A DNA stretch of 64,000 nucleotides from positions 62,001 through 126,000 of the forward strand of contig JABXKD010000001.1 of NCBI GenBank assembly GCA_013375475.1, in the 5' to 3' direction. Source of the DNA: Promethearchaeota archaeon. Lineage in GTDB: Archaea; Asgardarchaeota; Lokiarchaeia; Sigyniarchaeales; SOKP01. A model generated the notes under the pieces. The model searched no databases. It saw only the letters and a list, made by a program, of their open reading frames with translations, and was not told the origin of the DNA. The position numbers and the translations under genes are program-made. Shown here piece after piece: positions 1 to 64,000 of the stretch. Each line of letters opens with the position of its first letter. Within the stretch, counting starts at the first letter, position 1.

Positions 1-108
1 TTTACTAAAAAAGATGGAAAATTAAAATTCATCATCGCTGAAACAATTGTAAAAAATCAGAATGATGAAGTTGTAACTTCGGGAGAAGGTACTATAGTAT
101 TCATTTAA
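1..108 (+). CDS. C-terminal fragment of MaoC/FAS1-like dehydratase family protein (truncated by window edge)
   Basis: Frame 1 reads FTKKDGKLKFIIAETIVKNQNDEVVTSGEGTIVFI*, resembling the C-terminal DGkL.F...E...NQ.gE.V..g..T.v pattern of FAS1-like dehydratase/MaoC domains. Confidence 0.5.
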   Translation, partial: FTKKDGKLKFIIAETIVKNQNDEVVTSGEGTIVFI

Positions 109-254
109 TTACTTTTTTTTTTTTCTACATAAGTTAGCTGATAATTACAATAATTATTATTAGTTAAATTTTGAACACAAAAGTTAACAAAAACAAGTTT
201 AAATATTTGTAGAATATGTTTTTATTAATTGCTACAATGGTTAAAAGAAGATAA

Positions 255-1433
255 TTGAAAATGGAAAATAAGGATAATAATTATCGTAGAGTAAAATGCG
301 ACCATTGTGGTTATACTTTTTACCCACCTTATCAAGATGACTGTACCTGCGGAAATTGTAAGCAATTTTCTAAAAACCTCTTTAAGCTCGTATATGGGAA
401 AAACAATGTTACAAATAAAGTAGAAACTGAAGACACTAAAATCGAAACAACAAAGAAAACCAAAGGAACCGTTAAGAAAAAGATTCCTGATGAGCCTAAG
501 AAGCTATTTTTTTACGGAATTGTTTCAAAGGAGAGAGTTCCAATATTTTATAACGATAAAAAATGCAAGTATATTTTAGCGTTAACAAATGATTTGGACA
601 TTATTTCTTCGAGTATTTTATCTGGAACACTTGATAAAATGTTGATTTTTTTAGGAAACGGGAAAGAAGAAGAAGAAGAAAAAAAGTTAATAGCTCATTT
701 TCTTGAAAGAAATGGAGTCATTCACGTTCTCGTAGGTAACTTTTCAGATAAAGATAGCAGTTGGATATTTACTCAAGTTTCGATGTTTTTCGATGATATG
801 TTAAAAAAAGATAAAATTAAAATCAAAAAATTGTCTGAATTTGAAAAGCGTGAGATTTCCATCAAAATGAATATATATTTAAACCATATTGAAAAAGCAG
901 TTGAATTAAAAGTTAAATTCGAAAAACCAAATTTCAAATATATAGACAATTGGCTTAGATTACATTATGTAGGATTATCCTCTGAATCGGTTGGGGTTAT
1001 TTCACTTCTTTTAGATAAAAAGAACATTCTAAAATTTGAAGAACAAAAACATTTTCAGCCGAATTCTGAACAACATATTTCTCGGATAGTTGAAGAAATT
1101 ATTGATTTTAGCGAATCAGTCATGACTGCAAAAATTGAAGTGATTTTAGCGAGTATTCTTGGTAATATGAAAGGATATCCAAGATGGATTTCAATAAAAT
1201 CAGGTTTTCAAAAATATTATTTCTTATCGTTTAAGAAACTCGATAATCAATACTTTTTATATTGTATTACAGAAGGAAATATTGAAAAACTGGAATCAAT
1301 GGAATCACTTTTATATTTATATCTAAAAGACGGCGTATGCAATAAATTTGGTAGTTCACTAAAAATTTTTAACCAAATGAAAAATAAAATTCGAGACATC
1401 CTGGAACCTTTTCCAGAAAGAAAATTTTATTAA
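255..1433 (+). CDS. Uncharacterised protein with N-terminal zinc-ribbon (CDHCGY..CTCGNC)
   Basis: 392-aa ORF; CxxC...CxCGNC near N-terminus; Lys/Glu-rich linker; no recognised catalytic motif. Confidence 0.65.
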   Translation: MKMENKDNNYRRVKCDHCGYTFYPPYQDDCTCGNCKQFSKNLFKLVYGKNNVTNKVETEDTKIETTKKTKGTVKKKIPDEPKKLFFYGIVSKERVPIFYNDKKCKYILALTNDLDIISSSILSGTLDKMLIFLGNGKEEEEEKKLIAHFLERNGVIHVLVGNFSDKDSSWIFTQVSMFFDDMLKKDKIKIKKLSEFEKREISIKMNIYLNHIEKAVELKVKFEKPNFKYIDNWLRLHYVGLSSESVGVISLLLDKKNILKFEEQKHFQPNSEQHISRIVEEIIDFSESVMTAKIEVILASILGNMKGYPRWISIKSGFQKYYFLSFKKLDNQYFLYCITEGNIEKLESMESLLYLYLKDGVCNKFGSSLKIFNQMKNKIRDILEPFPERKFY

Positions 1434-1480
1434 ATTACCACGGAAAACACGAAATCCTTATAAATTTTATAGATAAAAGG

Positions 1481-2626
1481 TTATCCTATTATTCTCCGCC
1501 AATTTGAACTGATTTTGATATCTTCGATATCCTGAATCTGAATCGATGATGTCCACTTATAATTTTTTAACCACAATTTTCCAGGAAATGGTTGCCAACC
1601 TTTGGTTGGGGTAATAGAAAACTCAATAATATCTCTAGTACGAGCTAAATAGTATTCTCCGGCAAAAATCCCCTTTTTTTCATCGATTATACAGGAAAAT
1701 CTACCTTTTATTTTCGTTTTACTTCTTAGAGAGAATAAATTCGGAACTGCTGGAGAAAACTCGAAAGAGATCGTGTGATCCTCTTCGTTTCTTCCGGAGA
1801 TTTTATTTATCTCGTAATAACCAGAGTTATTTTTAAGGACAAAGTCAATGTTATTATCCGAAATCTTTAGGGATGGTGCATTTATTATTATTGGATCTAT
1901 ACTCCCGGTAAAGACGTTATTCCAATTACTAATTATCGTTTGTAAAGAATAATGAGCGGTATAAACGTCTCTTCCATTGATTTGAACGGGCATTTCTGTT
2001 GTGTTTCGTGCAACTCCATGAATTTTAACAGAAATTTCTGTATTTCTTTTTATGACCATACCGAACTTATTGAGGAAAACGATAGGGAAGTATTCAGGTT
2101 CCTTACTTGTTGCACTCATAGGAGCCAAAATCGAAGCTAATTCTCTCCCAGGTCTATTTTCTTTAATTTTTAATTCAATTTCTTGTTCTAACTTATCTTC
2201 TAACAAGAGAAAGGCATTCAAACCCGTATCATCAAATTGGAATGTAAATTCAATTTCTTCAAGCTGATTAAAAGAAGCATTTACAAATAAATCGGTGAGC
2301 ATCTTTTTTCGATTTGATATTACAACCTCGTTAGTATAATAAACATCCACCATATTATCCTTTCGATACAAAATCACAAGTGGATAATCAGTGTCTAATT
2401 TATGAAATATTTGGAGTTCTACACGGTAATAAATAGGATCGTCTTCAAAACTAACGACAAATAATCGATCAATGGCATCAAATATCAGATTAAAGGGTGA
2501 TAAAATCAAGCTTCTCGGTGGAGGGTCATAAATCTTGAGCGAATTTTCGTATTTGCCGAGATATTTATAATGATCTATGAAGATGTTTTTAATTTTAACA
2601 TTCTTAATTCCCATACTTAAGTTCAC
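1481..2626 (-). CDS. Hypothetical protein, probably beta-rich
   Basis: 381-aa ORF with a clean boundary; no family recognised. Confidence 0.6.
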   Translation of the reverse strand: MNLSMGIKNVKIKNIFIDHYKYLGKYENSLKIYDPPPRSLILSPFNLIFDAIDRLFVVSFEDDPIYYRVELQIFHKLDTDYPLVILYRKDNMVDVYYTNEVVISNRKKMLTDLFVNASFNQLEEIEFTFQFDDTGLNAFLLLEDKLEQEIELKIKENRPGRELASILAPMSATSKEPEYFPIVFLNKFGMVIKRNTEISVKIHGVARNTTEMPVQINGRDVYTAHYSLQTIISNWNNVFTGSIDPIIINAPSLKISDNNIDFVLKNNSGYYEINKISGRNEEDHTISFEFSPAVPNLFSLRSKTKIKGRFSCIIDEKKGIFAGEYYLARTRDIIEFSITPTKGWQPFPGKLWLKNYKWTSSIQIQDIEDIKISSNWRRIIG

Positions 2627-2635
2627 TATATTTCG

Positions 2636-3199
2636 TTAATATTCAATGCCAAAACGAGCTTTAATACCCTTTGAGGAATAATAGTGTTTTATCATTCTCA
2701 TTTCAGTGAGCAAATCTGCTCGTTCCTTTATTTTTGGATGCATCTTAGGTCCTCCAGTGATAATTAGTTCGACTTTTTCTGGCTTATTGTCTATTAGTTT
2801 TAATACATCGTCGATGTTTACAATCCCGTACTCAACTGCTACGCCAATTTCATCAAGAATTACTATATCATATTCGTCATTCATAATGATTTCCTCCGCG
2901 AACTCCATGCCTTTCCTTCCTTCTTCGAAATCAATTTCTCCAGCAGTAGCTATTAAGTCTGACGTGCCAAACTGTTTCAAATAAAAGTTGGGCGTGTTCT
3001 CTATCGCCTTAACTTCACCATATTGAGGATATCCTTTCATGAATTGAATCATAAATACTTTAAATCCGTGTCCCGTGGCTCGAAAACCTTGTCCTAAGGC
3101 TGCTGTGGTCTTGCCTATAAGCACTACTATCATTTATATAGTAATTTTGCCCCGACCAAAATAGACTTGCACAAGTCCTTGTTCTAACCTTTTTCTCAT
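2636..3199 (-). pseudogene. cobO: Cob(I)yrinic acid a,c-diamide adenosyltransferase (CobO/BtuR type), interrupted in the Walker A motif by a 30-nt insert with in-frame TAA
   Basis: RC from 3199: MRKRLEQGLVQVYFGRGK-ITI*MIVVLI-GKTTAALGQGFRATGHGFKVFMIQFMKG. Removing 30 nt (3116-3145) restores GRGKGKTTAAL. An AGAGGT SD-like motif precedes the ATG at 3199. Confidence 0.75.
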
Positions 3200-3365
3200 G
3201 ATACATAACCTCTAAGCTTGATATAATATGATTTAATACTTGGTCAATTAAAAACCATCATAATAAATCTATCTTATTGAAATTATTTATAAGAAGTTAT
3301 CGACAATTAATTACATGAATCTAAGAAAGATAATCAAATATAAATAATACTTTGGTAGAAAAAAT

Positions 3366-4133
3366 TTGAGTAAATATAAAGAATTGGATGGCCAATTAAA
3401 CAAATATCTTCGGTTAGCTACTTTTCCCGTTGCTGTAAAGTTACTTGCTAATCCCGAAGAATTAAATGATATTAAATTTCTGAAAAAGCCAGAAACAAAA
3501 TTAGCCCTATGCCAAATATTTAGTTATGCTAGGTACTACGGGTGGACAATGGGGTGTGAACGAGAGGATAACGTGTGCCCTTTAGCGGGAATTTCCCTCG
3601 GTTTTGAAAGATCAAACAAACTTTTTGAAGAGGGCGCTTTTTTCGTTGGTAGATACAATGAAACAAAAGAAGCTGCTAAAAAAACCACAGCCACAATGCC
3701 AAAATTACCATTCGAACAATATAATGCCATAGTTTCAGGTGCTTTAAACCGAATTGATTTCCAACCAGATTTAATTCTAATTTGGGGTAATTCTGCCCAA
3801 ATTATGAGAATTATTCAGGGTTCTTTATGGAAACTAGGAGGGAGAATTTCAATATCAACATTTTGTGATGGAGTTTGCGCTGATACGATTTCAAATGCTA
3901 TACTTACTAAGGAACTACAGATCGCTTTCCCGTGCCTCGGTGATCGTCGTTATGGTAAAGCAGCTGACACCGATTTAATTGCTTCAATTCCAATGGGAAT
4001 TATAGATGAAATAATAGAGGGTATGGAAAAAACTCACAAAGCAGGAACCAGGTACCCTATCCCGTATCAAATCTCGACTCCAGAATACTTTGTAAAATTA
4101 AAGAAACAATTAGAAAAAGTAGAAAAAAATTAA
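3366..4133 (+). CDS. DUF169 family protein
   Basis: 255 aa, TTG start; conserved Cys pattern (LALCQ..., C..EDNVCPLA...) and overall DUF169 look. Confidence 0.65.
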   Translation: MSKYKELDGQLNKYLRLATFPVAVKLLANPEELNDIKFLKKPETKLALCQIFSYARYYGWTMGCEREDNVCPLAGISLGFERSNKLFEEGAFFVGRYNETKEAAKKTTATMPKLPFEQYNAIVSGALNRIDFQPDLILIWGNSAQIMRIIQGSLWKLGGRISISTFCDGVCADTISNAILTKELQIAFPCLGDRRYGKAADTDLIASIPMGIIDEIIEGMEKTHKAGTRYPIPYQISTPEYFVKLKKQLEKVEKN

Positions 4134-4162
4134 GATTAATTGATTAAAGATAATTAGAAGTA

Positions 4163-4651
4163 TCACTTTCTTCTTACAAAAGACCCTATTACTATAAGAG
4201 CGGCTCCAATAAACGGTCCAATTACACCAAAAAATGGTGTATATCCTCCTCCAGTAGTTACCCAGTGATTATATCCCGCTTCATTATAGAATGACTCCAT
4301 CATGATAATCCAGTATAAAGTAGAAATAATCACTAATACTGCAAAAATTATCGTCTTCCATTGTAGTTTTTTAAATGGTATTGAATTTCTAATGTACATA
4401 CTAGTAAGTGTAATTGTCATGAGAGCGCTTGAAAAAATAATTAAGGCAAGTATCGTAGAAATCGTGACTAACTCCAAATCTGTTCTCAAAAGATATATAT
4501 CTAGGGGATCAATATCTACTCCTATTTGATTCATCCAAACGTAATAGAATGTTGAAGTTGTATCATTATAACTGGTTGGAGTTATAATCGATATTATTAT
4601 AATTATAGCGCCAACAAGATTCAGAATCCAAAGATATTTTCTAATTTTCAT
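4163..4651 (-). CDS. Small integral membrane protein (about 4 TM)
   Basis: 162 aa with four hydrophobic segments. Confidence 0.6.
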   Translation of the reverse strand: MKIRKYLWILNLVGAIIIIISIITPTSYNDTTSTFYYVWMNQIGVDIDPLDIYLLRTDLELVTISTILALIIFSSALMTITLTSMYIRNSIPFKKLQWKTIIFAVLVIISTLYWIIMMESFYNEAGYNHWVTTGGGYTPFFGVIGPFIGAALIVIGSFVRRK

Positions 4652-4850
4652 AAAAGTTCATATTATACTTATGGTTATTATGTTATCATCTTACAAGCAG
4701 CGTCAATTGATAAGCTTTTTGATCTAATCTAATTTAGCTTTGATAAGTGAGTTTTTTTTTCCTTATTATTAGAGTTTTTAACATAACAAAAATTGTTGCT
4801 ACCTATATTATTTGATTATGTTTATTTTGCATCAAGTGAGGAGAATATAA

Positions 4851-5711
4851 ATTCGCGAGAGTAAAGTAATACCATTAGAGGAAGCAATCTCCACATATGT
4901 TCATGATGGTGATCTGGTCGGAATTGGAGGGCTCTCCTTTTGGAGAAAGCCTATGAGCGCATGTAGAGAGATTATCAGACAAAAGAAAAAGAACTTGTCA
5001 ATTTGCACTTTCGTAGGGGGCATTGAAGTAGATATGCTTGTTGCGGCTAATTGTGTCTCAGAAGTTAGAGCTTGTTTCGTAGGAATGGAAATTTTTGGTA
5101 TGGCACCTCATTATCGTAAAGCTGCTGAATCAGGTTTAATTAAGGTATCTGAAGAGAGCGAAGCATCAATAGCCTTAGGATTGAAAAGCTCATATTTAAA
5201 AGTCCCTTTTATGCCTTTGAAGGGAATGGTCGGAACGGATTTTCCCAAAGTGCGGAAGGATATAAAACAATTTGAAGATCCTTTAGGTTCTGGAACTCAG
5301 TTGATGGCTTTACCTAAAATCGACTTAGATGTTGCAATCTTACACGTCCCTTTTGCAGATGAATCTGGTAATGCGAATATAACAGGGGCAGTTTGGTTGG
5401 ATGATGATATGGCCAAGACTGCTAAAAAAACGATAATTACATGCGAGAAATTAGTTGAAACAGAAGATATCAGATATTTAATAGGGAAAGCGCAATTACC
5501 TATGCAAACTAGTAACGCTGTTATTAAAATACCATTTGGAGCTCATCCCACTTCGTGCTACGATCGCTATACATTTGATGCACTTCATATCCAAGAATAT
5601 ATTAAAATGAATTTTGAAGAATACAAACATAAATTCATTGATGTAAAATCGAATGCGGAATATTTAGATAGTGCAGGTGGCGCAGAAATGATATTAAACA
5701 TTTTATTATAA
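4851..5711 (+). CDS. CoA-transferase, subunit A (glutaconate CoA-transferase type)
   Basis: Frame extends 34 codons upstream of the ATG at 4953: IRESKVIPLEEAISTYVHDGDLVGIGGLSFWRKP; DGDxVxxGG is the family N-terminal motif; SD-like GAGGAGA at 4838-4844 before ATT at 4851. Confidence 0.8.
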   Translation: MRESKVIPLEEAISTYVHDGDLVGIGGLSFWRKPMSACREIIRQKKKNLSICTFVGGIEVDMLVAANCVSEVRACFVGMEIFGMAPHYRKAAESGLIKVSEESEASIALGLKSSYLKVPFMPLKGMVGTDFPKVRKDIKQFEDPLGSGTQLMALPKIDLDVAILHVPFADESGNANITGAVWLDDDMAKTAKKTIITCEKLVETEDIRYLIGKAQLPMQTSNAVIKIPFGAHPTSCYDRYTFDALHIQEYIKMNFEEYKHKFIDVKSNAEYLDSAGGAEMILNILL

Positions 5712-5906
5712 AACTATGGCCTAATCTTAAGCTACTGGATATAATTCATAGGAGATTAACTAATTGTTCAAGCCTTTCTATTCCAGATTATTCGTAGAAA
5801 AATTAAAAAGTGTACTTTGATACTGTAATTGTACACAAAATGGATTATTATCAATAATATTTACCGTTGAATATATTACTCAAAAAAATTAGGATCTATA
5901 TCAAAA

Positions 5907-6398
5907 ATGATTTATTTAGAAGTCAAATTACCAGATATTCCCGGAAGTTTAATAGAATTGATTAGACCAGTCTCCCAGCATGGGGGAAATATCTATGGTG
6001 TTTTACACCATCATGATAAAAAAGTTAAGAACATGATCCCAGTAGATATTTGGTTTGAACTTAGCGAGGAACTAATTCAAATATCGCTAGAGAACATAAA
6101 AAAAGATTTAATTGAAAAAAATATTCAAATTACTAAAATTTCTGTGGGCTCTAAAAATAAAATCTTGACTTTTATATTAACTGGACATGTTTTCGACACA
6201 GACATAACTGACACAATTAAACGCTTGGACGCAAAGAACATTAAGGTTCTTGAATTACACGCTAAATTTACCGAAGTTGATGAAATAAGTAGCGTTATAA
6301 TGAAAGTAGAATTTCCTGAAGTTATGACGAAATTCGAGTTAGTTAATGAAATAGAAAAAATATGTGAAGAGAAGAAACTCTTTTTGATACGATCCTAA
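5907..6398 (+). CDS. ACT-domain regulatory protein
   Basis: YLEVKLPDIPGSLIELIRPVSQHGGNIYGVLHHHD is ACT-like; immediately upstream of homoserine dehydrogenase. Confidence 0.7.
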   Translation: MIYLEVKLPDIPGSLIELIRPVSQHGGNIYGVLHHHDKKVKNMIPVDIWFELSEELIQISLENIKKDLIEKNIQITKISVGSKNKILTFILTGHVFDTDITDTIKRLDAKNIKVLELHAKFTEVDEISSVIMKVEFPEVMTKFELVNEIEKICEEKKLFLIRS

Positions 6399-6408
6399 CA
6401 AATAATTA

Positions 6409-7437
6409 ATGTGTAAAGGTATGGAAGTAAAAATCTGCTTAATTGGAATGGGAAATGTTGGATCTAGTTTTCTTAAACTCTTGAAGGAAAAACGAGAGAA
6501 TATTATAGATAAATTCAATTTTAACACCAAGTTAGTAGCGATTTTCGAACACGACGGTGCCCTGATTAATAGTAATGGAATAGATATAGACAACCTTTTA
6601 ATGGATCACTCTAATTTGAGGAAAAATAAGTATTGGATAAGCAATGTAAAAGCTCAGGATTTAATTTCTACTTTAGAGATAGATATTTGTATTGAAGCAA
6701 CGCCAACAAATCCAGAAACTGGAGAACCCGGTTTAACCCATATATTAGAAGCTTTAAGTAATAACATCGATGTAATTTCATCTAATAAAGCACCTTTTTA
6801 TTTGCAGTATAATAAAATTAAAAATTTAGCTGATAAGAATGGTTGTTTGGTGAAGTTTGAAGCTACGGTTGCAAGTTGTGTTCCCGCTTTATCTATAAGA
6901 CATAATCTTATAGGAAACACTATCTCTCGAATTAGAGCAATATTAACTGGTACAAGTAATTACATTCTAAGCCGTATGACGGCTGAGGGAGTCTCTTTTT
7001 CAGTAGCATTAAAGGAAGCACAAGAATTAGGATATGCAGAGACGGATCCAACTTTAGATATTAATGGTTATGACACAGCGGGAAAACTAGTAATTCTCTC
7101 CAACGAATTATTAGGATGGTCAAAATCTATTGAAGATGTAAGTATTAAAGGAATTACTGAAATCACGCCACACGCATTAGAATTAGCTAAATTAGATGGT
7201 TATGTAATAAAGCATCTAGCTATTGCTGAAAATGATAATTTACTCGTAGAACCAAGGTTGGTTAAAAGAGAATCACCCTTGAACGTTCAGGGAACTTTAA
7301 ACATTATTGAACTACAAACGAAATACGCAGGATCAATAGTAATAATGGGAAAAGGAGCTGGTGGTTTTGAAGCAGGTGCTGCGATCTTAAACGACCTTAT
7401 TAGCATAGTTAAAGAAAGAGAAAATTTATATAATTAA
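6409..7437 (+). CDS. hom: Homoserine dehydrogenase
   Basis: GMGNVGSS nucleotide-binding motif; ILTGTSNYILSRM..EAQELGYAETDPTLDINGYDTAGKLVIL signature. Confidence 0.92.
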   Translation: MCKGMEVKICLIGMGNVGSSFLKLLKEKRENIIDKFNFNTKLVAIFEHDGALINSNGIDIDNLLMDHSNLRKNKYWISNVKAQDLISTLEIDICIEATPTNPETGEPGLTHILEALSNNIDVISSNKAPFYLQYNKIKNLADKNGCLVKFEATVASCVPALSIRHNLIGNTISRIRAILTGTSNYILSRMTAEGVSFSVALKEAQELGYAETDPTLDINGYDTAGKLVILSNELLGWSKSIEDVSIKGITEITPHALELAKLDGYVIKHLAIAENDNLLVEPRLVKRESPLNVQGTLNIIELQTKYAGSIVIMGKGAGGFEAGAAILNDLISIVKERENLYN

Positions 7438-7442
7438 AGAAG

Positions 7443-8822
7443 TTAAAAGTAGAGGTTTTTGATACGAGTTTTCATTCCACAAATCATAATTCATCAGATG
7501 TAGATTTCAAAACTGCTATTTTACAAGGTCAAGCCTTAGATAAAGGGTTATATATGTTAAAAGAAATTCCATTACTCAAGAGTGAAACGATTGATTCGTT
7601 CAAAAATATGGACTTTGCTGACATTGCCGTTAATATCATTTCAAAATTTATTGGAGACCTTATATCGGGAGAGAAAATTCAACAAATCGTTAATAATGCT
7701 TTAAATTTTGAAGTACCTATAGAAAGAATTTCTGATAATGATTATTTGTGCTATTTAGATCGCGGCCCAACATGTAGCTTCAAAGATTTTGGAGCAAGAA
7801 TGTTAGCTAGAATCATGGAACATTTTCTCGAAATCGATAACAAGAACATCACAATATTAACGGCAACCTCGGGAGATACAGGAGGAGCTGTTGCTCAAGC
7901 GTTTTATAAAATGTCTAGAATTAAAGTTATAGTTTTGTTTCCAAAGAACGAAATCAGTGATCTACAAAGAAAACAAATGACAACGCTTGGTGAAAACATA
8001 ACTGCCTTTGGAATAAACGGCAAATTTGACGATTGTCAAAAGCTAGTAAAAACTGCTTTCGCTGATAAGGAATTACGTCATAAAAACTTATCATCTGCAA
8101 ATTCTATAAATTTTGGTCGTTTGATACCTCAAACCCTTTATTATTTCTGGAGTTACTCCAGAATTACAACTGAAAAGCACGAAAAAGTTATTTTTTCTGT
8201 CCCTTCAGGTAATTTCGGAAATTTAACCGGAGGTCTAATTGCTAAAAAAATGGGACTTCCCATTATGAGATTTATTTCAGCTGTAAATGAAAATAACGAA
8301 TTTCCGACATTTCTAATAACGGAGATTTATACGAAAGTCGAACCTTCGATAAACTGTATCTCAAATGCTATGAATGTCGGTCACCCTTCCAATTTAGCAA
8401 GAATATTTGATCTCTACGAAGGACAAATTGATGAAAAAGGAATAATACAAAAGATACCAAATATGGAAGATCTTCGCAATGACATCATATCATATTCCAT
8501 AAGCGATGAAGGAACTAAAGAAACAATTGTAAAGTTTTATAAGAAATATGATAAAATCATAGAACCCCACGGAGCTGTTGGATGGGCTGCACTCCAGAAA
8601 TATCGTAATGCTTATCCGAAATATAATGATGTGAAATCAATCACTTTTGAAACTGCTAACCCTTCAAAGTTTCCCGAAGAAATTATCAACCTAATCGATA
8701 TCGTTCCAGAAATGCCACACTCGCTAAAGTTAATACAAGATAAGCCTGAATTTCCAAATCCAAAAGAAATCAACACTTATTCAGATTTTAAAGGATTTTT
8801 ACTAGAAGAATTTCAAGATTAG
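7443..8822 (+). CDS. thrC: Threonine synthase (start codon unresolved)
   Basis: Conserved N-terminus VFDTSFHSTNHNSSDVDFKTAILQGQALDKGLYML lies upstream of the ORF-track ATG at 7554; PLP region RGPTCSFKDFGA and LTATSGDTGGAV. Confidence 0.88.
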   Translation, partial: LKVEVFDTSFHSTNHNSSDVDFKTAILQGQALDKGLYMLKEIPLLKSETIDSFKNMDFADIAVNIISKFIGDLISGEKIQQIVNNALNFEVPIERISDNDYLCYLDRGPTCSFKDFGARMLARIMEHFLEIDNKNITILTATSGDTGGAVAQAFYKMSRIKVIVLFPKNEISDLQRKQMTTLGENITAFGINGKFDDCQKLVKTAFADKELRHKNLSSANSINFGRLIPQTLYYFWSYSRITTEKHEKVIFSVPSGNFGNLTGGLIAKKMGLPIMRFISAVNENNEFPTFLITEIYTKVEPSINCISNAMNVGHPSNLARIFDLYEGQIDEKGIIQKIPNMEDLRNDIISYSISDEGTKETIVKFYKKYDKIIEPHGAVGWAALQKYRNAYPKYNDVKSITFETANPSKFPEEIINLIDIVPEMPHSLKLIQDKPEFPNPKEINTYSDFKGFLLEEFQD

Positions 8823-8843
8823 AGTTCTATTATATAAGTAATC

Positions 8844-9446
8844 CTAAAGCTCTAAATATTTTGAAATCAGTACTTTTAATTCTTCATATTCACTAACAAC
8901 AGGAAGTTCTGGAAATTGCTCAACAACATTTTTTGGCGGTCTGAACAGAATGCCATGTTTTGCTTCCAATAGCATGGCTACATCGTTGTATGAATCCCCT
9001 GCAGCAATCACTTCGTAATTTAGTTTTTTTAAAGCCAAAACAGTTTTTTTTTTCATCTCGCTCGTACGAATTTTATAATCAGTAATTATACCTTCCTCAT
9101 TAGTTTCGAGATTGTGGCAAAAGCATAGAGGGAATCCTAGTTTTTCCATAAAAGGCATAACAAATTCAATAAAGCTGTCAGTTACGATCACTACCTGTGA
9201 TACGGAACGAATATAATCTAAAAAATCTCTCGCACCGTAAAGTATATCCATATTTGATATAATTTCCTGGATGCGTTTAAGGGTAATGTTATTTTTTTTT
9301 AATATTGCGATTCGATTCTTCATCAGGACATCGTAATCAGAAATATCTCGTGTAGTTAGCTTAAGATCATTGATTTCAGTAGCTTTACTTACCGCTATCC
9401 ATACTTCTGGAGTAAAAACGCCCTCTAAATCAAAACAGACAATGTA
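8844..9446 (-). CDS. thrH: Phosphoserine phosphatase / homoserine phosphotransferase (ThrH type)
   Basis: MYIVCFDLEGVFTPEVWIAVSKATEINDLKLTTRDISDYDVLMKNRIAIL... and VIAAGDSYNDVAML closely follow Pseudomonas ThrH; MYIV at 9446 is the more likely start than 9482. Confidence 0.85.
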   Translation of the reverse strand, partial: YIVCFDLEGVFTPEVWIAVSKATEINDLKLTTRDISDYDVLMKNRIAILKKNNITLKRIQEIISNMDILYGARDFLDYIRSVSQVVIVTDSFIEFVMPFMEKLGFPLCFCHNLETNEEGIITDYKIRTSEMKKKTVLALKKLNYEVIAAGDSYNDVAMLLEAKHGILFRPPKNVVEQFPELPVVSEYEELKVLISKYLEL

Positions 9447-9623
9447 CATAAGTACTATGATAAATATCAAATAATTTTTCAATTTTTACTTTTTTTAACA
9501 CATTTATGATTGTTTTAAGGTTGGACTCTTAGAAAATCTTAAATGTTTTCTTTTTACCAAATAAATATACTACTAAAATTCTCGATTAAAAATATATAAC
9601 ATCCCAATATAAGTGGAGAAATT

Positions 9624-10502
9624 ATGGCTAATTCTTCCAAAGATTATACTATAGATGAAATGATTACAGTTTTAATGGCAAGAGAAGTTCGAAATAATGA
9701 CGTCATGATCGTTGGAGTTGCGACTCCTTGCGTATGGGCGGCTTTTACATTAGCAAAAATGACGCACGCACCAGACTCAATATTTCATTATATTATGGGG
9801 AATACTTTTGTGGACGAACCTCGCCAAGTTTCTTTACTCTATCTAGAAATGAATACCGCTAGGGCTTATCGCTTTCAGAATTCGGGAGAATGTACGTTAG
9901 AATCTCTTCCTTCGGATAAGCTTACTACAATTGAATTTTTTAGACCTGCGCAAGTAGATCAATACGGCAACACGAATAATATTTGTATTGGAGATTATAA
10001 TAAACCGAAAATAAGACTACCGGGCTGTGCCGGGATAGCTGATTTCAGTATGTTCTACGCCCGTGGATCTTTCCTATATACACCTCGCCACGATTCACGA
10101 ACATTTGTTCCAACCGAAAAATTAGATTTTATTTCCGGAGTTGGTTTTCCTGAAGGTAATCCCTCTATATGTGGTGGAGCAGGACCACAAAGCGTAATTA
10201 CAAATTTAGCGTATATGGATTTTGATGAAAAAACTAAATGTATGAGGTTAGGTTCAATACATCCTGGTGTAGATATCGATCATGTTAAAAAATCAACAGG
10301 GTTTGAATTAATCATTCCTCAAAAAGTCCAAGAAACCAATCCTCCATCTGTAGAAGAAATTAAGGTTTTGAGAGAAAAAGTAGATCCCTTAAAAATAAGA
10401 AAGTTGGAAATACTATCTGGTAAAGAACGTGAAGAGCTACTAGATGATATAATTCAAAAGGAATTGGCAAAACAAAATAAATTTCCAAGCTTACTAATTT
10501 AA
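9624..10502 (+). CDS. CoA-transferase, subunit B
   Basis: Family-like VGVATPCVWAAFTLAKMTHAP, FFRPAQVDQYGNTNN, FISGVGF. Confidence 0.8.
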   Translation: MANSSKDYTIDEMITVLMAREVRNNDVMIVGVATPCVWAAFTLAKMTHAPDSIFHYIMGNTFVDEPRQVSLLYLEMNTARAYRFQNSGECTLESLPSDKLTTIEFFRPAQVDQYGNTNNICIGDYNKPKIRLPGCAGIADFSMFYARGSFLYTPRHDSRTFVPTEKLDFISGVGFPEGNPSICGGAGPQSVITNLAYMDFDEKTKCMRLGSIHPGVDIDHVKKSTGFELIIPQKVQETNPPSVEEIKVLREKVDPLKIRKLEILSGKEREELLDDIIQKELAKQNKFPSLLI

Positions 10503-10562
10503 GATTTGTATAAATTTAACAATCTATTTCTATTATTGTTAAGCACAAAAGGGGCATAGAAA

Positions 10563-10703
10563 ATGAATTCACGTGAAAGAGTAATAGTTACCCTAAATCA
10601 TACAGAACCTGACAAGGTTCCTATTGACTTGGGTGATTACGTAACTGGAATTCATATGGTTGCCTATCGAAAGAGATGTAATTCCCTTTTTTTAAAAATT
10701 TAA
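10563..10703 (+). pseudogene. 5' remnant of a uroporphyrinogen decarboxylase-family (corrinoid methyltransferase-like) gene
   Basis: MNSRERVIVTLNHTEPDKVPIDLGDYVTGIHMVAYRKRCNSLFLKI*: typical URO-D family N-terminus, then abrupt termination. Confidence 0.7.
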
Positions 10704-10832
10704 TAAACCTAACTTTAGATTAAATAATTTCTTTTATCTTTTTCCTTCTCCTTTTTTAACTAAAATTTAGAAATGATACTTTATTATTATTCTAAAATTT
10801 AGTGAAACATACATAAAGGAGTAATATAAAAT

Positions 10833-12821
10833 ATGTCAAAAATTTCAGATCCAATTACTATAAGAGATATGGAGGTTAAAAACAGATTTGGTTACCCTCC
10901 CATGTTGTCTGGTTCGCATGACACAGAAGGACGCCCTACTGAAAAGACTTTCACACAATACGAGCAGAAAGCGAAAGGGGGAGTAGGGATAATGACTTAT
11001 GAGGCAACTATGGTCGACCCCTGGTTAAAGGGTCCAGGAATGACTGGTTCCAATATTGGAATAACAGAAAATATACCCGCATTCAGAAAAATGACCGATC
11101 TCATCCACAAGCATAATGTAAAATTCGGAATGCAGATAAATAAAGTCGCTATGATAACTTATACATTCATGGGGTTGGTAAATTACTTTGGTATCCCAAG
11201 TAACATAGGACCATCAAGTATTGATGTAGAACATGCATCTTCAGCTTGGGCATTGATGGTACCAAGTTGGCTTGATTCGATTAAAAAGAATAACCTTAAA
11301 ATTAAGGAATTATCAATTGCAGAAATTGAACAAATTCAAGATCTGTATGCTTCTGGAGCAAAAAATGCGATTGAAGCGGGATTTGATTTTGTAACTATCC
11401 ATTCCGGTCATGGAACTTTTCCCCAATCATTTCTTACGCCTTACTTTAACAAGAGAACTGATAAATATGGAGGTTCAGTTGAAAAGAGATGTACATTTAT
11501 AAAAGAAACTGTTGCGAAAATTAGAGAAAGTATTGGGGCCAAAGCTCCAATAATAGTCCGATTTTCTGCCGATGAACTTGTTCACGATGGAAATAAAATC
11601 GAACAATCTATAGAGATCGCTAAAATTCTTGAAAAAGCTGGAGTAGATTGTCTTGATATAACTCAAGGAATAATCATCAGAAGCCCGTATGGTATTACAA
11701 TACCGAGTTATTGTAAACCAGGATGTTTTATCCACCTTCCGGAAGAGATTAAAAAGCATGTTAATATTCCAGTTATGGGTGTTGGAGGAATAAATGACCC
11801 AAGGATGGCTGCGGAATTTATTGAACAAGGAAAAGCGGATATAATTAATATGGGACGACAGTTAATATGTGATGCTGAGACACCTAAAAAATATTTTGAG
11901 GGTCGAATTGATGATATTAAACATTGTCTTGGATGCTTACAAAGCTGTGGAACTTGTGTATACGATGCGTATAGCGGTTTAAACTATCAAGAACTAACTC
12001 CATCGACTGAACCTAAGAAGATCGTAATATTAGGAGCAGGAATTGCGGGAATGGAAGCGGCTAGAGTTGCAAAACTAAGAGGTCATGAAGTTGATATATA
12101 TGAGAAATCTGCAAAGGTCGGAGGGTTAGTGGAATTACTTGCCAAAGAATTCGGTAAGGAACGATTTATGAACATGGTGACTTTTCTGAGTACCCAATTA
12201 AAGAAACTAAACATTCCTGTTCACTTTAATAGAGAATTGACAAAAGATGAAATCGCAGCTTTAAATCCAGATATCTTGGTTCTCGCTACCGGCTCTGAAG
12301 CGACAATTCCAGTAAACCTAAAAGGAAAACCAAATGTAATAACTCAGGACGAATCAATTCTAAAAAGTAAAGATATAGGAAAAGATATTGTAGTTTGGGG
12401 ATTAAATGCTTACTGGAGAGGAGGATTGGAATCAGTAGTATCTCTTGCAGAGGAAGGCTATAATATTAAGGCTTTTGTGGGATCAGAAGCAGAAGTTGGG
12501 CAAGTAATCGCTGGAAACGCTGGTCGACGTTTTTGGATATCTAGCTGGTTGAGAGATTCGAAAATTCCCATATATACGAGTGCTAAACTCTTAGATGTCA
12601 CATCAGAAGGAGTTACATTTCTTGACAAAGATGAAAATGAACAATTTATCGAAGCAGATAGTTTAGTTTATTGTGGTTCCCGAATTACTAATGGAAAAGC
12701 ATTAAGAGAAAATTTTGAGGGAACAGCTTCTGAAATCAAACTAATAGGAGATTGTAGAAAACCACGAGATATACAAGCTGCCATGACAGACGCACAAAAG
12801 TTTATCCGAAGTTTGAAATGA
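10833..12821 (+). CDS. NADH:flavin oxidoreductase (OYE domain plus Fe-S plus FAD/NAD domain; 2,4-dienoyl-CoA reductase-like)
   Basis: N-terminal OYE barrel; CLGCLQSCGTC cluster motif; VILGAGIAGMEAARVAKLRGHEVDIYEK dinucleotide fold. Confidence 0.88.
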   Translation: MSKISDPITIRDMEVKNRFGYPPMLSGSHDTEGRPTEKTFTQYEQKAKGGVGIMTYEATMVDPWLKGPGMTGSNIGITENIPAFRKMTDLIHKHNVKFGMQINKVAMITYTFMGLVNYFGIPSNIGPSSIDVEHASSAWALMVPSWLDSIKKNNLKIKELSIAEIEQIQDLYASGAKNAIEAGFDFVTIHSGHGTFPQSFLTPYFNKRTDKYGGSVEKRCTFIKETVAKIRESIGAKAPIIVRFSADELVHDGNKIEQSIEIAKILEKAGVDCLDITQGIIIRSPYGITIPSYCKPGCFIHLPEEIKKHVNIPVMGVGGINDPRMAAEFIEQGKADIINMGRQLICDAETPKKYFEGRIDDIKHCLGCLQSCGTCVYDAYSGLNYQELTPSTEPKKIVILGAGIAGMEAARVAKLRGHEVDIYEKSAKVGGLVELLAKEFGKERFMNMVTFLSTQLKKLNIPVHFNRELTKDEIAALNPDILVLATGSEATIPVNLKGKPNVITQDESILKSKDIGKDIVVWGLNAYWRGGLESVVSLAEEGYNIKAFVGSEAEVGQVIAGNAGRRFWISSWLRDSKIPIYTSAKLLDVTSEGVTFLDKDENEQFIEADSLVYCGSRITNGKALRENFEGTASEIKLIGDCRKPRDIQAAMTDAQKFIRSLK

Positions 12822-12988
12822 ATTGTTAAATATATTTTGAAAAATTCTTAAAATTAACTGAATTTTTTTTATGTATATTTGAACTTATTCAATTTAGATT
12901 TAGATATAATAAGACTCTCGCAAAGTCTTTCAAGTTATATTCCTTTAAAAATATATAAAAAATAGCCAAAATAAACTAATTTAATAAA

Positions 12989-14116
12989 TTAATTATTACG
13001 TGGGGGAAGCATTCTTACCATTCTCGGACCTTCAATAAGAGAGATTGCGTTTTCAGGGCAATGATAAGCACACACACCACATCCAACACAGAACTCTTCC
13101 TCTCTTTCCGCTTTAATGTCATCGTTCAATTTAATAGCTTTATTATAACACAAGTCTACACAGGTACCACATCCTGTACATAAATCTTGATCGATACTAG
13201 CTACATAATTTGTTTCATTGACTACGGGAAAAATTAAGCAATCTCGAGCAGTCATACAACAACAGTTACAACAATTACAGATTGCCACTTCTTCGGCTGA
13301 TGAATTACCGTATTTATGATAGGCTTTATGAACTAATCCCGCATCTTCACATTTTTTTAGGATTTCCAATGCTTCTTCTTTAGACACTAATTTAGAGAAA
13401 CCGTGATTAGAAGTATGCCTTGCCGATTTCCCTAAGGTCATACAGCTTGGTGTAATTTCGATCATCTTACATGGATTGCCCAATAATTCCTGATGGTTAC
13501 GACAATAACAATTTCCTACAGCGATATCATCATACTTTTCAATAAGTTCTCTAATTTGTTGAGTCGGTAATATTTTTTCTGTGGGCACTTCCAGTTCTTC
13601 ATTTACGATAACATTAATCTCTTCGCCTGTTTCCAAATTTTTCAATATTGGAACTGTACGATCCATTGGTGGCATACGTTTCAATGCAGCACTAAATCCA
13701 TCATATTGAGCTTGAACCTCATCTCTATGTTCTTCATTCAATTTACCGAATAACCGTGCTAACTTAAGAATATCCTCCGTTTTTTCAAGGTTTCGCATAA
13801 AAATATATTCAAATTGCCTATGAAGGGGGAATAATTGATATACCATTATACCACTACGATTAGGTTGATTGATTATAACACCCATTTTTGCTAATTCATC
13901 TGCTTTCTTTAAGATCTCATCTTCAGATAATCCACTGCTCTCCTTCAATTGTTCCATTGTTTGAGAAGTCTTTTCTCCAAAGGCCAAAAGTAAGTCGAGA
14001 TTTTCATCTTTGACCGTTATTTTTAGAATTTCATGAACAGTTTCTGAAAAAGGGAATTGAAATCCTCCTGCCTTAAATAAAGTTTTAAGAGCTTTTTGAT
14101 AGTTTGCTTCACTCAT
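12989..14116 (-). CDS. Helical/wHTH-like domain plus 10-Cys module plus 2x[4Fe-4S] ferredoxin
   Basis: CYCRNHQELLGNPC..SCMTLG, CNCCNCCC, CTGCGTCVDLC, CVGCGVCAYHCP. Confidence 0.85.
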   Translation of the reverse strand: MSEANYQKALKTLFKAGGFQFPFSETVHEILKITVKDENLDLLLAFGEKTSQTMEQLKESSGLSEDEILKKADELAKMGVIINQPNRSGIMVYQLFPLHRQFEYIFMRNLEKTEDILKLARLFGKLNEEHRDEVQAQYDGFSAALKRMPPMDRTVPILKNLETGEEINVIVNEELEVPTEKILPTQQIRELIEKYDDIAVGNCYCRNHQELLGNPCKMIEITPSCMTLGKSARHTSNHGFSKLVSKEEALEILKKCEDAGLVHKAYHKYGNSSAEEVAICNCCNCCCMTARDCLIFPVVNETNYVASIDQDLCTGCGTCVDLCYNKAIKLNDDIKAEREEEFCVGCGVCAYHCPENAISLIEGPRMVRMLPPRNN

Positions 14117-14247
14117 TTTTTTTCATCAAATAAAATTTTTTAATAGGTCATAATATATTCAATATTTTATTAAAATTGAGATGATAATAAAATTCTCATT
14201 ATTTTTTTAATTTGAAAAACCTTAACCAACGAAAATTCGATTTCATG

Positions 14248-14970
14248 TTAAGGATAAGTTAAGTATAATTCGTTAACTCGTCCTTTCTTCTCTAACCTTA
14301 TATAGTGTTTTTCTAACAGCTTATCAATATGATGTTTGACTGAGTTACGAGAAAGATTTAGAATGCGCGAAATTTCAGTAGAATTAATTCCAGGATTATT
14401 TTTAACAGTATTCAATACTTCTAAAGTTGTTTTTGATTTAGCAAATTGATTCTTAAATGTTTCAATCGCTTCTGCTGAAGTTGTTATAGGAAAATAAATA
14501 GTGTATTGCCCATAATTTTCCTTTTTTATAATGCTATGCTTTAATAACGTATCTAAATGCCATTGCAATTGACCTTTTTTTAAGTCACAGCTTCGAAGTA
14601 ATTCGTTGTGATGAATGCCAGGATTATTAAGGATTTGAGTTAGGAGGTTTAAGCGATTTTCGTTTTGAAATATATCTGCAAGAGATAGATAGGACCTCCC
14701 TTCTTTAATATAGCTCCGTCTAATAAAATAATTTCTATATTCTTTTACTGTGATAGCTGTAAGGGTTAAAACGAATGCAAGGGTTGGTACTAAAAGAATA
14801 AATAAAATCGAATTGAGAACTATTATATCAGGATCGAATACTGGTTTTTCATTCAATTTAATTAACAAGTACGATATAGCTGATAATAAAGCAAGAGAAA
14901 AAATAAAAAGGATAATTTTAGTTATAAAATCGCGTCTGTACTTTTCCGATTGTATAGTAATACTCGACAT
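14248..14970 (-). CDS. Membrane-anchored transcriptional regulator with two winged-helix domains
   Basis: Two N-terminal TM segments; NPGIHHNELLRSCDLKKGQLQWHLDTLLKHSII and NPGINSTEISRILNLSRNSVKHHIDKLLEKHYI. Confidence 0.8.
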   Translation of the reverse strand: MSSITIQSEKYRRDFITKIILFIFSLALLSAISYLLIKLNEKPVFDPDIIVLNSILFILLVPTLAFVLTLTAITVKEYRNYFIRRSYIKEGRSYLSLADIFQNENRLNLLTQILNNPGIHHNELLRSCDLKKGQLQWHLDTLLKHSIIKKENYGQYTIYFPITTSAEAIETFKNQFAKSKTTLEVLNTVKNNPGINSTEISRILNLSRNSVKHHIDKLLEKHYIRLEKKGRVNELYLTYP

Positions 14971-14988
14971 CTCTATTAATATGATAAA

Positions 14989-15465
14989 TTACGCTTTATC
15001 TAATTTTTTAACAGGTAATTTTAAGAATGGAATAATAAATGCCACTTTATTTCTGTACTCTAGGAAGTCATCTCCGTATTTAGCTTTTAATGCAACTTCT
15101 TCGATCTTCCCCAATAAAATGTAAGCTAATACTTCAACGATCCAGATTAAAAATAATATGCTAAATCGATTTTCGTAGGGAACTGAGATTTCAAAAATTG
15201 GAGATGTTTGAAATGCCACTACTGTCATCCCTAATGTCATAATAATAAAGGCAAGATATTGGGGATGTCTCATTATCCTATATGGCCCTTTTGTAATTAG
15301 TTGCCCTCTGTGCGATAATTGATAGATTAAACTGTATATGTATAATATTAATCCGAATAATACAACATAGAATCCTTGGGCCCCGATTAAGAATCTCAGG
15401 TCATATAATAGAATGTTTGGATATTGAAAAAAGAATACTAAATATGATATTAATGGAACACTCAT
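14989..15465 (-). CDS. Isoprenylcysteine carboxyl methyltransferase (ICMT)-family membrane protein
   Basis: GPYRIMRHPQYLAFIIMTLGM and C-terminal KYGDDFLEYRNKV. Confidence 0.75.
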   Translation of the reverse strand: MSVPLISYLVFFFQYPNILLYDLRFLIGAQGFYVVLFGLILYIYSLIYQLSHRGQLITKGPYRIMRHPQYLAFIIMTLGMTVVAFQTSPIFEISVPYENRFSILFLIWIVEVLAYILLGKIEEVALKAKYGDDFLEYRNKVAFIIPFLKLPVKKLDKA

Positions 15466-15720
15466 TATACCAAACCATATTGCCGTACAAGGGACATATT
15501 GAAAAATTGGAATTAAGAAAGAAGAAATACTAGTAAATATTGAAGTTATTTTACTTTTATTGTCACTACTCTTAAGACTCGTCTACATTCACCTCTTAAT
15601 TTTTATTTATTTCTACAAAATAAGAAAAAATTTTACTTTTAAAGGTTTAAGGTGCACTTTTCTAACAATAAATAAAATAAAAAAATTTAATCAAAAACAG
15701 AATTTAAAATTAAATATAAC

Positions 15721-16527
15721 TTATTCCAATTCATCTAATCCTTTAATCTTTAGAGATGGACGGGGTGGTACCCGGAAAAAATTTTGAGCGGGATAACCGA
15801 TCGTTATAACACCCCAAACATAACCATTGATACCCATAATATTTTCCCGCACTTCTTTACTTGTCGCTAAAACGCCACGAGCTAACCCTATCCAGCATGT
15901 CCCTAATCCCAAAGATTGCGCAGCAAACATCCCATATGTAAGAGCTATAGTAGCATTCAAACTATCGTTTGGGTTGGAGGAATGAATAATCATGACATGA
16001 GGTGCATTATAAAATATCATATCAAAGCCGGATTTTCTTGCCATTTTAGCACCTTCACTGTATCCTGGGCTATTTGTAGCAATTAATGCATCAATAACTG
16101 ATTCTGACAACTTCTTAATGATAACTTTATCTGAAAGTATGGTACATTCTAAAGTTCGGACGTTAGCACCTGTGGGAGCATACTTCATAGAATCTAAGAC
16201 TTTTTCCATTAAATCTCTCGGGATTTTCTTGGTTTTAAATCCTCTTACAGACCTTTTAGAGCTCATGAATTTATGCAGAGTTTCATATGGGACTAACGCA
16301 CTAGGGTTTTGAGCTTCTTTAAAAGTTAAAACATCCCCAATATCTTCGTAAAGAATAGCATCTGTAGGACACATAGCAATACAACGCCCACATAAATTGC
16401 ACTCATTTTGTGAGTCTTCAAATACTATTTTATCCTGTTCTTTATCTACGCTAAAGTATCTTGGGCATGTATATACGCAAATTTTGCACTTGTTGCATTT
16501 TTCGTAATCGATTCCTATTATTGGCAT
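15721..16527 (-). CDS. Ferredoxin-nitroreductase fusion
   Basis: N-terminal CNKCKICVYTCP..CNLCGRCIAMCP followed by SKRSVRGFKTKKIP..APTGANVRT nitroreductase fold. Confidence 0.88.
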   Translation of the reverse strand: MPIIGIDYEKCNKCKICVYTCPRYFSVDKEQDKIVFEDSQNECNLCGRCIAMCPTDAILYEDIGDVLTFKEAQNPSALVPYETLHKFMSSKRSVRGFKTKKIPRDLMEKVLDSMKYAPTGANVRTLECTILSDKVIIKKLSESVIDALIATNSPGYSEGAKMARKSGFDMIFYNAPHVMIIHSSNPNDSLNATIALTYGMFAAQSLGLGTCWIGLARGVLATSKEVRENIMGINGYVWGVITIGYPAQNFFRVPPRPSLKIKGLDELE

Positions 16528-16679
16528 AATTTTTCAATTTTTCTTTATATCAAAATTTATTTCGTCAAAGTTATTAATGAACATAGTCCATTAAATTTTA
16601 ATTTTTTGATTAAGACAATTTAGAACTGTTTCCTTAATCTTTTTAACAATGAACGATATGAAATAATGTAGAATTTACA

Positions 16680-17468
16680 ATGAATGAGAAAAAACGAAAA
16701 AATCAAACATTGGAGTTAATAAAAAATAGGAGAACGATACGCGCGTACGATCCTAAACCTCTTTCTCAAGAAGATGTTGATACCATCATTCAAGGAGCAA
16801 TGAGGGCTCCTACAGCAGGAAATTTGATGATGTATTCAATTATTCAGGTAAGTGATCAAGAATTAAAGAATAAACTAGTAAAAACTTGCGATAATCAACC
16901 CCTTATAGCTAAAGCGCCTTTAGTTCTATTGTTTTTAGCTGATGTGCAAAGATGGTGGGATTATTTTAAAGTGAGTAAAGTCGGGGAGAAATGTAAAGAA
17001 ATAGGCAAAGAGTTCCAAACGCCTCAAGAGTCGGACCTTCTTCTTGCTTGTTGCGACGCATTAATAGCGGCTCAGAATTCCGTAATCACCGCAGAAGCTT
17101 TAAGCATTGGCTCTTGCTATATTGGAGATATCATGGAGAATTATGAAATTCATCGTGAGATGTTTAACCTTCCTAAATGGGTATTCCCGATAACTATGTT
17201 ATGCTATGGAGTCCCAAAAGGAGATAAGTACAAAATTCCTCTTACAACCCGGTTTCCTAAAAACTACATCCAATTTACAAACCAGTATTCAAGGCTATCT
17301 GAAAATGATTTCAAAGATATGCTTAAAAACGACCCCCGAAAAATGATAGTAAAAGAAGCAGAAAATATGGGGCAACAATTATATTTAGGTAAGTTAGGAG
17401 CAGAATTTACAGTGGAAATGCGTCGATCTGTTAAGGTCGCACTTAGAGAATGGCTTAAAAAAGATTAA
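16680..17468 (+). CDS. Nitroreductase family protein
   Basis: KNRRTIRAYDPKPL..AMRAPTAGNLM..; FMN-binding nitroreductase pattern. Confidence 0.85.
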   Translation: MNEKKRKNQTLELIKNRRTIRAYDPKPLSQEDVDTIIQGAMRAPTAGNLMMYSIIQVSDQELKNKLVKTCDNQPLIAKAPLVLLFLADVQRWWDYFKVSKVGEKCKEIGKEFQTPQESDLLLACCDALIAAQNSVITAEALSIGSCYIGDIMENYEIHREMFNLPKWVFPITMLCYGVPKGDKYKIPLTTRFPKNYIQFTNQYSRLSENDFKDMLKNDPRKMIVKEAENMGQQLYLGKLGAEFTVEMRRSVKVALREWLKKD

Positions 17469-17502
17469 GAATAAAAAAATAGTGAAAAAAATTGTATAAA
17501 AC

Positions 17503-19005
17503 TTATCTAAATATATCGTTCCAAGCAGCTCGTTCTTTATCTAGAAATTTCTCAGCTACTTTAAATTCCTTGTTGATTAACATGGTTGATCTCTTTTCTA
17601 TGTCATAAGAGGGCCAGTTTGGGATACCATCGTGGTTTGGATTTCCGGAACGGGCAAATGCAATCCACGCATCCATCATTTTATGACTGATACCATCTAA
17701 ATCAGGGCTTTTCCCGATAAAATCTTTAAACGCTGGATTAGTAAGCGTGTTAAAAACGAAGGGCAATTCAAGCGCATGACAAGCACCTAAATTTCCCTTA
17801 AATGCAGGAGATGGCCATGTAAACAAGTAATTATACGTGTTGGGTTGATATTTGCTTTGTGCTTCAAGCAAACGTATTGTAGAGATACGGAAAAGGTTGT
17901 CCGTGAGAAGAGCATTCATTATTTCCTTAGCGTCGGTGGAATAATTACCTTCTCTCGCCTGCTTGTATATATCGATCATTGTATTACTTTTATTGTTATC
18001 TATACCTAATCTACCCAAAAAACCCATTAAGAGCTTATCTCCTTCAATTTTATCTAAATTTGCTAGGTCCGGACTAAGAGCAGTAAATAGCTTTGCTTCG
18101 TCTAGATTAGTACCAATCATAAAATCAATATTCTTACAATCACCATTTTGAAACGCTTCTAAAGGATGTATTGGTAATGTCTCACCGTCGATAAGAGGTC
18201 GAAAAGCAAGAAGATTCAAAGTATCTTCTTCCATGAACTCATTCTGTGCAGTGATTATCTTTTCGGGAGATACTTTACGCAACGCGTTAATATCACCTGT
18301 ATCAACACCCAGCATACGCATTACTTTTTTTGTAGGTTTCTTGGTAACCTTTGGATCAATTGCTGGAGCGCTTTGTGCTATAATACGATGAAACAATCCT
18401 TTAGCAGCGGGCATGGCTGCTAAAGCAACTACTGAATAACCTCCAGCAGATTCCCCAAATATCGTTACATTATTTGGGTCACCTCCAAATCGTTCAATAT
18501 TGTCATGAACCCATTTAAGCGCTAAGATTTGATCGAGATGCCCCGCATTGACTGTCACACCTGGAATATATGAATAACCTAACACGCCTAGCCGATAATT
18601 TATAGTGACTACCACAACATCACCACGACGGACTAAAGCTGAACCATCGTACATAGTATCAACTCCACTTCCCATAATAAATGCACCCCCATGAATCCAA
18701 AACATTACTGGACGCTTCTTATTATCTATATTTGGGGTCCAAATATTAAGGTTCAAACAGTCTTCACCTTCGGGTTGGAGTTTACCTGTAAAATCCTCAA
18801 GTAGAGTATATCCTTGGTATGAGCATGCTCCATACTTAGTAGCTTCAAGCACACCATCCCATCTTTTTTTTGGAACGGGAGGAGAAAATCGTAATTCGTC
18901 TATTGGAGGTTCTGCATAAGGAATTCCCTTAAAAATTACCAAATCGTCCTCCTTATAACCTTGCATCTGTCCAGAAGTAGTATCAATTACATCTGATTTA
19001 TTCAT
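17503..19005 (-). CDS. Type-B carboxylesterase (pNB esterase-like)
   Basis: FKGIPYAEPPIDELRFSPP; EDCLNLNIWTP; FGESAGGYSV nucleophile elbow. Confidence 0.9.
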   Translation of the reverse strand: MNKSDVIDTTSGQMQGYKEDDLVIFKGIPYAEPPIDELRFSPPVPKKRWDGVLEATKYGACSYQGYTLLEDFTGKLQPEGEDCLNLNIWTPNIDNKKRPVMFWIHGGAFIMGSGVDTMYDGSALVRRGDVVVVTINYRLGVLGYSYIPGVTVNAGHLDQILALKWVHDNIERFGGDPNNVTIFGESAGGYSVVALAAMPAAKGLFHRIIAQSAPAIDPKVTKKPTKKVMRMLGVDTGDINALRKVSPEKIITAQNEFMEEDTLNLLAFRPLIDGETLPIHPLEAFQNGDCKNIDFMIGTNLDEAKLFTALSPDLANLDKIEGDKLLMGFLGRLGIDNNKSNTMIDIYKQAREGNYSTDAKEIMNALLTDNLFRISTIRLLEAQSKYQPNTYNYLFTWPSPAFKGNLGACHALELPFVFNTLTNPAFKDFIGKSPDLDGISHKMMDAWIAFARSGNPNHDGIPNWPSYDIEKRSTMLINKEFKVAEKFLDKERAAWNDIFR

Positions 19006-19163
19006 TTTTATCGTTCTTATTTTATAATTATTTGATATTAATTGTTACTATAAAAGTGTGGTTTTTTAAAGAAGTAATCGCTATTTACTCCTCTTAAATT
19101 GACAAAAATATTAAAAAAAAAGATAAAAAAGATATTTATTGATAAATTGTATTATCCGGAATT

Positions 19164-20579
19164 TTATATTCCCAATTCAGCTAGCTTCTCTTTGTTTTCC
19201 TTTACTTTCTCAGGCGTTATTTTAAAAAATTTCCAAAGAATTATAGTCGCAATAAACATTAAGATCATAGGTACTATTGAAAAATGTATTCGAATTCCCC
19301 ATACAGCTTCAATTGGCTGGGGTGGAAGTGGATCACCAGGAATTCCTGAACCAGGGACGAAATTTGTAACAGTATGAATAATATAGAAAGTAAGGGCTTG
19401 AAAAATTAATGCCGCTCTGCTAACAAAGGTTTGAAAGCCTTGATATATTCCCTCTCTTCTTCGACCGGAGATAACTACGGCTTCATCGATTGTAATTGAA
19501 AAAACGGGCGATAACATTACCCAATACCCACCTTCACAAAAACCCCAGATGAATATAAAGATCATCATTATGTAATAATCGGTAATGAAGAATAGAGGTA
19601 AGGTTCCAATCGTTAATACAGCAGCAGCAATAACCATCGTTTTTCGATCGTTATTTGTTTTATCCGCAATTTTTCCCCAAATAGGCATCGAAACAAACAT
19701 TCCTATGAGAAGAACCGCCATTATTAGGGTGACATCGCTTGCATTCACACCTAACACAGATTCGGCAACATATGCGATGGATCCAATCATTATTGCTACT
19801 AAGGATTGATAAAACATAAAGGAAATTACATAAGCCATAAAGTTTTTATGTTTTAGGACGCTTTTAAATTCTTTAAAAAACGGTTCTCTATCCATACCCT
19901 CTTCACAGCTCTCGAGATAACAGTCAATACGCTCTTGATCCTCGCGACTCCCAGGGATTGCGAGTGCTAAAGCAATCATGCAAATAATAACAACTACCCC
20001 TGCTTGAAGCACATATGAGCTTCTTTGATACCATACTATAAATATACTTGGAATAATAGAACCAAAGGCAGTCCCAACAGCTCCGACTAAAGTACTTAAA
20101 ATAGAAGCAGTCCTACGTTCAGTATCACCACGAAACTTGTCTGGAAAGATTGAGTAAAAATTAACTCCAAATATCGATGCAAAAGTATCGTATAAACATG
20201 TGAAGATTACAATCCACGCAAATAAAATTAAAGCACCGTCAGTTGGATCTACAACGGGAGGTGTAAATATGAGCAAGTAGCTTAATATCCAAGGAACTCC
20301 TCCTATTAAAACCCATGGAAGACGTCGTCCCCACTTTTTTGTAAATTTAAACGGTCGATTAGTCAACCAACCTACTAATGGGTCGTTCACCGCATTCCAT
20401 ACAGCAAAAATGATAAATCCCATACTCGTAAACAAACCATCTAAACCTACCACCCGTTCGTAAAAGAAGAACACATACGCACCAAAGCACATATTAAAGA
20501 ATTCAGTAATGAACTTCCCGAATCCATAAGAAACCATAGTTCTTTTCGAGTGTTTAATTTCTATTGTTTCTTTTTCCAT
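19164..20579 (-). CDS. GPH-family (glycoside-pentoside-hexuronide) MFS symporter
   Basis: 471 aa polytopic; SYGFGKFITEFFNM..NDPLVGWLTNR..WGRRLPWVLIGGVPW. Confidence 0.82.
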   Translation of the reverse strand: MEKETIEIKHSKRTMVSYGFGKFITEFFNMCFGAYVFFFYERVVGLDGLFTSMGFIIFAVWNAVNDPLVGWLTNRPFKFTKKWGRRLPWVLIGGVPWILSYLLIFTPPVVDPTDGALILFAWIVIFTCLYDTFASIFGVNFYSIFPDKFRGDTERRTASILSTLVGAVGTAFGSIIPSIFIVWYQRSSYVLQAGVVVIICMIALALAIPGSREDQERIDCYLESCEEGMDREPFFKEFKSVLKHKNFMAYVISFMFYQSLVAIMIGSIAYVAESVLGVNASDVTLIMAVLLIGMFVSMPIWGKIADKTNNDRKTMVIAAAVLTIGTLPLFFITDYYIMMIFIFIWGFCEGGYWVMLSPVFSITIDEAVVISGRRREGIYQGFQTFVSRAALIFQALTFYIIHTVTNFVPGSGIPGDPLPPQPIEAVWGIRIHFSIVPMILMFIATIILWKFFKITPEKVKENKEKLAELGI

Positions 20580-20715
20580 TTGTATTACCTTGTGTATATT
20601 TTGGTTGTTTTGTTTTTATTAAATTTTTTAAATAAATTACTTTACGTTTGGAACTAATTTAAAGTTATATTATAAAGTAGAAAATCGTAATTAATCAGTG
20701 ATGGCGAAAATGACT

Positions 20716-21642
20716 TTACCCGTTCAAAATCATTTCTGAATAGTGCTCGACTAGTAAATTAATGATCAATTCTCCTAACTCCTTAAAAACCATCACTCTT
20801 CCATGGTCTAATCTGCGTAAAGTTTTCATACATTTCCATAACCCAAATTTATCGTTATCTCTAGTACCTAAAGCCTCTGTATACACCCTTCCAGCGAGTA
20901 AGAATCCCCCTAAACCTCCAAGTGGAGGCCACTTGTTAAGAGCAGCTTCGAAATCTCTTTCTAACTCATTGTTCATAACATTTAGTTTTTTTTCGTCTAA
21001 CACTCCTAACGCTGCACCAAGTGAATGCTCAAAATGCCCAGCATGAGCATTACTAAGCAAAATCTGTATGAGGGTTCTTCTGATTTTTGTTGGATTTTCC
21101 TTATTTTCTACGATTTCTTTCGAGAGCTCATCTAATTCTTCTATTATTCTATCTACATGTTGTTCAGCGATACCTTCTGTCGTAGAAATAATTAGCTTTT
21201 CTAAGTTAAGAGCATCCAGAATTTCTTTCTCATAACGAACAAGGGGATTATTTCCACCGTGTCCAGAATAAATTAAAACTTTTGATGTTGGCAAGTCCAT
21301 TTTCTTATAAATATCAATGTGGAATCTTATGAAATTAATTATGTTTCCAACGAGTTCTTCGACTGGTATGGATTTGGGCGCCCAATCTTTTGCGATTGAA
21401 GTAAAATTATCCGTTGCCCATGGTATGTGAGCGACATATCGTGCTCCAGTTCTACACGAGATAAGATGAGCGATTCGTTGGGAATGTAAATCGTCGATGT
21501 TTCTCGGTAACGCATACCCATGACCTTCTACCGGATTACCAATAGAAAAAACCAACCATTTCCCTTCGTTTATACCAAATGGACCCCAATCGTCCATTTT
21601 CCCCTCAAGCGAAATTCTTTTATTTTTCTGGGACATAGTCAA
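20716..21642 (-). CDS. Creatininase-family amidohydrolase
   Basis: GNPVEGHGYALPRNIDDLHSQ; IYSGHGGNN; ALLSNAHAGHFEHS metal-ligand motifs. Confidence 0.75.
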   Translation of the reverse strand: MTMSQKNKRISLEGKMDDWGPFGINEGKWLVFSIGNPVEGHGYALPRNIDDLHSQRIAHLISCRTGARYVAHIPWATDNFTSIAKDWAPKSIPVEELVGNIINFIRFHIDIYKKMDLPTSKVLIYSGHGGNNPLVRYEKEILDALNLEKLIISTTEGIAEQHVDRIIEELDELSKEIVENKENPTKIRRTLIQILLSNAHAGHFEHSLGAALGVLDEKKLNVMNNELERDFEAALNKWPPLGGLGGFLLAGRVYTEALGTRDNDKFGLWKCMKTLRRLDHGRVMVFKELGELIINLLVEHYSEMILNG

Positions 21643-21737
21643 GATTTAGAAAAAAGTTTTAAAAATTTTATCTATTATTTTTTAAGATAACTACACTTAA
21701 TTAAAAAGTAGAATGAGAAAGGAATCGGACTGTAAAA

Positions 21738-22712
21738 TCACTCCTCTTCTTTTACCTCTAAATTCATTACTTCAAACTTATTATGAATTATTTCGTAAAT
21801 CTTGAATTTTCCATCGTCCATTGCGTGCTGGATTAATTCTGTGATTTTTCCCTGGTTAAAGAAACTTTTTTTAACAATTTGCTCCACTTTAGAATAGATT
21901 AATTCAGTTATTTTGTAATTGAATCTATTCTTCTTCTTTTCCTTCAAAAGTTCGGATAACTCAAGGTGTTCTTTGTGATCCCAAATATATTGCAGAAGTT
22001 CATCGATACCTTCACCGTTAATAGCGTCAGTTAATACTACGGGTGGTCTATAACCACTTTGAAAGATAGTATCGTCAAGCATCATTTCAATTTGCACCGC
22101 TACATCTTCTCCACCTAAATCTTTCTTGTTTACATTGTATATGTCTCCTATCTCGATGATTCCGGCTTTTTGCATCTGAATAACATCACCGTAACCAGGT
22201 ACTAGAATAACCACGACCGTGTATGCTAAGTTATAAATATCAAATTCAGCTTGTCCGACCCCAACAGTTTCAATAATAATTATATCTATTCCAAATGCTT
22301 CGTACAACATACTTATGTCGAAAACTGCTCTTGATATTCCCCCTTTATATCCTCTTGACGCAAGACTCCGCATAAAGACATTAGGATGCAAGGAAATATT
22401 GGTCATACGGACTCTATCACCTAAAAATGCCCCTCCACTAAAAGGACTCGTTGGATCTACCGATATGATCCCAACAGATTTTCCCTTGTCTAACATTTTT
22501 TGAGCTAACGCCCCCGTTAAAGTGCTTTTGCCAACTCCCGGAGAACCAGTTAACCCAATGATATAAGAGTCATGGTTTATATCTTCAAAATGCTTAAAAA
22601 CCTCGTGAGCTCGTTCAGGTTCGTTTTCGATAATTGTGATTAACCTTGCTAATGCTATCTTGTCTTTTTTTTTAAAATTAGTTATTAAAGTTCCTAAATC
22701 ATAACTCCTCAT
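21738..22712 (-). CDS. meaB: MeaB/ArgK-type G-protein chaperone (methylmalonyl-CoA mutase-associated)
   Basis: GLTGSPGVGKSTLTGAL; ISVDPTSPFSGGAFLGDRVRM; IIIETVGVGQAE. Confidence 0.9.
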   Translation of the reverse strand: MRSYDLGTLITNFKKKDKIALARLITIIENEPERAHEVFKHFEDINHDSYIIGLTGSPGVGKSTLTGALAQKMLDKGKSVGIISVDPTSPFSGGAFLGDRVRMTNISLHPNVFMRSLASRGYKGGISRAVFDISMLYEAFGIDIIIIETVGVGQAEFDIYNLAYTVVVILVPGYGDVIQMQKAGIIEIGDIYNVNKKDLGGEDVAVQIEMMLDDTIFQSGYRPPVVLTDAINGEGIDELLQYIWDHKEHLELSELLKEKKKNRFNYKITELIYSKVEQIVKKSFFNQGKITELIQHAMDDGKFKIYEIIHNKFEVMNLEVKEEE

Positions 22713-22847
22713 GAAAAAATGGCTTCCTCAGTATAGTAGTTGATTAAATAAATAACTTAGATAGAAAAATATTAGATCTGTTTTTTAGTTTTTGACATAA
22801 ACTCGTTTAAGAAAAAAAAGTATCAGAATTAGTTCTGATATTTAAAG

Positions 22848-23048
22848 CTATAAACTTATGATAATAACAACTAGAACTGCTACAATCAATATCTCGAGGA
22901 ATGAAATACAAAGTATTGTATTTTTCTTTTTATTATAAGATCCACTTCTTCCAGATGAGCCCGAACTTTGGATACCCTTTTGCATCGCTGCTAGATCGCC
23001 CCTCGTGCGTTCGTCATCCCTATCCCTTTTTTCACCGTAAGAACTCAT
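22848..23048 (-). CDS. Small putative tail-anchored protein
   Basis: 66 aa: charged/Ser-Gly-rich N-terminus plus a single C-terminal TM (ILCISFLEILIVAVLVVIIISL). Confidence 0.5.
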   Translation of the reverse strand: MSSYGEKRDRDDERTRGDLAAMQKGIQSSGSSGRSGSYNKKKNTILCISFLEILIVAVLVVIIISL

Positions 23049-23136
23049 TTATTATTACCTCCAAAAAGCGAAATATTATTATCTTGATCTTAGCTAAAAA
23101 TATGATAAACTGTTTTATAAAGATTCACTTGCTATT

Positions 23137-25110
23137 CTATACATCTTTTAACTTACAGAATAACTCTGCAAAAATTGAATCTTTTCGATAAAAAACCGGA
23201 GGCTGACCTATAGGAGCTTTGACTTTTTTAACACCTTTTTTAAATTCCTCCCCTGACCAGATATGAATCCATACATCGTCCGGAAAATACACTTCCCCTT
23301 CGCTTGAATTCGGTTTTATTATAGGTGCTACCAACAAATCTTGACCGAAAAGATATTGATACTTGAGTTTGTGAAGTTCAGGATCGTTTTCGTAATGAAG
23401 ATAACAAGCTCTAATAGGTGGAAATCCCTTTTCGACATACTCATTTGATAAATGTTGCATGTAAGGTTTAAGATGAGTAAATCTCTGACTCATTTTCGCA
23501 AAGAATTCAAGAGTTTCGTCATCAGAATCAAATTGCCAATTACCGACGGGTCTGATGCTTTCGTGAGTTCGCATTGTCGTTGTAAATACCGCCATTTCAG
23601 CCCATCTCATGAAAATCTCTTTATCTCTAGAGATATGCTCCAATGCGTGGAAACCACCAATATCGTAATGAAAATATCCAATTCCACAAATTCCTAAGGA
23701 TATTCCCGCAGCAATTACCGTTGCTATTCCATCATGAACGCTCCAATTAACAAGTTGATCTCCAGCCCATACTTGTGTCGTATAACGCGATATATGAGAA
23801 TACCCTGCTCTACTGAAAAAGACTATATCACCTAATCTCCCCGCCTCCTCTACTGCCTCTAAATTAGCTTGTGCGAAGATTACAGGGTATTTATTGTGAA
23901 ACTCCTTGGGGTCTTCTCCAGAGTGCAGCGCTACATAAGTAGGAAGATATTCTCCGTAGTCAGCCATCCAGCCAGATAATCCGATATTTATCATATTCTC
24001 CTTTATTACGCTTTTTAACCACTCAATAGTATCAGGATTGCTGAGATCTAGCATAATTTTATCTCCACTATCAGTTACGATAATAAAGGTATCTCCATTT
24101 TGTTCCTTTACGCATAAACCTTTTTCAATAGCTTCTCCGTATTGATTTCCGTTAGGAGCAAGCATAGAATTAATATATCCCAGAAATTTAACCCCCTCGC
24201 TATTAAGTGTTCTTATAAACGACGGTAAATCAGGATATAACGTATCATCGTATTTCCAGTTCCATAATAGCCTTTTAGTCGGACCAATTATGTTCACTCC
24301 TTGCCAGTCTTGGCACCATACGGCCCCAACATTAACTCCTTTCTCTAAACATTTTTTTACTTTTTCCATAACAACATTCTTTCCACCTTGTATACCTAAC
24401 CAAACTCCATCGTAAACCCATTCAGGTAATTTTGGTTGCCTCCCTAAATAATTTGAAAGGCGAGATACGGTATCAAGAGCAGTTTGGTACTTACCAATTA
24501 TAATTATATCCGGAATATTCCAGAAGTATAATTCGTGGTAATCAGGATGAGTGAAATCAAATATTGCGTAGCACAAACTTTCACTATGGAGGTAATAGTT
24601 TTCTGAGGATACAAAGGTTGGTTGAGGAAAATAAGTAGTATACCAATCTCCCGTAATTGGAGGATCACCTCGTCCCACACCTTGCTCTTCAACCCATAAA
24701 GGGACTTTTTTTCCTTTTAAATTTACCTCAGAAAATTGTTCTCCACATCCATATATTGCTTCGCTTTTATTTGCTCGTATTTTAAGCCAAAATCTATTGA
24801 TGTCCGTATTTTCAGATGAAAATTTAATTTCAAGGTGGTCATCCACTATGTTACATGAGACTTTTAGTAAATCCTTTTGCGTTCCGAGCGTTATTTCGAT
24901 TTTGTTGTCTTCTTGACTCAAAATTTCGTACTCTCGAAGTTCTCTTTCAGTCACATCTTTTTCTTTTATTTTAAAATGACCGTGATGTGATTTGAACTTT
25001 CCTTTCCCACTCCCAACTTTTACACACGAATTTTGGCGGGAATGCTCCAAAATAAAATAGTCCTTATAATACAGCCTAAAACCGCTATCTATTGATTCAA
25101 TTTTTAACAT
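23137..25110 (-). CDS. GH31 glycosidase, sulfoquinovosidase (YihQ)-like
   Basis: Strong run-by-run match to remembered E. coli YihQ: IYGCGEQFS..GK..PLW..EQGVGR, FPQPTFVS, LGRQP.LP.W.YDG..LGIQGG, QDW, KRxxWNWK, GWMADYGEYLPT, WAGDQ..W, MRTHE..RP..NWQFD, APIGQPPVFYR. Confidence 0.85.
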   Translation of the reverse strand: MLKIESIDSGFRLYYKDYFILEHSRQNSCVKVGSGKGKFKSHHGHFKIKEKDVTERELREYEILSQEDNKIEITLGTQKDLLKVSCNIVDDHLEIKFSSENTDINRFWLKIRANKSEAIYGCGEQFSEVNLKGKKVPLWVEEQGVGRGDPPITGDWYTTYFPQPTFVSSENYYLHSESLCYAIFDFTHPDYHELYFWNIPDIIIIGKYQTALDTVSRLSNYLGRQPKLPEWVYDGVWLGIQGGKNVVMEKVKKCLEKGVNVGAVWCQDWQGVNIIGPTKRLLWNWKYDDTLYPDLPSFIRTLNSEGVKFLGYINSMLAPNGNQYGEAIEKGLCVKEQNGDTFIIVTDSGDKIMLDLSNPDTIEWLKSVIKENMINIGLSGWMADYGEYLPTYVALHSGEDPKEFHNKYPVIFAQANLEAVEEAGRLGDIVFFSRAGYSHISRYTTQVWAGDQLVNWSVHDGIATVIAAGISLGICGIGYFHYDIGGFHALEHISRDKEIFMRWAEMAVFTTTMRTHESIRPVGNWQFDSDDETLEFFAKMSQRFTHLKPYMQHLSNEYVEKGFPPIRACYLHYENDPELHKLKYQYLFGQDLLVAPIIKPNSSEGEVYFPDDVWIHIWSGEEFKKGVKKVKAPIGQPPVFYRKDSIFAELFCKLKDV

Positions 25111-25135
25111 TTACCAATAACCAGAATATAGTTTA

Positions 25136-26452
25136 TTATCGAATTACATTCCATCCTTTAATTTTAGCGAAAATTTCTAAGGGTCGTATATAATCATCGT
25201 ACACGACAGATATGTGGTGAGCTATTCCATTATCAATTATTTTCTTTAATACATCTTTTACATGATCTTCAAAAACTGCTTTAGCGTAGGTACCCTTCAA
25301 TTTTTTTTCCATTGGAATAACATTTCCCTTCTGTAAAAAGAGACGGTACTCTCCCGGAGCGTAATCGATTCTTAAAAACGACACTTGCCCAGATTTCATA
25401 ACAAAATCTGCAGTCACTCCTTTTCCTCCAGCAAAATAAGGTTCCAATGATCGATTACATTTTTCATCCCAGAGATTACAAGGAGCCACGCCGCAATGCC
25501 ATAATAAAGCAAAATTTTCTTTTAAATCTACTTGAGAAAAATCCGCCAAGTAGGGAGTTTTTGCTCCAATTGCAGAGTGTGCAACCATGGATAGGCTTCC
25601 AAGTATATCCCCTTCGCATGTGAGTATTTTTCCTTCAGCTTGTAATACGGACATTGCCGCGCAAGGAGCAATACCGAAATCGGTGGCAAATTCGGGCCAA
25701 CACCTTATAGCGAGAGCATCTAATTGATTAGAATTCATAAATTCATTAAATTTACTCGTAAGCTCTGCAACCTTACTTAATTGTTCTTCAGAAATTGATG
25801 ATACATCGAAGATTTTCTTAATCTGTTCTTCTCTTTCTTTACTCTTAGTTGTCTCAACTTCAAATTTATAAATTTCATTTAATTCGAAATGATCTATGAG
25901 AAGTCCAAGCTCTCTATATAAATCCAATTCATCTACATCAAGATTAAAAAAGCCCTTAGCCCGGTATCCTATAATCCCTATACGTTTAGTCGCAAAAGCT
26001 TTTATTATGCGTAGCGAATCCAACCAGTCCTCATCGATCCGATCTCCAATTACTACATGATAATTTTTTACACCCGCTTTATATAAATTGCTTGAATTTA
26101 AATTTATGCCACATACCGAGTTAAGGCGGATTTTTCCCCCATCGTACGGTAATTCATCCAAACCCCATAGCAAAATCGGTTTTTGAATTACTTTGTTTAA
26201 TTCTAAAATCAAGTGGCCTAAAGCAAAAGTTCCGCTAATACAAACTAATCCATCAATACCTTTAGATTTTAATTCTTGGGCTGCCGTTTGTGCGTCCTTG
26301 ATTTCAATTACTAACTCTGAACTGATTTCCCAATCGATATTTTCAATCTTTTTTAATTCGACTTGAATTTTTTTAAAAATATCTTCAGCAGCAATATAAT
26401 CGAACGTCTTCCTCGCTATACAAACAACTCCAACTTTAATTTTTTCCTTCAT
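25136..26452 (-). CDS. L-fucose/arabinose isomerase-like protein
   Basis: Overall FucI-like pattern: CEGDILGSLSM, NSNQLDALAIRCWPEFATDFGIAPCAAMS, LWHCGVAP. Confidence 0.75.
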   Translation of the reverse strand: MKEKIKVGVVCIARKTFDYIAAEDIFKKIQVELKKIENIDWEISSELVIEIKDAQTAAQELKSKGIDGLVCISGTFALGHLILELNKVIQKPILLWGLDELPYDGGKIRLNSVCGINLNSSNLYKAGVKNYHVVIGDRIDEDWLDSLRIIKAFATKRIGIIGYRAKGFFNLDVDELDLYRELGLLIDHFELNEIYKFEVETTKSKEREEQIKKIFDVSSISEEQLSKVAELTSKFNEFMNSNQLDALAIRCWPEFATDFGIAPCAAMSVLQAEGKILTCEGDILGSLSMVAHSAIGAKTPYLADFSQVDLKENFALLWHCGVAPCNLWDEKCNRSLEPYFAGGKGVTADFVMKSGQVSFLRIDYAPGEYRLFLQKGNVIPMEKKLKGTYAKAVFEDHVKDVLKKIIDNGIAHHISVVYDDYIRPLEIFAKIKGWNVIR

Positions 26453-26525
26453 AAATTATCACCAAGATGGTAATTTTAAATAACTTTAACAGCTATACAG
26501 ATCTACTCAAGGAGACGAATTTGAG

Positions 26526-27194
26526 TTATAAAGATCCTAACTCCGTATCATCCCACGCGTCTGTGAATATCTTTAATCCTCTATCAGTGAAGGGATGGTA
26601 AAAACTGTCCTTATAAACTTCAAACCCGGCAGTCACTATATCAGCCCCAATTACAGCAGCATCTACGATTTGTTTTCCATTCCTAACTGCGGCAACGATT
26701 ATCTCTGTTTCGAAACCATAATTCTGATACATTGTTTTTATATCACCTATTAAACTATAACAATCTACTCCAGCACTTTCTTGCCATCCGATAAATGGCG
26801 AACAATACGCGGCTCCTAATCGGCCTACCTGAAGAGCTTGGGATGCCGTAAACACTAATGTTACGTTTACTTTTACTCCCTTCTCAACAAGAGTTTTTGC
26901 TGCAACCAATCCCTGCTCAGTACAAGGAATTTTGATCACGAAATTTTTCGATAAACACGCAATCTCAGTTGCACCCTTTATCATATCCTTCGCTTCTTTC
27001 AAATGAGGATCAATCTCAACAGAGATCGGGAAATCGATATCTTTAAAATCCTCCGCAAATTCTTTTACAACCGTAAAAAAAGGTTTACCCGAACTCTTAA
27101 TATGTTTTGGATTGGAAGTAACTCCATCTATTTTCCAATTTTCCAAGGCATATTTAATCTCGTCTATTTTAGCACTATCCAAGAAATATTTCAT
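26526..27194 (-). CDS. Transaldolase/FSA-family protein
   Basis: MKYFLDSAKIDEIKYALENWKIDGVTSNP; NFVIKIPCTEQGL (catalytic Lys); VNVTLVFTASQALQ. Confidence 0.9.
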   Translation of the reverse strand: MKYFLDSAKIDEIKYALENWKIDGVTSNPKHIKSSGKPFFTVVKEFAEDFKDIDFPISVEIDPHLKEAKDMIKGATEIACLSKNFVIKIPCTEQGLVAAKTLVEKGVKVNVTLVFTASQALQVGRLGAAYCSPFIGWQESAGVDCYSLIGDIKTMYQNYGFETEIIVAAVRNGKQIVDAAVIGADIVTAGFEVYKDSFYHPFTDRGLKIFTDAWDDTELGSL

Positions 27195-27267
27195 TTTATA
27201 CTCTTCCTATCTTTTATTGCTTTCTATTTTTTATAATTATATAACGATTATAAATTCTCCATAAGAA

Positions 27268-28479
27268 TTACTCACTAAATTTTACATCTTTAAGAAATAA
27301 GGAGAGAAGGAACGATACTAATGAAAAAATCGATAATATGATTAGTGCGGGTAAATAATCTCCCGACGGGGTAGTAAATCCTTCAAATCCTAAAATAAAT
27401 AATATACCGCTAATCGAACCTATTACCATTAACATTCCATTCGAACTTGCTTCCGGAACAGGAACCGTAACATCGACGGTATATTCCAATAGAACAGGCC
27501 CAACAGATAATAAACCGAAGCCTAATAAAAATCCGGTAATGTATAGGAGAAACGTCGTATTCGCAAACGAGATAATAAAAAACGAAACAACGGTGATAAG
27601 TGAAGAGATTTTTATTAACAACGCTCTTTTCCGCAATCTATCTGCTATGGTTGACATCACAGTCGCTCCTATTATACCGCCTAGAATCAACAACCCCCCC
27701 ATATTTCCAACTTCGACTGCCGTTAAACCACGCGGCGCAACTATTAGCTCAATATAAGTTGAAATCATATTAAACGCTCCCAGACCAACGAAAAATATCA
27801 TACCTACAATCCCAAAATACTTGTTAAGGAACAACAGTTTTAATCCTCCTTTTATTACTGTATCCTCTTTTTTAATCCTTATCGATGGTGGGGTGGGAGG
27901 TTCGTCTCGAGTAAATATTACAAAAACAATTCCAATGATTAATGCATATAACCCATAAATAAACAACATAACCTCTATGTTATACAACATTACTAAAATT
28001 GGCGTTAAAAACATTCCAATAGCAATGCCCAACAGTTGAGAGATTATTGAAAGCCCAGTTGCCTTATTTCGCTCCGATTCCGGAAACCAATTTTTAGAAA
28101 ATAACGAAACGCTATTTAGGAAAAATGGTTGACTTAAGGAAATCATGATCTGAACGAATAAAACTAAAAAATAGTCTGGTCCAACTAATACTCTTAGGAA
28201 CCCAAAAACGCCATTAACCATAGCCCCCAACCCTACACCGATTCTAAACCCGAATTTATTAATAAACCAAGTCGCAAAAAATGATACCGGGATATATGTA
28301 ATCATGAAAATCGTAGATAAAAAAAGAATCTCAAATTCGCCTACAGCATAAAAAACGGCTGCCTCGAGTGTTACCGTAGCGTACGATATCCACAAAATCT
28401 GGAGCGATATATTAGCTAACATAAAAATGACTAATAGCACCCAGCGATACCCGTAAACCTGTAACTTTTCTCCAGTCAT
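27268..28479 (-). CDS. MFS transporter (FLVCR-like)
   Basis: 403 aa polytopic; YGYRWVLLVIFMLANISLQILWISYATV; FINKFGFRIGVGLGAMVNGVFGFLR. Confidence 0.75.
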   Translation of the reverse strand: MTGEKLQVYGYRWVLLVIFMLANISLQILWISYATVTLEAAVFYAVGEFEILFLSTIFMITYIPVSFFATWFINKFGFRIGVGLGAMVNGVFGFLRVLVGPDYFLVLFVQIMISLSQPFFLNSVSLFSKNWFPESERNKATGLSIISQLLGIAIGMFLTPILVMLYNIEVMLFIYGLYALIIGIVFVIFTRDEPPTPPSIRIKKEDTVIKGGLKLLFLNKYFGIVGMIFFVGLGAFNMISTYIELIVAPRGLTAVEVGNMGGLLILGGIIGATVMSTIADRLRKRALLIKISSLITVVSFFIISFANTTFLLYITGFLLGFGLLSVGPVLLEYTVDVTVPVPEASSNGMLMVIGSISGILFILGFEGFTTPSGDYLPALIILSIFSLVSFLLSLFLKDVKFSE

Positions 28480-28496
28480 CTTCTCATAAGATACCC

Positions 28497-29312
28497 TTAT
28501 TGAAAAAATTCTATGAACTCCGAAGCAACCATCTGAGGGTCTTCCTTCTGCGCCGAATGTCCTAATTCATCCGGCCGGATAATCTTTAAATCCTCAACAT
28601 AGTTTTCCAATCCATCTAACACCACGGGCAGTATCGCGCCATCTTTCATCCCGTGGATCACCAGCGTAGGTATTTTTATAACACCCGTCCAATCTTCGTG
28701 GTCCATGTTAGCCCTGTAATAGTTAATCCCGCTAACAATGGCTCTCGGTTGAGACCAAGCTGCTAAGTATTTGTCTCCGTCTTCTATAAGGTCCGGACGT
28801 AATACTTGAAAATTGTTCGCTAATATAACCTTTTCGCTACCAGGTTGAATGAACCGGGAGATGTACGAACTCGCCTTTTTTTGAGCCTCGTTGTTTTTAA
28901 GCTTATCTTGGAATATCTTCATGTGAGGGGCGTTTATGATTGCTAACTTCTTAATTTTTTCAGGGTGTTTCTCAGCAATAAACCAAGAGAGCACACCACC
29001 CCAATCGTGACCCGCCAAATAAACGCTTTTAAAACCGAAGTGATCGATTAAACCACGAATATCCTCTATCAACAGCTCAATATGATAATTTTCTACTCCC
29101 TCTGGCTTATCAGATAAATTATACCCACGCATATCTGGGATTATTAATTGAAACCTGTCTTTTATCAAAGGAATAAGCTTCTTCCAGCCAAACCAAAAAT
29201 CTGGAAATCCGTGAAGCAAGACTAATGGTTCCCCGCTCCCAATAACTATAGTATGCAGCGAAATTCCATTAGTTTTAATATACTTCTCCTCTATATCTTC
29301 AATCCATTCCAT
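28497..29312 (-). CDS. Alpha/beta hydrolase (epoxide hydrolase/haloalkane dehalogenase-like)
   Basis: PLVLLHGFPDFWFGWKKLIP; AGHDWGGVLSW; GHSAQKEDP. Confidence 0.88.
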   Translation of the reverse strand: MEWIEDIEEKYIKTNGISLHTIVIGSGEPLVLLHGFPDFWFGWKKLIPLIKDRFQLIIPDMRGYNLSDKPEGVENYHIELLIEDIRGLIDHFGFKSVYLAGHDWGGVLSWFIAEKHPEKIKKLAIINAPHMKIFQDKLKNNEAQKKASSYISRFIQPGSEKVILANNFQVLRPDLIEDGDKYLAAWSQPRAIVSGINYYRANMDHEDWTGVIKIPTLVIHGMKDGAILPVVLDGLENYVEDLKIIRPDELGHSAQKEDPQMVASEFIEFFQ

Positions 29313-29336
29313 AATCCATTTTTCCTCAATTATTCA

Positions 29337-29425
29337 TAAATTGTCTATGGGAATTTAAGTCCCAAATCTAATATAAAATTACTGTTATCGTAACATTCTG
29401 TATTGATATGTAATGAAATATTATA
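29337..29425 (+). promoter_or_regulatory. Conserved upstream block, copy 1 (inverted repeat TGGGA-N7-TCCCA at 29348-29364)
   Basis: TAAATTGTCTATGGGAATTTAAGTCCCAAATCTAATATAAAATTAC..; aligns with 44512-44600, also upstream of an SCP2-Fd gene. Confidence 0.6.
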
Positions 29426-29491
29426 ATTATACTAAAGAATGATTAACTATATTATAAACTAATCATTAATTTTTATGAATTTATAAATTGA

Positions 29492-31180
29492 ATGGAGAAA
29501 AACAAAATGGTAGAAGCGAAAAAAATAGCAAATGTATTCGAAGATATCGATAGCGAATTACCCAAAGAACAATTGGGTAAATTGTTTTTAGAAGCAATAA
29601 TGGAAAAAACCGTTGATGTCTCGGATCCGATATATAAAATTAGCTTTCAGAGAACATATAAGGTAAATCTGGATATTTTGGGACATATAGGCTATCAAAT
29701 TTATGAACCGACTAATTATAGTTATAAATACGGTGAATTTATTGATGATCCGGATTTTACGATAACTTATAAAGATGTTGAATTTATTAGAGAAAGACTC
29801 CGGGGTGATAGAACCCGCACCGCCATAGGACTAAACTCAAAGGAAGTCCTCCAGGTATGTAGAAAAGAAGATCTATTCACGACATACACAAAAGCAAAGG
29901 TAGGTAATGCCCAATTATTTATAGCTAGAATCCCCTTCTTTGAGGAAATCGTCGAAAATTTAGGGGCGAGTCAACAGACCTTCCCACTCCGTGATGAGCC
30001 CGACACACCCATCACTCCCGTCAAAGAGGGTGAACTTGCGTCCCTTATGAAAGATATGTTAATTGAGACAGGGAATATGCCTGAAGAACTTTACCAAAAG
30101 AATTTCCAAGGGCAACCAATGAAAATCAATTGGGAAATTGATGACAACATCGCATATCAACATTTTGCTGAGAACGGGTATAAGTACGAATTTGGGAAAC
30201 ACATTGAGGATGCAGACGTAACTCTAAAGTTTCATAATCCATTGCATACCAAACGATTTCTCTCCAAGATTACTGGAAATTACGCCGCTAGAATTGTCGA
30301 TAAAAATCTTAATTTCTATTATAAAAATCCGGTTTTAAGCGTGAACTTTAAAGATAAGGAAGCCTCCGCATTATCTCTCTTGAGACTACCCTTTTACCGT
30401 GAATTAAATAGACCAATAGTTGAGCCAACGGTAGAGGACGAAGAAAAAGATACACGAGAGAATTATGGACATTATATCCCTGTTAATCTTCCCCTCGGTG
30501 ATTTTGAAAATGTGCCAGTCCCATACAAAGTATTTGAACACTTCATCAATAAAGCGAGTAATATAGTTCTCCGTACATGTGGTTGCCGTGAACGGTGGCA
30601 GTGCAAAAATCACTCCATCGATTTGGGCTGCATCTTTATGGGAGACGACACCAAAAACATGGTGCTTCCACCTGAGCAAGGTTACCATGCAACAAAAGAA
30701 CAAGCTCTTGAACATTTGACAAAAGCGATGGCCGAAGGATTGGTACCACTAATTGGGAGAAATGTTGCAGAAGCAGAAGGAGGCCATGGAGTAGAAGACA
30801 CGGGTAAATTTTTATCTGGATGCTTCTGCTGCGAATGTTGCTGTATTGGCGCTAAAGCCGCCAAATATGGTATTCGTACGGGGGCAAGCATGGCTGGGGA
30901 AAATACCGGTCTTCTGAAAGGTTGGACGATTACGGTTGATGAAGAGAAATGTACCGGCTGTGGGATATGTGTCGATGAGTGTCCCTTCAAATTGAGAATT
31001 CTTAAAGATGGAAAATCATCCGTAAATCCGAGAATCTGTGTAGGATGTGGAAGATGCTTGAAAGTATGCCCCGAAGAAGCTATTTCATTTGAAGTAGAGG
31101 ATCCAGAAGTAATCGATAAATTTATCGCGAAGATAGAGTCTATAGTCGATGTTACAGATAACTCTCTGAAAGCGGAATAA
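29492..31180 (+). CDS. Tandem SCP2-like domains plus 10-Cys module plus 2x[4Fe-4S] ferredoxin
   Basis: Two SCP2-like segments (IGYQIYEP..YKYGEFIDDPDFTITY; IAYQHFAE..YEFGKHIEDADVTLKF), CGCRERWQCKNHSIDLGCIFMG, CFCCECCC, two CxxCxxCxxxCP. Confidence 0.88.
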   Translation: MEKNKMVEAKKIANVFEDIDSELPKEQLGKLFLEAIMEKTVDVSDPIYKISFQRTYKVNLDILGHIGYQIYEPTNYSYKYGEFIDDPDFTITYKDVEFIRERLRGDRTRTAIGLNSKEVLQVCRKEDLFTTYTKAKVGNAQLFIARIPFFEEIVENLGASQQTFPLRDEPDTPITPVKEGELASLMKDMLIETGNMPEELYQKNFQGQPMKINWEIDDNIAYQHFAENGYKYEFGKHIEDADVTLKFHNPLHTKRFLSKITGNYAARIVDKNLNFYYKNPVLSVNFKDKEASALSLLRLPFYRELNRPIVEPTVEDEEKDTRENYGHYIPVNLPLGDFENVPVPYKVFEHFINKASNIVLRTCGCRERWQCKNHSIDLGCIFMGDDTKNMVLPPEQGYHATKEQALEHLTKAMAEGLVPLIGRNVAEAEGGHGVEDTGKFLSGCFCCECCCIGAKAAKYGIRTGASMAGENTGLLKGWTITVDEEKCTGCGICVDECPFKLRILKDGKSSVNPRICVGCGRCLKVCPEEAISFEVEDPEVIDKFIAKIESIVDVTDNSLKAE

Positions 31181-31276
31181 TAGAACACCTCTTCTTCTAA
31201 AGATAAATAACATTTTTTTTAAAAAAATCATAAATTAGAAATAAACTAAAAATAAAAATAAAAAAGAGATAAAATT

Positions 31277-32482
31277 ATGTCTGAAACTGATAAAGAGTTA
31301 GAAACACTCTTCAAAAAAATGCTCAAAGACCAAGAAGAAGTCACTCAGAATGACCAAATCTATAAAGAGGATATCAAAAACTCCCCACTGAAAGTACAAT
31401 GGGATACGCAAGGAATCCTAGCTTACCAAATCTTTGAGAAAGATAATTACTCATATAAATTTGGCGAAGAATTGGAAAATCCTGACCTAACTATAACATT
31501 TAATGACGCTGAAGCTGCTAAAACGTTTTTGAAGGGAGAAATTATAGACTATGCGCCTATACCAAAAAAAGAATACGAAGGAATCTTTAAGTTGAATTAC
31601 AATGCAGGATGGATTCCTTTAGAACCTAGTGAAAAAAGGAATCGAAAACCTACTGAACGAATTGTGAAACCTTTTTTAACCGTTACATTTGATAAAGAAA
31701 AGAAATATCACCCATTTATCCTCGTAAAAATGCCGATGTTTCGTAATATTCTTGCAAGGGGAGAAGGAGAGGGTAATTATGGTGTTTATGTCCCAATCAA
31801 TCAATCATTAGGAACATATGAAAACCAAATTATTCCGTTTAAAATTTTTAAACACTTCATTGATAAAGCAAGTCATATCGTAATGGAGGATCTTTGCGGT
31901 TGTAGATTAATAAAAGAATGTCAACATCATGATGTTTCACTTGGCTGTATGCATCTTGGAAGCGATCTGAAAAATATTGATTTGGAGGATTTAGAACGAG
32001 ACGTTCCACAAAATATCCCTGGACGAGTCGCTACCAGAGAAGAAGCACTAGAACGAGTTCAATTAGCGTATGATAACGGTTTAATTCCTTTACTTGGACG
32101 TTCTCGAAGGGAAGCAATGGTAAGTGGGGTATCAGATACCGGAAAGATTATGTCTATGTGCTTCTGCTGCTCATGTTGCTGCGTGAACGGAAATTTAATG
32201 AGATATGGCTCACCCAGTCTCTCAAGTCTTCGTCGAATAGATGGATTAAAAGTAGAAGTGGATGAAGAGAAGTGCGTTGGATGTGGAGATTGTCTCGAAG
32301 TGTGCGTGTTTAAAGGAATGGAAATGCACGACGACAAGGCTGTAGTTAACCAAGACTACTGTTTAGGTTGCGGAAGATGTGAGGATATATGCCCTAATGG
32401 AGCCATTTCGATTACTATTGATGATACAACGTATGTGGATGAGTTAATTGAAGTTCTCGAATCTTACGCAGATGTTAGCTAA
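31277..32482 (+). CDS. SCP2-like plus 10-Cys module plus 2x[4Fe-4S] ferredoxin
   Basis: LAYQIFEKDNYSYKFGEELENPDLTITF; CGCRLIKECQHHDVSLGCMHLG; CFCCSCCC; CVGCGDCLEVC, CLGCGRCEDICP. Confidence 0.9.
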   Translation: MSETDKELETLFKKMLKDQEEVTQNDQIYKEDIKNSPLKVQWDTQGILAYQIFEKDNYSYKFGEELENPDLTITFNDAEAAKTFLKGEIIDYAPIPKKEYEGIFKLNYNAGWIPLEPSEKRNRKPTERIVKPFLTVTFDKEKKYHPFILVKMPMFRNILARGEGEGNYGVYVPINQSLGTYENQIIPFKIFKHFIDKASHIVMEDLCGCRLIKECQHHDVSLGCMHLGSDLKNIDLEDLERDVPQNIPGRVATREEALERVQLAYDNGLIPLLGRSRREAMVSGVSDTGKIMSMCFCCSCCCVNGNLMRYGSPSLSSLRRIDGLKVEVDEEKCVGCGDCLEVCVFKGMEMHDDKAVVNQDYCLGCGRCEDICPNGAISITIDDTTYVDELIEVLESYADVS

Positions 32483-32544
32483 CTCACCAATAATTATTAA
32501 TTATTTATTATAAATTTGAATCAATAAAAACAAAATTGTGAGTA

Positions 32545-33765
32545 ATGCAAATGGAAAAGAAAGATAAAGAATTTCGTAGTAGCCATTTTGCGAGGTTACC
32601 AGTAAAATATTTACCTCCAGAAGATAAGTATATTTTTGCCCCTCCAAACCCTAAATATAAATTCAACTTAATAGGCACAGGTATGATGGGATTAGAGCAT
32701 CTGAGAGTAACTTATTTGGAAGGAAGGGCAACTATACATGGGATTTACGATCCTAATCCTCAAAGCGTTGCAGCAGCTCAAGGAGTTTTGTCTCAAATCG
32801 ATTCTAATTTAAAATTAAAAGTGTACGACGATCTTGAATCGGCCTGTATGGACCCTGAAGTCGATGGATTAATTATTTCGACACCCAATTTTTCTCACAT
32901 TTCAGTTATCAGAGAAGCCGTAAAATCAAAAAAACACATTTTACTTGAAAAACCTATGGCAACAACTATTCCAGATGCCCACGAAATTTATTCTATTGCC
33001 AAAAATTATCCCGCAGTATTTCAGATCGGCCTTCAATATCGTTATAAAGCAATGTATGTTGACGCTATACAAGAAGCTCTTAATCACCGAAAATTAGGTG
33101 ATATCAAAATGATTCACATATTAGAGCATAGAATCCCATTTTTAGATAAAGTAAAACAGTGGAATAAATTTAACCAATACTCCGGAGGGACATTGGTAGA
33201 GAAATGTTGTCATTACTTCGATCTAATGAACTTATTTGCACAATCTCGCCCCAAAAAAGTCTATGCAACTGGAAGTATGGCAGTTAATTTTAGGTCCTTT
33301 GAATATAACGGAAGAAAATCTGACATCCTTGACAATGCCGTTGTAAGTGTTGATTACGAAAATGGTGTGAGAGCTGGTTTCACATTATGTATGTTCTCTC
33401 CCCAATTTTACGAGGAATTAATGCTTTGTGGTGACGAAGGTCATCTTCGAACCTATGAAAGTGTTGATTTTTTACCCGGACCTAAACAAAAAACATCTCT
33501 AGAAATAAAAGTAGGGGAAAACTCAACCTCGCGAATATCGCAGCCTTGCTATCCCACATATATTGAGCAGTCGGGGCATAGCGGAGCAACTTTTTTCGAG
33601 CACAAATATTTCATTGATACAATAGAAGGGAGCAAGAGTTCAGTCGCTACGGCAGAAGAAGGTTTTTGGTCTATTGTTGTAGGATATGCAGCTCAAAAGT
33701 CTATTGAATTAGGCGGTCCTATTAAAATCAATGAACTTCTACAAGAATACTCTATTAATCTGTAA
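32545..33765 (+). CDS. Gfo/Idh/MocA-family oxidoreductase
   Basis: NLIGTGMMGLEHLRVTYLEG..; HILLEKPMATT; EKCCHYFDLMN. Confidence 0.88.
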   Translation: MQMEKKDKEFRSSHFARLPVKYLPPEDKYIFAPPNPKYKFNLIGTGMMGLEHLRVTYLEGRATIHGIYDPNPQSVAAAQGVLSQIDSNLKLKVYDDLESACMDPEVDGLIISTPNFSHISVIREAVKSKKHILLEKPMATTIPDAHEIYSIAKNYPAVFQIGLQYRYKAMYVDAIQEALNHRKLGDIKMIHILEHRIPFLDKVKQWNKFNQYSGGTLVEKCCHYFDLMNLFAQSRPKKVYATGSMAVNFRSFEYNGRKSDILDNAVVSVDYENGVRAGFTLCMFSPQFYEELMLCGDEGHLRTYESVDFLPGPKQKTSLEIKVGENSTSRISQPCYPTYIEQSGHSGATFFEHKYFIDTIEGSKSSVATAEEGFWSIVVGYAAQKSIELGGPIKINELLQEYSINL

Positions 33766-33838
33766 TGATTCAGAGTTTATATTAAATAAATTTGATTTTA
33801 CTAAAATATATCAAAAATACAACTTTAAGGATAAGAAG

Positions 33839-35014
33839 ATGAATAAAAACTCATATATCGTAAATGTAAAATGCACAAATTGCGGAAAAGAATTTAATGC
33901 AGACCAAAAAAATGGATTATGTACTTCGTGCGGAAAAGTATTGTACCCAAGATACGATTTAGAGAAAGCGAAAGAAACCCTTTCAAAACAAAACATTCAA
34001 AATCGGAAAGTGTACAATATTTGGCGTCTACACGAAATTATGCCCGTGAAAGAGGATAAACATCGTATAACGCTTGGAGAAGGATGGACTCCCAATGTAA
34101 AACTTAACAATTTTGGCGCAAAATTGAATCTGAACGATGTGTACATTAAAGACGAAGGACAAAATCCCACCGGTACGTTTAAAAGTCGGGGTTTATGCGC
34201 CGCAGTTTCAAAAGCTTTGGAACTAGGCGTCCAAGATTTTGTTATGCCTAGCGCTGGAAACGCGGGTGCCGCGTTGTCTGCCTATACGGCTCACGCTGGA
34301 GTTAAAGCTCACATTTTTGTACCGAAAGACACCCCTGAACTTATTCAAAAAGAAATTAAGCGTATGGGGGGAGAATTAACTTTAATTGAAGGTTTGATAA
34401 GCGATGCGGGTCGAGTTGCTAAAGAAGAAGGAATTAAAAATAATTGGTTTTCAGTTTCTACACTTAAAGAGCCTTATCGAGTTGAGGGAAAAAAGACCAT
34501 GGGAACTGAATTAGCGGAACAATTCGACTGGACTTTACCAGATATGATCATATATCCAACCGGAGGGGGAACTGGAATTGTTGGTATGTGGAAAGCGTTC
34601 GAAGAAATGGAAACCTTAGGATTAATAGGAAGCGAACGCCCAAAAATGGTCTCAGTTCAACCAACAGGATGTCAACCAATCGTTAGAGCCTTTAACAACG
34701 GCGATAAATTCGCAACTCCTTGGGAAAACGCTCAATCTTTTGCTTCTGGTATTCGGGTCCCAGGAGCTATTGGAGATTATCTTATTTTAAACGCTGTTAG
34801 AGATTCCAACGGAACTGCGGTCGCTGTTGATGACACCGAAATAAAGGATGCAATGTATTCGTTTGCTAAAACTGAAGGGATCATGGTTTGTCCAGAAGCG
34901 GCTGCGACTGTTGCTGCTACCGAAAAACTGACTAACGAAGGATTCATTGATAAAAACGATAGTGTTGTGCTATTTATTACCGGATCAGGATTAACCACTC
35001 CAAACGATTGGTAA
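33839..35014 (+). CDS. Threonine synthase-like PLP enzyme with N-terminal zinc ribbon (cysteate synthase cannot be excluded)
   Basis: CTNCGKEF..CTSCGK; LGEGWTP; DEGQNPTGTFKSRG; PSAGNAGAAL; ATG at 33839 is a better start than 33731. Confidence 0.85.
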   Translation: MNKNSYIVNVKCTNCGKEFNADQKNGLCTSCGKVLYPRYDLEKAKETLSKQNIQNRKVYNIWRLHEIMPVKEDKHRITLGEGWTPNVKLNNFGAKLNLNDVYIKDEGQNPTGTFKSRGLCAAVSKALELGVQDFVMPSAGNAGAALSAYTAHAGVKAHIFVPKDTPELIQKEIKRMGGELTLIEGLISDAGRVAKEEGIKNNWFSVSTLKEPYRVEGKKTMGTELAEQFDWTLPDMIIYPTGGGTGIVGMWKAFEEMETLGLIGSERPKMVSVQPTGCQPIVRAFNNGDKFATPWENAQSFASGIRVPGAIGDYLILNAVRDSNGTAVAVDDTEIKDAMYSFAKTEGIMVCPEAAATVAATEKLTNEGFIDKNDSVVLFITGSGLTTPNDW

Positions 35015-35049
35015 CGCAGAAAATTTTTTATAATTATAGTGATAATTTC

Positions 35050-36270
35050 ATGAGTAGAGAAGAAGAAAAGTTAAAAGCAAAGCCCGAAAAAGACCCAGCG
35101 AAAGAAATGAGTTACATCGAGAGGAGTCTCTTTGGAGTTCGTTATTCTAAGCTTCACACCATAATTCCCGGTTTAGCAATTGTTATTGGGTTAGCATTCT
35201 TTAGCATGTGGTTGAGCGATATTATAGGTAAAGATTTAATGGGATTTGAAAAATCGCCCATCTCAGCCGTAATGATATGTCTAATCTTAGGTTTGATAAT
35301 AAACAATGTGTTCAAATTACCCAATCTTCTAAGTATTGGGTTTAAATTTGTAGTTAAAAAATTGTTAAGACTTGGTATCATATTACTAGGCGTTCGGTTG
35401 AGCATATTCAGCGTATTTGAGCTAGGATTAATCGGGATTCCAATAGTATTAATATGTATCGCTAGCGCTCTGATTATTACCACTTTTCTAAATAAAAAGC
35501 TAAAGCAACCAAAACGTTTGGGAACGCTCATTGCGGTTGGGACCTCAATCTGTGGTGTCTCTGCCATAGTGGCAACGAGTCCCGTGATAGAAGCCAAAGA
35601 GGAGGAAACTGCTTACGCAGTTGCTGTCATCACGGTGTTTGGTTTAATTGCCACGATAGGCTATCCCTTTCTAGTCTATTTTCTATTTGGCGGGGACGCA
35701 ACAAAAGCAGGTCTCTGGTTGGGAACTTCGATCCACGATACCTCTCAAGTCACCGGAGCAGCTTTAGTATTTGCAGATTTCTGGAATTTACCCATAGGAC
35801 TTGATGTTGCCACTGTTACTAAGCTAGTAAGGAATGTATTCATGATCTTAGTTATTCCTCTAATGTCGTTTCTATATATTAAAAATCAAGTGAAAGAAAC
35901 AAAAGAATCAAGCGAAACCACTTCTAGCGTGAAATCAAGAGTAAATTTTAAAAAACTCATTCCTGTCTTTGTCATTGGATTTCTACTCGTATCAGTTTTT
36001 CGCTCAATCGGTGATGTTGGTATCAATACAACGAGTTTAGCGTTTGGTTTCCTAGTAAATGATTCATGGGACGGCTTTATAAAAATTGTTAAAGATTTCG
36101 CTACGATTCTATTTGTTATCGCGTTGGGTGGAGTAGGACTTTCGACCGATTTTAGCAAATTTAAAGGACTTGGAATCAAACCGTTCTTAGTAGGTCTATT
36201 TGCGGCTCTCACGATCGGAATCGTGAGTTTTGCGTCAGTCTCCCTTCTAGGAGGATTAATAATATTTTAA
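35050..36270 (+). CDS. YeiH-type putative sulfate/sulfonate exporter family (PF03601)
   Basis: RLGIILLGVRLS..; GTSICGVSAIVATSPVI; GTSIHDTSQVTGAAL; polytopic. Confidence 0.85.
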   Translation: MSREEEKLKAKPEKDPAKEMSYIERSLFGVRYSKLHTIIPGLAIVIGLAFFSMWLSDIIGKDLMGFEKSPISAVMICLILGLIINNVFKLPNLLSIGFKFVVKKLLRLGIILLGVRLSIFSVFELGLIGIPIVLICIASALIITTFLNKKLKQPKRLGTLIAVGTSICGVSAIVATSPVIEAKEEETAYAVAVITVFGLIATIGYPFLVYFLFGGDATKAGLWLGTSIHDTSQVTGAALVFADFWNLPIGLDVATVTKLVRNVFMILVIPLMSFLYIKNQVKETKESSETTSSVKSRVNFKKLIPVFVIGFLLVSVFRSIGDVGINTTSLAFGFLVNDSWDGFIKIVKDFATILFVIALGGVGLSTDFSKFKGLGIKPFLVGLFAALTIGIVSFASVSLLGGLIIF

Positions 36271-36387
36271 CTTAATTTTTCTTATAATTAACTTACCTTA
36301 TATATTCTAAGTTGATTCCATAACAAAGGCTTTTAAGCAACCTTATCTTCCTTAATTTTAAATTCAATGACATAAAAAAGGAATAAT

Positions 36388-36795
36388 ATGTCTAATTCCA
36401 CTTCTGAGAAACTAACATCAGTGAAGAAACTCATTAACGAATTTAAATTAGAAGAAGCACTTCAACAGGTTAAAGATATCGAACAGAGGGAAAATCTCAC
36501 TCAAGAAGAAGCCCTCAAAGTACTAAGATATAAAGGCGATCTTTATATATTTTTAGGGCAGTTCGAAAATGCCATTCAAATAGCTGAAGAACTTTTCCAA
36601 AAGAGTCAAGAAATGAAAAAATATCTCTTCTCTTTAGACGCTTTATATATTAAAGGATTCAGTTTGTATTTCCAACAAAGAGTTGAAGAATCTTTTAAAA
36701 TTATCGAACAACACGAAAATTTATTGAATTCCATTCCACGAGATGAATCGTTAGAGTTTCTAGAAAGAGAAGAACATTTGTTTAGATTGAACAAT
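36388..36795 (+). pseudogene. TPR-like protein, 3'-truncated
   Basis: Helical-repeat N-terminus (GDLYIFLGQFENAIQIAEELFQKSQE..) that stops resembling TPR where an opposite-strand C45 gene begins. Confidence 0.55.
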
Positions 36796-37375
36796 TATTC
36801 ATTCCATATATTCCAATTAGTGCAGGATAACCTATATGATACCATTCCATCGAACTTTCGGGATCCTTTGCGTGGTTTAATGTTTCTACTCCAACCCAGC
36901 CTATTGAATTATCTGCATTCTGAGCGATTATTGGATGATCTTGTGCTTGATCGAAGACTCCTAAAGCAGTACATTCTTGATTCGAAGTTGTTTTAAATAT
37001 ATCCTTTAATTTGCGCAAATTTACTTTACTTGCACGCAGGATCCAATACCATGACATTTCTCCGATTAACTGTCTGACAAAAATGCTATTAAAATCAAAT
37101 TTCGCCCCATCAGCAATTCCTTGTATTTCATCAACCAAATCTGGAGTCCATTTTTTGGCAGCCGAGAGAAAATTCGTCTCGTCTAAAGTATCTTTGGCGA
37201 AGAGATCATATGACTTGTAACCAAAATGACGAGTGATTTCCTTAAACATCATTCTAGGAATATGTTCCTTAAGCGCTTCTCCGTGGATTTTCCCTCTCTC
37301 ATAAGCAGATCCTTCTGTTTCTAAATAAATCATTATTAGTAAGAATTGAATTCGCGTATTTAACATTTGTGTCAT
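36782..37375 (-). pseudogene. C45/penicillin acyltransferase-like peptidase, C-terminally truncated
   Basis: GSAYERGKIHGEALKEHI; QECTALGVFDQAQDHPIIAQNADN; GYPALIGIYGMNN then abrupt end. Confidence 0.65.
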
Positions 37376-37492
37376 AAGCCTTATAAGTATTCTACAATTA
37401 TACTACATAAGGGGCATTCTTAGAAGATTTAAGTAATAGCTTTTCATAATTATGATTAATTTCATATTTAATTCTATTTAAAGTTCAAAAGT

Positions 37493-37545
37493 CAATTTCC
37501 TTTGAAATTTGATTGGAAGGTAAATTCAGATTTCAAATCAATCAC
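37493..37545 (+). repeat. Imperfect interspersed repeat R1
   Basis: aatttcctttgaaatttgattggaaggtaaattcagatttcaaatcaat. Confidence 0.5.
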
Positions 37546-37659
37546 TATCTATACTTTTTTGACTGAATTTTAATAGTCCTTATCAATTGTGATAAGTTAT
37601 ATAAGTATCATTATTTCATATTTGAGTATAAAACAAATGTTTCAAAAAATTAAGAAAAA

Positions 37660-38898
37660 ATGGAAAAGAGGAGTATAGTAGCCATGGAAGAGAAAGAAGC
37701 CAAAGTAAGAGAGCTCTTCGTGAAAATGTTGGAGGATGCTGCAAAATATGCAGTGGAGTATGAGTTCTACGAAGAGGACATGAAGGATTACCACGAAATA
37801 GTGCAATGGAAGTTCGGATCTATCAGAGGATATCAAATATTCGACGAGACAGAGTATTCTTTCAAGATCGACGAAGAGGCTGAAGATCCGACCCTGACAC
37901 TAGGGACCCCTGATCTTGATCTTGCCTACCAGTTCCTCAACGACGAATTCGATCATTGGCCGGCCTTTACGGGGAGTAAATTCTTGGTTGGCATGAAAGG
38001 CCCCAATGGGAAATATAAGGAAAAGAGAATAGGAAAACTAACTGGTTTTGCCCCCGGCAGTGCCCCTAAGACCAGTTCTTCAAAAGAAAATGCCCCTCCC
38101 AAGCAAAGACGCGTGTCTGCTCGTCTGGTGAGAATACCCGTGTTTCGGCCGATCATGGAGCGGACCTCAGATCCCGAGAACTCGAACACCGTTCGCATTC
38201 CAATCAATGAGTCCTTGGGTACCTACGAAAATGAGTCGATACCTCTCGCAGTACTCGAATACTTCATAAACAAAGCAAGCCACGTCTATGTATTCCAGCA
38301 GTGCCCGTGTCGAGCGCTCGCCGATTGCAAGAATTACGACCAATCCCTCGGATGCTTGGCTCTGGGTAATGGTGTTCTGAGGATGAAGACCTTTGGGAGG
38401 ATTGGTACCAAAGAAGAGGCATTGGAACGATCACGAAAAGCTGTTGCTGCTGGTCTCCTACCTTCTCTGGGGAGAGTCAAAGGCGATACAATCGTCTATC
38501 ATGCTCTGCCTGAACAGGGAGATCTGATGCATATCTGTTTCTGTTGCCCCTGTTGCTGTGTTGAGGCCTTTGGTAAGGACTCGCCGATGTATTTGAAGGG
38601 GAAGTATCCAAAGATGGAGGGTACAAACATCACGATAAATGAAGATCTCTGTGATGGATGCGAGAAAGAGGAAATTCCTCTCTGTCTCGAGGTGTGTATA
38701 TATGGTGGAATGGAAGTCATCGATGGCGTAGCCGTGAATGACCGGGAGGGCAAGAATCGCTGTAAAGCCTGCGGAAGATGCGAGAGAGTATGCCCCAAGG
38801 GAGCGATAACTATTACCATCGAGGAGGATTCTGTGAAAAGAATGATCGCTCGCATAGAAACCAGCGTTGATGTCTCAGAAAATTTTATAAAAAGGTAA
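37660..38898 (+). CDS. SCP2-like plus 10-Cys module plus 2x[4Fe-4S] ferredoxin (GC-richer paralog)
   Basis: IRGYQIFDETEYSFKIDEEAEDPTLTL; CPCRALADCKNYDQSLGCLALG; CFCCPCCC; CDGCEKEEIPLCLEVC, CKACGRCERVCP. Confidence 0.88.
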   Translation: MEKRSIVAMEEKEAKVRELFVKMLEDAAKYAVEYEFYEEDMKDYHEIVQWKFGSIRGYQIFDETEYSFKIDEEAEDPTLTLGTPDLDLAYQFLNDEFDHWPAFTGSKFLVGMKGPNGKYKEKRIGKLTGFAPGSAPKTSSSKENAPPKQRRVSARLVRIPVFRPIMERTSDPENSNTVRIPINESLGTYENESIPLAVLEYFINKASHVYVFQQCPCRALADCKNYDQSLGCLALGNGVLRMKTFGRIGTKEEALERSRKAVAAGLLPSLGRVKGDTIVYHALPEQGDLMHICFCCPCCCVEAFGKDSPMYLKGKYPKMEGTNITINEDLCDGCEKEEIPLCLEVCIYGGMEVIDGVAVNDREGKNRCKACGRCERVCPKGAITITIEEDSVKRMIARIETSVDVSENFIKR

Positions 38899-38938
38899 AT
38901 TCAGCGTCTGATTTCAATGAAAATTCCTTTGAAATAAC
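38893..38938 (+). repeat. Imperfect interspersed repeat R2 (overlaps the stop of 37660-38898)
   Basis: aggtaaattcagcgtctgatttcaatgaaaattcctttgaaataac. Confidence 0.5.
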
Positions 38939-38949
38939 CTTATTATTTT

Positions 38950-40176
38950 TTAAGGATTATTGCTGAAATGATAGTCGGCAAAATCGAGGTATCTTTCCCA
39001 GTCATATTTGAGAATATCATGTTCTCCCTCACGGATATGATATCCTATGGTAGATAGTATTGGTTGATTAATCTCTGGCATCTCAACTGCTTTAAGACCT
39101 TCAGTCCCCATCATTTTATATACGGGATCTGCGTGTTTGGCAGAGAGAAATTCACCTCGTGGGTCAGACCAAAGATCCTTTTCAGCACTACCAATATAAA
39201 CAGGTCGTGGGGCTATTAAAGAGATTATCATATGCTGGTCTATAGGGAGTTCATATTCTTTATCGTTATATTTCTTAAAATTCTCACAGAACCAATGAGG
39301 AAATTGATAATTTATATGCGAAATTGTTTCACCAAATTTACGACGAAATAATGCGGCACCTCCACATCCTGATTCATTAGAAATTACTATTGCAAACCGT
39401 GGATCAGCTGCTCCGGCCCATAATGCAGCTTTACCAAGACGTGAATGCCCCATTACAACTACACGGTTATTATCTATATCCTTATCTGTCTCAAAATAAT
39501 CCATTGCTCGACTTAAGCCCCAAGCCCATGCTCCGATAGAACCCCATTCATCAGGAGCTGGTTTGGTCTGTCCTTTTTTATAAAATAATGGATGTGCCCC
39601 ATTTTGAAATCCATCATCAAAATCCGGATCGATATCACCACTGTATATTGTGGATAAGGCATAACCACGGTCAATAATAAATTCAACTGGGCATTTAGAG
39701 GAGTTCATACCTCGCGACTTTTCTGTTGCTCGATGTTTAAATATTCCATACCCAATTTTTTTTGGTATCCACTGCTTTGATAGCATGATATTTGGATCTT
39801 GATGAATTGAATGGTTTCCATAAAAATTTAAAAATATGAAATTAGCAATAGGTTTTGGTTGAAAATTAGGAAGATAAATAAGGATGTCCAATTTTGCTTC
39901 ACTTTGGTTTTTTTCTATAATGACAGAGATTTCCTTTCGTGTTGCTATTCCTTTAAGTGCATTTTTATTAATTGATCTAATTTCAAATGACATTTTTTCA
40001 GATTTTCCGGGCATTTTACCATATATATGGTGCTCAAATAGGTCAAAAATTTCACGTCGTCGTTTCTGAAACCATTGATTTTTATCCGTAACTTTTGTCC
40101 CATCAAGGCAAATAAGAGGATCTGGAAGATTATATTCTGGAACTTTGGTTTCTTTAAAATTAATTTTTAAATCCAA
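38950..40176 (-). CDS. CE15-like (glucuronoyl esterase-type) alpha/beta hydrolase
   Basis: VVVMGHSRLGKAALWAGAADPRFA (GHSRxGK nucleophile motif); NESGCGGAALFRR; APRPVYIGSAEKDLWSDPRGEFLSA. Confidence 0.8.
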   Translation of the reverse strand: MDLKINFKETKVPEYNLPDPLICLDGTKVTDKNQWFQKRRREIFDLFEHHIYGKMPGKSEKMSFEIRSINKNALKGIATRKEISVIIEKNQSEAKLDILIYLPNFQPKPIANFIFLNFYGNHSIHQDPNIMLSKQWIPKKIGYGIFKHRATEKSRGMNSSKCPVEFIIDRGYALSTIYSGDIDPDFDDGFQNGAHPLFYKKGQTKPAPDEWGSIGAWAWGLSRAMDYFETDKDIDNNRVVVMGHSRLGKAALWAGAADPRFAIVISNESGCGGAALFRRKFGETISHINYQFPHWFCENFKKYNDKEYELPIDQHMIISLIAPRPVYIGSAEKDLWSDPRGEFLSAKHADPVYKMMGTEGLKAVEMPEINQPILSTIGYHIREGEHDILKYDWERYLDFADYHFSNNP

Positions 40177-40300
40177 TTTAAAACCCCAAATTTAGCAACA
40201 AATAAATAATTTTATTACCCTAGCAATTCTCATATAAACTTTTTAATAATTGTTTTTATTCGAATTATTTTAAAAGGCTTGTTATCACAATAATCTAACC

Positions 40301-40370
40301 AAATTTCCTTTAAAATTGGAATGGAAAAGTAAATTCAGAGCTAGATTTCAATAAAGATCCCTTTAAAACG
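40301..40370 (+). repeat. Imperfect interspersed repeat R3
   Basis: aaatttcctttaaaattggaatggaaaagtaaattcagagctagatttcaataaagatccctttaaaac. Confidence 0.5.
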
Positions 40371-40377
40371 ATTATTC

Positions 40378-41652
40378 TTAATTGTTTTCGTACCAATACT
40401 TCTTTGAATTAACTAAAAATCCATGCTCGTCGAATTGTAGCGATTCTGCATCTCCAAGAAAGTTTAGATTATCTCGAGATTCAATTTGATTGAAGAAATA
40501 TTCTGAAACGAATATTTTCTCTAACTCTAAAGTATTCTTGATCCAAATCATACGAAAAGTGGAACGCTCCTGCTCACTCAACATATCAAAAATAGCGTTC
40601 ATAACCTCTTTATCGTTCCGTAGAAAAATAGGAAGCTTACACGAGTCAGTGCGACGAGCGGTAAGAGCATTAGTATACATTTTATCGTAATCTATCTTAT
40701 CAACCAGCTTTTTGGTAGTAAAATCTGCCAACCCTACCCCCTGCGAATTCCCATGGGATTCTTTAGTCAAATCCCTAACAAATACCCATCGAACTTGTAT
40801 CGAGGATCCTTCTTTTACACCAATAATGTTAGTATCCATTCCAGCCCCAAATATGTTTTTTCCCATCTCGTCCACTATAAGTAAATCTACCTCTTTAAAA
40901 GGAAGGTGCTCTGTATTCTCTTTATAGTTCTTTAATAATACAGGTTCTTTGGTGGAAAATTCTTCCGGACGCAAAACATATAGCTGTGACGGTTGATTAT
41001 TTATATTTTGAACGATGAGAACTCCGCAAACGATAGGAGTGTTTTCAAGAACGACCTTCAATAATGATTTGCTCACTCGAGGCCAACCATACTGATCGAT
41101 AAGACGATGATAGGTTTTTGCCCCCTCGTGTTTCCCAAGCCCTATTAGACACATTTTACTTACACCACTCTCAAATTCCCCGATAAACTCAGAATGGCTA
41201 TTAATCTTATTTATTACAATTATTTTATCCGCTAAAGAAGCGTACTTATCCAAATAAACAGGAGTTCCAAATTCGCTCTCGCCTATCTTAACAACGTCCA
41301 TACTTGCTTTTATAGGACAACCTACGGCTTCCTCTGTTATCCCGTAATCCGTGAGAATTTGTAATTGCCCTTTTGTAGTTCCACCTCCATGACTCCCCAT
41401 AGCAGGGATTATAAAAGGAGATGTATTTAATTCTTTTAAATACTCGACTAATGTCCTCAACATCGTGCTAAGTTTGTTAATGCCTCTTGAGCCAGCGGTT
41501 ATTGCGATAGTGTCGTTAGGTTTTAGTAATTTCTTGAGATTGAATTCATCTAACTTTGCTCTCAATTCGCTCTCTATATCTGAGATAGGAGGATTTTTTA
41601 CACTATGATGAACGCGTCGGATCAAAGGAAAATCCCTTTTTGTTCCACTCAT
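40378..41652 (-). CDS. Lactate racemase (LarA) N-terminal-like / DUF2088 protein
   Basis: PNDTIAITAGSRGINKLSTML; PAMGSHGGGTTKGQ; INSHSEFIGEFESGVSKMCLIGLGKHEGAKTYH. Confidence 0.75.
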   Translation of the reverse strand: MSGTKRDFPLIRRVHHSVKNPPISDIESELRAKLDEFNLKKLLKPNDTIAITAGSRGINKLSTMLRTLVEYLKELNTSPFIIPAMGSHGGGTTKGQLQILTDYGITEEAVGCPIKASMDVVKIGESEFGTPVYLDKYASLADKIIVINKINSHSEFIGEFESGVSKMCLIGLGKHEGAKTYHRLIDQYGWPRVSKSLLKVVLENTPIVCGVLIVQNINNQPSQLYVLRPEEFSTKEPVLLKNYKENTEHLPFKEVDLLIVDEMGKNIFGAGMDTNIIGVKEGSSIQVRWVFVRDLTKESHGNSQGVGLADFTTKKLVDKIDYDKMYTNALTARRTDSCKLPIFLRNDKEVMNAIFDMLSEQERSTFRMIWIKNTLELEKIFVSEYFFNQIESRDNLNFLGDAESLQFDEHGFLVNSKKYWYENN

Positions 41653-41686
41653 CTTTAATCTATCTTCATTAGTTGTAAATTTTATA

Positions 41687-43504
41687 TTATTTTAAGAAAT
41701 CTTTAAGTTTTAATTCCAATAATTTATCTTCCGTGGGAATCCCTATAGAATCCCAACCCATTACATTATAATAATCGTCCAATAAAGCATCCAATTCTAC
41801 TATTTGTTCTCTGCTTTCTCCGCTAGGGAGAGTTTCTTCTAGAAAGCGTTTTGGAAGAGTATCGTGACTACGATCCAGCCCAAGATTTACGTTATACATC
41901 CGCTCCAGGTTAATAATTCTTTCGGCAGCCTTGAGGAACGACGCAATGTCGTGTTCGATTCCCGTAACGGTCGTGTAAGCCTTAAGCAAGTTGTCGAGAG
42001 GTATTCCCGCACGCATCGTAGAACATAAAGCTATAGAGTCTACAATAGCCATACTGAACTGATGGTCCCTCTCTAAATTTCCTTTTCCTTCTACCTGAAA
42101 CCTAGTACCACTAGATAATTCCGCGCCAAAAGTAGTGGCAAGCATATGATGAGCCCCTTTTGGTGAAGTTGCATATGTTAAAGCCATTCCTTTTGCCCCT
42201 CTCGGATCGTATACCGGAAACGATTGACCTTTCGAATGAATAGCAAGTCCCTCAATCTTTAGTATTTTTTCGGCTTCAGCAGGTCCCTTAGCTAAAATGT
42301 CACCAATACCTTCTCTTTTTCCAATCTTTTCCAGAATTTGTAGTAATGCATTATCGTTTCCAAACAACATCTTGATACCATCAGTATCGTCTAAAGTAAG
42401 CCTTCCTGTCTCGAATCCTTCCATTACCATTGAAACACACGCTCCGGCGTTTATTGTGTCAAAACCGTATGTATCGCAAATCTTTGATGCCTTTAAAAGG
42501 GTCTCCCAACTACTAATCTCACAATTTGAGCCCAACATTCCTACGGTCTCAAATTCTGGACCTTCCATAACATATTCTTCATTGTCTTTCGTTTTTACAT
42601 AGGTCCGTTTACCACATCCTATCGGGCATCCAAAACAAGAACTATCCCCGATAATTATCTCTTCTCGCATCTGTTTGCCCTCAAGTTTATAACCCTCTTC
42701 AAAATAACCTTCCGTGAAGTTTCGTGTCACCCAGAACCCCGCGTTATTTATTCGTTCCACCAATTCCATTGTACCATATTGTCTTCTAACTTTGCCACCA
42801 CGCGACTCCCTTAAATCTGATATAAGGTCCTTACTTAATTCGATTATTTCTTCGGGCTTAGCTACATTTACGTCAGTGGAACCTGTAATGGCGATCCCCT
42901 TAAGGTTTTTAGATCCCATCACAGCACCGGCACCACCCCTTCCGAATTCTCGGTACTGACCAGCAGTTATGCATGCGTAGTTCACCAACTTCTCTCCCGC
43001 GGGACCGATCAAGGCAATCTGGACCCTATCACCCTCGCCAATCTCTTCTCGAAGTAATTCATCGCTTTCAGGAATTAAGTTGCCCCATATTTTCTCGGCT
43101 GATCTGATTTTAACATCGTTGTTGTTAATTGAGATGTAAACTGGTTTCTCTGCCTTTCCCTCGATTATTAACCCGTCATATCCCGCAAACTTTAATTCCG
43201 GCCCCCAATGACCACCACATAATGAATACGAATATGTATTTGTCAAGGGCGATTTAAACGTTACGCAAATCTTATTATTACCAGGGATTAAAGTGCCCGC
43301 TAAAGGACCATTCATGAAAATCAGCTTACTATCCGGGCTTAAAGGTCCTACATTTGGTGGAACTTCCTTCGTTAAATAATACGCCCCCAATCCACGACCA
43401 CCTATAAATAATTCCCAGAGTTTAGAGTCAATAGCTTCTATTTTCGATTCTTCAGTTGTAAGGTTGACTCGTAATAGCTTTCCCGTCATTCCACTATATG
43501 ACAT
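41687..43504 (-). CDS. aor: Aldehyde:ferredoxin oxidoreductase family (tungsten AOR)
   Basis: GKLLRVNLTTEE..FIGGRGLGAYYL; GRGGAGAVMGSKNLKGIAI; CFGCPIGCGKRTYV. Confidence 0.92.
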   Translation of the reverse strand: MSYSGMTGKLLRVNLTTEESKIEAIDSKLWELFIGGRGLGAYYLTKEVPPNVGPLSPDSKLIFMNGPLAGTLIPGNNKICVTFKSPLTNTYSYSLCGGHWGPELKFAGYDGLIIEGKAEKPVYISINNNDVKIRSAEKIWGNLIPESDELLREEIGEGDRVQIALIGPAGEKLVNYACITAGQYREFGRGGAGAVMGSKNLKGIAITGSTDVNVAKPEEIIELSKDLISDLRESRGGKVRRQYGTMELVERINNAGFWVTRNFTEGYFEEGYKLEGKQMREEIIIGDSSCFGCPIGCGKRTYVKTKDNEEYVMEGPEFETVGMLGSNCEISSWETLLKASKICDTYGFDTINAGACVSMVMEGFETGRLTLDDTDGIKMLFGNDNALLQILEKIGKREGIGDILAKGPAEAEKILKIEGLAIHSKGQSFPVYDPRGAKGMALTYATSPKGAHHMLATTFGAELSSGTRFQVEGKGNLERDHQFSMAIVDSIALCSTMRAGIPLDNLLKAYTTVTGIEHDIASFLKAAERIINLERMYNVNLGLDRSHDTLPKRFLEETLPSGESREQIVELDALLDDYYNVMGWDSIGIPTEDKLLELKLKDFLK

Positions 43505-43508
43505 CGTT

Positions 43509-43928
43509 TTATTTCCCCTCCTGAGCTGTTGTTATTGCGCCCTCGGGACAAATGTCCACGCAAGCTGGATTACCTCCACAAAAATCGCAAATTAAAACGT
43601 AATCCTCAGTAGGATGCATAACTGGATGATCGTAAGGACATTCCTCAATACACTTTCTACACGCTACGCAATCTTCCTCGCTCACAAGAATCGTATTAGT
43701 GTCAGAGTCTCTAGAAAGTGCATCGAACTCACATGCTTCAATGCACTTCGCTTCTACGCACGAATGACAATAAATAGCGGAATCTAACTGCTTCTCATCA
43801 TCTCGAACAATGCGAATACGCGTTTTTGCTGGGTTTGTAACTTGAAAATGGGTAGCTGAACACATCAGTTCGCAAAGGCGGCATCCTATACACTTTTTAA
43901 GTTCAAATACAAGTACTTTATGATTCAT
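43509..43928 (-). CDS. [4Fe-4S] polyferredoxin, AOR partner
   Basis: CIGCRLCELMCSATH; CHSCVEAKCIEACEF; CVACRKCIEECPYDHP; CDFCGGNPACVDICPEGAI; 5 bp from AOR on the same strand. Confidence 0.9.
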   Translation of the reverse strand: MNHKVLVFELKKCIGCRLCELMCSATHFQVTNPAKTRIRIVRDDEKQLDSAIYCHSCVEAKCIEACEFDALSRDSDTNTILVSEEDCVACRKCIEECPYDHPVMHPTEDYVLICDFCGGNPACVDICPEGAITTAQEGK

Positions 43929-43981
43929 AATTTATCCTAAATTTTATTGTAAATGATAATTAAAACATAAGCCTAAGAAAA

Positions 43982-44407
43982 TTAATATTTCTTCTTAAAT
44001 TCGTCAATAACGTCTTCATAAAACTCTTGAAATAGTCTTACTTGTGTGAAATTTCCACTAATACCAAGCTTTCCAAGAGGAGCTACTATATTAGCGTCAG
44101 TCTCTCCAAAAAACAATCCCAAACCGATATCCTTGGAAGATGTGATTGTAAAGGATGGCGATTCAAGCTTTCCTTTGTCATATTCAACATTTCCTTTACT
44201 CACTTTTATCCAATATTCTTTTTCTAAATCAGAAAAAACTACTTGGCATGTATAATCACTTTCCTCAACGTCGGCTTTTAAATAATCAACTTCTTTGGAC
44301 ATCTGTTTAATTAATTCAAAAGATTTTAATACATCATCAGCCTCCGAAGCAGAAGCACCAGATTTTATCTTATTTTTCATTTCTTCAACTAACGATTTAT
44401 CAACCAT
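43982..44407 (-). CDS. Stand-alone SCP2-like domain protein
   Basis: 141 aa; KEYWIKVSKGNVEYDKGKLESPSFTITSSKDIGLGLFFGETD..LGKLGISGNF. Confidence 0.78.
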   Translation of the reverse strand: MVDKSLVEEMKNKIKSGASASEADDVLKSFELIKQMSKEVDYLKADVEESDYTCQVVFSDLEKEYWIKVSKGNVEYDKGKLESPSFTITSSKDIGLGLFFGETDANIVAPLGKLGISGNFTQVRLFQEFYEDVIDEFKKKY

Positions 44408-44511
44408 TTCTTATCAACACCATTTTCCGAATTATTTATTCAATTTTGTGTTTTTTAGTTTGTATTATATTAATAAGCCTATTTTTGATTTTATAATTAT
44501 TATTATAATTT

Positions 44512-44600
44512 TAAATTGTCTATGGAAATTTATTTTCCAGTTCTAATAGAAAATTACGGGTATCGTGAGATTTTGTATTGTTATGTAGTGAAATATTACA
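44512..44600 (+). promoter_or_regulatory. Conserved upstream block, copy 2 (inverted repeat TGGAAA-N5-TTTCCA at 44523-44539)
   Basis: TAAATTGTCTATGGAAATTTATTTTCCAGTTCTAATAGAAAATTACGGGTATCGTG..GTATTGTTATGTAGTGAAATATTA; aligns with 29337-29425. Confidence 0.6.
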
Positions 44601-44685
44601 AAATATAAATGGACAGTGGTAACTTTTTTATAATGTGTTAAACAATATTAAGTTAAAAAGCTAATTAAGGGGTATCTATTAGATA

Positions 44686-45852
44686 TTGACTACTCAAAAT
44701 ACCGAGCTTGGAACTTATTTTATAAAGATGTTAGACGACATTGACGATTTACTAAAAGTTGATGAAGTCTTGAAAAAGGACTTGAAAGATCTTAAAATAT
44801 CCATTCAATGGTTTGTCAACGGAATCAAGGGATATCAAATATTTGACAACGGAAAATATACTCATAGGTTTGGAGAAGAAATAGAAAACGCTGATTTAAC
44901 AATTAAATTCGCAGATGAAGAGATAGCCTTGAGGTTTTTGAAAGGAAATTTAGAAAGGCACACGTATGTGTATTATAGGCGCAAATTTAAGTTATACTCA
45001 ATCGAAAAAGAGGAAAAGATCGAAAAAGATTCGAAGTCCGTAACAATACGCCATAGAAGACTTTTTTTAACAGCTTATTTTACCAAGAGTATCTTTTATC
45101 ATCCGTCATTTTTAACCAGATTTCCTCTTTTTAGAGAAATTGCTACAAGGCATTCAGAACCAGAAAATTCGTTCGGTTCTTACATTCCCATAAATGCATC
45201 CTTAGGTAAATTTGAAAATCAATTAATGCCTGAAAAAATGCTTGAACACTTTATTAAAAAAGCCAAACATTTTTACGTCCAAAACGCATGTGGGTGTAGA
45301 GTTTTTCACGATTGCCAAGATCACGATAAAAAATTTGCGTGTATGTACATAGGCGACGATGTCCCTACAATAAAACTACCTCCATCAATGGGGCACTCTA
45401 TTACTCAAGAAGAAGCGTTAACTTACGCAAAAGATGCTATAAAAAACGGATTAGTTCCTACTTTTGGTAGAGCTCCTGGTGAAACAAATGCGATAGGCGC
45501 GGTAGATACGGGACACATTATGTCTATATGTTATTGCTGCCCATGTTGCTGTCTTAACGGAAAGATCGCTAAATATGCTACTCGAGAAATTCAGATGTTC
45601 ACCAGAATGGAGGGTTTGACAGTTGAAGTTGACCCAAGTATATGTAATGGCTGTGGAACTTGCTTAGATGTCTGTGTTTTCGTCGGCAGAGATGTAATCA
45701 ACGGTAAGGCAGTCATTGACCAAGAACGGTGCCTAGGTTGTGGCCGTTGCGAACAAGTATGTCCTAACGACGCAATAACGATTAAGATTGACGATCCAAA
45801 AAGAGTTGTCGAACATATACAGAGACTAGAAGAAAGTGTAGATGTCTCTTAA
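44686..45852 (+). CDS. SCP2-like plus 10-Cys module plus 2x[4Fe-4S] ferredoxin
   Basis: IKGYQIFDNGKYTHRFGEEIENADLTIKF; CGCRVFHDCQDHDKKFACMYIG; CYCCPCCC; CNGCGTCLDVC, CLGCGRCEQVCP; TTG start. Confidence 0.9.
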   Translation: MTTQNTELGTYFIKMLDDIDDLLKVDEVLKKDLKDLKISIQWFVNGIKGYQIFDNGKYTHRFGEEIENADLTIKFADEEIALRFLKGNLERHTYVYYRRKFKLYSIEKEEKIEKDSKSVTIRHRRLFLTAYFTKSIFYHPSFLTRFPLFREIATRHSEPENSFGSYIPINASLGKFENQLMPEKMLEHFIKKAKHFYVQNACGCRVFHDCQDHDKKFACMYIGDDVPTIKLPPSMGHSITQEEALTYAKDAIKNGLVPTFGRAPGETNAIGAVDTGHIMSICYCCPCCCLNGKIAKYATREIQMFTRMEGLTVEVDPSICNGCGTCLDVCVFVGRDVINGKAVIDQERCLGCGRCEQVCPNDAITIKIDDPKRVVEHIQRLEESVDVS

Positions 45853-45907
45853 AATTAACAATCGAAATTTTTAATTACAGAAATTAAATCATAATAGGAG
45901 AAAAAAA

Positions 45908-47110
45908 ATGAAGAAAAAAAATAGTGAAATTGAGAAATTAATTAAAAAAATATTAGTAGATTTAGAGGATTTTACTAAGACTGATGAGTTTTATAAAGAA
46001 GATATGAAAGATATGTCGTTTCGAATCCAGTGGAAAATCTGTGGATATGATTTCTATCAGATATTCGAGAAGGACCGGTATGAACATAAATTTGGGGGCA
46101 TTCTGCCCGACCCAGATTTTTCACTAACCATCAGAAACGAGGAATCTGCGATTAAATTCTTAAAAGGAGAATTGTTAGGCGGGAGATATGCTTCCCGTAA
46201 AGACTATAATGGCAGGTTTAAATTCGTTGAAAGATTAGGATGGGCCACGATCAAAACAGAGGATGGAGAAAAAAAGAGACCTGTAGAAAAATATTTCATG
46301 ACTGCAAAATTTGATCCAGAAAAAAAATACCATCCGCTTACTCTAACAAAAATACCAACCTTTCGACTCTATAGACAATCGAAAAGTTCTCCTAGGCCTG
46401 AACGCGTAGGTAATGCAGCCTACATCCCTATTAATAAATTTGTGGGTGAGCACGAAAATACAATAATCCCTCTAAAAGTGTTTGAACATTTTTTAAGCAA
46501 AGCTTCTGTCATTGTTATGGAGGATATTTGCGGATGTCGACATTATAGAGAGTGCGAAAATCACGATGTTTCTATTGGATGTATGCATATTGGACAAGAC
46601 ATGCTGAAACGCGATCTTCAAGATTTAGAGCCGGGTATGCCAGAAGACGTACCAGGAAGATTAGCAACAAAAGAGGAAGCTATAGAACGTGTACGACTTG
46701 CCTACGAAAATGGATTAATGCCATTACTAGGGAAGGGTGGAATGGAGGGGCAAGGCGGTCCGAATACAGGCAAACTAATGTCAATGTGTTTTTGCTGTCC
46801 CTGCTGTTGTGTAAATGGTATTGTTACGAGGAATGCAACTTCAGCTCTTAAATTATTTAATCGGATGGAAGGTTTGCATGTTGAAGTCGACAGAGATGTC
46901 TGCGTGGGATGCGGAGAATGCGTGGAAGTCTGTGCGTTTATGGGAATGGATATGATAGATGGAAAAGCAGAAGTTAACCAAAGACGCTGCCTAGGGTGTG
47001 GTAAATGCGAAATTGCATGTCCAAATGACGCCATTTCAATATATTTCGACGATCCAAGTCGCGTTGACGATTTTATCAACACATTAGACTCTGTTGTTGA
47101 TGTTTCGTAA
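45908..47110 (+). CDS. SCP2-like plus 10-Cys module plus 2x[4Fe-4S] ferredoxin
   Basis: CGCRHYRECENHDVSIGCMHIG; CFCCPCCC; CVGCGECVEVC, CLGCGKCEIACP. Confidence 0.9.
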   Translation: MKKKNSEIEKLIKKILVDLEDFTKTDEFYKEDMKDMSFRIQWKICGYDFYQIFEKDRYEHKFGGILPDPDFSLTIRNEESAIKFLKGELLGGRYASRKDYNGRFKFVERLGWATIKTEDGEKKRPVEKYFMTAKFDPEKKYHPLTLTKIPTFRLYRQSKSSPRPERVGNAAYIPINKFVGEHENTIIPLKVFEHFLSKASVIVMEDICGCRHYRECENHDVSIGCMHIGQDMLKRDLQDLEPGMPEDVPGRLATKEEAIERVRLAYENGLMPLLGKGGMEGQGGPNTGKLMSMCFCCPCCCVNGIVTRNATSALKLFNRMEGLHVEVDRDVCVGCGECVEVCAFMGMDMIDGKAEVNQRRCLGCGKCEIACPNDAISIYFDDPSRVDDFINTLDSVVDVS

Positions 47111-47217
47111 GAGGATAAATGTATGTATCAAAAAATTAACAAAAAGATTTTTTTTGTTTAAACTATAAAATTGTGTTAGTAGGAAATAAAAATTAAAAAA
47201 AACATATGGGTTAGTTT

Positions 47218-48402
47218 ATGGAGCTAATAGAATTAGAATTAAAGGCTGCCTTTCAAGAAATGGTAGAAAATGCGGAAAAACTCTTAAGAAATAACGAGAA
47301 TACCCGCCGCGATTTGAAAGATTTCAAACTAAGCGTTCAATGGAATGTAGGCTCATTAAATGGGTATCAAATCTTTAACAAGGGGGAATACCTCTATAAA
47401 ATAGACGAAGAACTGGATAAACCCAATCTCTTAATTACATTTGAATCTACTGAGATTGCAAAAAAACTATTTGAGGGTAAATTACGCGATTTTAGGCAGA
47501 TGAAGGATGGCTTGATCCATCGGTTTCGATTTGTAGAAAACGAAGATAATATGAATATTATAGAGCCTAAAGTCCCATTTGAAGATTTTGAGTATGATAT
47601 GCAACTAAAATTTTCAAAGAAGCGATACGATTTACCTCTTATGTTCTTAGCTAAAATCCCCGTATTCAATACATTATACCTTAATCACTGGGATGCTGAG
47701 CATGTAAGTGGTGGACCGATACCAATAAATCAATCGCTTGGTACTTATGAGAACCAAATAATACCATTAGTGGTTTTAGAACATTTTCTCAAAAAAGCTA
47801 AATTTATATATTTAGTAGATTGTGGTTGTCGTATTGCCCGAAAATGTGAAAACCACGATTATAGGTTAGGTTGTATGTATTTAGGTCAACCCGCTGCTAA
47901 TATTGACCTTACCGCTCCCTGGAGAATAGAGAAGCATGGTCATTACGCTACTTTTGAAGATGCCATGGATCAGGCTCGTAGAGCTATTGAAGATGGATTA
48001 GTTCCCACGTTAGGACGCCTTAGAGGAGATGTTATAGCGTTAGGAATCTTACCGGATGACGGTCATTTGATGAGCATTTGTTTCTGTTGTTCTTGCTGTT
48101 GTGCGTTCAATAGTTTAAAATATGCTACTTCTGATTTAAGGAACCTCTTTACGAGAATGGAAGGTGTGAAGGTTGAAATAGACATAGATATGTGTAGTGG
48201 TTGCGGAACTTGTGTTAATAATTGTATGTATGGGGCGGTAAAAATAATTGATGGAAAAGCACAAATTAATCAAGATTTCTGTTTAGGATGCGGACGGTGC
48301 GAAACGAACTGTCCCGATGGTGCAGTATCGATTTCGATAGAGAATGTTAATAAGGTTGAGGAGTTAATTGCACGCCTTGAGTCTTATATTGATGTAAGTT
48401 AA
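47218..48402 (+). CDS. SCP2-like plus 10-Cys module plus 2x[4Fe-4S] ferredoxin
   Basis: LNGYQIFNKGEYLYKIDEELDKPNLLITF; CGCRIARKCENHDYRLGCMYLG; CFCCSCCC; CSGCGTCVNNC, CLGCGRCETNCP. Confidence 0.9.
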   Translation: MELIELELKAAFQEMVENAEKLLRNNENTRRDLKDFKLSVQWNVGSLNGYQIFNKGEYLYKIDEELDKPNLLITFESTEIAKKLFEGKLRDFRQMKDGLIHRFRFVENEDNMNIIEPKVPFEDFEYDMQLKFSKKRYDLPLMFLAKIPVFNTLYLNHWDAEHVSGGPIPINQSLGTYENQIIPLVVLEHFLKKAKFIYLVDCGCRIARKCENHDYRLGCMYLGQPAANIDLTAPWRIEKHGHYATFEDAMDQARRAIEDGLVPTLGRLRGDVIALGILPDDGHLMSICFCCSCCCAFNSLKYATSDLRNLFTRMEGVKVEIDIDMCSGCGTCVNNCMYGAVKIIDGKAQINQDFCLGCGRCETNCPDGAVSISIENVNKVEELIARLESYIDVS

Positions 48403-48428
48403 GGTGAATTAGAATAGAAAAACTAGAT

Positions 48429-49595
48429 TTGGATTTAAAGAAGTTATTTTACAAGATGCTTGAAGGAGTGGAGGATCTCGCAAACACTAATACAGAGATT
48501 AAAGAAGATTTGAAATCTTTGAAGTTGATAGTCCAATGGAAGATCGACTCGTTAAATGGGTATCAAATTTTCGATAATGGCAAATATGTATACAAACAAG
48601 GAGGAGTTCATCCTAATCCTGATTTAGTATGCATTTTCATAAATAAAGAGACTGTAAAAAAGCTATTTGAAGGAAAATTACGCGATTTTAGAATGAAGGT
48701 AGAAGGAAAAAAATACCGAATTCGATTCATTGAGAAAGAAGAGGACATGAATAAAGTGATACTAGACGTTCCATTCGAGGATTTTGATTACGATTTAGAA
48801 GTGGAATTTTCTGCTGATAGGGATCAAAGACTTATTTTTTTATCTCGAATCCCAGTCTTTAACACGCTATTTAAAAATCATTACGATCCAGATCACTCTC
48901 GGGGGTCAGCTATACCTATAAATGTAAAGCTGGGAACGTACGAAAACCAGATGGTACCAATGGTAGTTTTGGAGCATTTTCTTAAAAAAGCTAATTTAAG
49001 ATATTTAGTAGATTGTGGATGCCGAATAGGTAAAAACTGTAAAGATTACGATTACAGAACAGGTTGTATGTATTTAGGAAAGGGAGTAGAAAAGCTTGCT
49101 CTTGATCTTCCTTGGAGAATTGAGAAACATGCACATCTCGCTACTTATGAGGAAGCTATAGCACAAGCTCGGAAAGCTGTTGAAAGCGGTCTAGTTCCTG
49201 TAATGGGGAGATACAGAGCTGAAGCAGCAGTAATGTATGCCTTACCTGATGAAGGAAATATGTTAACCATTTGCTATTGTTGTCCTTGTTGTTGTGTACA
49301 AGGAGTTTATAAATATGGTTCTGCTACCGTTAGAAAAATCTTTCAAAGAATGGAAGGTCTGGAAGTAATTTTCGATAAAGAGCTCTGTGTTGGATGTGGG
49401 GAATGCCTTGATGTTTGTATTTATGATGGGATTCAAATGGTTGATAATAAAGCACAAAAAATTAGAGAAAACTGCTTAGGATGTGGAAGATGCGAACGAG
49501 TCTGTCAGAATGGCGCTATAAAGATTACTATTGATGATCCTAAGCGACTTGATGAGTTTATTAAAACTATTGAAGAATATGTTAATGTTCTATAA
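48429..49595 (+). CDS. SCP2-like plus 10-Cys module plus 2x[4Fe-4S] ferredoxin (tandem duplicate of 47218-48402)
   Basis: LNGYQIFDNGKYVYKQGGVHPNPDLVCIF; CGCRIGKNCKDYDYRTGCMYLG; CYCCPCCC; CVGCGECLDVC, CLGCGRCERVC. Confidence 0.9.
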   Translation: MDLKKLFYKMLEGVEDLANTNTEIKEDLKSLKLIVQWKIDSLNGYQIFDNGKYVYKQGGVHPNPDLVCIFINKETVKKLFEGKLRDFRMKVEGKKYRIRFIEKEEDMNKVILDVPFEDFDYDLEVEFSADRDQRLIFLSRIPVFNTLFKNHYDPDHSRGSAIPINVKLGTYENQMVPMVVLEHFLKKANLRYLVDCGCRIGKNCKDYDYRTGCMYLGKGVEKLALDLPWRIEKHAHLATYEEAIAQARKAVESGLVPVMGRYRAEAAVMYALPDEGNMLTICYCCPCCCVQGVYKYGSATVRKIFQRMEGLEVIFDKELCVGCGECLDVCIYDGIQMVDNKAQKIRENCLGCGRCERVCQNGAIKITIDDPKRLDEFIKTIEEYVNVL

Positions 49596-49627
49596 TAACA
49601 TAAATAAGTAGCTATGAATATGGGTGG

Positions 49628-50293
49628 TTGTTGAAAGTGTTTGATTTTGAGGAATTTGAAATTATTGATATCTCTCATACTGTGATCCCAGGGGAAAATC
49701 CTGATCGTCCTTTTGCAATTCAAAAGGCGCTGCTGGATGATTTAACTTTTCGTTACGACATTCTCAAAACCCATTCTCACGTAGGAACTCACGTTGAAGT
49801 GGGAGCACATTTCTACGAAGAAGGAAAATCCATAACAGATTATCCTCTGGAACGGTTTCACGGCACTGGAGTGTTACTCTCGGTAAAAGAAATGGTTGTT
49901 ACCGCGGAAGTATGTGAAGAAGCGCTTGGTAGCATCATACAGGAAGGAGACAGTATCGTAATTAGGAACGACACCGGAATTAAGTTAACAAAGCAGCAAT
50001 TATATATGGAAGGAGAAGATAGATTACCTAAATTGACTCCAAGTGCGGCAAAATGGATGGCAAAATACAATCCTAAACTCATCGTGTTAGATTACATTCG
50101 TTTTGGGGAAGATATTGACGAAACTCGAGAGTTTCACGATATCCTTATGAGTAAAGACGCGAATTTTGTAGAATTTGTTGATAATTTAGACAAAATCACT
50201 CAACCACGCTTTTACGTAATGGCATTACCCTACAAAGTACTTGGTCTTGATAGCAGTTTTTGTAGGGCGATCATCATTCAAAATAAAAAATAA
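49628..50293 (+). CDS. Cyclase-family (kynurenine formamidase-like) hydrolase
   Basis: IIDISHTVIPGENPDRP; THSHVGTHVEVGAHFYEEGKSITDYPLERFHGTGVLL. Confidence 0.82.
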   Translation: MLKVFDFEEFEIIDISHTVIPGENPDRPFAIQKALLDDLTFRYDILKTHSHVGTHVEVGAHFYEEGKSITDYPLERFHGTGVLLSVKEMVVTAEVCEEALGSIIQEGDSIVIRNDTGIKLTKQQLYMEGEDRLPKLTPSAAKWMAKYNPKLIVLDYIRFGEDIDETREFHDILMSKDANFVEFVDNLDKITQPRFYVMALPYKVLGLDSSFCRAIIIQNKK

Positions 50294-50343
50294 TCATTTA
50301 TTTTTCAATCAAATTATTAATAATTCTAAATAGAGATTATATT

Positions 50344-51540
50344 ATGGTCGAAATAAAAAATATTGAACATGTAATGGTTTACAAGGATCCCGAGCTAGCT
50401 CATGCCTGTAACCAAGTTAGTATTGTCTTGTTACAGAATGGTGAACTCTTTTTAGGATTCAACGAGGAGAGGTATCCCGTTCACGCAGATAGTGGTCAGT
50501 CGTGTTTTATTAAATCGACAGATGGAGGAAAAACCTGGGATTCCTCTACCAAGAGAGTCATATGGCCTTATACTGATAATAAAGGTAATTGGGATTGTGC
50601 GTTTGCTCAGATCTCTGATGGTACCATCTTGATGCACACTCGAGTTTGTAATTTCATCGCTCCAAGAGGTATCCATTCCGAAGGAGATCAAACGCTTGGA
50701 ATGCCTCCACCGGGGATGCCTGAAAGACTCAAAAGGCAAACCGGGTATGCTATACTTAAATCCAAAGATGGTGGTAAAACATGGACCGAACCTCTTGAGG
50801 TTAACACCAGTCCTATAGCGAGTTCTGCTTTAGGACCCTATGCTTGTGGAGGATCGGGAGCAGGACATATTATTGAGCTTCCCGATGGTGGTTTATTAAT
50901 GCCTTTAGACGGTACGATTTCGACGAGAGATGTCACAACTTTGGAAAGCGAGCCATCTCGTTGTTTCACGTTACGATCAGATGATGGTGGTGATAATTGG
51001 GAATACTGGTCAACCGTTGCTTACGATCCCGCTGGAATTATCAACTTCCTGGAACCTGGTATGACAAGGCTCAAGAACGGCAGGCTCGTGTGTCTATTAA
51101 GAACATCCCACAGACCAAATCGACAAGATAATATGTGGTTCACTTGGTCTGATGATGATGGAATCACGTGGAGACCGCCAAAAAGAACCTCTCTCTGGGG
51201 GTACCCCGCTGCCATGAAAGAACTTAGGAACGGTCGAGTTTTAGCTGTTTACGGATATAGAAAAGCACCATGGGGTGTCCGTGGATGTGTATCTTATGAC
51301 GGTGTGACTTGGGATATTGAAAACGAGTTTATTATTAACATAGGAGGTGTCCCAATACCAAAAACAGGTGAAGGCCCCCGAACACTTCAAGATATGTTGA
51401 TCTTTGGCCAATACTGGCACATTGGTTATCCTAGCGTGACCCAACTAGAAGATGGCACCATTATTGCTGCCTACCACGAATATAGCGATGATGATCAGCC
51501 CATCCATTACTTATTGTGCACTCGCTTCAAATTAGAATAA
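50344..51540 (+). CDS. BNR-repeat sialidase/neuraminidase-like glycosidase
   Basis: Asp-boxes STDGGKTW, SKDGGKTW, SDDGGDNW, SDDDGITW. Confidence 0.82.
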   Translation: MVEIKNIEHVMVYKDPELAHACNQVSIVLLQNGELFLGFNEERYPVHADSGQSCFIKSTDGGKTWDSSTKRVIWPYTDNKGNWDCAFAQISDGTILMHTRVCNFIAPRGIHSEGDQTLGMPPPGMPERLKRQTGYAILKSKDGGKTWTEPLEVNTSPIASSALGPYACGGSGAGHIIELPDGGLLMPLDGTISTRDVTTLESEPSRCFTLRSDDGGDNWEYWSTVAYDPAGIINFLEPGMTRLKNGRLVCLLRTSHRPNRQDNMWFTWSDDDGITWRPPKRTSLWGYPAAMKELRNGRVLAVYGYRKAPWGVRGCVSYDGVTWDIENEFIINIGGVPIPKTGEGPRTLQDMLIFGQYWHIGYPSVTQLEDGTIIAAYHEYSDDDQPIHYLLCTRFKLE

Positions 51541-51568
51541 AAAAAAATTCATAAAAAATGGGAAGAAC

Positions 51569-52747
51569 ATGGTTGGAAAAGAAAAACTTGAACCTAAGTT
51601 TAAGAAAATGCTTGAAGATATTGAAAATTCTCTAAGTGAAGATACTGTTCTCCAAGAAGATTTGAAGGATTTATTACTTGATATTCAATGGGATATTTGT
51701 GGTATCAAAGGATATCAGAAATTTAATAACGGAGAGTATTCTTTTAAATTCGGGGGAGAACTTGATAATCCAGACATAACAATGGAAATTGATGATGATG
51801 ACACTGCTTTAAAACTACTTAATGGTGAAATAGATAGTTTCGAATACCGTTTTTATAAGCGGAAAGCTAAAATCTATTATATAGAAAAGTGGGAGAAAGA
51901 AAAGGTGGGAGAAGAGATTCTAAAAAAAAAGTATTTTAAATTGATTTTAACTATGCGATATACCAAAGGTATATTTATCCACCCCTATACTATAACTCGA
52001 CTCCCGATTTTTCGAGACATAATTGATAAATGGTATGATCCTAAGACCGCTGATGCTTCTTATATCCCAATTAACGATTCATTAGGAACATATGAGGATA
52101 AAGTATTACCTTTGAAAGTCCTCGAGCATTTTATTAATAAAGCGGAGCATTTGCTAATAACTCACGGTTGTGGTTGTAGAATTTATAACCAATGCCAAGA
52201 TCATGATCATTCAATTGGTTGCTTGTACATAGGTGCAGATACCGTAGATGTAAAAGAAGTTTTTCCTAAAAAAATCCCGGGGAGTTCTCATTTCGGGACT
52301 AAGGAAGAGGCCTTAGAAAGAGTAAAAGAAGCTTATGACAATGGATTAATTACTGTTATTGGCAGACTAAAATGGGATGCTGAAGCCATGGGAGTTTCAG
52401 ACAGAGGACATTTTATGACCGTATGTTTCTGTTGCCCATGTTGTTGTATAGCTGGTAAAAGGATGTATGGAACGATAGAACTTCAAAACTTGATGCAAAG
52501 AATCGAGGGCGTTAGTGTTTCGGTTGATGAGGACTTATGTATTGGATGCGAGGATTGTATGGAAGTTTGCGTGTTTGAAGGGATGGAAATGATTGATGGT
52601 AAAGCTAAAGTTAATCAAGAAAAATGCCTTGGTTGTGGCCGATGCGAACGAGTATGTCAGAACAAGGCTATATCAATAACAATCGATGATCCTAAGAGAC
52701 TCGACGAGTTTATACGAAGGATAGAAGCTAAAGTTGATGTCTCATAA
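51569..52747 (+). CDS. SCP2-like plus 10-Cys module plus 2x[4Fe-4S] ferredoxin
   Basis: IKGYQKFNNGEYSFKFGGELDNPDITMEI; CGCRIYNQCQDHDHSIGCLYIG; CFCCPCCC; CIGCEDCMEVC, CLGCGRCERVC. Confidence 0.9.
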   Translation: MVGKEKLEPKFKKMLEDIENSLSEDTVLQEDLKDLLLDIQWDICGIKGYQKFNNGEYSFKFGGELDNPDITMEIDDDDTALKLLNGEIDSFEYRFYKRKAKIYYIEKWEKEKVGEEILKKKYFKLILTMRYTKGIFIHPYTITRLPIFRDIIDKWYDPKTADASYIPINDSLGTYEDKVLPLKVLEHFINKAEHLLITHGCGCRIYNQCQDHDHSIGCLYIGADTVDVKEVFPKKIPGSSHFGTKEEALERVKEAYDNGLITVIGRLKWDAEAMGVSDRGHFMTVCFCCPCCCIAGKRMYGTIELQNLMQRIEGVSVSVDEDLCIGCEDCMEVCVFEGMEMIDGKAKVNQEKCLGCGRCERVCQNKAISITIDDPKRLDEFIRRIEAKVDVS

Positions 52748-52849
52748 AACAGTTTACTTAACTTAGTAATCAGAGATATAATTACGAGAACTAAGGATAA
52801 ATAGGTAAGTTCTTTATTGATCTTTAGTTTTTAATTTTAAGGTGATAGT

Positions 52850-54058
52850 ATGGCAGAAAAAAAAGAAGAAATCGAATTCTTATTCAAGAAAATGATGAAA
52901 GACTTCGAAAAAATCAGTCAGAACGATGTAATTTATCAGCAAGATATACGAGAACTTGGAGATTTAAAAATTCAATGGAAAATCTGCGGAATCTTCGGTT
53001 ATCAGATTCTAGAACAAGATAACTACTCCTATGCGTTTGGAGAGCAATTAGATGACCCCAATATCACATTTACTTGGAGAGATCCTGACGAAGCGATCAA
53101 ATTTTTAAAAGGTATGCCATTTGAAGGATTTTCTAAAATTCCTCTTAAAGAATATAAATATATGTTTAGATATCGTTATGTTACAGGTAACACAGTTGCT
53201 GATCGAGGAAATGGAGAGAGAAGAGTAAGAATATTTAAAACAATTATGTCTGCTCGTTTTAAGAAAGAAAAACCTTATCACCCTTATATGATAACAAAAT
53301 TGCCGATGTTTCGAAACGTTAGAAAACTCGCTGATTTAGAACCTGGAAAGAATAGAGAAAACTACGGGTCGTACATCCCTATTAATCAATCTCTTGGAAC
53401 GTTTGAAAACGAGATTCTTCCGATAAAAGTTTTAGAACACTTTTTTGAAAAGGCGAGTAACATTGTTATTCTAAATAAATGTGATTGTAGAATAGTTAAT
53501 GATTGTCAAGATCACGAGAAATCAATTGGATGCATGTTTTTAGGCGATGATTCGTTAAACATGTTGATTACTGAGGAACGGGGGCGCGTCATCACACCTG
53601 AGGAAGCCTTAGAGATTACAAAAAATGCTGTTGAGGGTGGTTTAATTCCATTAATTGGAAAAGCTAGGGGGGATGCTGTGAGGTTTAGTATTGAAGACAC
53701 TGGCCATTTCATGACTATGTGCTTCTGTTGTAGCTGCTGTTGCATTAACGCGAAGGTTACAACACACGGCTCTGTTGCCATTGCAAACCTGGGAGGTAAT
53801 AATAGGATGAGGGGCCTCACGGTTAAAGTTGATGAAGAAATCTGCGTTGGTTGCGAAGAATGCCTTAAAGTCTGTAAATTTAGGAGTATGGAAATGCACG
53901 ACGGAATAGCAAGGGTTAACCAAAATCGATGTTTAGGTTGTGGAAGATGCGAGCAAGTCTGTCCTAACGATGCGATTTCAATCATAATTGACGAGAATAG
54001 TCGTGTTGATGAATTAATTGCTAAACTCGAATCTTACGTTGATGTAGCTCCGCAATGA
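52850..54058 (+). CDS. SCP2-like plus 10-Cys module plus 2x[4Fe-4S] ferredoxin
   Basis: IFGYQILEQDNYSYAFGEQLDDPNITFTW; CDCRIVNDCQDHEKSIGCMFLG; CFCCSCCC; CVGCEECLKVC, CLGCGRCEQVCP. Confidence 0.9.
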   Translation: MAEKKEEIEFLFKKMMKDFEKISQNDVIYQQDIRELGDLKIQWKICGIFGYQILEQDNYSYAFGEQLDDPNITFTWRDPDEAIKFLKGMPFEGFSKIPLKEYKYMFRYRYVTGNTVADRGNGERRVRIFKTIMSARFKKEKPYHPYMITKLPMFRNVRKLADLEPGKNRENYGSYIPINQSLGTFENEILPIKVLEHFFEKASNIVILNKCDCRIVNDCQDHEKSIGCMFLGDDSLNMLITEERGRVITPEEALEITKNAVEGGLIPLIGKARGDAVRFSIEDTGHFMTMCFCCSCCCINAKVTTHGSVAIANLGGNNRMRGLTVKVDEEICVGCEECLKVCKFRSMEMHDGIARVNQNRCLGCGRCEQVCPNDAISIIIDENSRVDELIAKLESYVDVAPQ

Positions 54059-54074
54059 AACTCTTTTTTATATT

Positions 54075-56099
54075 TTATATCCACTGTTTTATACTAAGAT
54101 TTATTTTTTCGTCCTTATAAGCAATAAGAATATCATCGCTTCCAAAAGGAGTATTACTTGTAATATTGTCATAGCGCATATATTTATCGGTCCCAATAAC
54201 CGATCCATTTACTCTCAGTTTTTTATTCCAACCGACGGACATTTCTCCAATGGAAGGTGATTTATATTTAACGCTCAATCTTTTGTAGCAGAGTTCAGAT
54301 TCGCTAACTTTATCGATAAAATTCTCGAAAGAATGATATTGATTCTTATTACCCATCTCGACAATCCAAATATTCTTTCTACCTTTAGAAAGCACCTCAC
54401 TCTCTTTATACACTCCTTTATTTTGCCAAAAATATTCTTTCATTGATCGAAGTGCGATATATCCCTCGTTTTTTACTCCGAATATCCAGCCATTTTTCTC
54501 AATAACATTGTCGAATCTTTGTTTTGGGAAAAATGCGTGTGTAAAGTCAAGAATTTTCTTAATTAGTATTTTAGGTACTTTAGGAGTTTTATAAATAATG
54601 ATCCCGACATTTTTATGTTGAATGGCTTTCGGTAGGAAACCGTTTCCGTGCCAGTACGCATCGGGTGAAACTTCACCATAACCTCCAGGATGAGTAGTAA
54701 AACATACAGCCTCATCGTCCAGAGTAGCTTTCCAGATATGGTGTTGGTCACCGCCATAGCTTTTACGATAATTTTGAGATGTGCTTAAGATATAATCCTT
54801 GGTTCTATATGTATAAATATTATTTTCTTCACGAACATTCCTTGAAACATCCTTCTTAAACACTAAAGATATCAGATTAGTTAACTTAATGTACCTACCA
54901 ATCTTAATTATTTTTTTTAATCCTAGAAATTCGCGAAAGAAGTCATTAGTCCACCAGTTAAACTTATCAAGCATTAAAACCATGTGATTAATTGTCCTAG
55001 GATGTGCATACCCCCCAAATGACAATAAACCCATGGCGCTCTCTAAATTTAGTTTCCCATAACCCCATTTTTTGGCATCTTTAAACTTGATACTAACCCT
55101 TTGTTTATTTATCCACTCAAGGTTGTTAGTATCAGTAGCAATATCAAAAATAACTTTATGGAGCTCATACTTCTTGCTTAACGTAAAAACAACGGTGCTC
55201 ATATTTTCCTGTTTTGTGAATCTACCCATGCCAAACATAAGTTTTGATATATCAATTGTCGCGTCTTGATATGGATTTAGCTTTGGTTTGGTGTAAGTTC
55301 TCCCGTGCGTACAAGACAACATCCCATAATAACTGTTTATAGCCATATCGTAAAGCATCAAATCAATTACAACTTTTGACTTATTTGCTAGTATTGTATC
55401 CTCAGAAAAATCTAATAAGTTAAGTAAGGGAGGAAAATCCTCTTCATAATAGACGTTAGAGAGCCACTCGTTAAATCCAGTATAAAATCTTAAATAAAGC
55501 CACTTATCAATTCTTTTCTTTGCCTTAACCATTTTCTCTTTACCTGTCATTCCGGAATTAGTAAAAATTTCATCTTTGAACAGTTGTCCTACTAAATACT
55601 CACAGGAACTAAAGAGAATATGGTGGTTCTCGGTCCAATAACACATAGAATCGATTCCTGGCTCGTCGGGCCAATATTTAAAACCTAAAATTGTTTGTTT
55701 AGCAGCTTCTTTAAACTCATCGCTAAGTAAATTACTATCAATCAATTGGTAATACAATCTAATAATTCCTGTTAGAACGAAATCAGCACAATCATAACGA
55801 GAGTTGATAAATTCTAGCGCAGAGAAAAGAATTTTCATGTGAATTGGCCCCCTATTTTCGCTAATTCGAATTAGCTCATAATAGAATCCTTTTAAATTCT
55901 CACTCGATGGATTCATTAACACATGCTTTATAAAAAGCTGCTTTCTATCCTCATAACTAAGGGAAGTTAAATCTCTTGTATACGAATCTTCTACAACTAC
56001 TTTGGGATATCCTTCAGGAAGATCATTTAATCCTTCTAATTTGGAGATTTGAACGCTAGATTCTTTAGGAGTCTCTGGTTTTATTTCATCTTTTTTCAT
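54075..56099 (-). CDS. Large uncharacterised protein, possibly an (alpha/alpha)-toroid plus beta-sandwich polysaccharide-active enzyme
   Basis: 674 aa; helical N-half (WTENHHILFSSCEYLVGQL..), beta-rich C-half; fold guess only. Confidence 0.6.
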   Translation of the reverse strand: MKKDEIKPETPKESSVQISKLEGLNDLPEGYPKVVVEDSYTRDLTSLSYEDRKQLFIKHVLMNPSSENLKGFYYELIRISENRGPIHMKILFSALEFINSRYDCADFVLTGIIRLYYQLIDSNLLSDEFKEAAKQTILGFKYWPDEPGIDSMCYWTENHHILFSSCEYLVGQLFKDEIFTNSGMTGKEKMVKAKKRIDKWLYLRFYTGFNEWLSNVYYEEDFPPLLNLLDFSEDTILANKSKVVIDLMLYDMAINSYYGMLSCTHGRTYTKPKLNPYQDATIDISKLMFGMGRFTKQENMSTVVFTLSKKYELHKVIFDIATDTNNLEWINKQRVSIKFKDAKKWGYGKLNLESAMGLLSFGGYAHPRTINHMVLMLDKFNWWTNDFFREFLGLKKIIKIGRYIKLTNLISLVFKKDVSRNVREENNIYTYRTKDYILSTSQNYRKSYGGDQHHIWKATLDDEAVCFTTHPGGYGEVSPDAYWHGNGFLPKAIQHKNVGIIIYKTPKVPKILIKKILDFTHAFFPKQRFDNVIEKNGWIFGVKNEGYIALRSMKEYFWQNKGVYKESEVLSKGRKNIWIVEMGNKNQYHSFENFIDKVSESELCYKRLSVKYKSPSIGEMSVGWNKKLRVNGSVIGTDKYMRYDNITSNTPFGSDDILIAYKDEKINLSIKQWI

Positions 56100-56212
56100 C
56101 TATTTACTTAGTTGATGAGAAAATATAATTTTTTCCTCAATAGTTAAGTTCTTAATTAATCTGATGTTCTTAATTTTTACACTCTCTAAAATAACTAAAA
56201 AAGTGAGAAATT

Positions 56213-57295
56213 ATGTCTCAAGATGATCAAATTTACCGTAATTTGCAGATACATCTAAATAAAATGCCGATCGGATTTCCTCCCAGCGAAACTGGCACCG
56301 ATATAAAGGTTTTAAAAGCGTTTTTCACGTCAGATGAAGCTTTACTAGCAACTTTTTTGGACTATAATCCTATTTCCCTAAGGAAAATTCACCAAAGAGC
56401 TAAAAATCTAGGTATGACAATGGAGCAAGTTGAACAAGAGTTGGACTCCATGGTTCAAAAAAAAATTATCTATGTGGATGTTAATCCCCAGACAGGTAAA
56501 AAATTTTACGGGAACTTACCGTACGCTATAGGATTCTTTGAAACTCACATCAATAGACTTACCAAAGAGATGGCAGAGGCTTTTGACGAATACAATCTAC
56601 CTTTTATCAAGGAGTTTTTGGGTGAGAAGACGGGATTGCCTCAAATGAGGACGGTTCCCATTAATGCCTCAATAACTCATGAGAATAACGTAATGAGTTA
56701 TGATAATGCCCGAGACATTCTCGAGAATGTAGAGGGTCCATACGCGGTTGCACCGTGCGTGTGCGTTCAAGCGAGGGAGATTATAGGAAAAAAATGCGAA
56801 CATGATATGATTGAAAGATGCATGGTGAATAGTCAATCATACATCGATAGTGGGGACGCTAGAGAAATAACTAAAGCAGAAGCAGTAGAAATTTTGCAAA
56901 AAGCTGAGGAAAAAGGACTTGTAATCCAGCCAACAAATAACAAAGCCACTGGAGGTTTTTGTCTTTGCTGTGGTTGTTGCTGTGGTATTTTGTCTAATGG
57001 TAAATTGCTCGAAAAACCAGCTGAACTATTCGCAACAAATTATTATTCAGAAGTAGACGATGAAGAATGTACTGGCTGTCGTACGTGTGAAGAAGTGTGT
57101 CCTATGGATGCTATTACTGTTAACGAAGTGTCTCATATTAATCTAGAGCGGTGTATTGGATGTGGTGTGTGTGTTTCTAAATGTCCTTCCGAAGCAATCC
57201 ACCTTCGAGATAAAGAAGAGAAAATCGTACCTCCAGAAGATGGAGCTGATTTAATCGCGAAAATAACGAAGAAAAAATTAGAGTTAAACCAATAA
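56213..57295 (+). CDS. Helical/wHTH-like domain plus 10-Cys module plus 2x[4Fe-4S] ferredoxin
   Basis: CVCVQAREIIGKKCEHDMIERCMV; CLCCGCCC; CTGCRTCEEVCP, CIGCGVCVSKCP; N-terminus like 12989-14116. Confidence 0.85.
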   Translation: MSQDDQIYRNLQIHLNKMPIGFPPSETGTDIKVLKAFFTSDEALLATFLDYNPISLRKIHQRAKNLGMTMEQVEQELDSMVQKKIIYVDVNPQTGKKFYGNLPYAIGFFETHINRLTKEMAEAFDEYNLPFIKEFLGEKTGLPQMRTVPINASITHENNVMSYDNARDILENVEGPYAVAPCVCVQAREIIGKKCEHDMIERCMVNSQSYIDSGDAREITKAEAVEILQKAEEKGLVIQPTNNKATGGFCLCCGCCCGILSNGKLLEKPAELFATNYYSEVDDEECTGCRTCEEVCPMDAITVNEVSHINLERCIGCGVCVSKCPSEAIHLRDKEEKIVPPEDGADLIAKITKKKLELNQ

Positions 57296-57340
57296 AATCT
57301 TAAATTTTCATTTTAACAATAATTATTCTCTGACAAAGTT

Positions 57341-57450
57341 CTCCGAGCGTGACCCAATTGGAAGATGGCACCATTGTTGCTGCTTATCACGAATATAGCG
57401 ACGACGAACAACCTATCCACTATTTGATGTGCACTCGTTTTAAATTGTGC
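57341..57450 (+). pseudogene. 3' remnant of a second BNR sialidase copy
   Basis: SVTQLEDGTIVAAYHEYSDDEQPIHYLMCTRFKL, nearly identical to SVTQLEDGTIIAAYHEYSDDDQPIHYLLCTRFKLE at 51430-51537. Confidence 0.85.
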
Positions 57451-57505
57451 ATGGAGCTAAAAAAAATTCAGTTCTTTAAGCAAGAAATGTTTATAAGAAA
57501 ATAAA

Positions 57506-58422
57506 ATGGAGAAAATTAAAAATATGAACGAAACAGAAAAAAATACGAACTTGTTTACAGCTTACGTGTTCTCATCTTATCATATGTTATTGCATTTATT
57601 ATAGCTATTCTCGTAGGTATAATTTTTAGTTTCTTGCATCCACTTCTCATGATTTTACTTGCGGATCTAGCAGCAACAATCGTAATATTCATCATCAGCA
57701 CAATCGTAAAAAACACAAGTTTGTACGATCCTTATTGGAATACAGTTCCTTTAATAATTGCTTTATAATATTTGTTATTTCCTCAGCTAATTAACCGGAA
57801 TATTGTAGATGTAATAGTTGTTTTTGTGCTAGTATCTATTTATTCAGTACGCCTTATTCATAACTGGGTAAAACAGTGGAGAGGATTAGGGCATGAAGAT
57901 TGGAGATATACCAATTACAGGCTAAAAATGGGTAATAAATTCTGGGTTATCAACCTTACAGGATTACAATTAATGCCAACAATAATGGTCTATTTGGGAT
58001 CAATATCTTTATACCCCGTTCTTTCTTTGAGAACGAGTTCACTCGGACTTTTAGATATTATTGCTATAATTGTAACCGCTACTGCTATTACTTTGGAAGC
58101 ATTGGCTGATCAGCAATCATATAAGTTCAGAAGGAATCGTGAAAATTCTCAAGAATTTATTACAACAGGTTTATGGAAATTTTCAAGACACCCTAATTAT
58201 CTTGGAGAGGTAATGTTCTGGTGGGGATTGTATATTTTTTCTTTAGCTGCCAATATTTTGTATTTCTGGGCGATAATTGGGCCAATTGCAATGACTATAC
58301 TTTTTTATGTAGTGAGTATTCCTCCAATGGAGAAGCGAAACCTGGAAAGGAAACCAGATTATCCGGAATATAAGAAAAACACTTCAAAGTTAATACTTTG
58401 GTTTCCAAAGAAAAGAAATTAG
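57506..58422 (+). pseudogene. DUF1295 / steroid 5-alpha-reductase-like membrane protein with apparent frameshift and in-frame stop
   Basis: MEKIKNMNETEK-(A7 run, frame change)-YELVYSLRVLILSYVIAFIIAI..SLYDPYWNTVPLIIAL*(TAA 57766-57768)YLLFPQLINRN..FSRHPNYLGEVMFWWGLY. Confidence 0.7.
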
Positions 58423-58462
58423 CATTTAATAATTTCATAATATTATTTGATGAAAATGATGG

Positions 58463-58522
58463 GATCCAAAGAGGATAGAGGAGTTAATCAGTCGAACTGA
58501 AGCGAGTGTTGATGTTTCATAA
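58463..58522 (+). pseudogene. C-terminal remnant of another SCP2-ferredoxin paralog
   Basis: DPKRIEELISRTEASVDVS* matches the family tail DDPKRLDEFIRRIEAKVDVS*. Confidence 0.75.
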
Positions 58523-58567
58523 CTATATACTAGTAAATTTTATAATCAAAAGATTAAATAAAAAAAA

Positions 58568-60325
58568 TTATTGATATACGCCTTTATGAGCGTAAACCGT
58601 TTCAAGAATGCGTTCAAACCGTTTCAAATCTTGAACAGGTTTTTTAATCATTTTTAGGCAATATTCCATTTGTTTCTCGTTAGTCATAGGTTTCGAATAT
58701 AATTTTGTGGCAAACAATGAAAAATCACGAATCAAGCAATCAAAAATTTGTTCGATTAGATCATCATCCTCTCCATAAATCTCAGCATTTTCAAGTATTA
58801 GCTGTCCATAGACTGCGAGAGTAAATAACTCTCCAGTAATCAACACAAAATCGATATCTCTTCCCTGTTCTGGGGTAGCAGGGGCCTTAATACACATTTC
58901 CTTAAAAATGTCGATTTGTTCTTTCAATATGTTAACATTTGGGAGATTATATTTATTGTATGCAATATGGTAATCATGGAAAGTGATTTTGCCTAAATCT
59001 TGAGCAGATCCTTGATTAAACAGAAAAGAATCGTTTCTATCATCTATGATCTTCGGAACATCTGGATATTCTTGGTTAGGAACACTTAGACCAAAGTAGT
59101 TGGGGAGGAATTTTACAATGAGTGCCATATTTACGTGTGCTGTTCCCTCTAGCTTTGGATTAGCAGCGATATACATCATTGCGCCATTAAAGAATGTGTC
59201 CTTCTCATATCCTTTTGCAGCAATAATATCATGTAGTAAATTCATAACTACTACACCCTCAGTAGTGACCTTCATTTTAATAATGGGATTATATAATAAA
59301 TACCGTCTATCACTTAGTGATGCTGTACGAATATAATCTTTCGATCTTAAAGAAACAAGTTTCATTGCTATTAATCTGCAGTAGGAATCAACGAAAAATT
59401 GTTTTATATGAGAAAACTCAGTTACCGCGTGATTATACAATATTCTATTTGATGCATGGTTGATAGCCTCATAGAACGCATGCTCACATATTCCAATACT
59501 TGACCATCCAAGCTGGTATTTCCCTACATTGACTGCGTTTAACGCCATATCCCAAGCTTCTTGGCCTTTAGCTAATATCTCATTCTCGGTTACTGGATAA
59601 TCTTTTAGGGCGTATTCAGCAACATAATTTTGATTGTGCGTTATATTTTTGATGGTTTCATATCCCTCAATTTCAAAATTTGCTGCAAAAAAAACATAAC
59701 TGCTTTTATCTTTCCGTGATTCTGGATATTGAAGAATATTTCCCTCTTTATCAGAAATTTTTCCGAAAGTTGAGGTGAATGCAGCAGTTTGACCATTTCC
59801 AATGTAATATTTACTTCCATTGGCTCTATAAGTTCCATCTTCTTGAGGGATTAACCTCATTTCAGAGGAGTATAAATCTGCACCGTGTTCTTTTTCGGAA
59901 AGTCCAAATGCAAAGATTCCACCATCAATCAAAGCTTGAGCAGTCCGCTTTTTTATTATCTCATTTTTACTCATCCAAAGAGGCCCAAGACCCAAAATAC
60001 TCACTTGCCATGTATACCAATAGGGTGGACCATAAAAACTAGTAATTTCATTAAAATAGCAATTACGATTAGTATCCCAGTGAGCATCTGGATTGCCTTC
60101 CAACGCATATTCTGAGGGAGTTAAAAGAGACGAAAAGATCTTTTCTTTCTTTTGAAACTCAATAAAATCTTCATACCATACACACGCATGGTCATCTTCA
60201 AGAATTTTCTCCAAACCTTTATTTTCAAAGAAGTTTATGGTTTTTAACATGATTTCCTTTGATTTTTCATCAAGTTCCGAAAAATCAGGATTTTTTGGAT
60301 TAAATAATTTTATCATTGTTTTCAT
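58568..60325 (-). CDS. Acyl-CoA dehydrogenase family protein
   Basis: FAFGLSEKEHGADLYSSEMRLIPQEDGTYRANGSKYYIGNG; AFYEAINHASNRILYNHAVTEFSHIKQ. Confidence 0.88.
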   Translation of the reverse strand: MKTMIKLFNPKNPDFSELDEKSKEIMLKTINFFENKGLEKILEDDHACVWYEDFIEFQKKEKIFSSLLTPSEYALEGNPDAHWDTNRNCYFNEITSFYGPPYWYTWQVSILGLGPLWMSKNEIIKKRTAQALIDGGIFAFGLSEKEHGADLYSSEMRLIPQEDGTYRANGSKYYIGNGQTAAFTSTFGKISDKEGNILQYPESRKDKSSYVFFAANFEIEGYETIKNITHNQNYVAEYALKDYPVTENEILAKGQEAWDMALNAVNVGKYQLGWSSIGICEHAFYEAINHASNRILYNHAVTEFSHIKQFFVDSYCRLIAMKLVSLRSKDYIRTASLSDRRYLLYNPIIKMKVTTEGVVVMNLLHDIIAAKGYEKDTFFNGAMMYIAANPKLEGTAHVNMALIVKFLPNYFGLSVPNQEYPDVPKIIDDRNDSFLFNQGSAQDLGKITFHDYHIAYNKYNLPNVNILKEQIDIFKEMCIKAPATPEQGRDIDFVLITGELFTLAVYGQLILENAEIYGEDDDLIEQIFDCLIRDFSLFATKLYSKPMTNEKQMEYCLKMIKKPVQDLKRFERILETVYAHKGVYQ

Positions 60326-60548
60326 TACCTTTTGAATCTATAAAAAATTAAATTAAAGATAAAATATATTTTTTCTTGAAAAATGTTCTAATGCTCTACT
60401 AATAAAAATTCTTCAATAAATCATAGAAAGAAATGGCTAGCAATGCACTCAATAATTAGATTTCAGATTAATTCTATAAGAAAAACATACACTAAAAATC
60501 TTCGACAAGCGCTTTAATCTCCTCGATTAAAAAAAACTCTTTTTTCGG

Positions 60549-61580
60549 TTAAGGATTAATTATTATTTTTACGCGCTCTGGTGTTTTCATTGTTTTCATA
60601 GCTTCGTGAATATCATCCAGTTTGAATTTATGTGTTATAATTTTATTTGGATCGACAAATCCTTTCTCCATTAACCTAATTGAACTCTGCATAACTTTTG
60701 GATACACCGAAAATGATGCATCTACACGTGTTTCTTTCCAATGAACATCAGCGGGAGAAATTGCGATTGTCCCTTCCGTAGTAACTCCAAATTCGTTTAC
60801 CCGAGTTCCGCGCCTACATAAATCAAACGCTAGTTGGGCGGCTGCTAAAGGTCCTGCGGCTTCAAAAACAATATCAGGTCCATTTGGGAGGATCTCATAT
60901 ACTGCTTTAATCGCGTCTGTTTTTTGAGAGTTTATTAAATGAGTAGCACCACATTTTTTTGAAAATTCTAGGCGCCAATCTTCAATATCAATCATAATTA
61001 TGCTCGCTGCTCCCGCTCTTTCCGCTATCATGGAAGCAAGTAAACCCATAGCTCCCGCACCAATAATAACGAGATCTTCAGAAATTCTCAATTCTGAATA
61101 TTCGATCATTCCCTTGTACGAGCCTGCGAGAGGTTCCGCTAACGCAGCAGCATCAAAAGTAATATTTTTTGGTTTTTGATAAAGAGAATTCTCCGGAACA
61201 AGAACGTACTCGGCAAACGCACCGTCAATGATTGTATCCATGCCGTCTCCACCAATGACAGCGCCATTTTTGCAATACTGCGCGAATCCTCTCCTACAAT
61301 CTTCGCATATTCCACAGTTAGAAACAGGAGAAGCAATGATTTCATCGTATGGCTTAAAAAACTTTACATTATCACCAACTTGTTCAACTACTCCTGAGAA
61401 TTCGTGCCCGCATATAGTTGGAAAGTTCACATTTGTTCGCTCCCCTGAATACGCCTTGTGATCGGTCATACAAATCCCACACGCTTTCACTCTAACAAGA
61501 GCCATATCTTTCGTGGGAATCGGTGTTGGGATTTCTTTTACTACTAAATTCTTTACGCCTTCTAATACGGCAGCTTTCAT
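60549..61580 (-). CDS. Zinc-dependent medium-chain alcohol/polyol dehydrogenase
   Basis: CGICMTDHKAYSGE; GHEFSGVVEQVGDNV; CGICEDCRRGFAQYC; VIIGAGAMGLL. Confidence 0.92.
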   Translation of the reverse strand: MKAAVLEGVKNLVVKEIPTPIPTKDMALVRVKACGICMTDHKAYSGERTNVNFPTICGHEFSGVVEQVGDNVKFFKPYDEIIASPVSNCGICEDCRRGFAQYCKNGAVIGGDGMDTIIDGAFAEYVLVPENSLYQKPKNITFDAAALAEPLAGSYKGMIEYSELRISEDLVIIGAGAMGLLASMIAERAGAASIIMIDIEDWRLEFSKKCGATHLINSQKTDAIKAVYEILPNGPDIVFEAAGPLAAAQLAFDLCRRGTRVNEFGVTTEGTIAISPADVHWKETRVDASFSVYPKVMQSSIRLMEKGFVDPNKIITHKFKLDDIHEAMKTMKTPERVKIIINP

Positions 61581-61824
61581 GAGTATATGAATTGTTTCTT
61601 TCTAATGAATTTTATGTTTCAGGATTCACTAGACGAGTTAAAGAAAAAAAAATAATGTTATTTCCTTAAATCACGGCAAGATATTATGATCTGAGATTAC
61701 AAGTTAAGTAGCTATTCTTAACCAGTATAATATTATAAAATAAGAATATAATTATTATTCAAGATTACGATAATTCGAAACCAATGGAAATAAATGTTCA
61801 AGGATTATTTTAACTAAGGCTAAA

Positions 61825-62991
61825 TCAGTCTACTGTAACGTGAGACTCTAATTCTTCAATTAACGCATCAACATTGCTTAAATCATTAAATGTTATAGAG
61901 ATTGCATCGCTAGGGCAGGCTTCCACACACCTTCCACAACCAATACATCGATCTGTAATATGTGCTTTACCATCTATCATTTCATTCCCGTTCCAAACAC
62001 AAGCTTCAATACAATCTTCACATCCAACACATGCGTCTTCGTCAACCACTACATTAAGCCCTTCTATTTTATGTATAAATTTAAGCCTACTTGAGGCATG
62101 TTTCAGAATTGGAATATCTACGCAGCAGCAAGGACAACAAAAACATGCCGACATGAATTTTCCTGTATCTTCAATACCCGCCCCTACAGCCTCATCCATG
62201 GCTCTTCCGAGGAGTGGAATCAAACCATCGTCAATAGCTCTTTTCACTAGTTCCAAGGCTTCTTCCTTTGTTGCAACATGCTTTCTATCTTCATCTATCG
62301 GCAAATTTAATGTATCATCGCCCATGTTTAAGCATCCTATTGAATGATCGTGTTTTTGACAGTTATTACTGACCCTGCAGCCACATTTATTCAAAATGAC
62401 GATATTGCTCGCTTTATCAATAAAGTGTTTAAACACAGCATAAGGAATAACTTGATTTTCATATGTCCCAAGAGATTGATTGATTGGGATGAAAAATCCA
62501 ATATCCTCATCAGACATTCGTGTTGCCACCAATTTTCGCAAGATGGGTAATTTAGATAGCATGTAAGGATGATACTCTTTCTCTCTATTAAATCGAGCAT
62601 TTATGAATGGTTTATTGTTTCTTACTCGCTTTTCCCCTGTTTCAGTTTTGATTGTCTTCCAGGAATCCGTGTAATTTATTCTAAACGCTCCTTTATAACC
62701 CGGACCGTAGTTAAACTCAAAGACTTCCCCTTTTAAGAATCGAAGGGCTAACTCTTTATTCCTTATTACCAAAGATATATCGGGATTTTCTAAAATTTCA
62801 CCGAACTTGTAAGGTATTGAATCTTTCTTAAAGGTTTGAGATCCCCGAATTTTAAAAGGTAATTTCCATTGAACGTGTAATTCTTCAATAGTTTCCATAT
62901 CTTTCTCATAAATTTTGTCATTCGGTGCTGCTTTCTCTTGATCCTTCAACATTTCTAGAAATGCTGATTCGAGTTCTTGTTTATCTACCAT
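61825..62991 (-). CDS. SCP2-like plus 10-Cys module plus 2x[4Fe-4S] ferredoxin
   Basis: IRGSQTFKKDSIPYKFGEILENPDISLVI; CGCRVSNNCQKHDHSIGCLNMG; CFCCPCCC; CVGCEDCIEAC, CIGCGRCVEACP. Confidence 0.9.
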   Translation of the reverse strand: MVDKQELESAFLEMLKDQEKAAPNDKIYEKDMETIEELHVQWKLPFKIRGSQTFKKDSIPYKFGEILENPDISLVIRNKELALRFLKGEVFEFNYGPGYKGAFRINYTDSWKTIKTETGEKRVRNNKPFINARFNREKEYHPYMLSKLPILRKLVATRMSDEDIGFFIPINQSLGTYENQVIPYAVFKHFIDKASNIVILNKCGCRVSNNCQKHDHSIGCLNMGDDTLNLPIDEDRKHVATKEEALELVKRAIDDGLIPLLGRAMDEAVGAGIEDTGKFMSACFCCPCCCVDIPILKHASSRLKFIHKIEGLNVVVDEDACVGCEDCIEACVWNGNEMIDGKAHITDRCIGCGRCVEACPSDAISITFNDLSNVDALIEELESHVTVD

Positions 62992-63227
62992 AATATCACT
63001 TAATATAGTTTTAAAAATTGTTAATTTAATTATTTACTTCAACTAAATTGAATTTTTCGAATGTAAAAAATGTTTTTCTTTATTGAAAAAAAGGGATTTC
63101 AGAATACACAGAAAACTCAAATGAACCATCATCAACTTCATGAACATGTGCAATCTTTTGATGGATTTGAAAATATTGCAATAATTCCTTAAAAAATATA
63201 AAACTAATCATATTAGATTTAATTATT

Positions 63228-64000
63228 ATGTCAATTATTGGTATTGATAAAGAGAAATGTTCCAACTGTAACCAATGTATCCAAGAATGTGGTCGCGGAT
63301 ACTTCTCTGTTGGTGAAGATGGTCAAGTGCTTTTTAACGACAATTCAATCGGGTGTAACATATGCGGTCACTGCATTGCAATCTGTCCTGAAGATGCGAT
63401 TGAAACGAAAAATCTCGATAACGTTGAAAGTTACTCTGGGACTGATTCACCTGAAAATTTTGTAGATAGTGATAAACTACTTAAGTTTCTTCGAGCTAAA
63501 CGATCAATTAGACGCTATAAGAATAAAAAGGTTCCAAAAGAATTACTTGAAAAGGTATTTGAAGCAATGAGATATGCTCCAAGTGCGGGAAATGCTCGAG
63601 CATGGCGTTATCTAATTGTATCTGATCCTGAAAAAATAAAAAAATTGGACGAAGAAATTATTAAAGTCAATTATGAATATTTGGGATTTCAATCGGCAGA
63701 ACAAGCCCTCGAGTATATGAAATCTTCAGGAAGGACTCTCTTCTATGATGCCCCCCATTTAATTGTCCTATATTATAGGACTGTTGAAAAACACACTGTA
63801 ATGGTCGGATTACGCGCAAACGATGCGGGGATCGCTTTGACTTATGGGATGTTGGAAGCTGAAAGCCTCGGCCTCGGAACTTGCTGGATAGGAATGGTTC
63901 AAGGGGCAGTTGCAAGGAATAAGGAGATATTAAAAATATTGGGAATAAAGGGAATGGTACTTGGAGCTTTTACATTGGGGTATCCCGCAGTGAAATACCG
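63228..64000 (+). CDS. Ferredoxin-nitroreductase fusion (truncated by window end)
   Basis: MSIIGIDKEKCSNCNQCIQECGRGYFSV..CNICGHCIAICP..AKRSIRRYKNKKVP..APSAGNARAWRYL; same architecture as 15721-16527. Confidence 0.85.
   Translation, partial: MSIIGIDKEKCSNCNQCIQECGRGYFSVGEDGQVLFNDNSIGCNICGHCIAICPEDAIETKNLDNVESYSGTDSPENFVDSDKLLKFLRAKRSIRRYKNKKVPKELLEKVFEAMRYAPSAGNARAWRYLIVSDPEKIKKLDEEIIKVNYEYLGFQSAEQALEYMKSSGRTLFYDAPHLIVLYYRTVEKHTVMVGLRANDAGIALTYGMLEAESLGLGTCWIGMVQGAVARNKEILKILGIKGMVLGAFTLGYPAVKY

What the first reader, a model, noticed from the sequence alone, without database searches (positions are those of the whole stretch)
29337..29425. Conserved ~89-bp block with a compensated inverted repeat upstream of two SCP2-Fd loci
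Seen: 29337-29425 and 44512-44600 align over their whole length (TAAATTGTCTATGG.AATTTA.....A..TCTAATA.AAAATTAC.G.TATCGT.A.ATT.TGTATTG.TATGTA.TGAAATATTA). Both lie between divergent genes upstream of an SCP2-Fd ORF (29492, 44686). Each has a 17-nt inverted repeat at the same place, TGGGA-N7-TCCCA vs TGGAAA-N5-TTTCCA. The arm difference is matched on both sides, implying selection on the symmetry (operator or RNA hairpin).
Basis: seen in the sequence. Interest (0 to 1): 0.72.

Follow-up and report, generated by a model that had tools for sequence, protein, structure and literature searches.

The report
Copied promoter segment, Lokiarchaeal ferredoxin cluster
A roughly 90-base piece of a well-conserved control region ahead of one iron-sulfur protein gene in a Lokiarchaeote has apparently been copied in front of a second, distantly related gene of the same family; the small hairpin that drew attention to it is not conserved in the one relative that has the region, so this looks like ordinary promoter duplication rather than a new kind of element.

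Summary
29337-29425 and 44512-44600 match at 74 of 89 bases, with no similarity outside; the pair is far above chance and unique in the genome. Simulation gives a shared, once-compensated repeat in 2.9% of unconstrained pairs. An overlapping dyad, TAAATT-N9-AATTTA (29337-29357), is better kept.

What is strongly conserved is the whole divergent intergenic region at locus 1: 79% identical to G019 over 176 bp, while four-fold synonymous sites are near saturation (41%, random 30%). It is the best-conserved of 18 upstream regions compared. At locus 2 only this 90-bp segment is present. The G019 orthologue of 44686 lacks it, the two genes are old paralogues, and G019 sides with copy 1 at 10 of 11 informative differences. 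So the segment was most likely copied to locus 2 after the split. Best reading: duplicated promoter/operator DNA, function at locus 2 unproven. Interest is modest. A family-wide 44-bp promoter-like element found in passing may deserve more attention.

The parts
29337..29425 (+). Block copy 1, inside a conserved divergent promoter region
   Evidence: homologous to G019:C65:39586-39674(-), 76% identity, blastn E 2.5e-16 against the two contigs; profile E 3.1e-19 (profile built with that sequence)
44512..44600 (+). Block copy 2, the derived copy
   Evidence: G019 agrees with copy 1 at 10 of 11 informative differences
29313..29506 (.). Whole divergent intergenic region of locus 1, conserved with G019 (79% over 176 bp)
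29337..29357 (.). Dyad TAAATT-N9-AATTTA, candidate operator; 6/6 pairs in both copies, 5/6 in G019 (copy 2: 44512-44532)
29348..29364 (.). Inverted repeat TGGGA-N7-TCCCA named in the finding (copy 2: 44523-44539); broken in G019
29369..29382 (-). Left arm TAATATAAAATTAC of a wide dyad; read leftward it contains a TATA-like TTTTATATTA that could serve the hydrolase gene; TTTTCTATTA in copy 2 (44544-44557)
   Evidence: (pairs kept), sequence; promoter role inferred
29410..29423 (+). Right arm GTAATGAAATATTA of the wide dyad, start of an A+T-rich TATA-like stretch for the rightward gene (copy 2: 44585-44598)
   Evidence: sequence; promoter role inferred
29438..29467 (.). Second dyad AATGATTA-N14-TAATCATT, conserved in G019 (one arm mismatch), absent at locus 2
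44602..44631 (+). Element M (AAATGGACAGTGGTAACT core, 44607-44624) directly after block copy 2; three more copies on the contig, all upstream of genes of this cluster, none in 34 relatives
29507..31180 (+). SCP2-ferredoxin gene of locus 1 (long form, 4Fe-4S at the C-terminus); orthologue in G019 77% identical
44686..45852 (+). SCP2-ferredoxin gene of locus 2; orthologue in G019 69% identical, without the block
28497..29312 (-). Divergent alpha/beta hydrolase gene at locus 1
43982..44407 (-). Divergent small SCP2-like gene at locus 2 (unrelated to the hydrolase)
   Evidence: Alkyl_sulf_C, 7e-6, just under the curated cut-off

Best explanation
The block is the upstream half of a functional divergent promoter region between a hydrolase gene and an SCP2-ferredoxin gene in a Lokiarchaeote. 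Shown: the whole region is under strong purifying selection, and about 90 bp of it also stands in front of a second, anciently diverged SCP2-ferredoxin gene. Inferred from the tree and polarity: the segment was copied from locus 1 to locus 2 (segmental duplication or gene conversion within the cluster) after this lineage split from G019. Inferred mechanism: it is double-stranded DNA control sequence, with binding sites for a dimeric regulator (best candidate the TAAATT-N9-AATTTA dyad) next to TATA-like core promoter elements, so that the second operon came under the same control as the first. Whether copy 2 still works is not shown.
For: Block pair unique and far above chance. The region upstream of 29507 is 79% identical to G019 over 176 bp and scores 99/79, against 32 for the next of 18 orthologous upstream regions and a control maximum of 27, while four-fold sites are 41% identical with random expectation 30%. 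Gene tree: 29507/G019_37791 and 44686/G019_34013 are separate, fully supported orthologue pairs, and the G019 orthologue of 44686 has no block (upstream score 9). G019 matches copy 1 at 10 of 11 informative differences. Similar distance to the start codon in both copies (81 and 85 bp) and same orientation to the SCP2-Fd gene, while the divergent gene differs. No Rfam family matches and no significant RNA fold on the sense strand (z -1.35 and -1.30).
Against: Copy 2's changes do not avoid positions conserved between copy 1 and G019 (10 of 68 against 5 of 21, Fisher p 0.33), so copy 2 may be decaying without function. Only one relative carries the region, so direction and timing of copying rest on three sequences. 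The TATA-like elements are weak in an A+T-rich region; upstream of genes on these contigs TATAAA is only mildly enriched 20-40 bp from the start codon, nearer than the block. No regulator has been tied to the sites.
Confidence: 0.62

Rival explanations
1. Copy 2 is a non-functional relic of a rearrangement or conversion: 90 bp of promoter DNA was carried along when the cluster was reshuffled and is now drifting.
For: Copy 2 changed about three times more than copy 1, with no preference for variable columns. Gene order differs strongly between G000 and G019. The segment boundary falls next to another shared piece, element M.
Against: Orientation and start-codon distance are kept, and both edges lie outside genes. 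Copy 2 keeps the 21-bp left dyad unchanged except one spacer base.
Confidence: 0.25
2. An operator or RNA hairpin selected for its symmetry TGGGA-N7-TCCCA / TGGAAA-N5-TTTCCA.
For: Repeat present at the same place in both copies with one pair changed on both sides; chance of that in unconstrained pairs 2.9%.
Against: The orthologous block keeps 1 of 5 pairs. Shuffles reach the covariation score in 332/500. No unusual fold energy except z -2.1 for the antisense strand of copy 1 only.
Confidence: 0.07
3. A small mobile repeat (MITE-like).
For: Short non-coding duplicate with sharp edges.
Against: Only two copies in 3.9 Mb and none outside the two SCP2-Fd promoters in 65 family genomes except the G019 orthologue. 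No terminal inverted repeats or target duplications visible at the edges.
Confidence: 0.03

Closest known systems
Divergent archaeal promoter region with TBP/TFB (TATA/BRE) core elements and a palindromic operator for a dimeric winged-helix or TetR-type regulator
   Same: Lies between divergent genes, A+T-rich TATA-like elements, short dyads, non-coding and conserved. Regulators of fitting type exist in the organism (wHTH gene 14248-14970; TetR-type gene on the same contig).
   Different: No regulator assigned; no transcription start mapped; the conserved region is long (about 176 bp).
Promoter duplication / promoter capture among paralogous operons
   Same: A promoter segment shared by two paralogues that are otherwise diverged, copied without the gene.
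   Different: The copy is only the upstream 90 bp, joined to another shared element (M); activity untested.

Membership tests
Palindromic operator of a dimeric regulator | Dyad symmetry kept between orthologues | tested here: inconclusive
   TGGGA-N7-TCCCA not kept in G019; TAAATT-N9-AATTTA kept 5/6 but without covariation
Palindromic operator of a dimeric regulator | Bound by a named regulator | not testable with these tools
   needs a binding assay
Palindromic operator of a dimeric regulator | Further sites at other regulated genes | tested here: not met
   no further sites above the reversed-pattern control in the genome at 3 mismatches, nor in 65 genomes with the profile
Cis-regulatory RNA hairpin / known RNA family | Match to a known family, or stable and covarying structure | tested here: not met
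   Rfam none; fold z about -1.3 on the sense strand; no covariation beyond shuffles
Transposable repeat | Several dispersed copies with terminal repeats | tested here: not met
   two copies only; no terminal inverted repeats
Archaeal core promoter | TATA/BRE at fixed distance from a mapped transcription start | tested here: inconclusive
   TATA-like words present but only weakly enriched by position on these contigs; starts unmapped

The most novel reading that the evidence does not exclude
In this Asgard gene cluster, promoters of paralogous genes are rebuilt from short interchangeable pieces (the 90-bp block, element M) that are copied between loci without the genes, so that regulation spreads by promoter shuffling.
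Probability: 0.2. Interest if true: 0.5.

Novelty: new member of a known kind. Interest (0 to 1): 0.3.

Why it matters
Transcription control in Lokiarchaeia is hardly studied. The conserved region upstream of 29507 is a concrete, testable control region, and the copied segment predicts that two operons of a large SCP2-ferredoxin cluster respond to the same signal. The method used here (intergenic comparison against a near-saturated synonymous baseline) also led to a much wider 44-bp element that could define a regulon across a Lokiarchaeal family.

Tried and rejected
Weak blastn hits in other genomes looked promising (2.8e-4), but the best lies inside a leucine-rich-repeat coding sequence and the others inspected look like A+T-rich chance matches; the profile search found only three clear sites. 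RNA family and RNA fold explanations rejected. A wide nested dyad (29369-29382 with 29410-29423) keeps 91% of pairs but shows no covariation; it may simply be two opposed TATA-like elements. TATA position could not be settled. The bacterial promoter scan is uninformative here. Sequence-only comparison of the small SCP2 gene with the SCP2-Fd family was negative; the fold comparison settled it. Literature searches gave nothing on these genes or sites.

Full report
What was checked. The two blocks are real: 29337-29425 and 44512-44600 agree at 74 of 89 positions without gaps, and similarity ends at both edges. A search of the 3.9-Mb assembly (288 contigs, window = contig C111 62001-126000) finds only these two copies at E<=1e-3. 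In an all-against-all comparison of the intergenic regions of this contig and of its counterpart in a relative, the pair scores 96 bits, while reversed-sequence controls reach 67.7 at most. The rightward genes have a C-terminal 4Fe-4S ferredoxin part and an N-terminal domain whose model resembles an archaeal SCP2-like protein (3bn8; E 6.8e-4, probability 1.00; model pLDDT 79). The likely start at locus 1 is ATG 29507, not 29492.

Orthologous region. G019 has the orthologue of the locus-1 gene (77% identical) and of the divergent hydrolase. The intergenic region between them aligns to ours over 176 bp at 79%: block 76%, stretch between block and start codon 83%. This is remarkable because four-fold degenerate sites of 41 reciprocal-best gene pairs on these contigs are 41% identical, with 30% expected at random. 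Among 18 orthologous upstream regions this one scores 99 and 79 (from its two sides), the next 32, non-orthologous controls at most 27. So the entire divergent region, not the block in particular, is under strong purifying selection.

The symmetry claim. In G019 the repeat reads TGGGAACTTAAACTACT: one of five Watson-Crick pairs survives, plus one G-T. The pair called compensated is G-C in copy 1, A-T in copy 2 and G-T in G019, which two independent single changes explain. Simulated pairs with the same composition and 15 differences share an inverted repeat of at least 5 bp in 22% of cases, and in 2.9% with a compensated pair. Shuffling gives covariation as high as observed in 332 of 500 trials, though three sequences give this test little power. 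Fold energies are unremarkable on the sense strand (z about -1.3) and no Rfam family matches. Selection on that hairpin is therefore not supported. A dyad that overlaps it, TAAATT-N9-AATTTA (29337-29357), is complete in both copies and 5/6 in G019, and lies in the best-kept part of the block. It is the better operator candidate, though it shows no covariation. A further dyad, AATGATTA-N14-TAATCATT (29438-29467), is kept in G019 but is missing at locus 2.

Origin of copy 2. The two SCP2-Fd genes are old paralogues (38% identical); each has its own orthologue in G019 in a tree with full support for both pairs. The G019 orthologue of 44686 has no block, and its upstream region is unrelated to ours. 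Of 11 informative differences between the copies, G019 agrees with copy 1 at ten. The simplest history is that about 90 bp of the locus-1 promoter region was copied to locus 2 in this lineage after the split from G019. This is inferred from three sequences. Copy 2's changes are not concentrated at variable positions (p 0.33), so continued function at locus 2 is not shown.

A second shared piece. Immediately after block copy 2 lies element M (44602-44631), which recurs at three other places on the contig (C111 140330, 141385, 142388), upstream of two ferredoxin genes of the cluster and of a HypA-like gene, and in none of 34 relatives. The upstream region of 44686 is thus a mosaic of shared pieces.

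Mechanism. Most likely the block is promoter/operator DNA for a dimeric regulator next to TATA-like core elements. Read leftward, 29369-29382 contains TTTTATATTA, a possible TATA box for the hydrolase; in copy 2, where the divergent gene is a different one and further away, it is TTTTCTATTA. This fits a segment that at locus 2 needs to act in one direction only, but TATA words are only weakly positioned on these contigs, so this remains inference. Family-wide profile search shows no other clear sites, so any regulon defined by this block has two members here.

Verdict. Real, non-random, explained well enough as a duplicated segment of a conserved divergent promoter region. The distinctive claim, selection on the inverted repeat, fails the one comparative test available.

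Noticed in passing
G000 contig C111 3768-3811, 5359-5402, 5643-5686, 11625-11668 (outside the window; loci L224, L249, L096) and loci L221-L252: A 44-bp element, consensus TCATACKATTGATAATCTGTTTATAATGGGTAAATTTTTATTTT, occurs at 41 places in 31 of 81 genomes of the order (three genera of one family), with no hit of the reversed control. It mostly stands 45-110 bp upstream of a DUF2229/HGD-D-like gene (2-hydroxyglutaryl-CoA dehydratase related); others precede a second conserved gene or, on C111, a BadF/BcrA-type activator gene. It looks like a conserved promoter or operator of an acyl-CoA dehydratase regulon in Lokiarchaeia.
   Followed up: partly
window 44602-44631; C111 140323-140352, 141378-141403, 142381-142406: Element M, AAATGGACAGTGG followed by two bases and ACT, four copies, all in upstream regions of this cluster and absent from 34 relatives.
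   Followed up: partly
window 29492-54058 and C111 132-144 kb: A large expansion of SCP2-like/ferredoxin genes: about 14 full-length and several shorter paralogues on one contig, in changed order in G019. They share invariant CxCR and CFCCPCCC-type cysteine motifs outside the Pfam ferredoxin matches; function unknown.
   Followed up: partly
window 29313-29506: This divergent intergenic region is by a wide margin the best-conserved upstream region between the two contigs compared.
   Followed up: yes

What the first reader, a model, noticed from the sequence alone, without database searches (positions are those of the whole stretch)
30571..30845. CxCCxCCC plus CGCR..C..GC motif as a candidate new cofactor site
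Seen: in all ten paralogs and both wHTH-like variants, a 4-Cys cluster (CxC..C..C) is followed ~70-90 aa later by a six-cysteine CxCCxCCC block, separate from the eight ferredoxin Cys. This density exceeds one [4Fe-4S] and suggests two clusters, a non-cubane cluster or a metal-thiolate site. Inference only; distant homologs of this block exist in uncharacterised bacterial/archaeal ferredoxins as I remember them.
Basis: partly seen in the sequence, partly recalled or inferred. Interest (0 to 1): 0.75.

Follow-up and report, generated by a model that had tools for sequence, protein, structure and literature searches.

The report
Unclassified ten-cysteine domain in anaerobes
Twelve genes in this archaeal stretch carry a real but unclassified protein domain with ten conserved cysteines, found across many anaerobic archaea and bacteria, that probably holds an iron-sulfur cofactor beside an ordinary ferredoxin, although what it binds and what reaction it serves are unknown.

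Summary
All ten SCP2-type paralogs and both wHTH-type genes carry CxC[R/V]-x4..9-C-x7..8-C, then CxCCxCCC 68-88 residues downstream, then an eight-Cys ferredoxin. The block occurs 12 times in the window against 0 expected. No Pfam or NCBIfam model matches the domain, and it has no credible PDB relative by sequence or predicted fold. It occurs in Asgard and other archaea, Chloroflexota, Desulfobacterota and Actinomycetota, with up to 28 copies in one genome.

The six-Cys block is not invariant: of 231 profile-fetched members 185 keep all ten Cys (106 of 112 in the window-like group). Most exceptions are Cys-to-Asp at block positions 4 and 6. Co-localisation of the cysteines could not be tested, because no model coordinates were available.

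Best reading: a cluster-binding redox module with interchangeable partners (SCP2, short-chain dehydrogenase, NAD(P)H flavoprotein, wHTH). Cluster type and reaction are unknown. A ferredoxin-less form lies beside FTHFS and RACo in some Chloroflexota.

The parts
29492..31180 (+). 562-aa paralog: two SCP2-like repeats, ten-Cys domain, 2x[4Fe-4S] ferredoxin
   Evidence: two SCP2-like matches in this ORF
30578..30631 (+). four-Cys motif CGCRERWQCKNHSIDLGC (C363, C365, C371, C380) of the gene above
30821..30844 (+). six-Cys block CFCCECCC (residues 444-451) of the gene above
31277..32482 (+). 401-aa paralog: SCP2 domain, ten-Cys domain (31787-32242), ferredoxin; modelled with AlphaFold2
37660..38898 (+). 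412-aa paralog, same architecture; longer loop in the first ferredoxin motif
44686..45852 (+). 388-aa paralog, same architecture
45908..47110 (+). 400-aa paralog, same architecture
47218..48402 (+). 394-aa paralog, same architecture
48429..49595 (+). 388-aa paralog, same architecture
51569..52747 (+). 392-aa paralog, same architecture
52850..54058 (+). 402-aa paralog, same architecture
61825..62991 (-). 388-aa paralog, same architecture
12989..14116 (-). 375-aa wHTH-type member: different N-terminal part, ten-Cys domain (CYCR..., CNCCNCCC), ferredoxin
56213..57295 (+). 360-aa wHTH-type member: different N-terminal part, ten-Cys domain (CVCV..., CLCCGCCC), ferredoxin
43982..44407 (-). standalone SCP2-like protein next to an aldehyde:ferredoxin oxidoreductase and a polyferredoxin; possible partner, not shown
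   Evidence: (PF02036 E=0.0012, just under its cut-off)

Best explanation
The region is an autonomous domain of about 145 residues that binds one or more iron-sulfur clusters through ten cysteines, some exchangeable for Asp. In most members it is fused to a bacterial-type 2x[4Fe-4S] ferredoxin, which would pass low-potential electrons to or from it. The N-terminal module differs between subfamilies and would supply the substrate or the partner. In the window paralogs it is an SCP2 domain, so these proteins would be small anaerobic oxidoreductases acting on hydrophobic molecules held by SCP2. Shown: the sequence conservation, the architectures, the SCP2 assignment, the lack of known relatives, and the domain's occurrence without ferredoxin. 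Inferred: that the metal is iron, that the ten Cys lie together, the direction of electron flow, and any reaction.
For: All ten Cys are invariant in the 12 window genes and kept in 106 of 112 profile-fetched members of the same spacing group. The main exchange is Cys to Asp at block positions 4 and 6. A ferredoxin motif follows the domain in nearly all members. Fusions: an NAD(P)H-FAD GltD-like oxidoreductase in L200, a short-chain dehydrogenase/3-beta-HSD-like domain in L149, L152 and L203. SCP2 N-terminus: Foldseek to AF1534 (3bn8, prob 1.00, TMt 0.51), and the paralog profile finds standalone proteins that pass Pfam SCP2. Across the ten paralogs the SCP2 part and linker are more diverged (mean identity 36% and 22%) than the Cys domain and ferredoxin (46% and 50%), as expected if the N-terminus tunes specificity, though a slower-evolving Cys core would look the same. 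In the AlphaFold2 model (pLDDT 84, pTM 0.77) both Cys motifs directly follow or end beta strands.
Against: No Cys geometry was available. Neighbouring genes of the 271-aa core form are not conserved, so no pathway can be named. 40 of 119 members of the wHTH-type spacing group lack at least one of the ten Cys, so not all ten can be essential in every member. The 193-aa forms have no ferredoxin in the same chain. Nothing computed shows that iron is bound.
Confidence: 0.55

Rival explanations
1. The domain is not catalytic but an activator or electron-delivery module for another enzyme, for example a corrinoid protein, with the N-terminal module binding the partner.
For: In a small Chloroflexota genome a ferredoxin-less 193-aa Cys-domain protein lies beside formate-tetrahydrofolate ligase and RACo (L285); a close relative keeps the ligase neighbour (L287), and a divergent genome has ligase plus a [2Fe-2S] RACo-like start (L289). 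A MttB-like methyltransferase lies upstream of the core gene in L061.
Against: The RACo link was seen in one lineage and one further genome only; other neighbourhoods vary. The SCP2 and short-chain dehydrogenase fusions point to small-molecule substrates rather than protein partners.
Confidence: 0.2
2. It is a redox- or metal-sensing module; the wHTH-type members are transcription regulators and the other fusions are sensors too.
For: One bacterial member matches a TrmB-type wHTH weakly (L202, E=0.0011). High paralog numbers per genome would suit sensors.
Against: Pfam gives no significant DNA-binding domain for the two window wHTH-type proteins. Fusions to GltD-like and dehydrogenase enzymes, and a full 2x[4Fe-4S] ferredoxin in most members, fit an oxidoreductase better.
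Confidence: 0.12
3. It is a metal-thiolate site (zinc or another soft metal), structural or for storage, without redox role.
For: Six Cys within eight residues is dense enough for a metal-thiolate cluster, and the metal cannot be told from sequence.
Against: Coupling to ferredoxin in nearly all members, named hits from lineages that are mostly anaerobic (with my own knowledge of the taxa), and an ordered predicted alpha/beta fold.
Confidence: 0.08

Closest known systems
Bacterial-type 2x[4Fe-4S] ferredoxin (Pfam Fer4 clan)
   Same: The C-terminal part of the window proteins is such a ferredoxin
   Different: The ten-Cys domain lies outside every Fer4 match
SCP-2 sterol transfer family (PF02036)
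   Same: The N-terminal domain of the ten paralogs matches the SCP2 fold by Foldseek (3bn8), and standalone relatives pass the Pfam cut-off
   Different: The window domains themselves did not pass the Pfam cut-off where tested, and here SCP2 is fused to a Cys domain and a ferredoxin
CCG-domain proteins (HdrB type, non-cubane clusters)
   Same: Ten Cys for cluster binding in one chain, and coupling to ferredoxin-like partners (HdrB facts from general knowledge)
   Different: No Pfam CCG match, different Cys spacing, no fold match
RACo-type reductive activators of corrinoid proteins (PF14574)
   Same: Some Cys-domain genes are neighbours of RACo
   Different: The Cys-domain protein itself has no RACo or [2Fe-2S] domain

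Membership tests
2x[4Fe-4S] ferredoxin | two CxxCxxCxxxC-type motifs in a Fer4 domain | tested here: met
   Pfam Fer4 families; Foldseek
SCP2 (N-terminal domain of the ten paralogs) | SCP2 fold | tested here: met
   3bn8/3cnu prob 1.00, TMt about 0.5, for the one modelled paralog
SCP2 (N-terminal domain of the ten paralogs) | Pfam PF02036 score above cut-off | tested here: not met
   no PF02036 hit for the four paralogs scanned; standalone relatives do pass
CCG / HdrB non-cubane cluster proteins | CCG domain (PF02754) with its C...CC...CxxC spacing | tested here: not met
   no such Pfam match; spacing differs
Any described family for the ten-Cys domain | match to a Pfam or NCBIfam model or to a PDB chain | tested here: not met
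   the top PDB sequence hits are PPR repeats matched on one helix, no single stretch significant
Iron-sulfur protein (Cys domain) | bound Fe-S cluster in the isolated domain | not testable with these tools
   needs anaerobic purification and spectroscopy
One common site for the ten Cys | Cys side chains co-localised in the model | not testable with these tools
   no model coordinates were available

The most novel reading that the evidence does not exclude
The ten Cys hold a multi-iron cofactor of a type not yet described (for example a double or non-cubane cluster with mixed Cys/Asp ligation) that catalyses reductive chemistry, in the window paralogs on hydrophobic substrates, in many anaerobic archaea and bacteria.
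Probability: 0.2. Interest if true: 0.85.

Novelty: new variant of a known kind. Interest (0 to 1): 0.6.

Why it matters
A conserved cofactor-like domain with up to 28 copies per genome, shared by Asgard archaea and several bacterial phyla, has no Pfam, NCBIfam or PDB counterpart, and no paper that names its motif was found in the held library. If it binds a cluster, a sizeable set of proteins that look like plain ferredoxins in anaerobes are enzymes or activators with an unstudied active site, and the SCP2 fusions in Lokiarchaeia-like genomes point to lipid or other hydrophobic substrates.

Tried and rejected
PDB profile searches of the Cys domain returned PPR repeat proteins only through summed weak matches on one helix; rejected. 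Foldseek of the Cys domain: best PDB E = 1.0, prob 0.03, and no viral match with E <= 0.001; treated as no match. The 80 loci were found with the pattern CxCC[PSE]CCC[ILV], so their block is conserved by construction (this also affects); the tallies leave them out, though the profile used there was itself built from ten-Cys members and near-identical sequences were not thinned. Conserved operon for the core form: looked for and not found. Literature searches for the motif and for SCP2 in Lokiarchaeota gave nothing relevant.

Full report
Observation. The window lies in a 3.9 Mb genome (G000 contig C111); the best named hits to its core-type protein are Lokiarchaeia. Ten ORFs share an SCP2-like N-terminus, a ten-Cys domain and a 2x[4Fe-4S] ferredoxin; two more have a different N-terminus. 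In all 12 the Cys pattern is CxC[R/V]-x4..9-C-x7..8-C, then CxCCxCCC 68-88 residues after the first Cys. The block occurs 12 times in the window, against none in shuffles. The finding's coordinates are right.

What the domain is. Pfam and NCBIfam recognise only the ferredoxin part of the full proteins and nothing credible in the Cys domain, whether 12 or 80 members are scanned. The PDB holds no sequence relative. AlphaFold2 gave good models of the whole 401-aa protein (pLDDT 86, pTM 0.80) and of the Cys domain alone (pLDDT 84, pTM 0.77). Foldseek places the N-terminus with SCP2 (3bn8) and the C-terminus with ferredoxins, but finds no match for the Cys domain. In that model the first motif follows strand E31-34 and the block begins at the end of strand E121-127. 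No coordinates were available, so whether the cysteines meet in space stays open.

Distribution. With a profile of the paralogs, 122 of 196 genomes of the same phylum match. A named scan found the 271-aa core form in Lokiarchaeia, Thorarchaeota, Heimdallarchaeota, Methanomethylicota, Thermoplasmatota, Chloroflexi, deltaproteobacteria and Actinomycetota. In the phylum of one Desulfobacteraceae genome 32 of 59 match, with up to 28 copies in one genome; in three other phyla 7 to 9 of about 50 match. The SCP2-type N-terminus is narrow: 19 matches in this genome and 12 in G113, with standalone SCP2 proteins in some relatives. In a tree several SCP2-type copies of G000 pair with copies of G113 with full support, so part of the expansion predates the split of those two genomes.

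Conservation of the cysteines. The 80 loci were chosen by a motif pattern and cannot test the block. In profile-fetched members, 185 of 231 keep all ten Cys: 106 of 112 in the spacing group of the paralogs and 79 of 119 in the other group. In the earlier 205-sequence set block positions 1 and 3 never vary and position 8 varies once; position 4 is Asp in 7, position 6 is Asp in 21, position 7 varies in 7, and the third Cys of the first motif varies in 9. Two Chloroflexota-phylum proteins have CNCDQDCM in place of the block.

Context and mechanism. Core genes have no conserved neighbours. Fusions are more telling: short-chain dehydrogenase/3-beta-HSD-like and an NAD(P)H-FAD GltD-like module (L200). 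In small genomes of the Chloroflexota phylum a ferredoxin-less form with three plus six Cys sits next to FTHFS, with RACo beyond it in L285; the divergent L289 has FTHFS and a RACo-like start in the same grouping. From this I infer a cluster-binding redox module that takes its substrate or partner through the N-terminal domain; in the window this is SCP2, hence probably hydrophobic ligands. That iron is bound, that the ten Cys form one site, and what is reduced or activated are inference.

Verdict. The domain is real, widespread and unclassified in the libraries searched; the 'new cofactor site' reading is plausible and untested.

Noticed in passing
window 41687-44407 (-): Aldehyde:ferredoxin oxidoreductase, a four-cluster polyferredoxin and a standalone SCP2-like protein lie beside the tandem run of paralogs, in the opposite orientation.
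   Followed up: partly
L285 (193-4651), L287 (451-2949), L289 (2104-5001): A ferredoxin-less Cys-domain protein is next to formate-tetrahydrofolate ligase in small Chloroflexota-phylum genomes, with RACo beyond it in L285 and a [2Fe-2S] RACo-like start in L289.
   Followed up: partly
L200 (1271-3958, -): An 896-aa protein fuses the Cys domain and ferredoxin to a GltD-like NAD(P)H/FAD oxidoreductase.
   Followed up: no
L149 (277-2154), L152 (292-2154), L203 (2947-4752, -): The Cys domain and ferredoxin are fused to a short-chain dehydrogenase/3-beta-HSD-like domain.
   Followed up: no
L206 (G249:C364:12000-21686): At least six Cys-domain genes lie in tandem in one bacterial contig, so tandem amplification is not confined to archaea.
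   Followed up: no
window 4953-5711 and 9624-10502 (+), 10833-12821 (+), 58568-60325 (-): Two CoA-transferase-like genes, an FMN oxidoreductase and an acyl-CoA dehydrogenase-like gene occur around the paralogs and hint at acyl-CoA metabolism.
   Followed up: no
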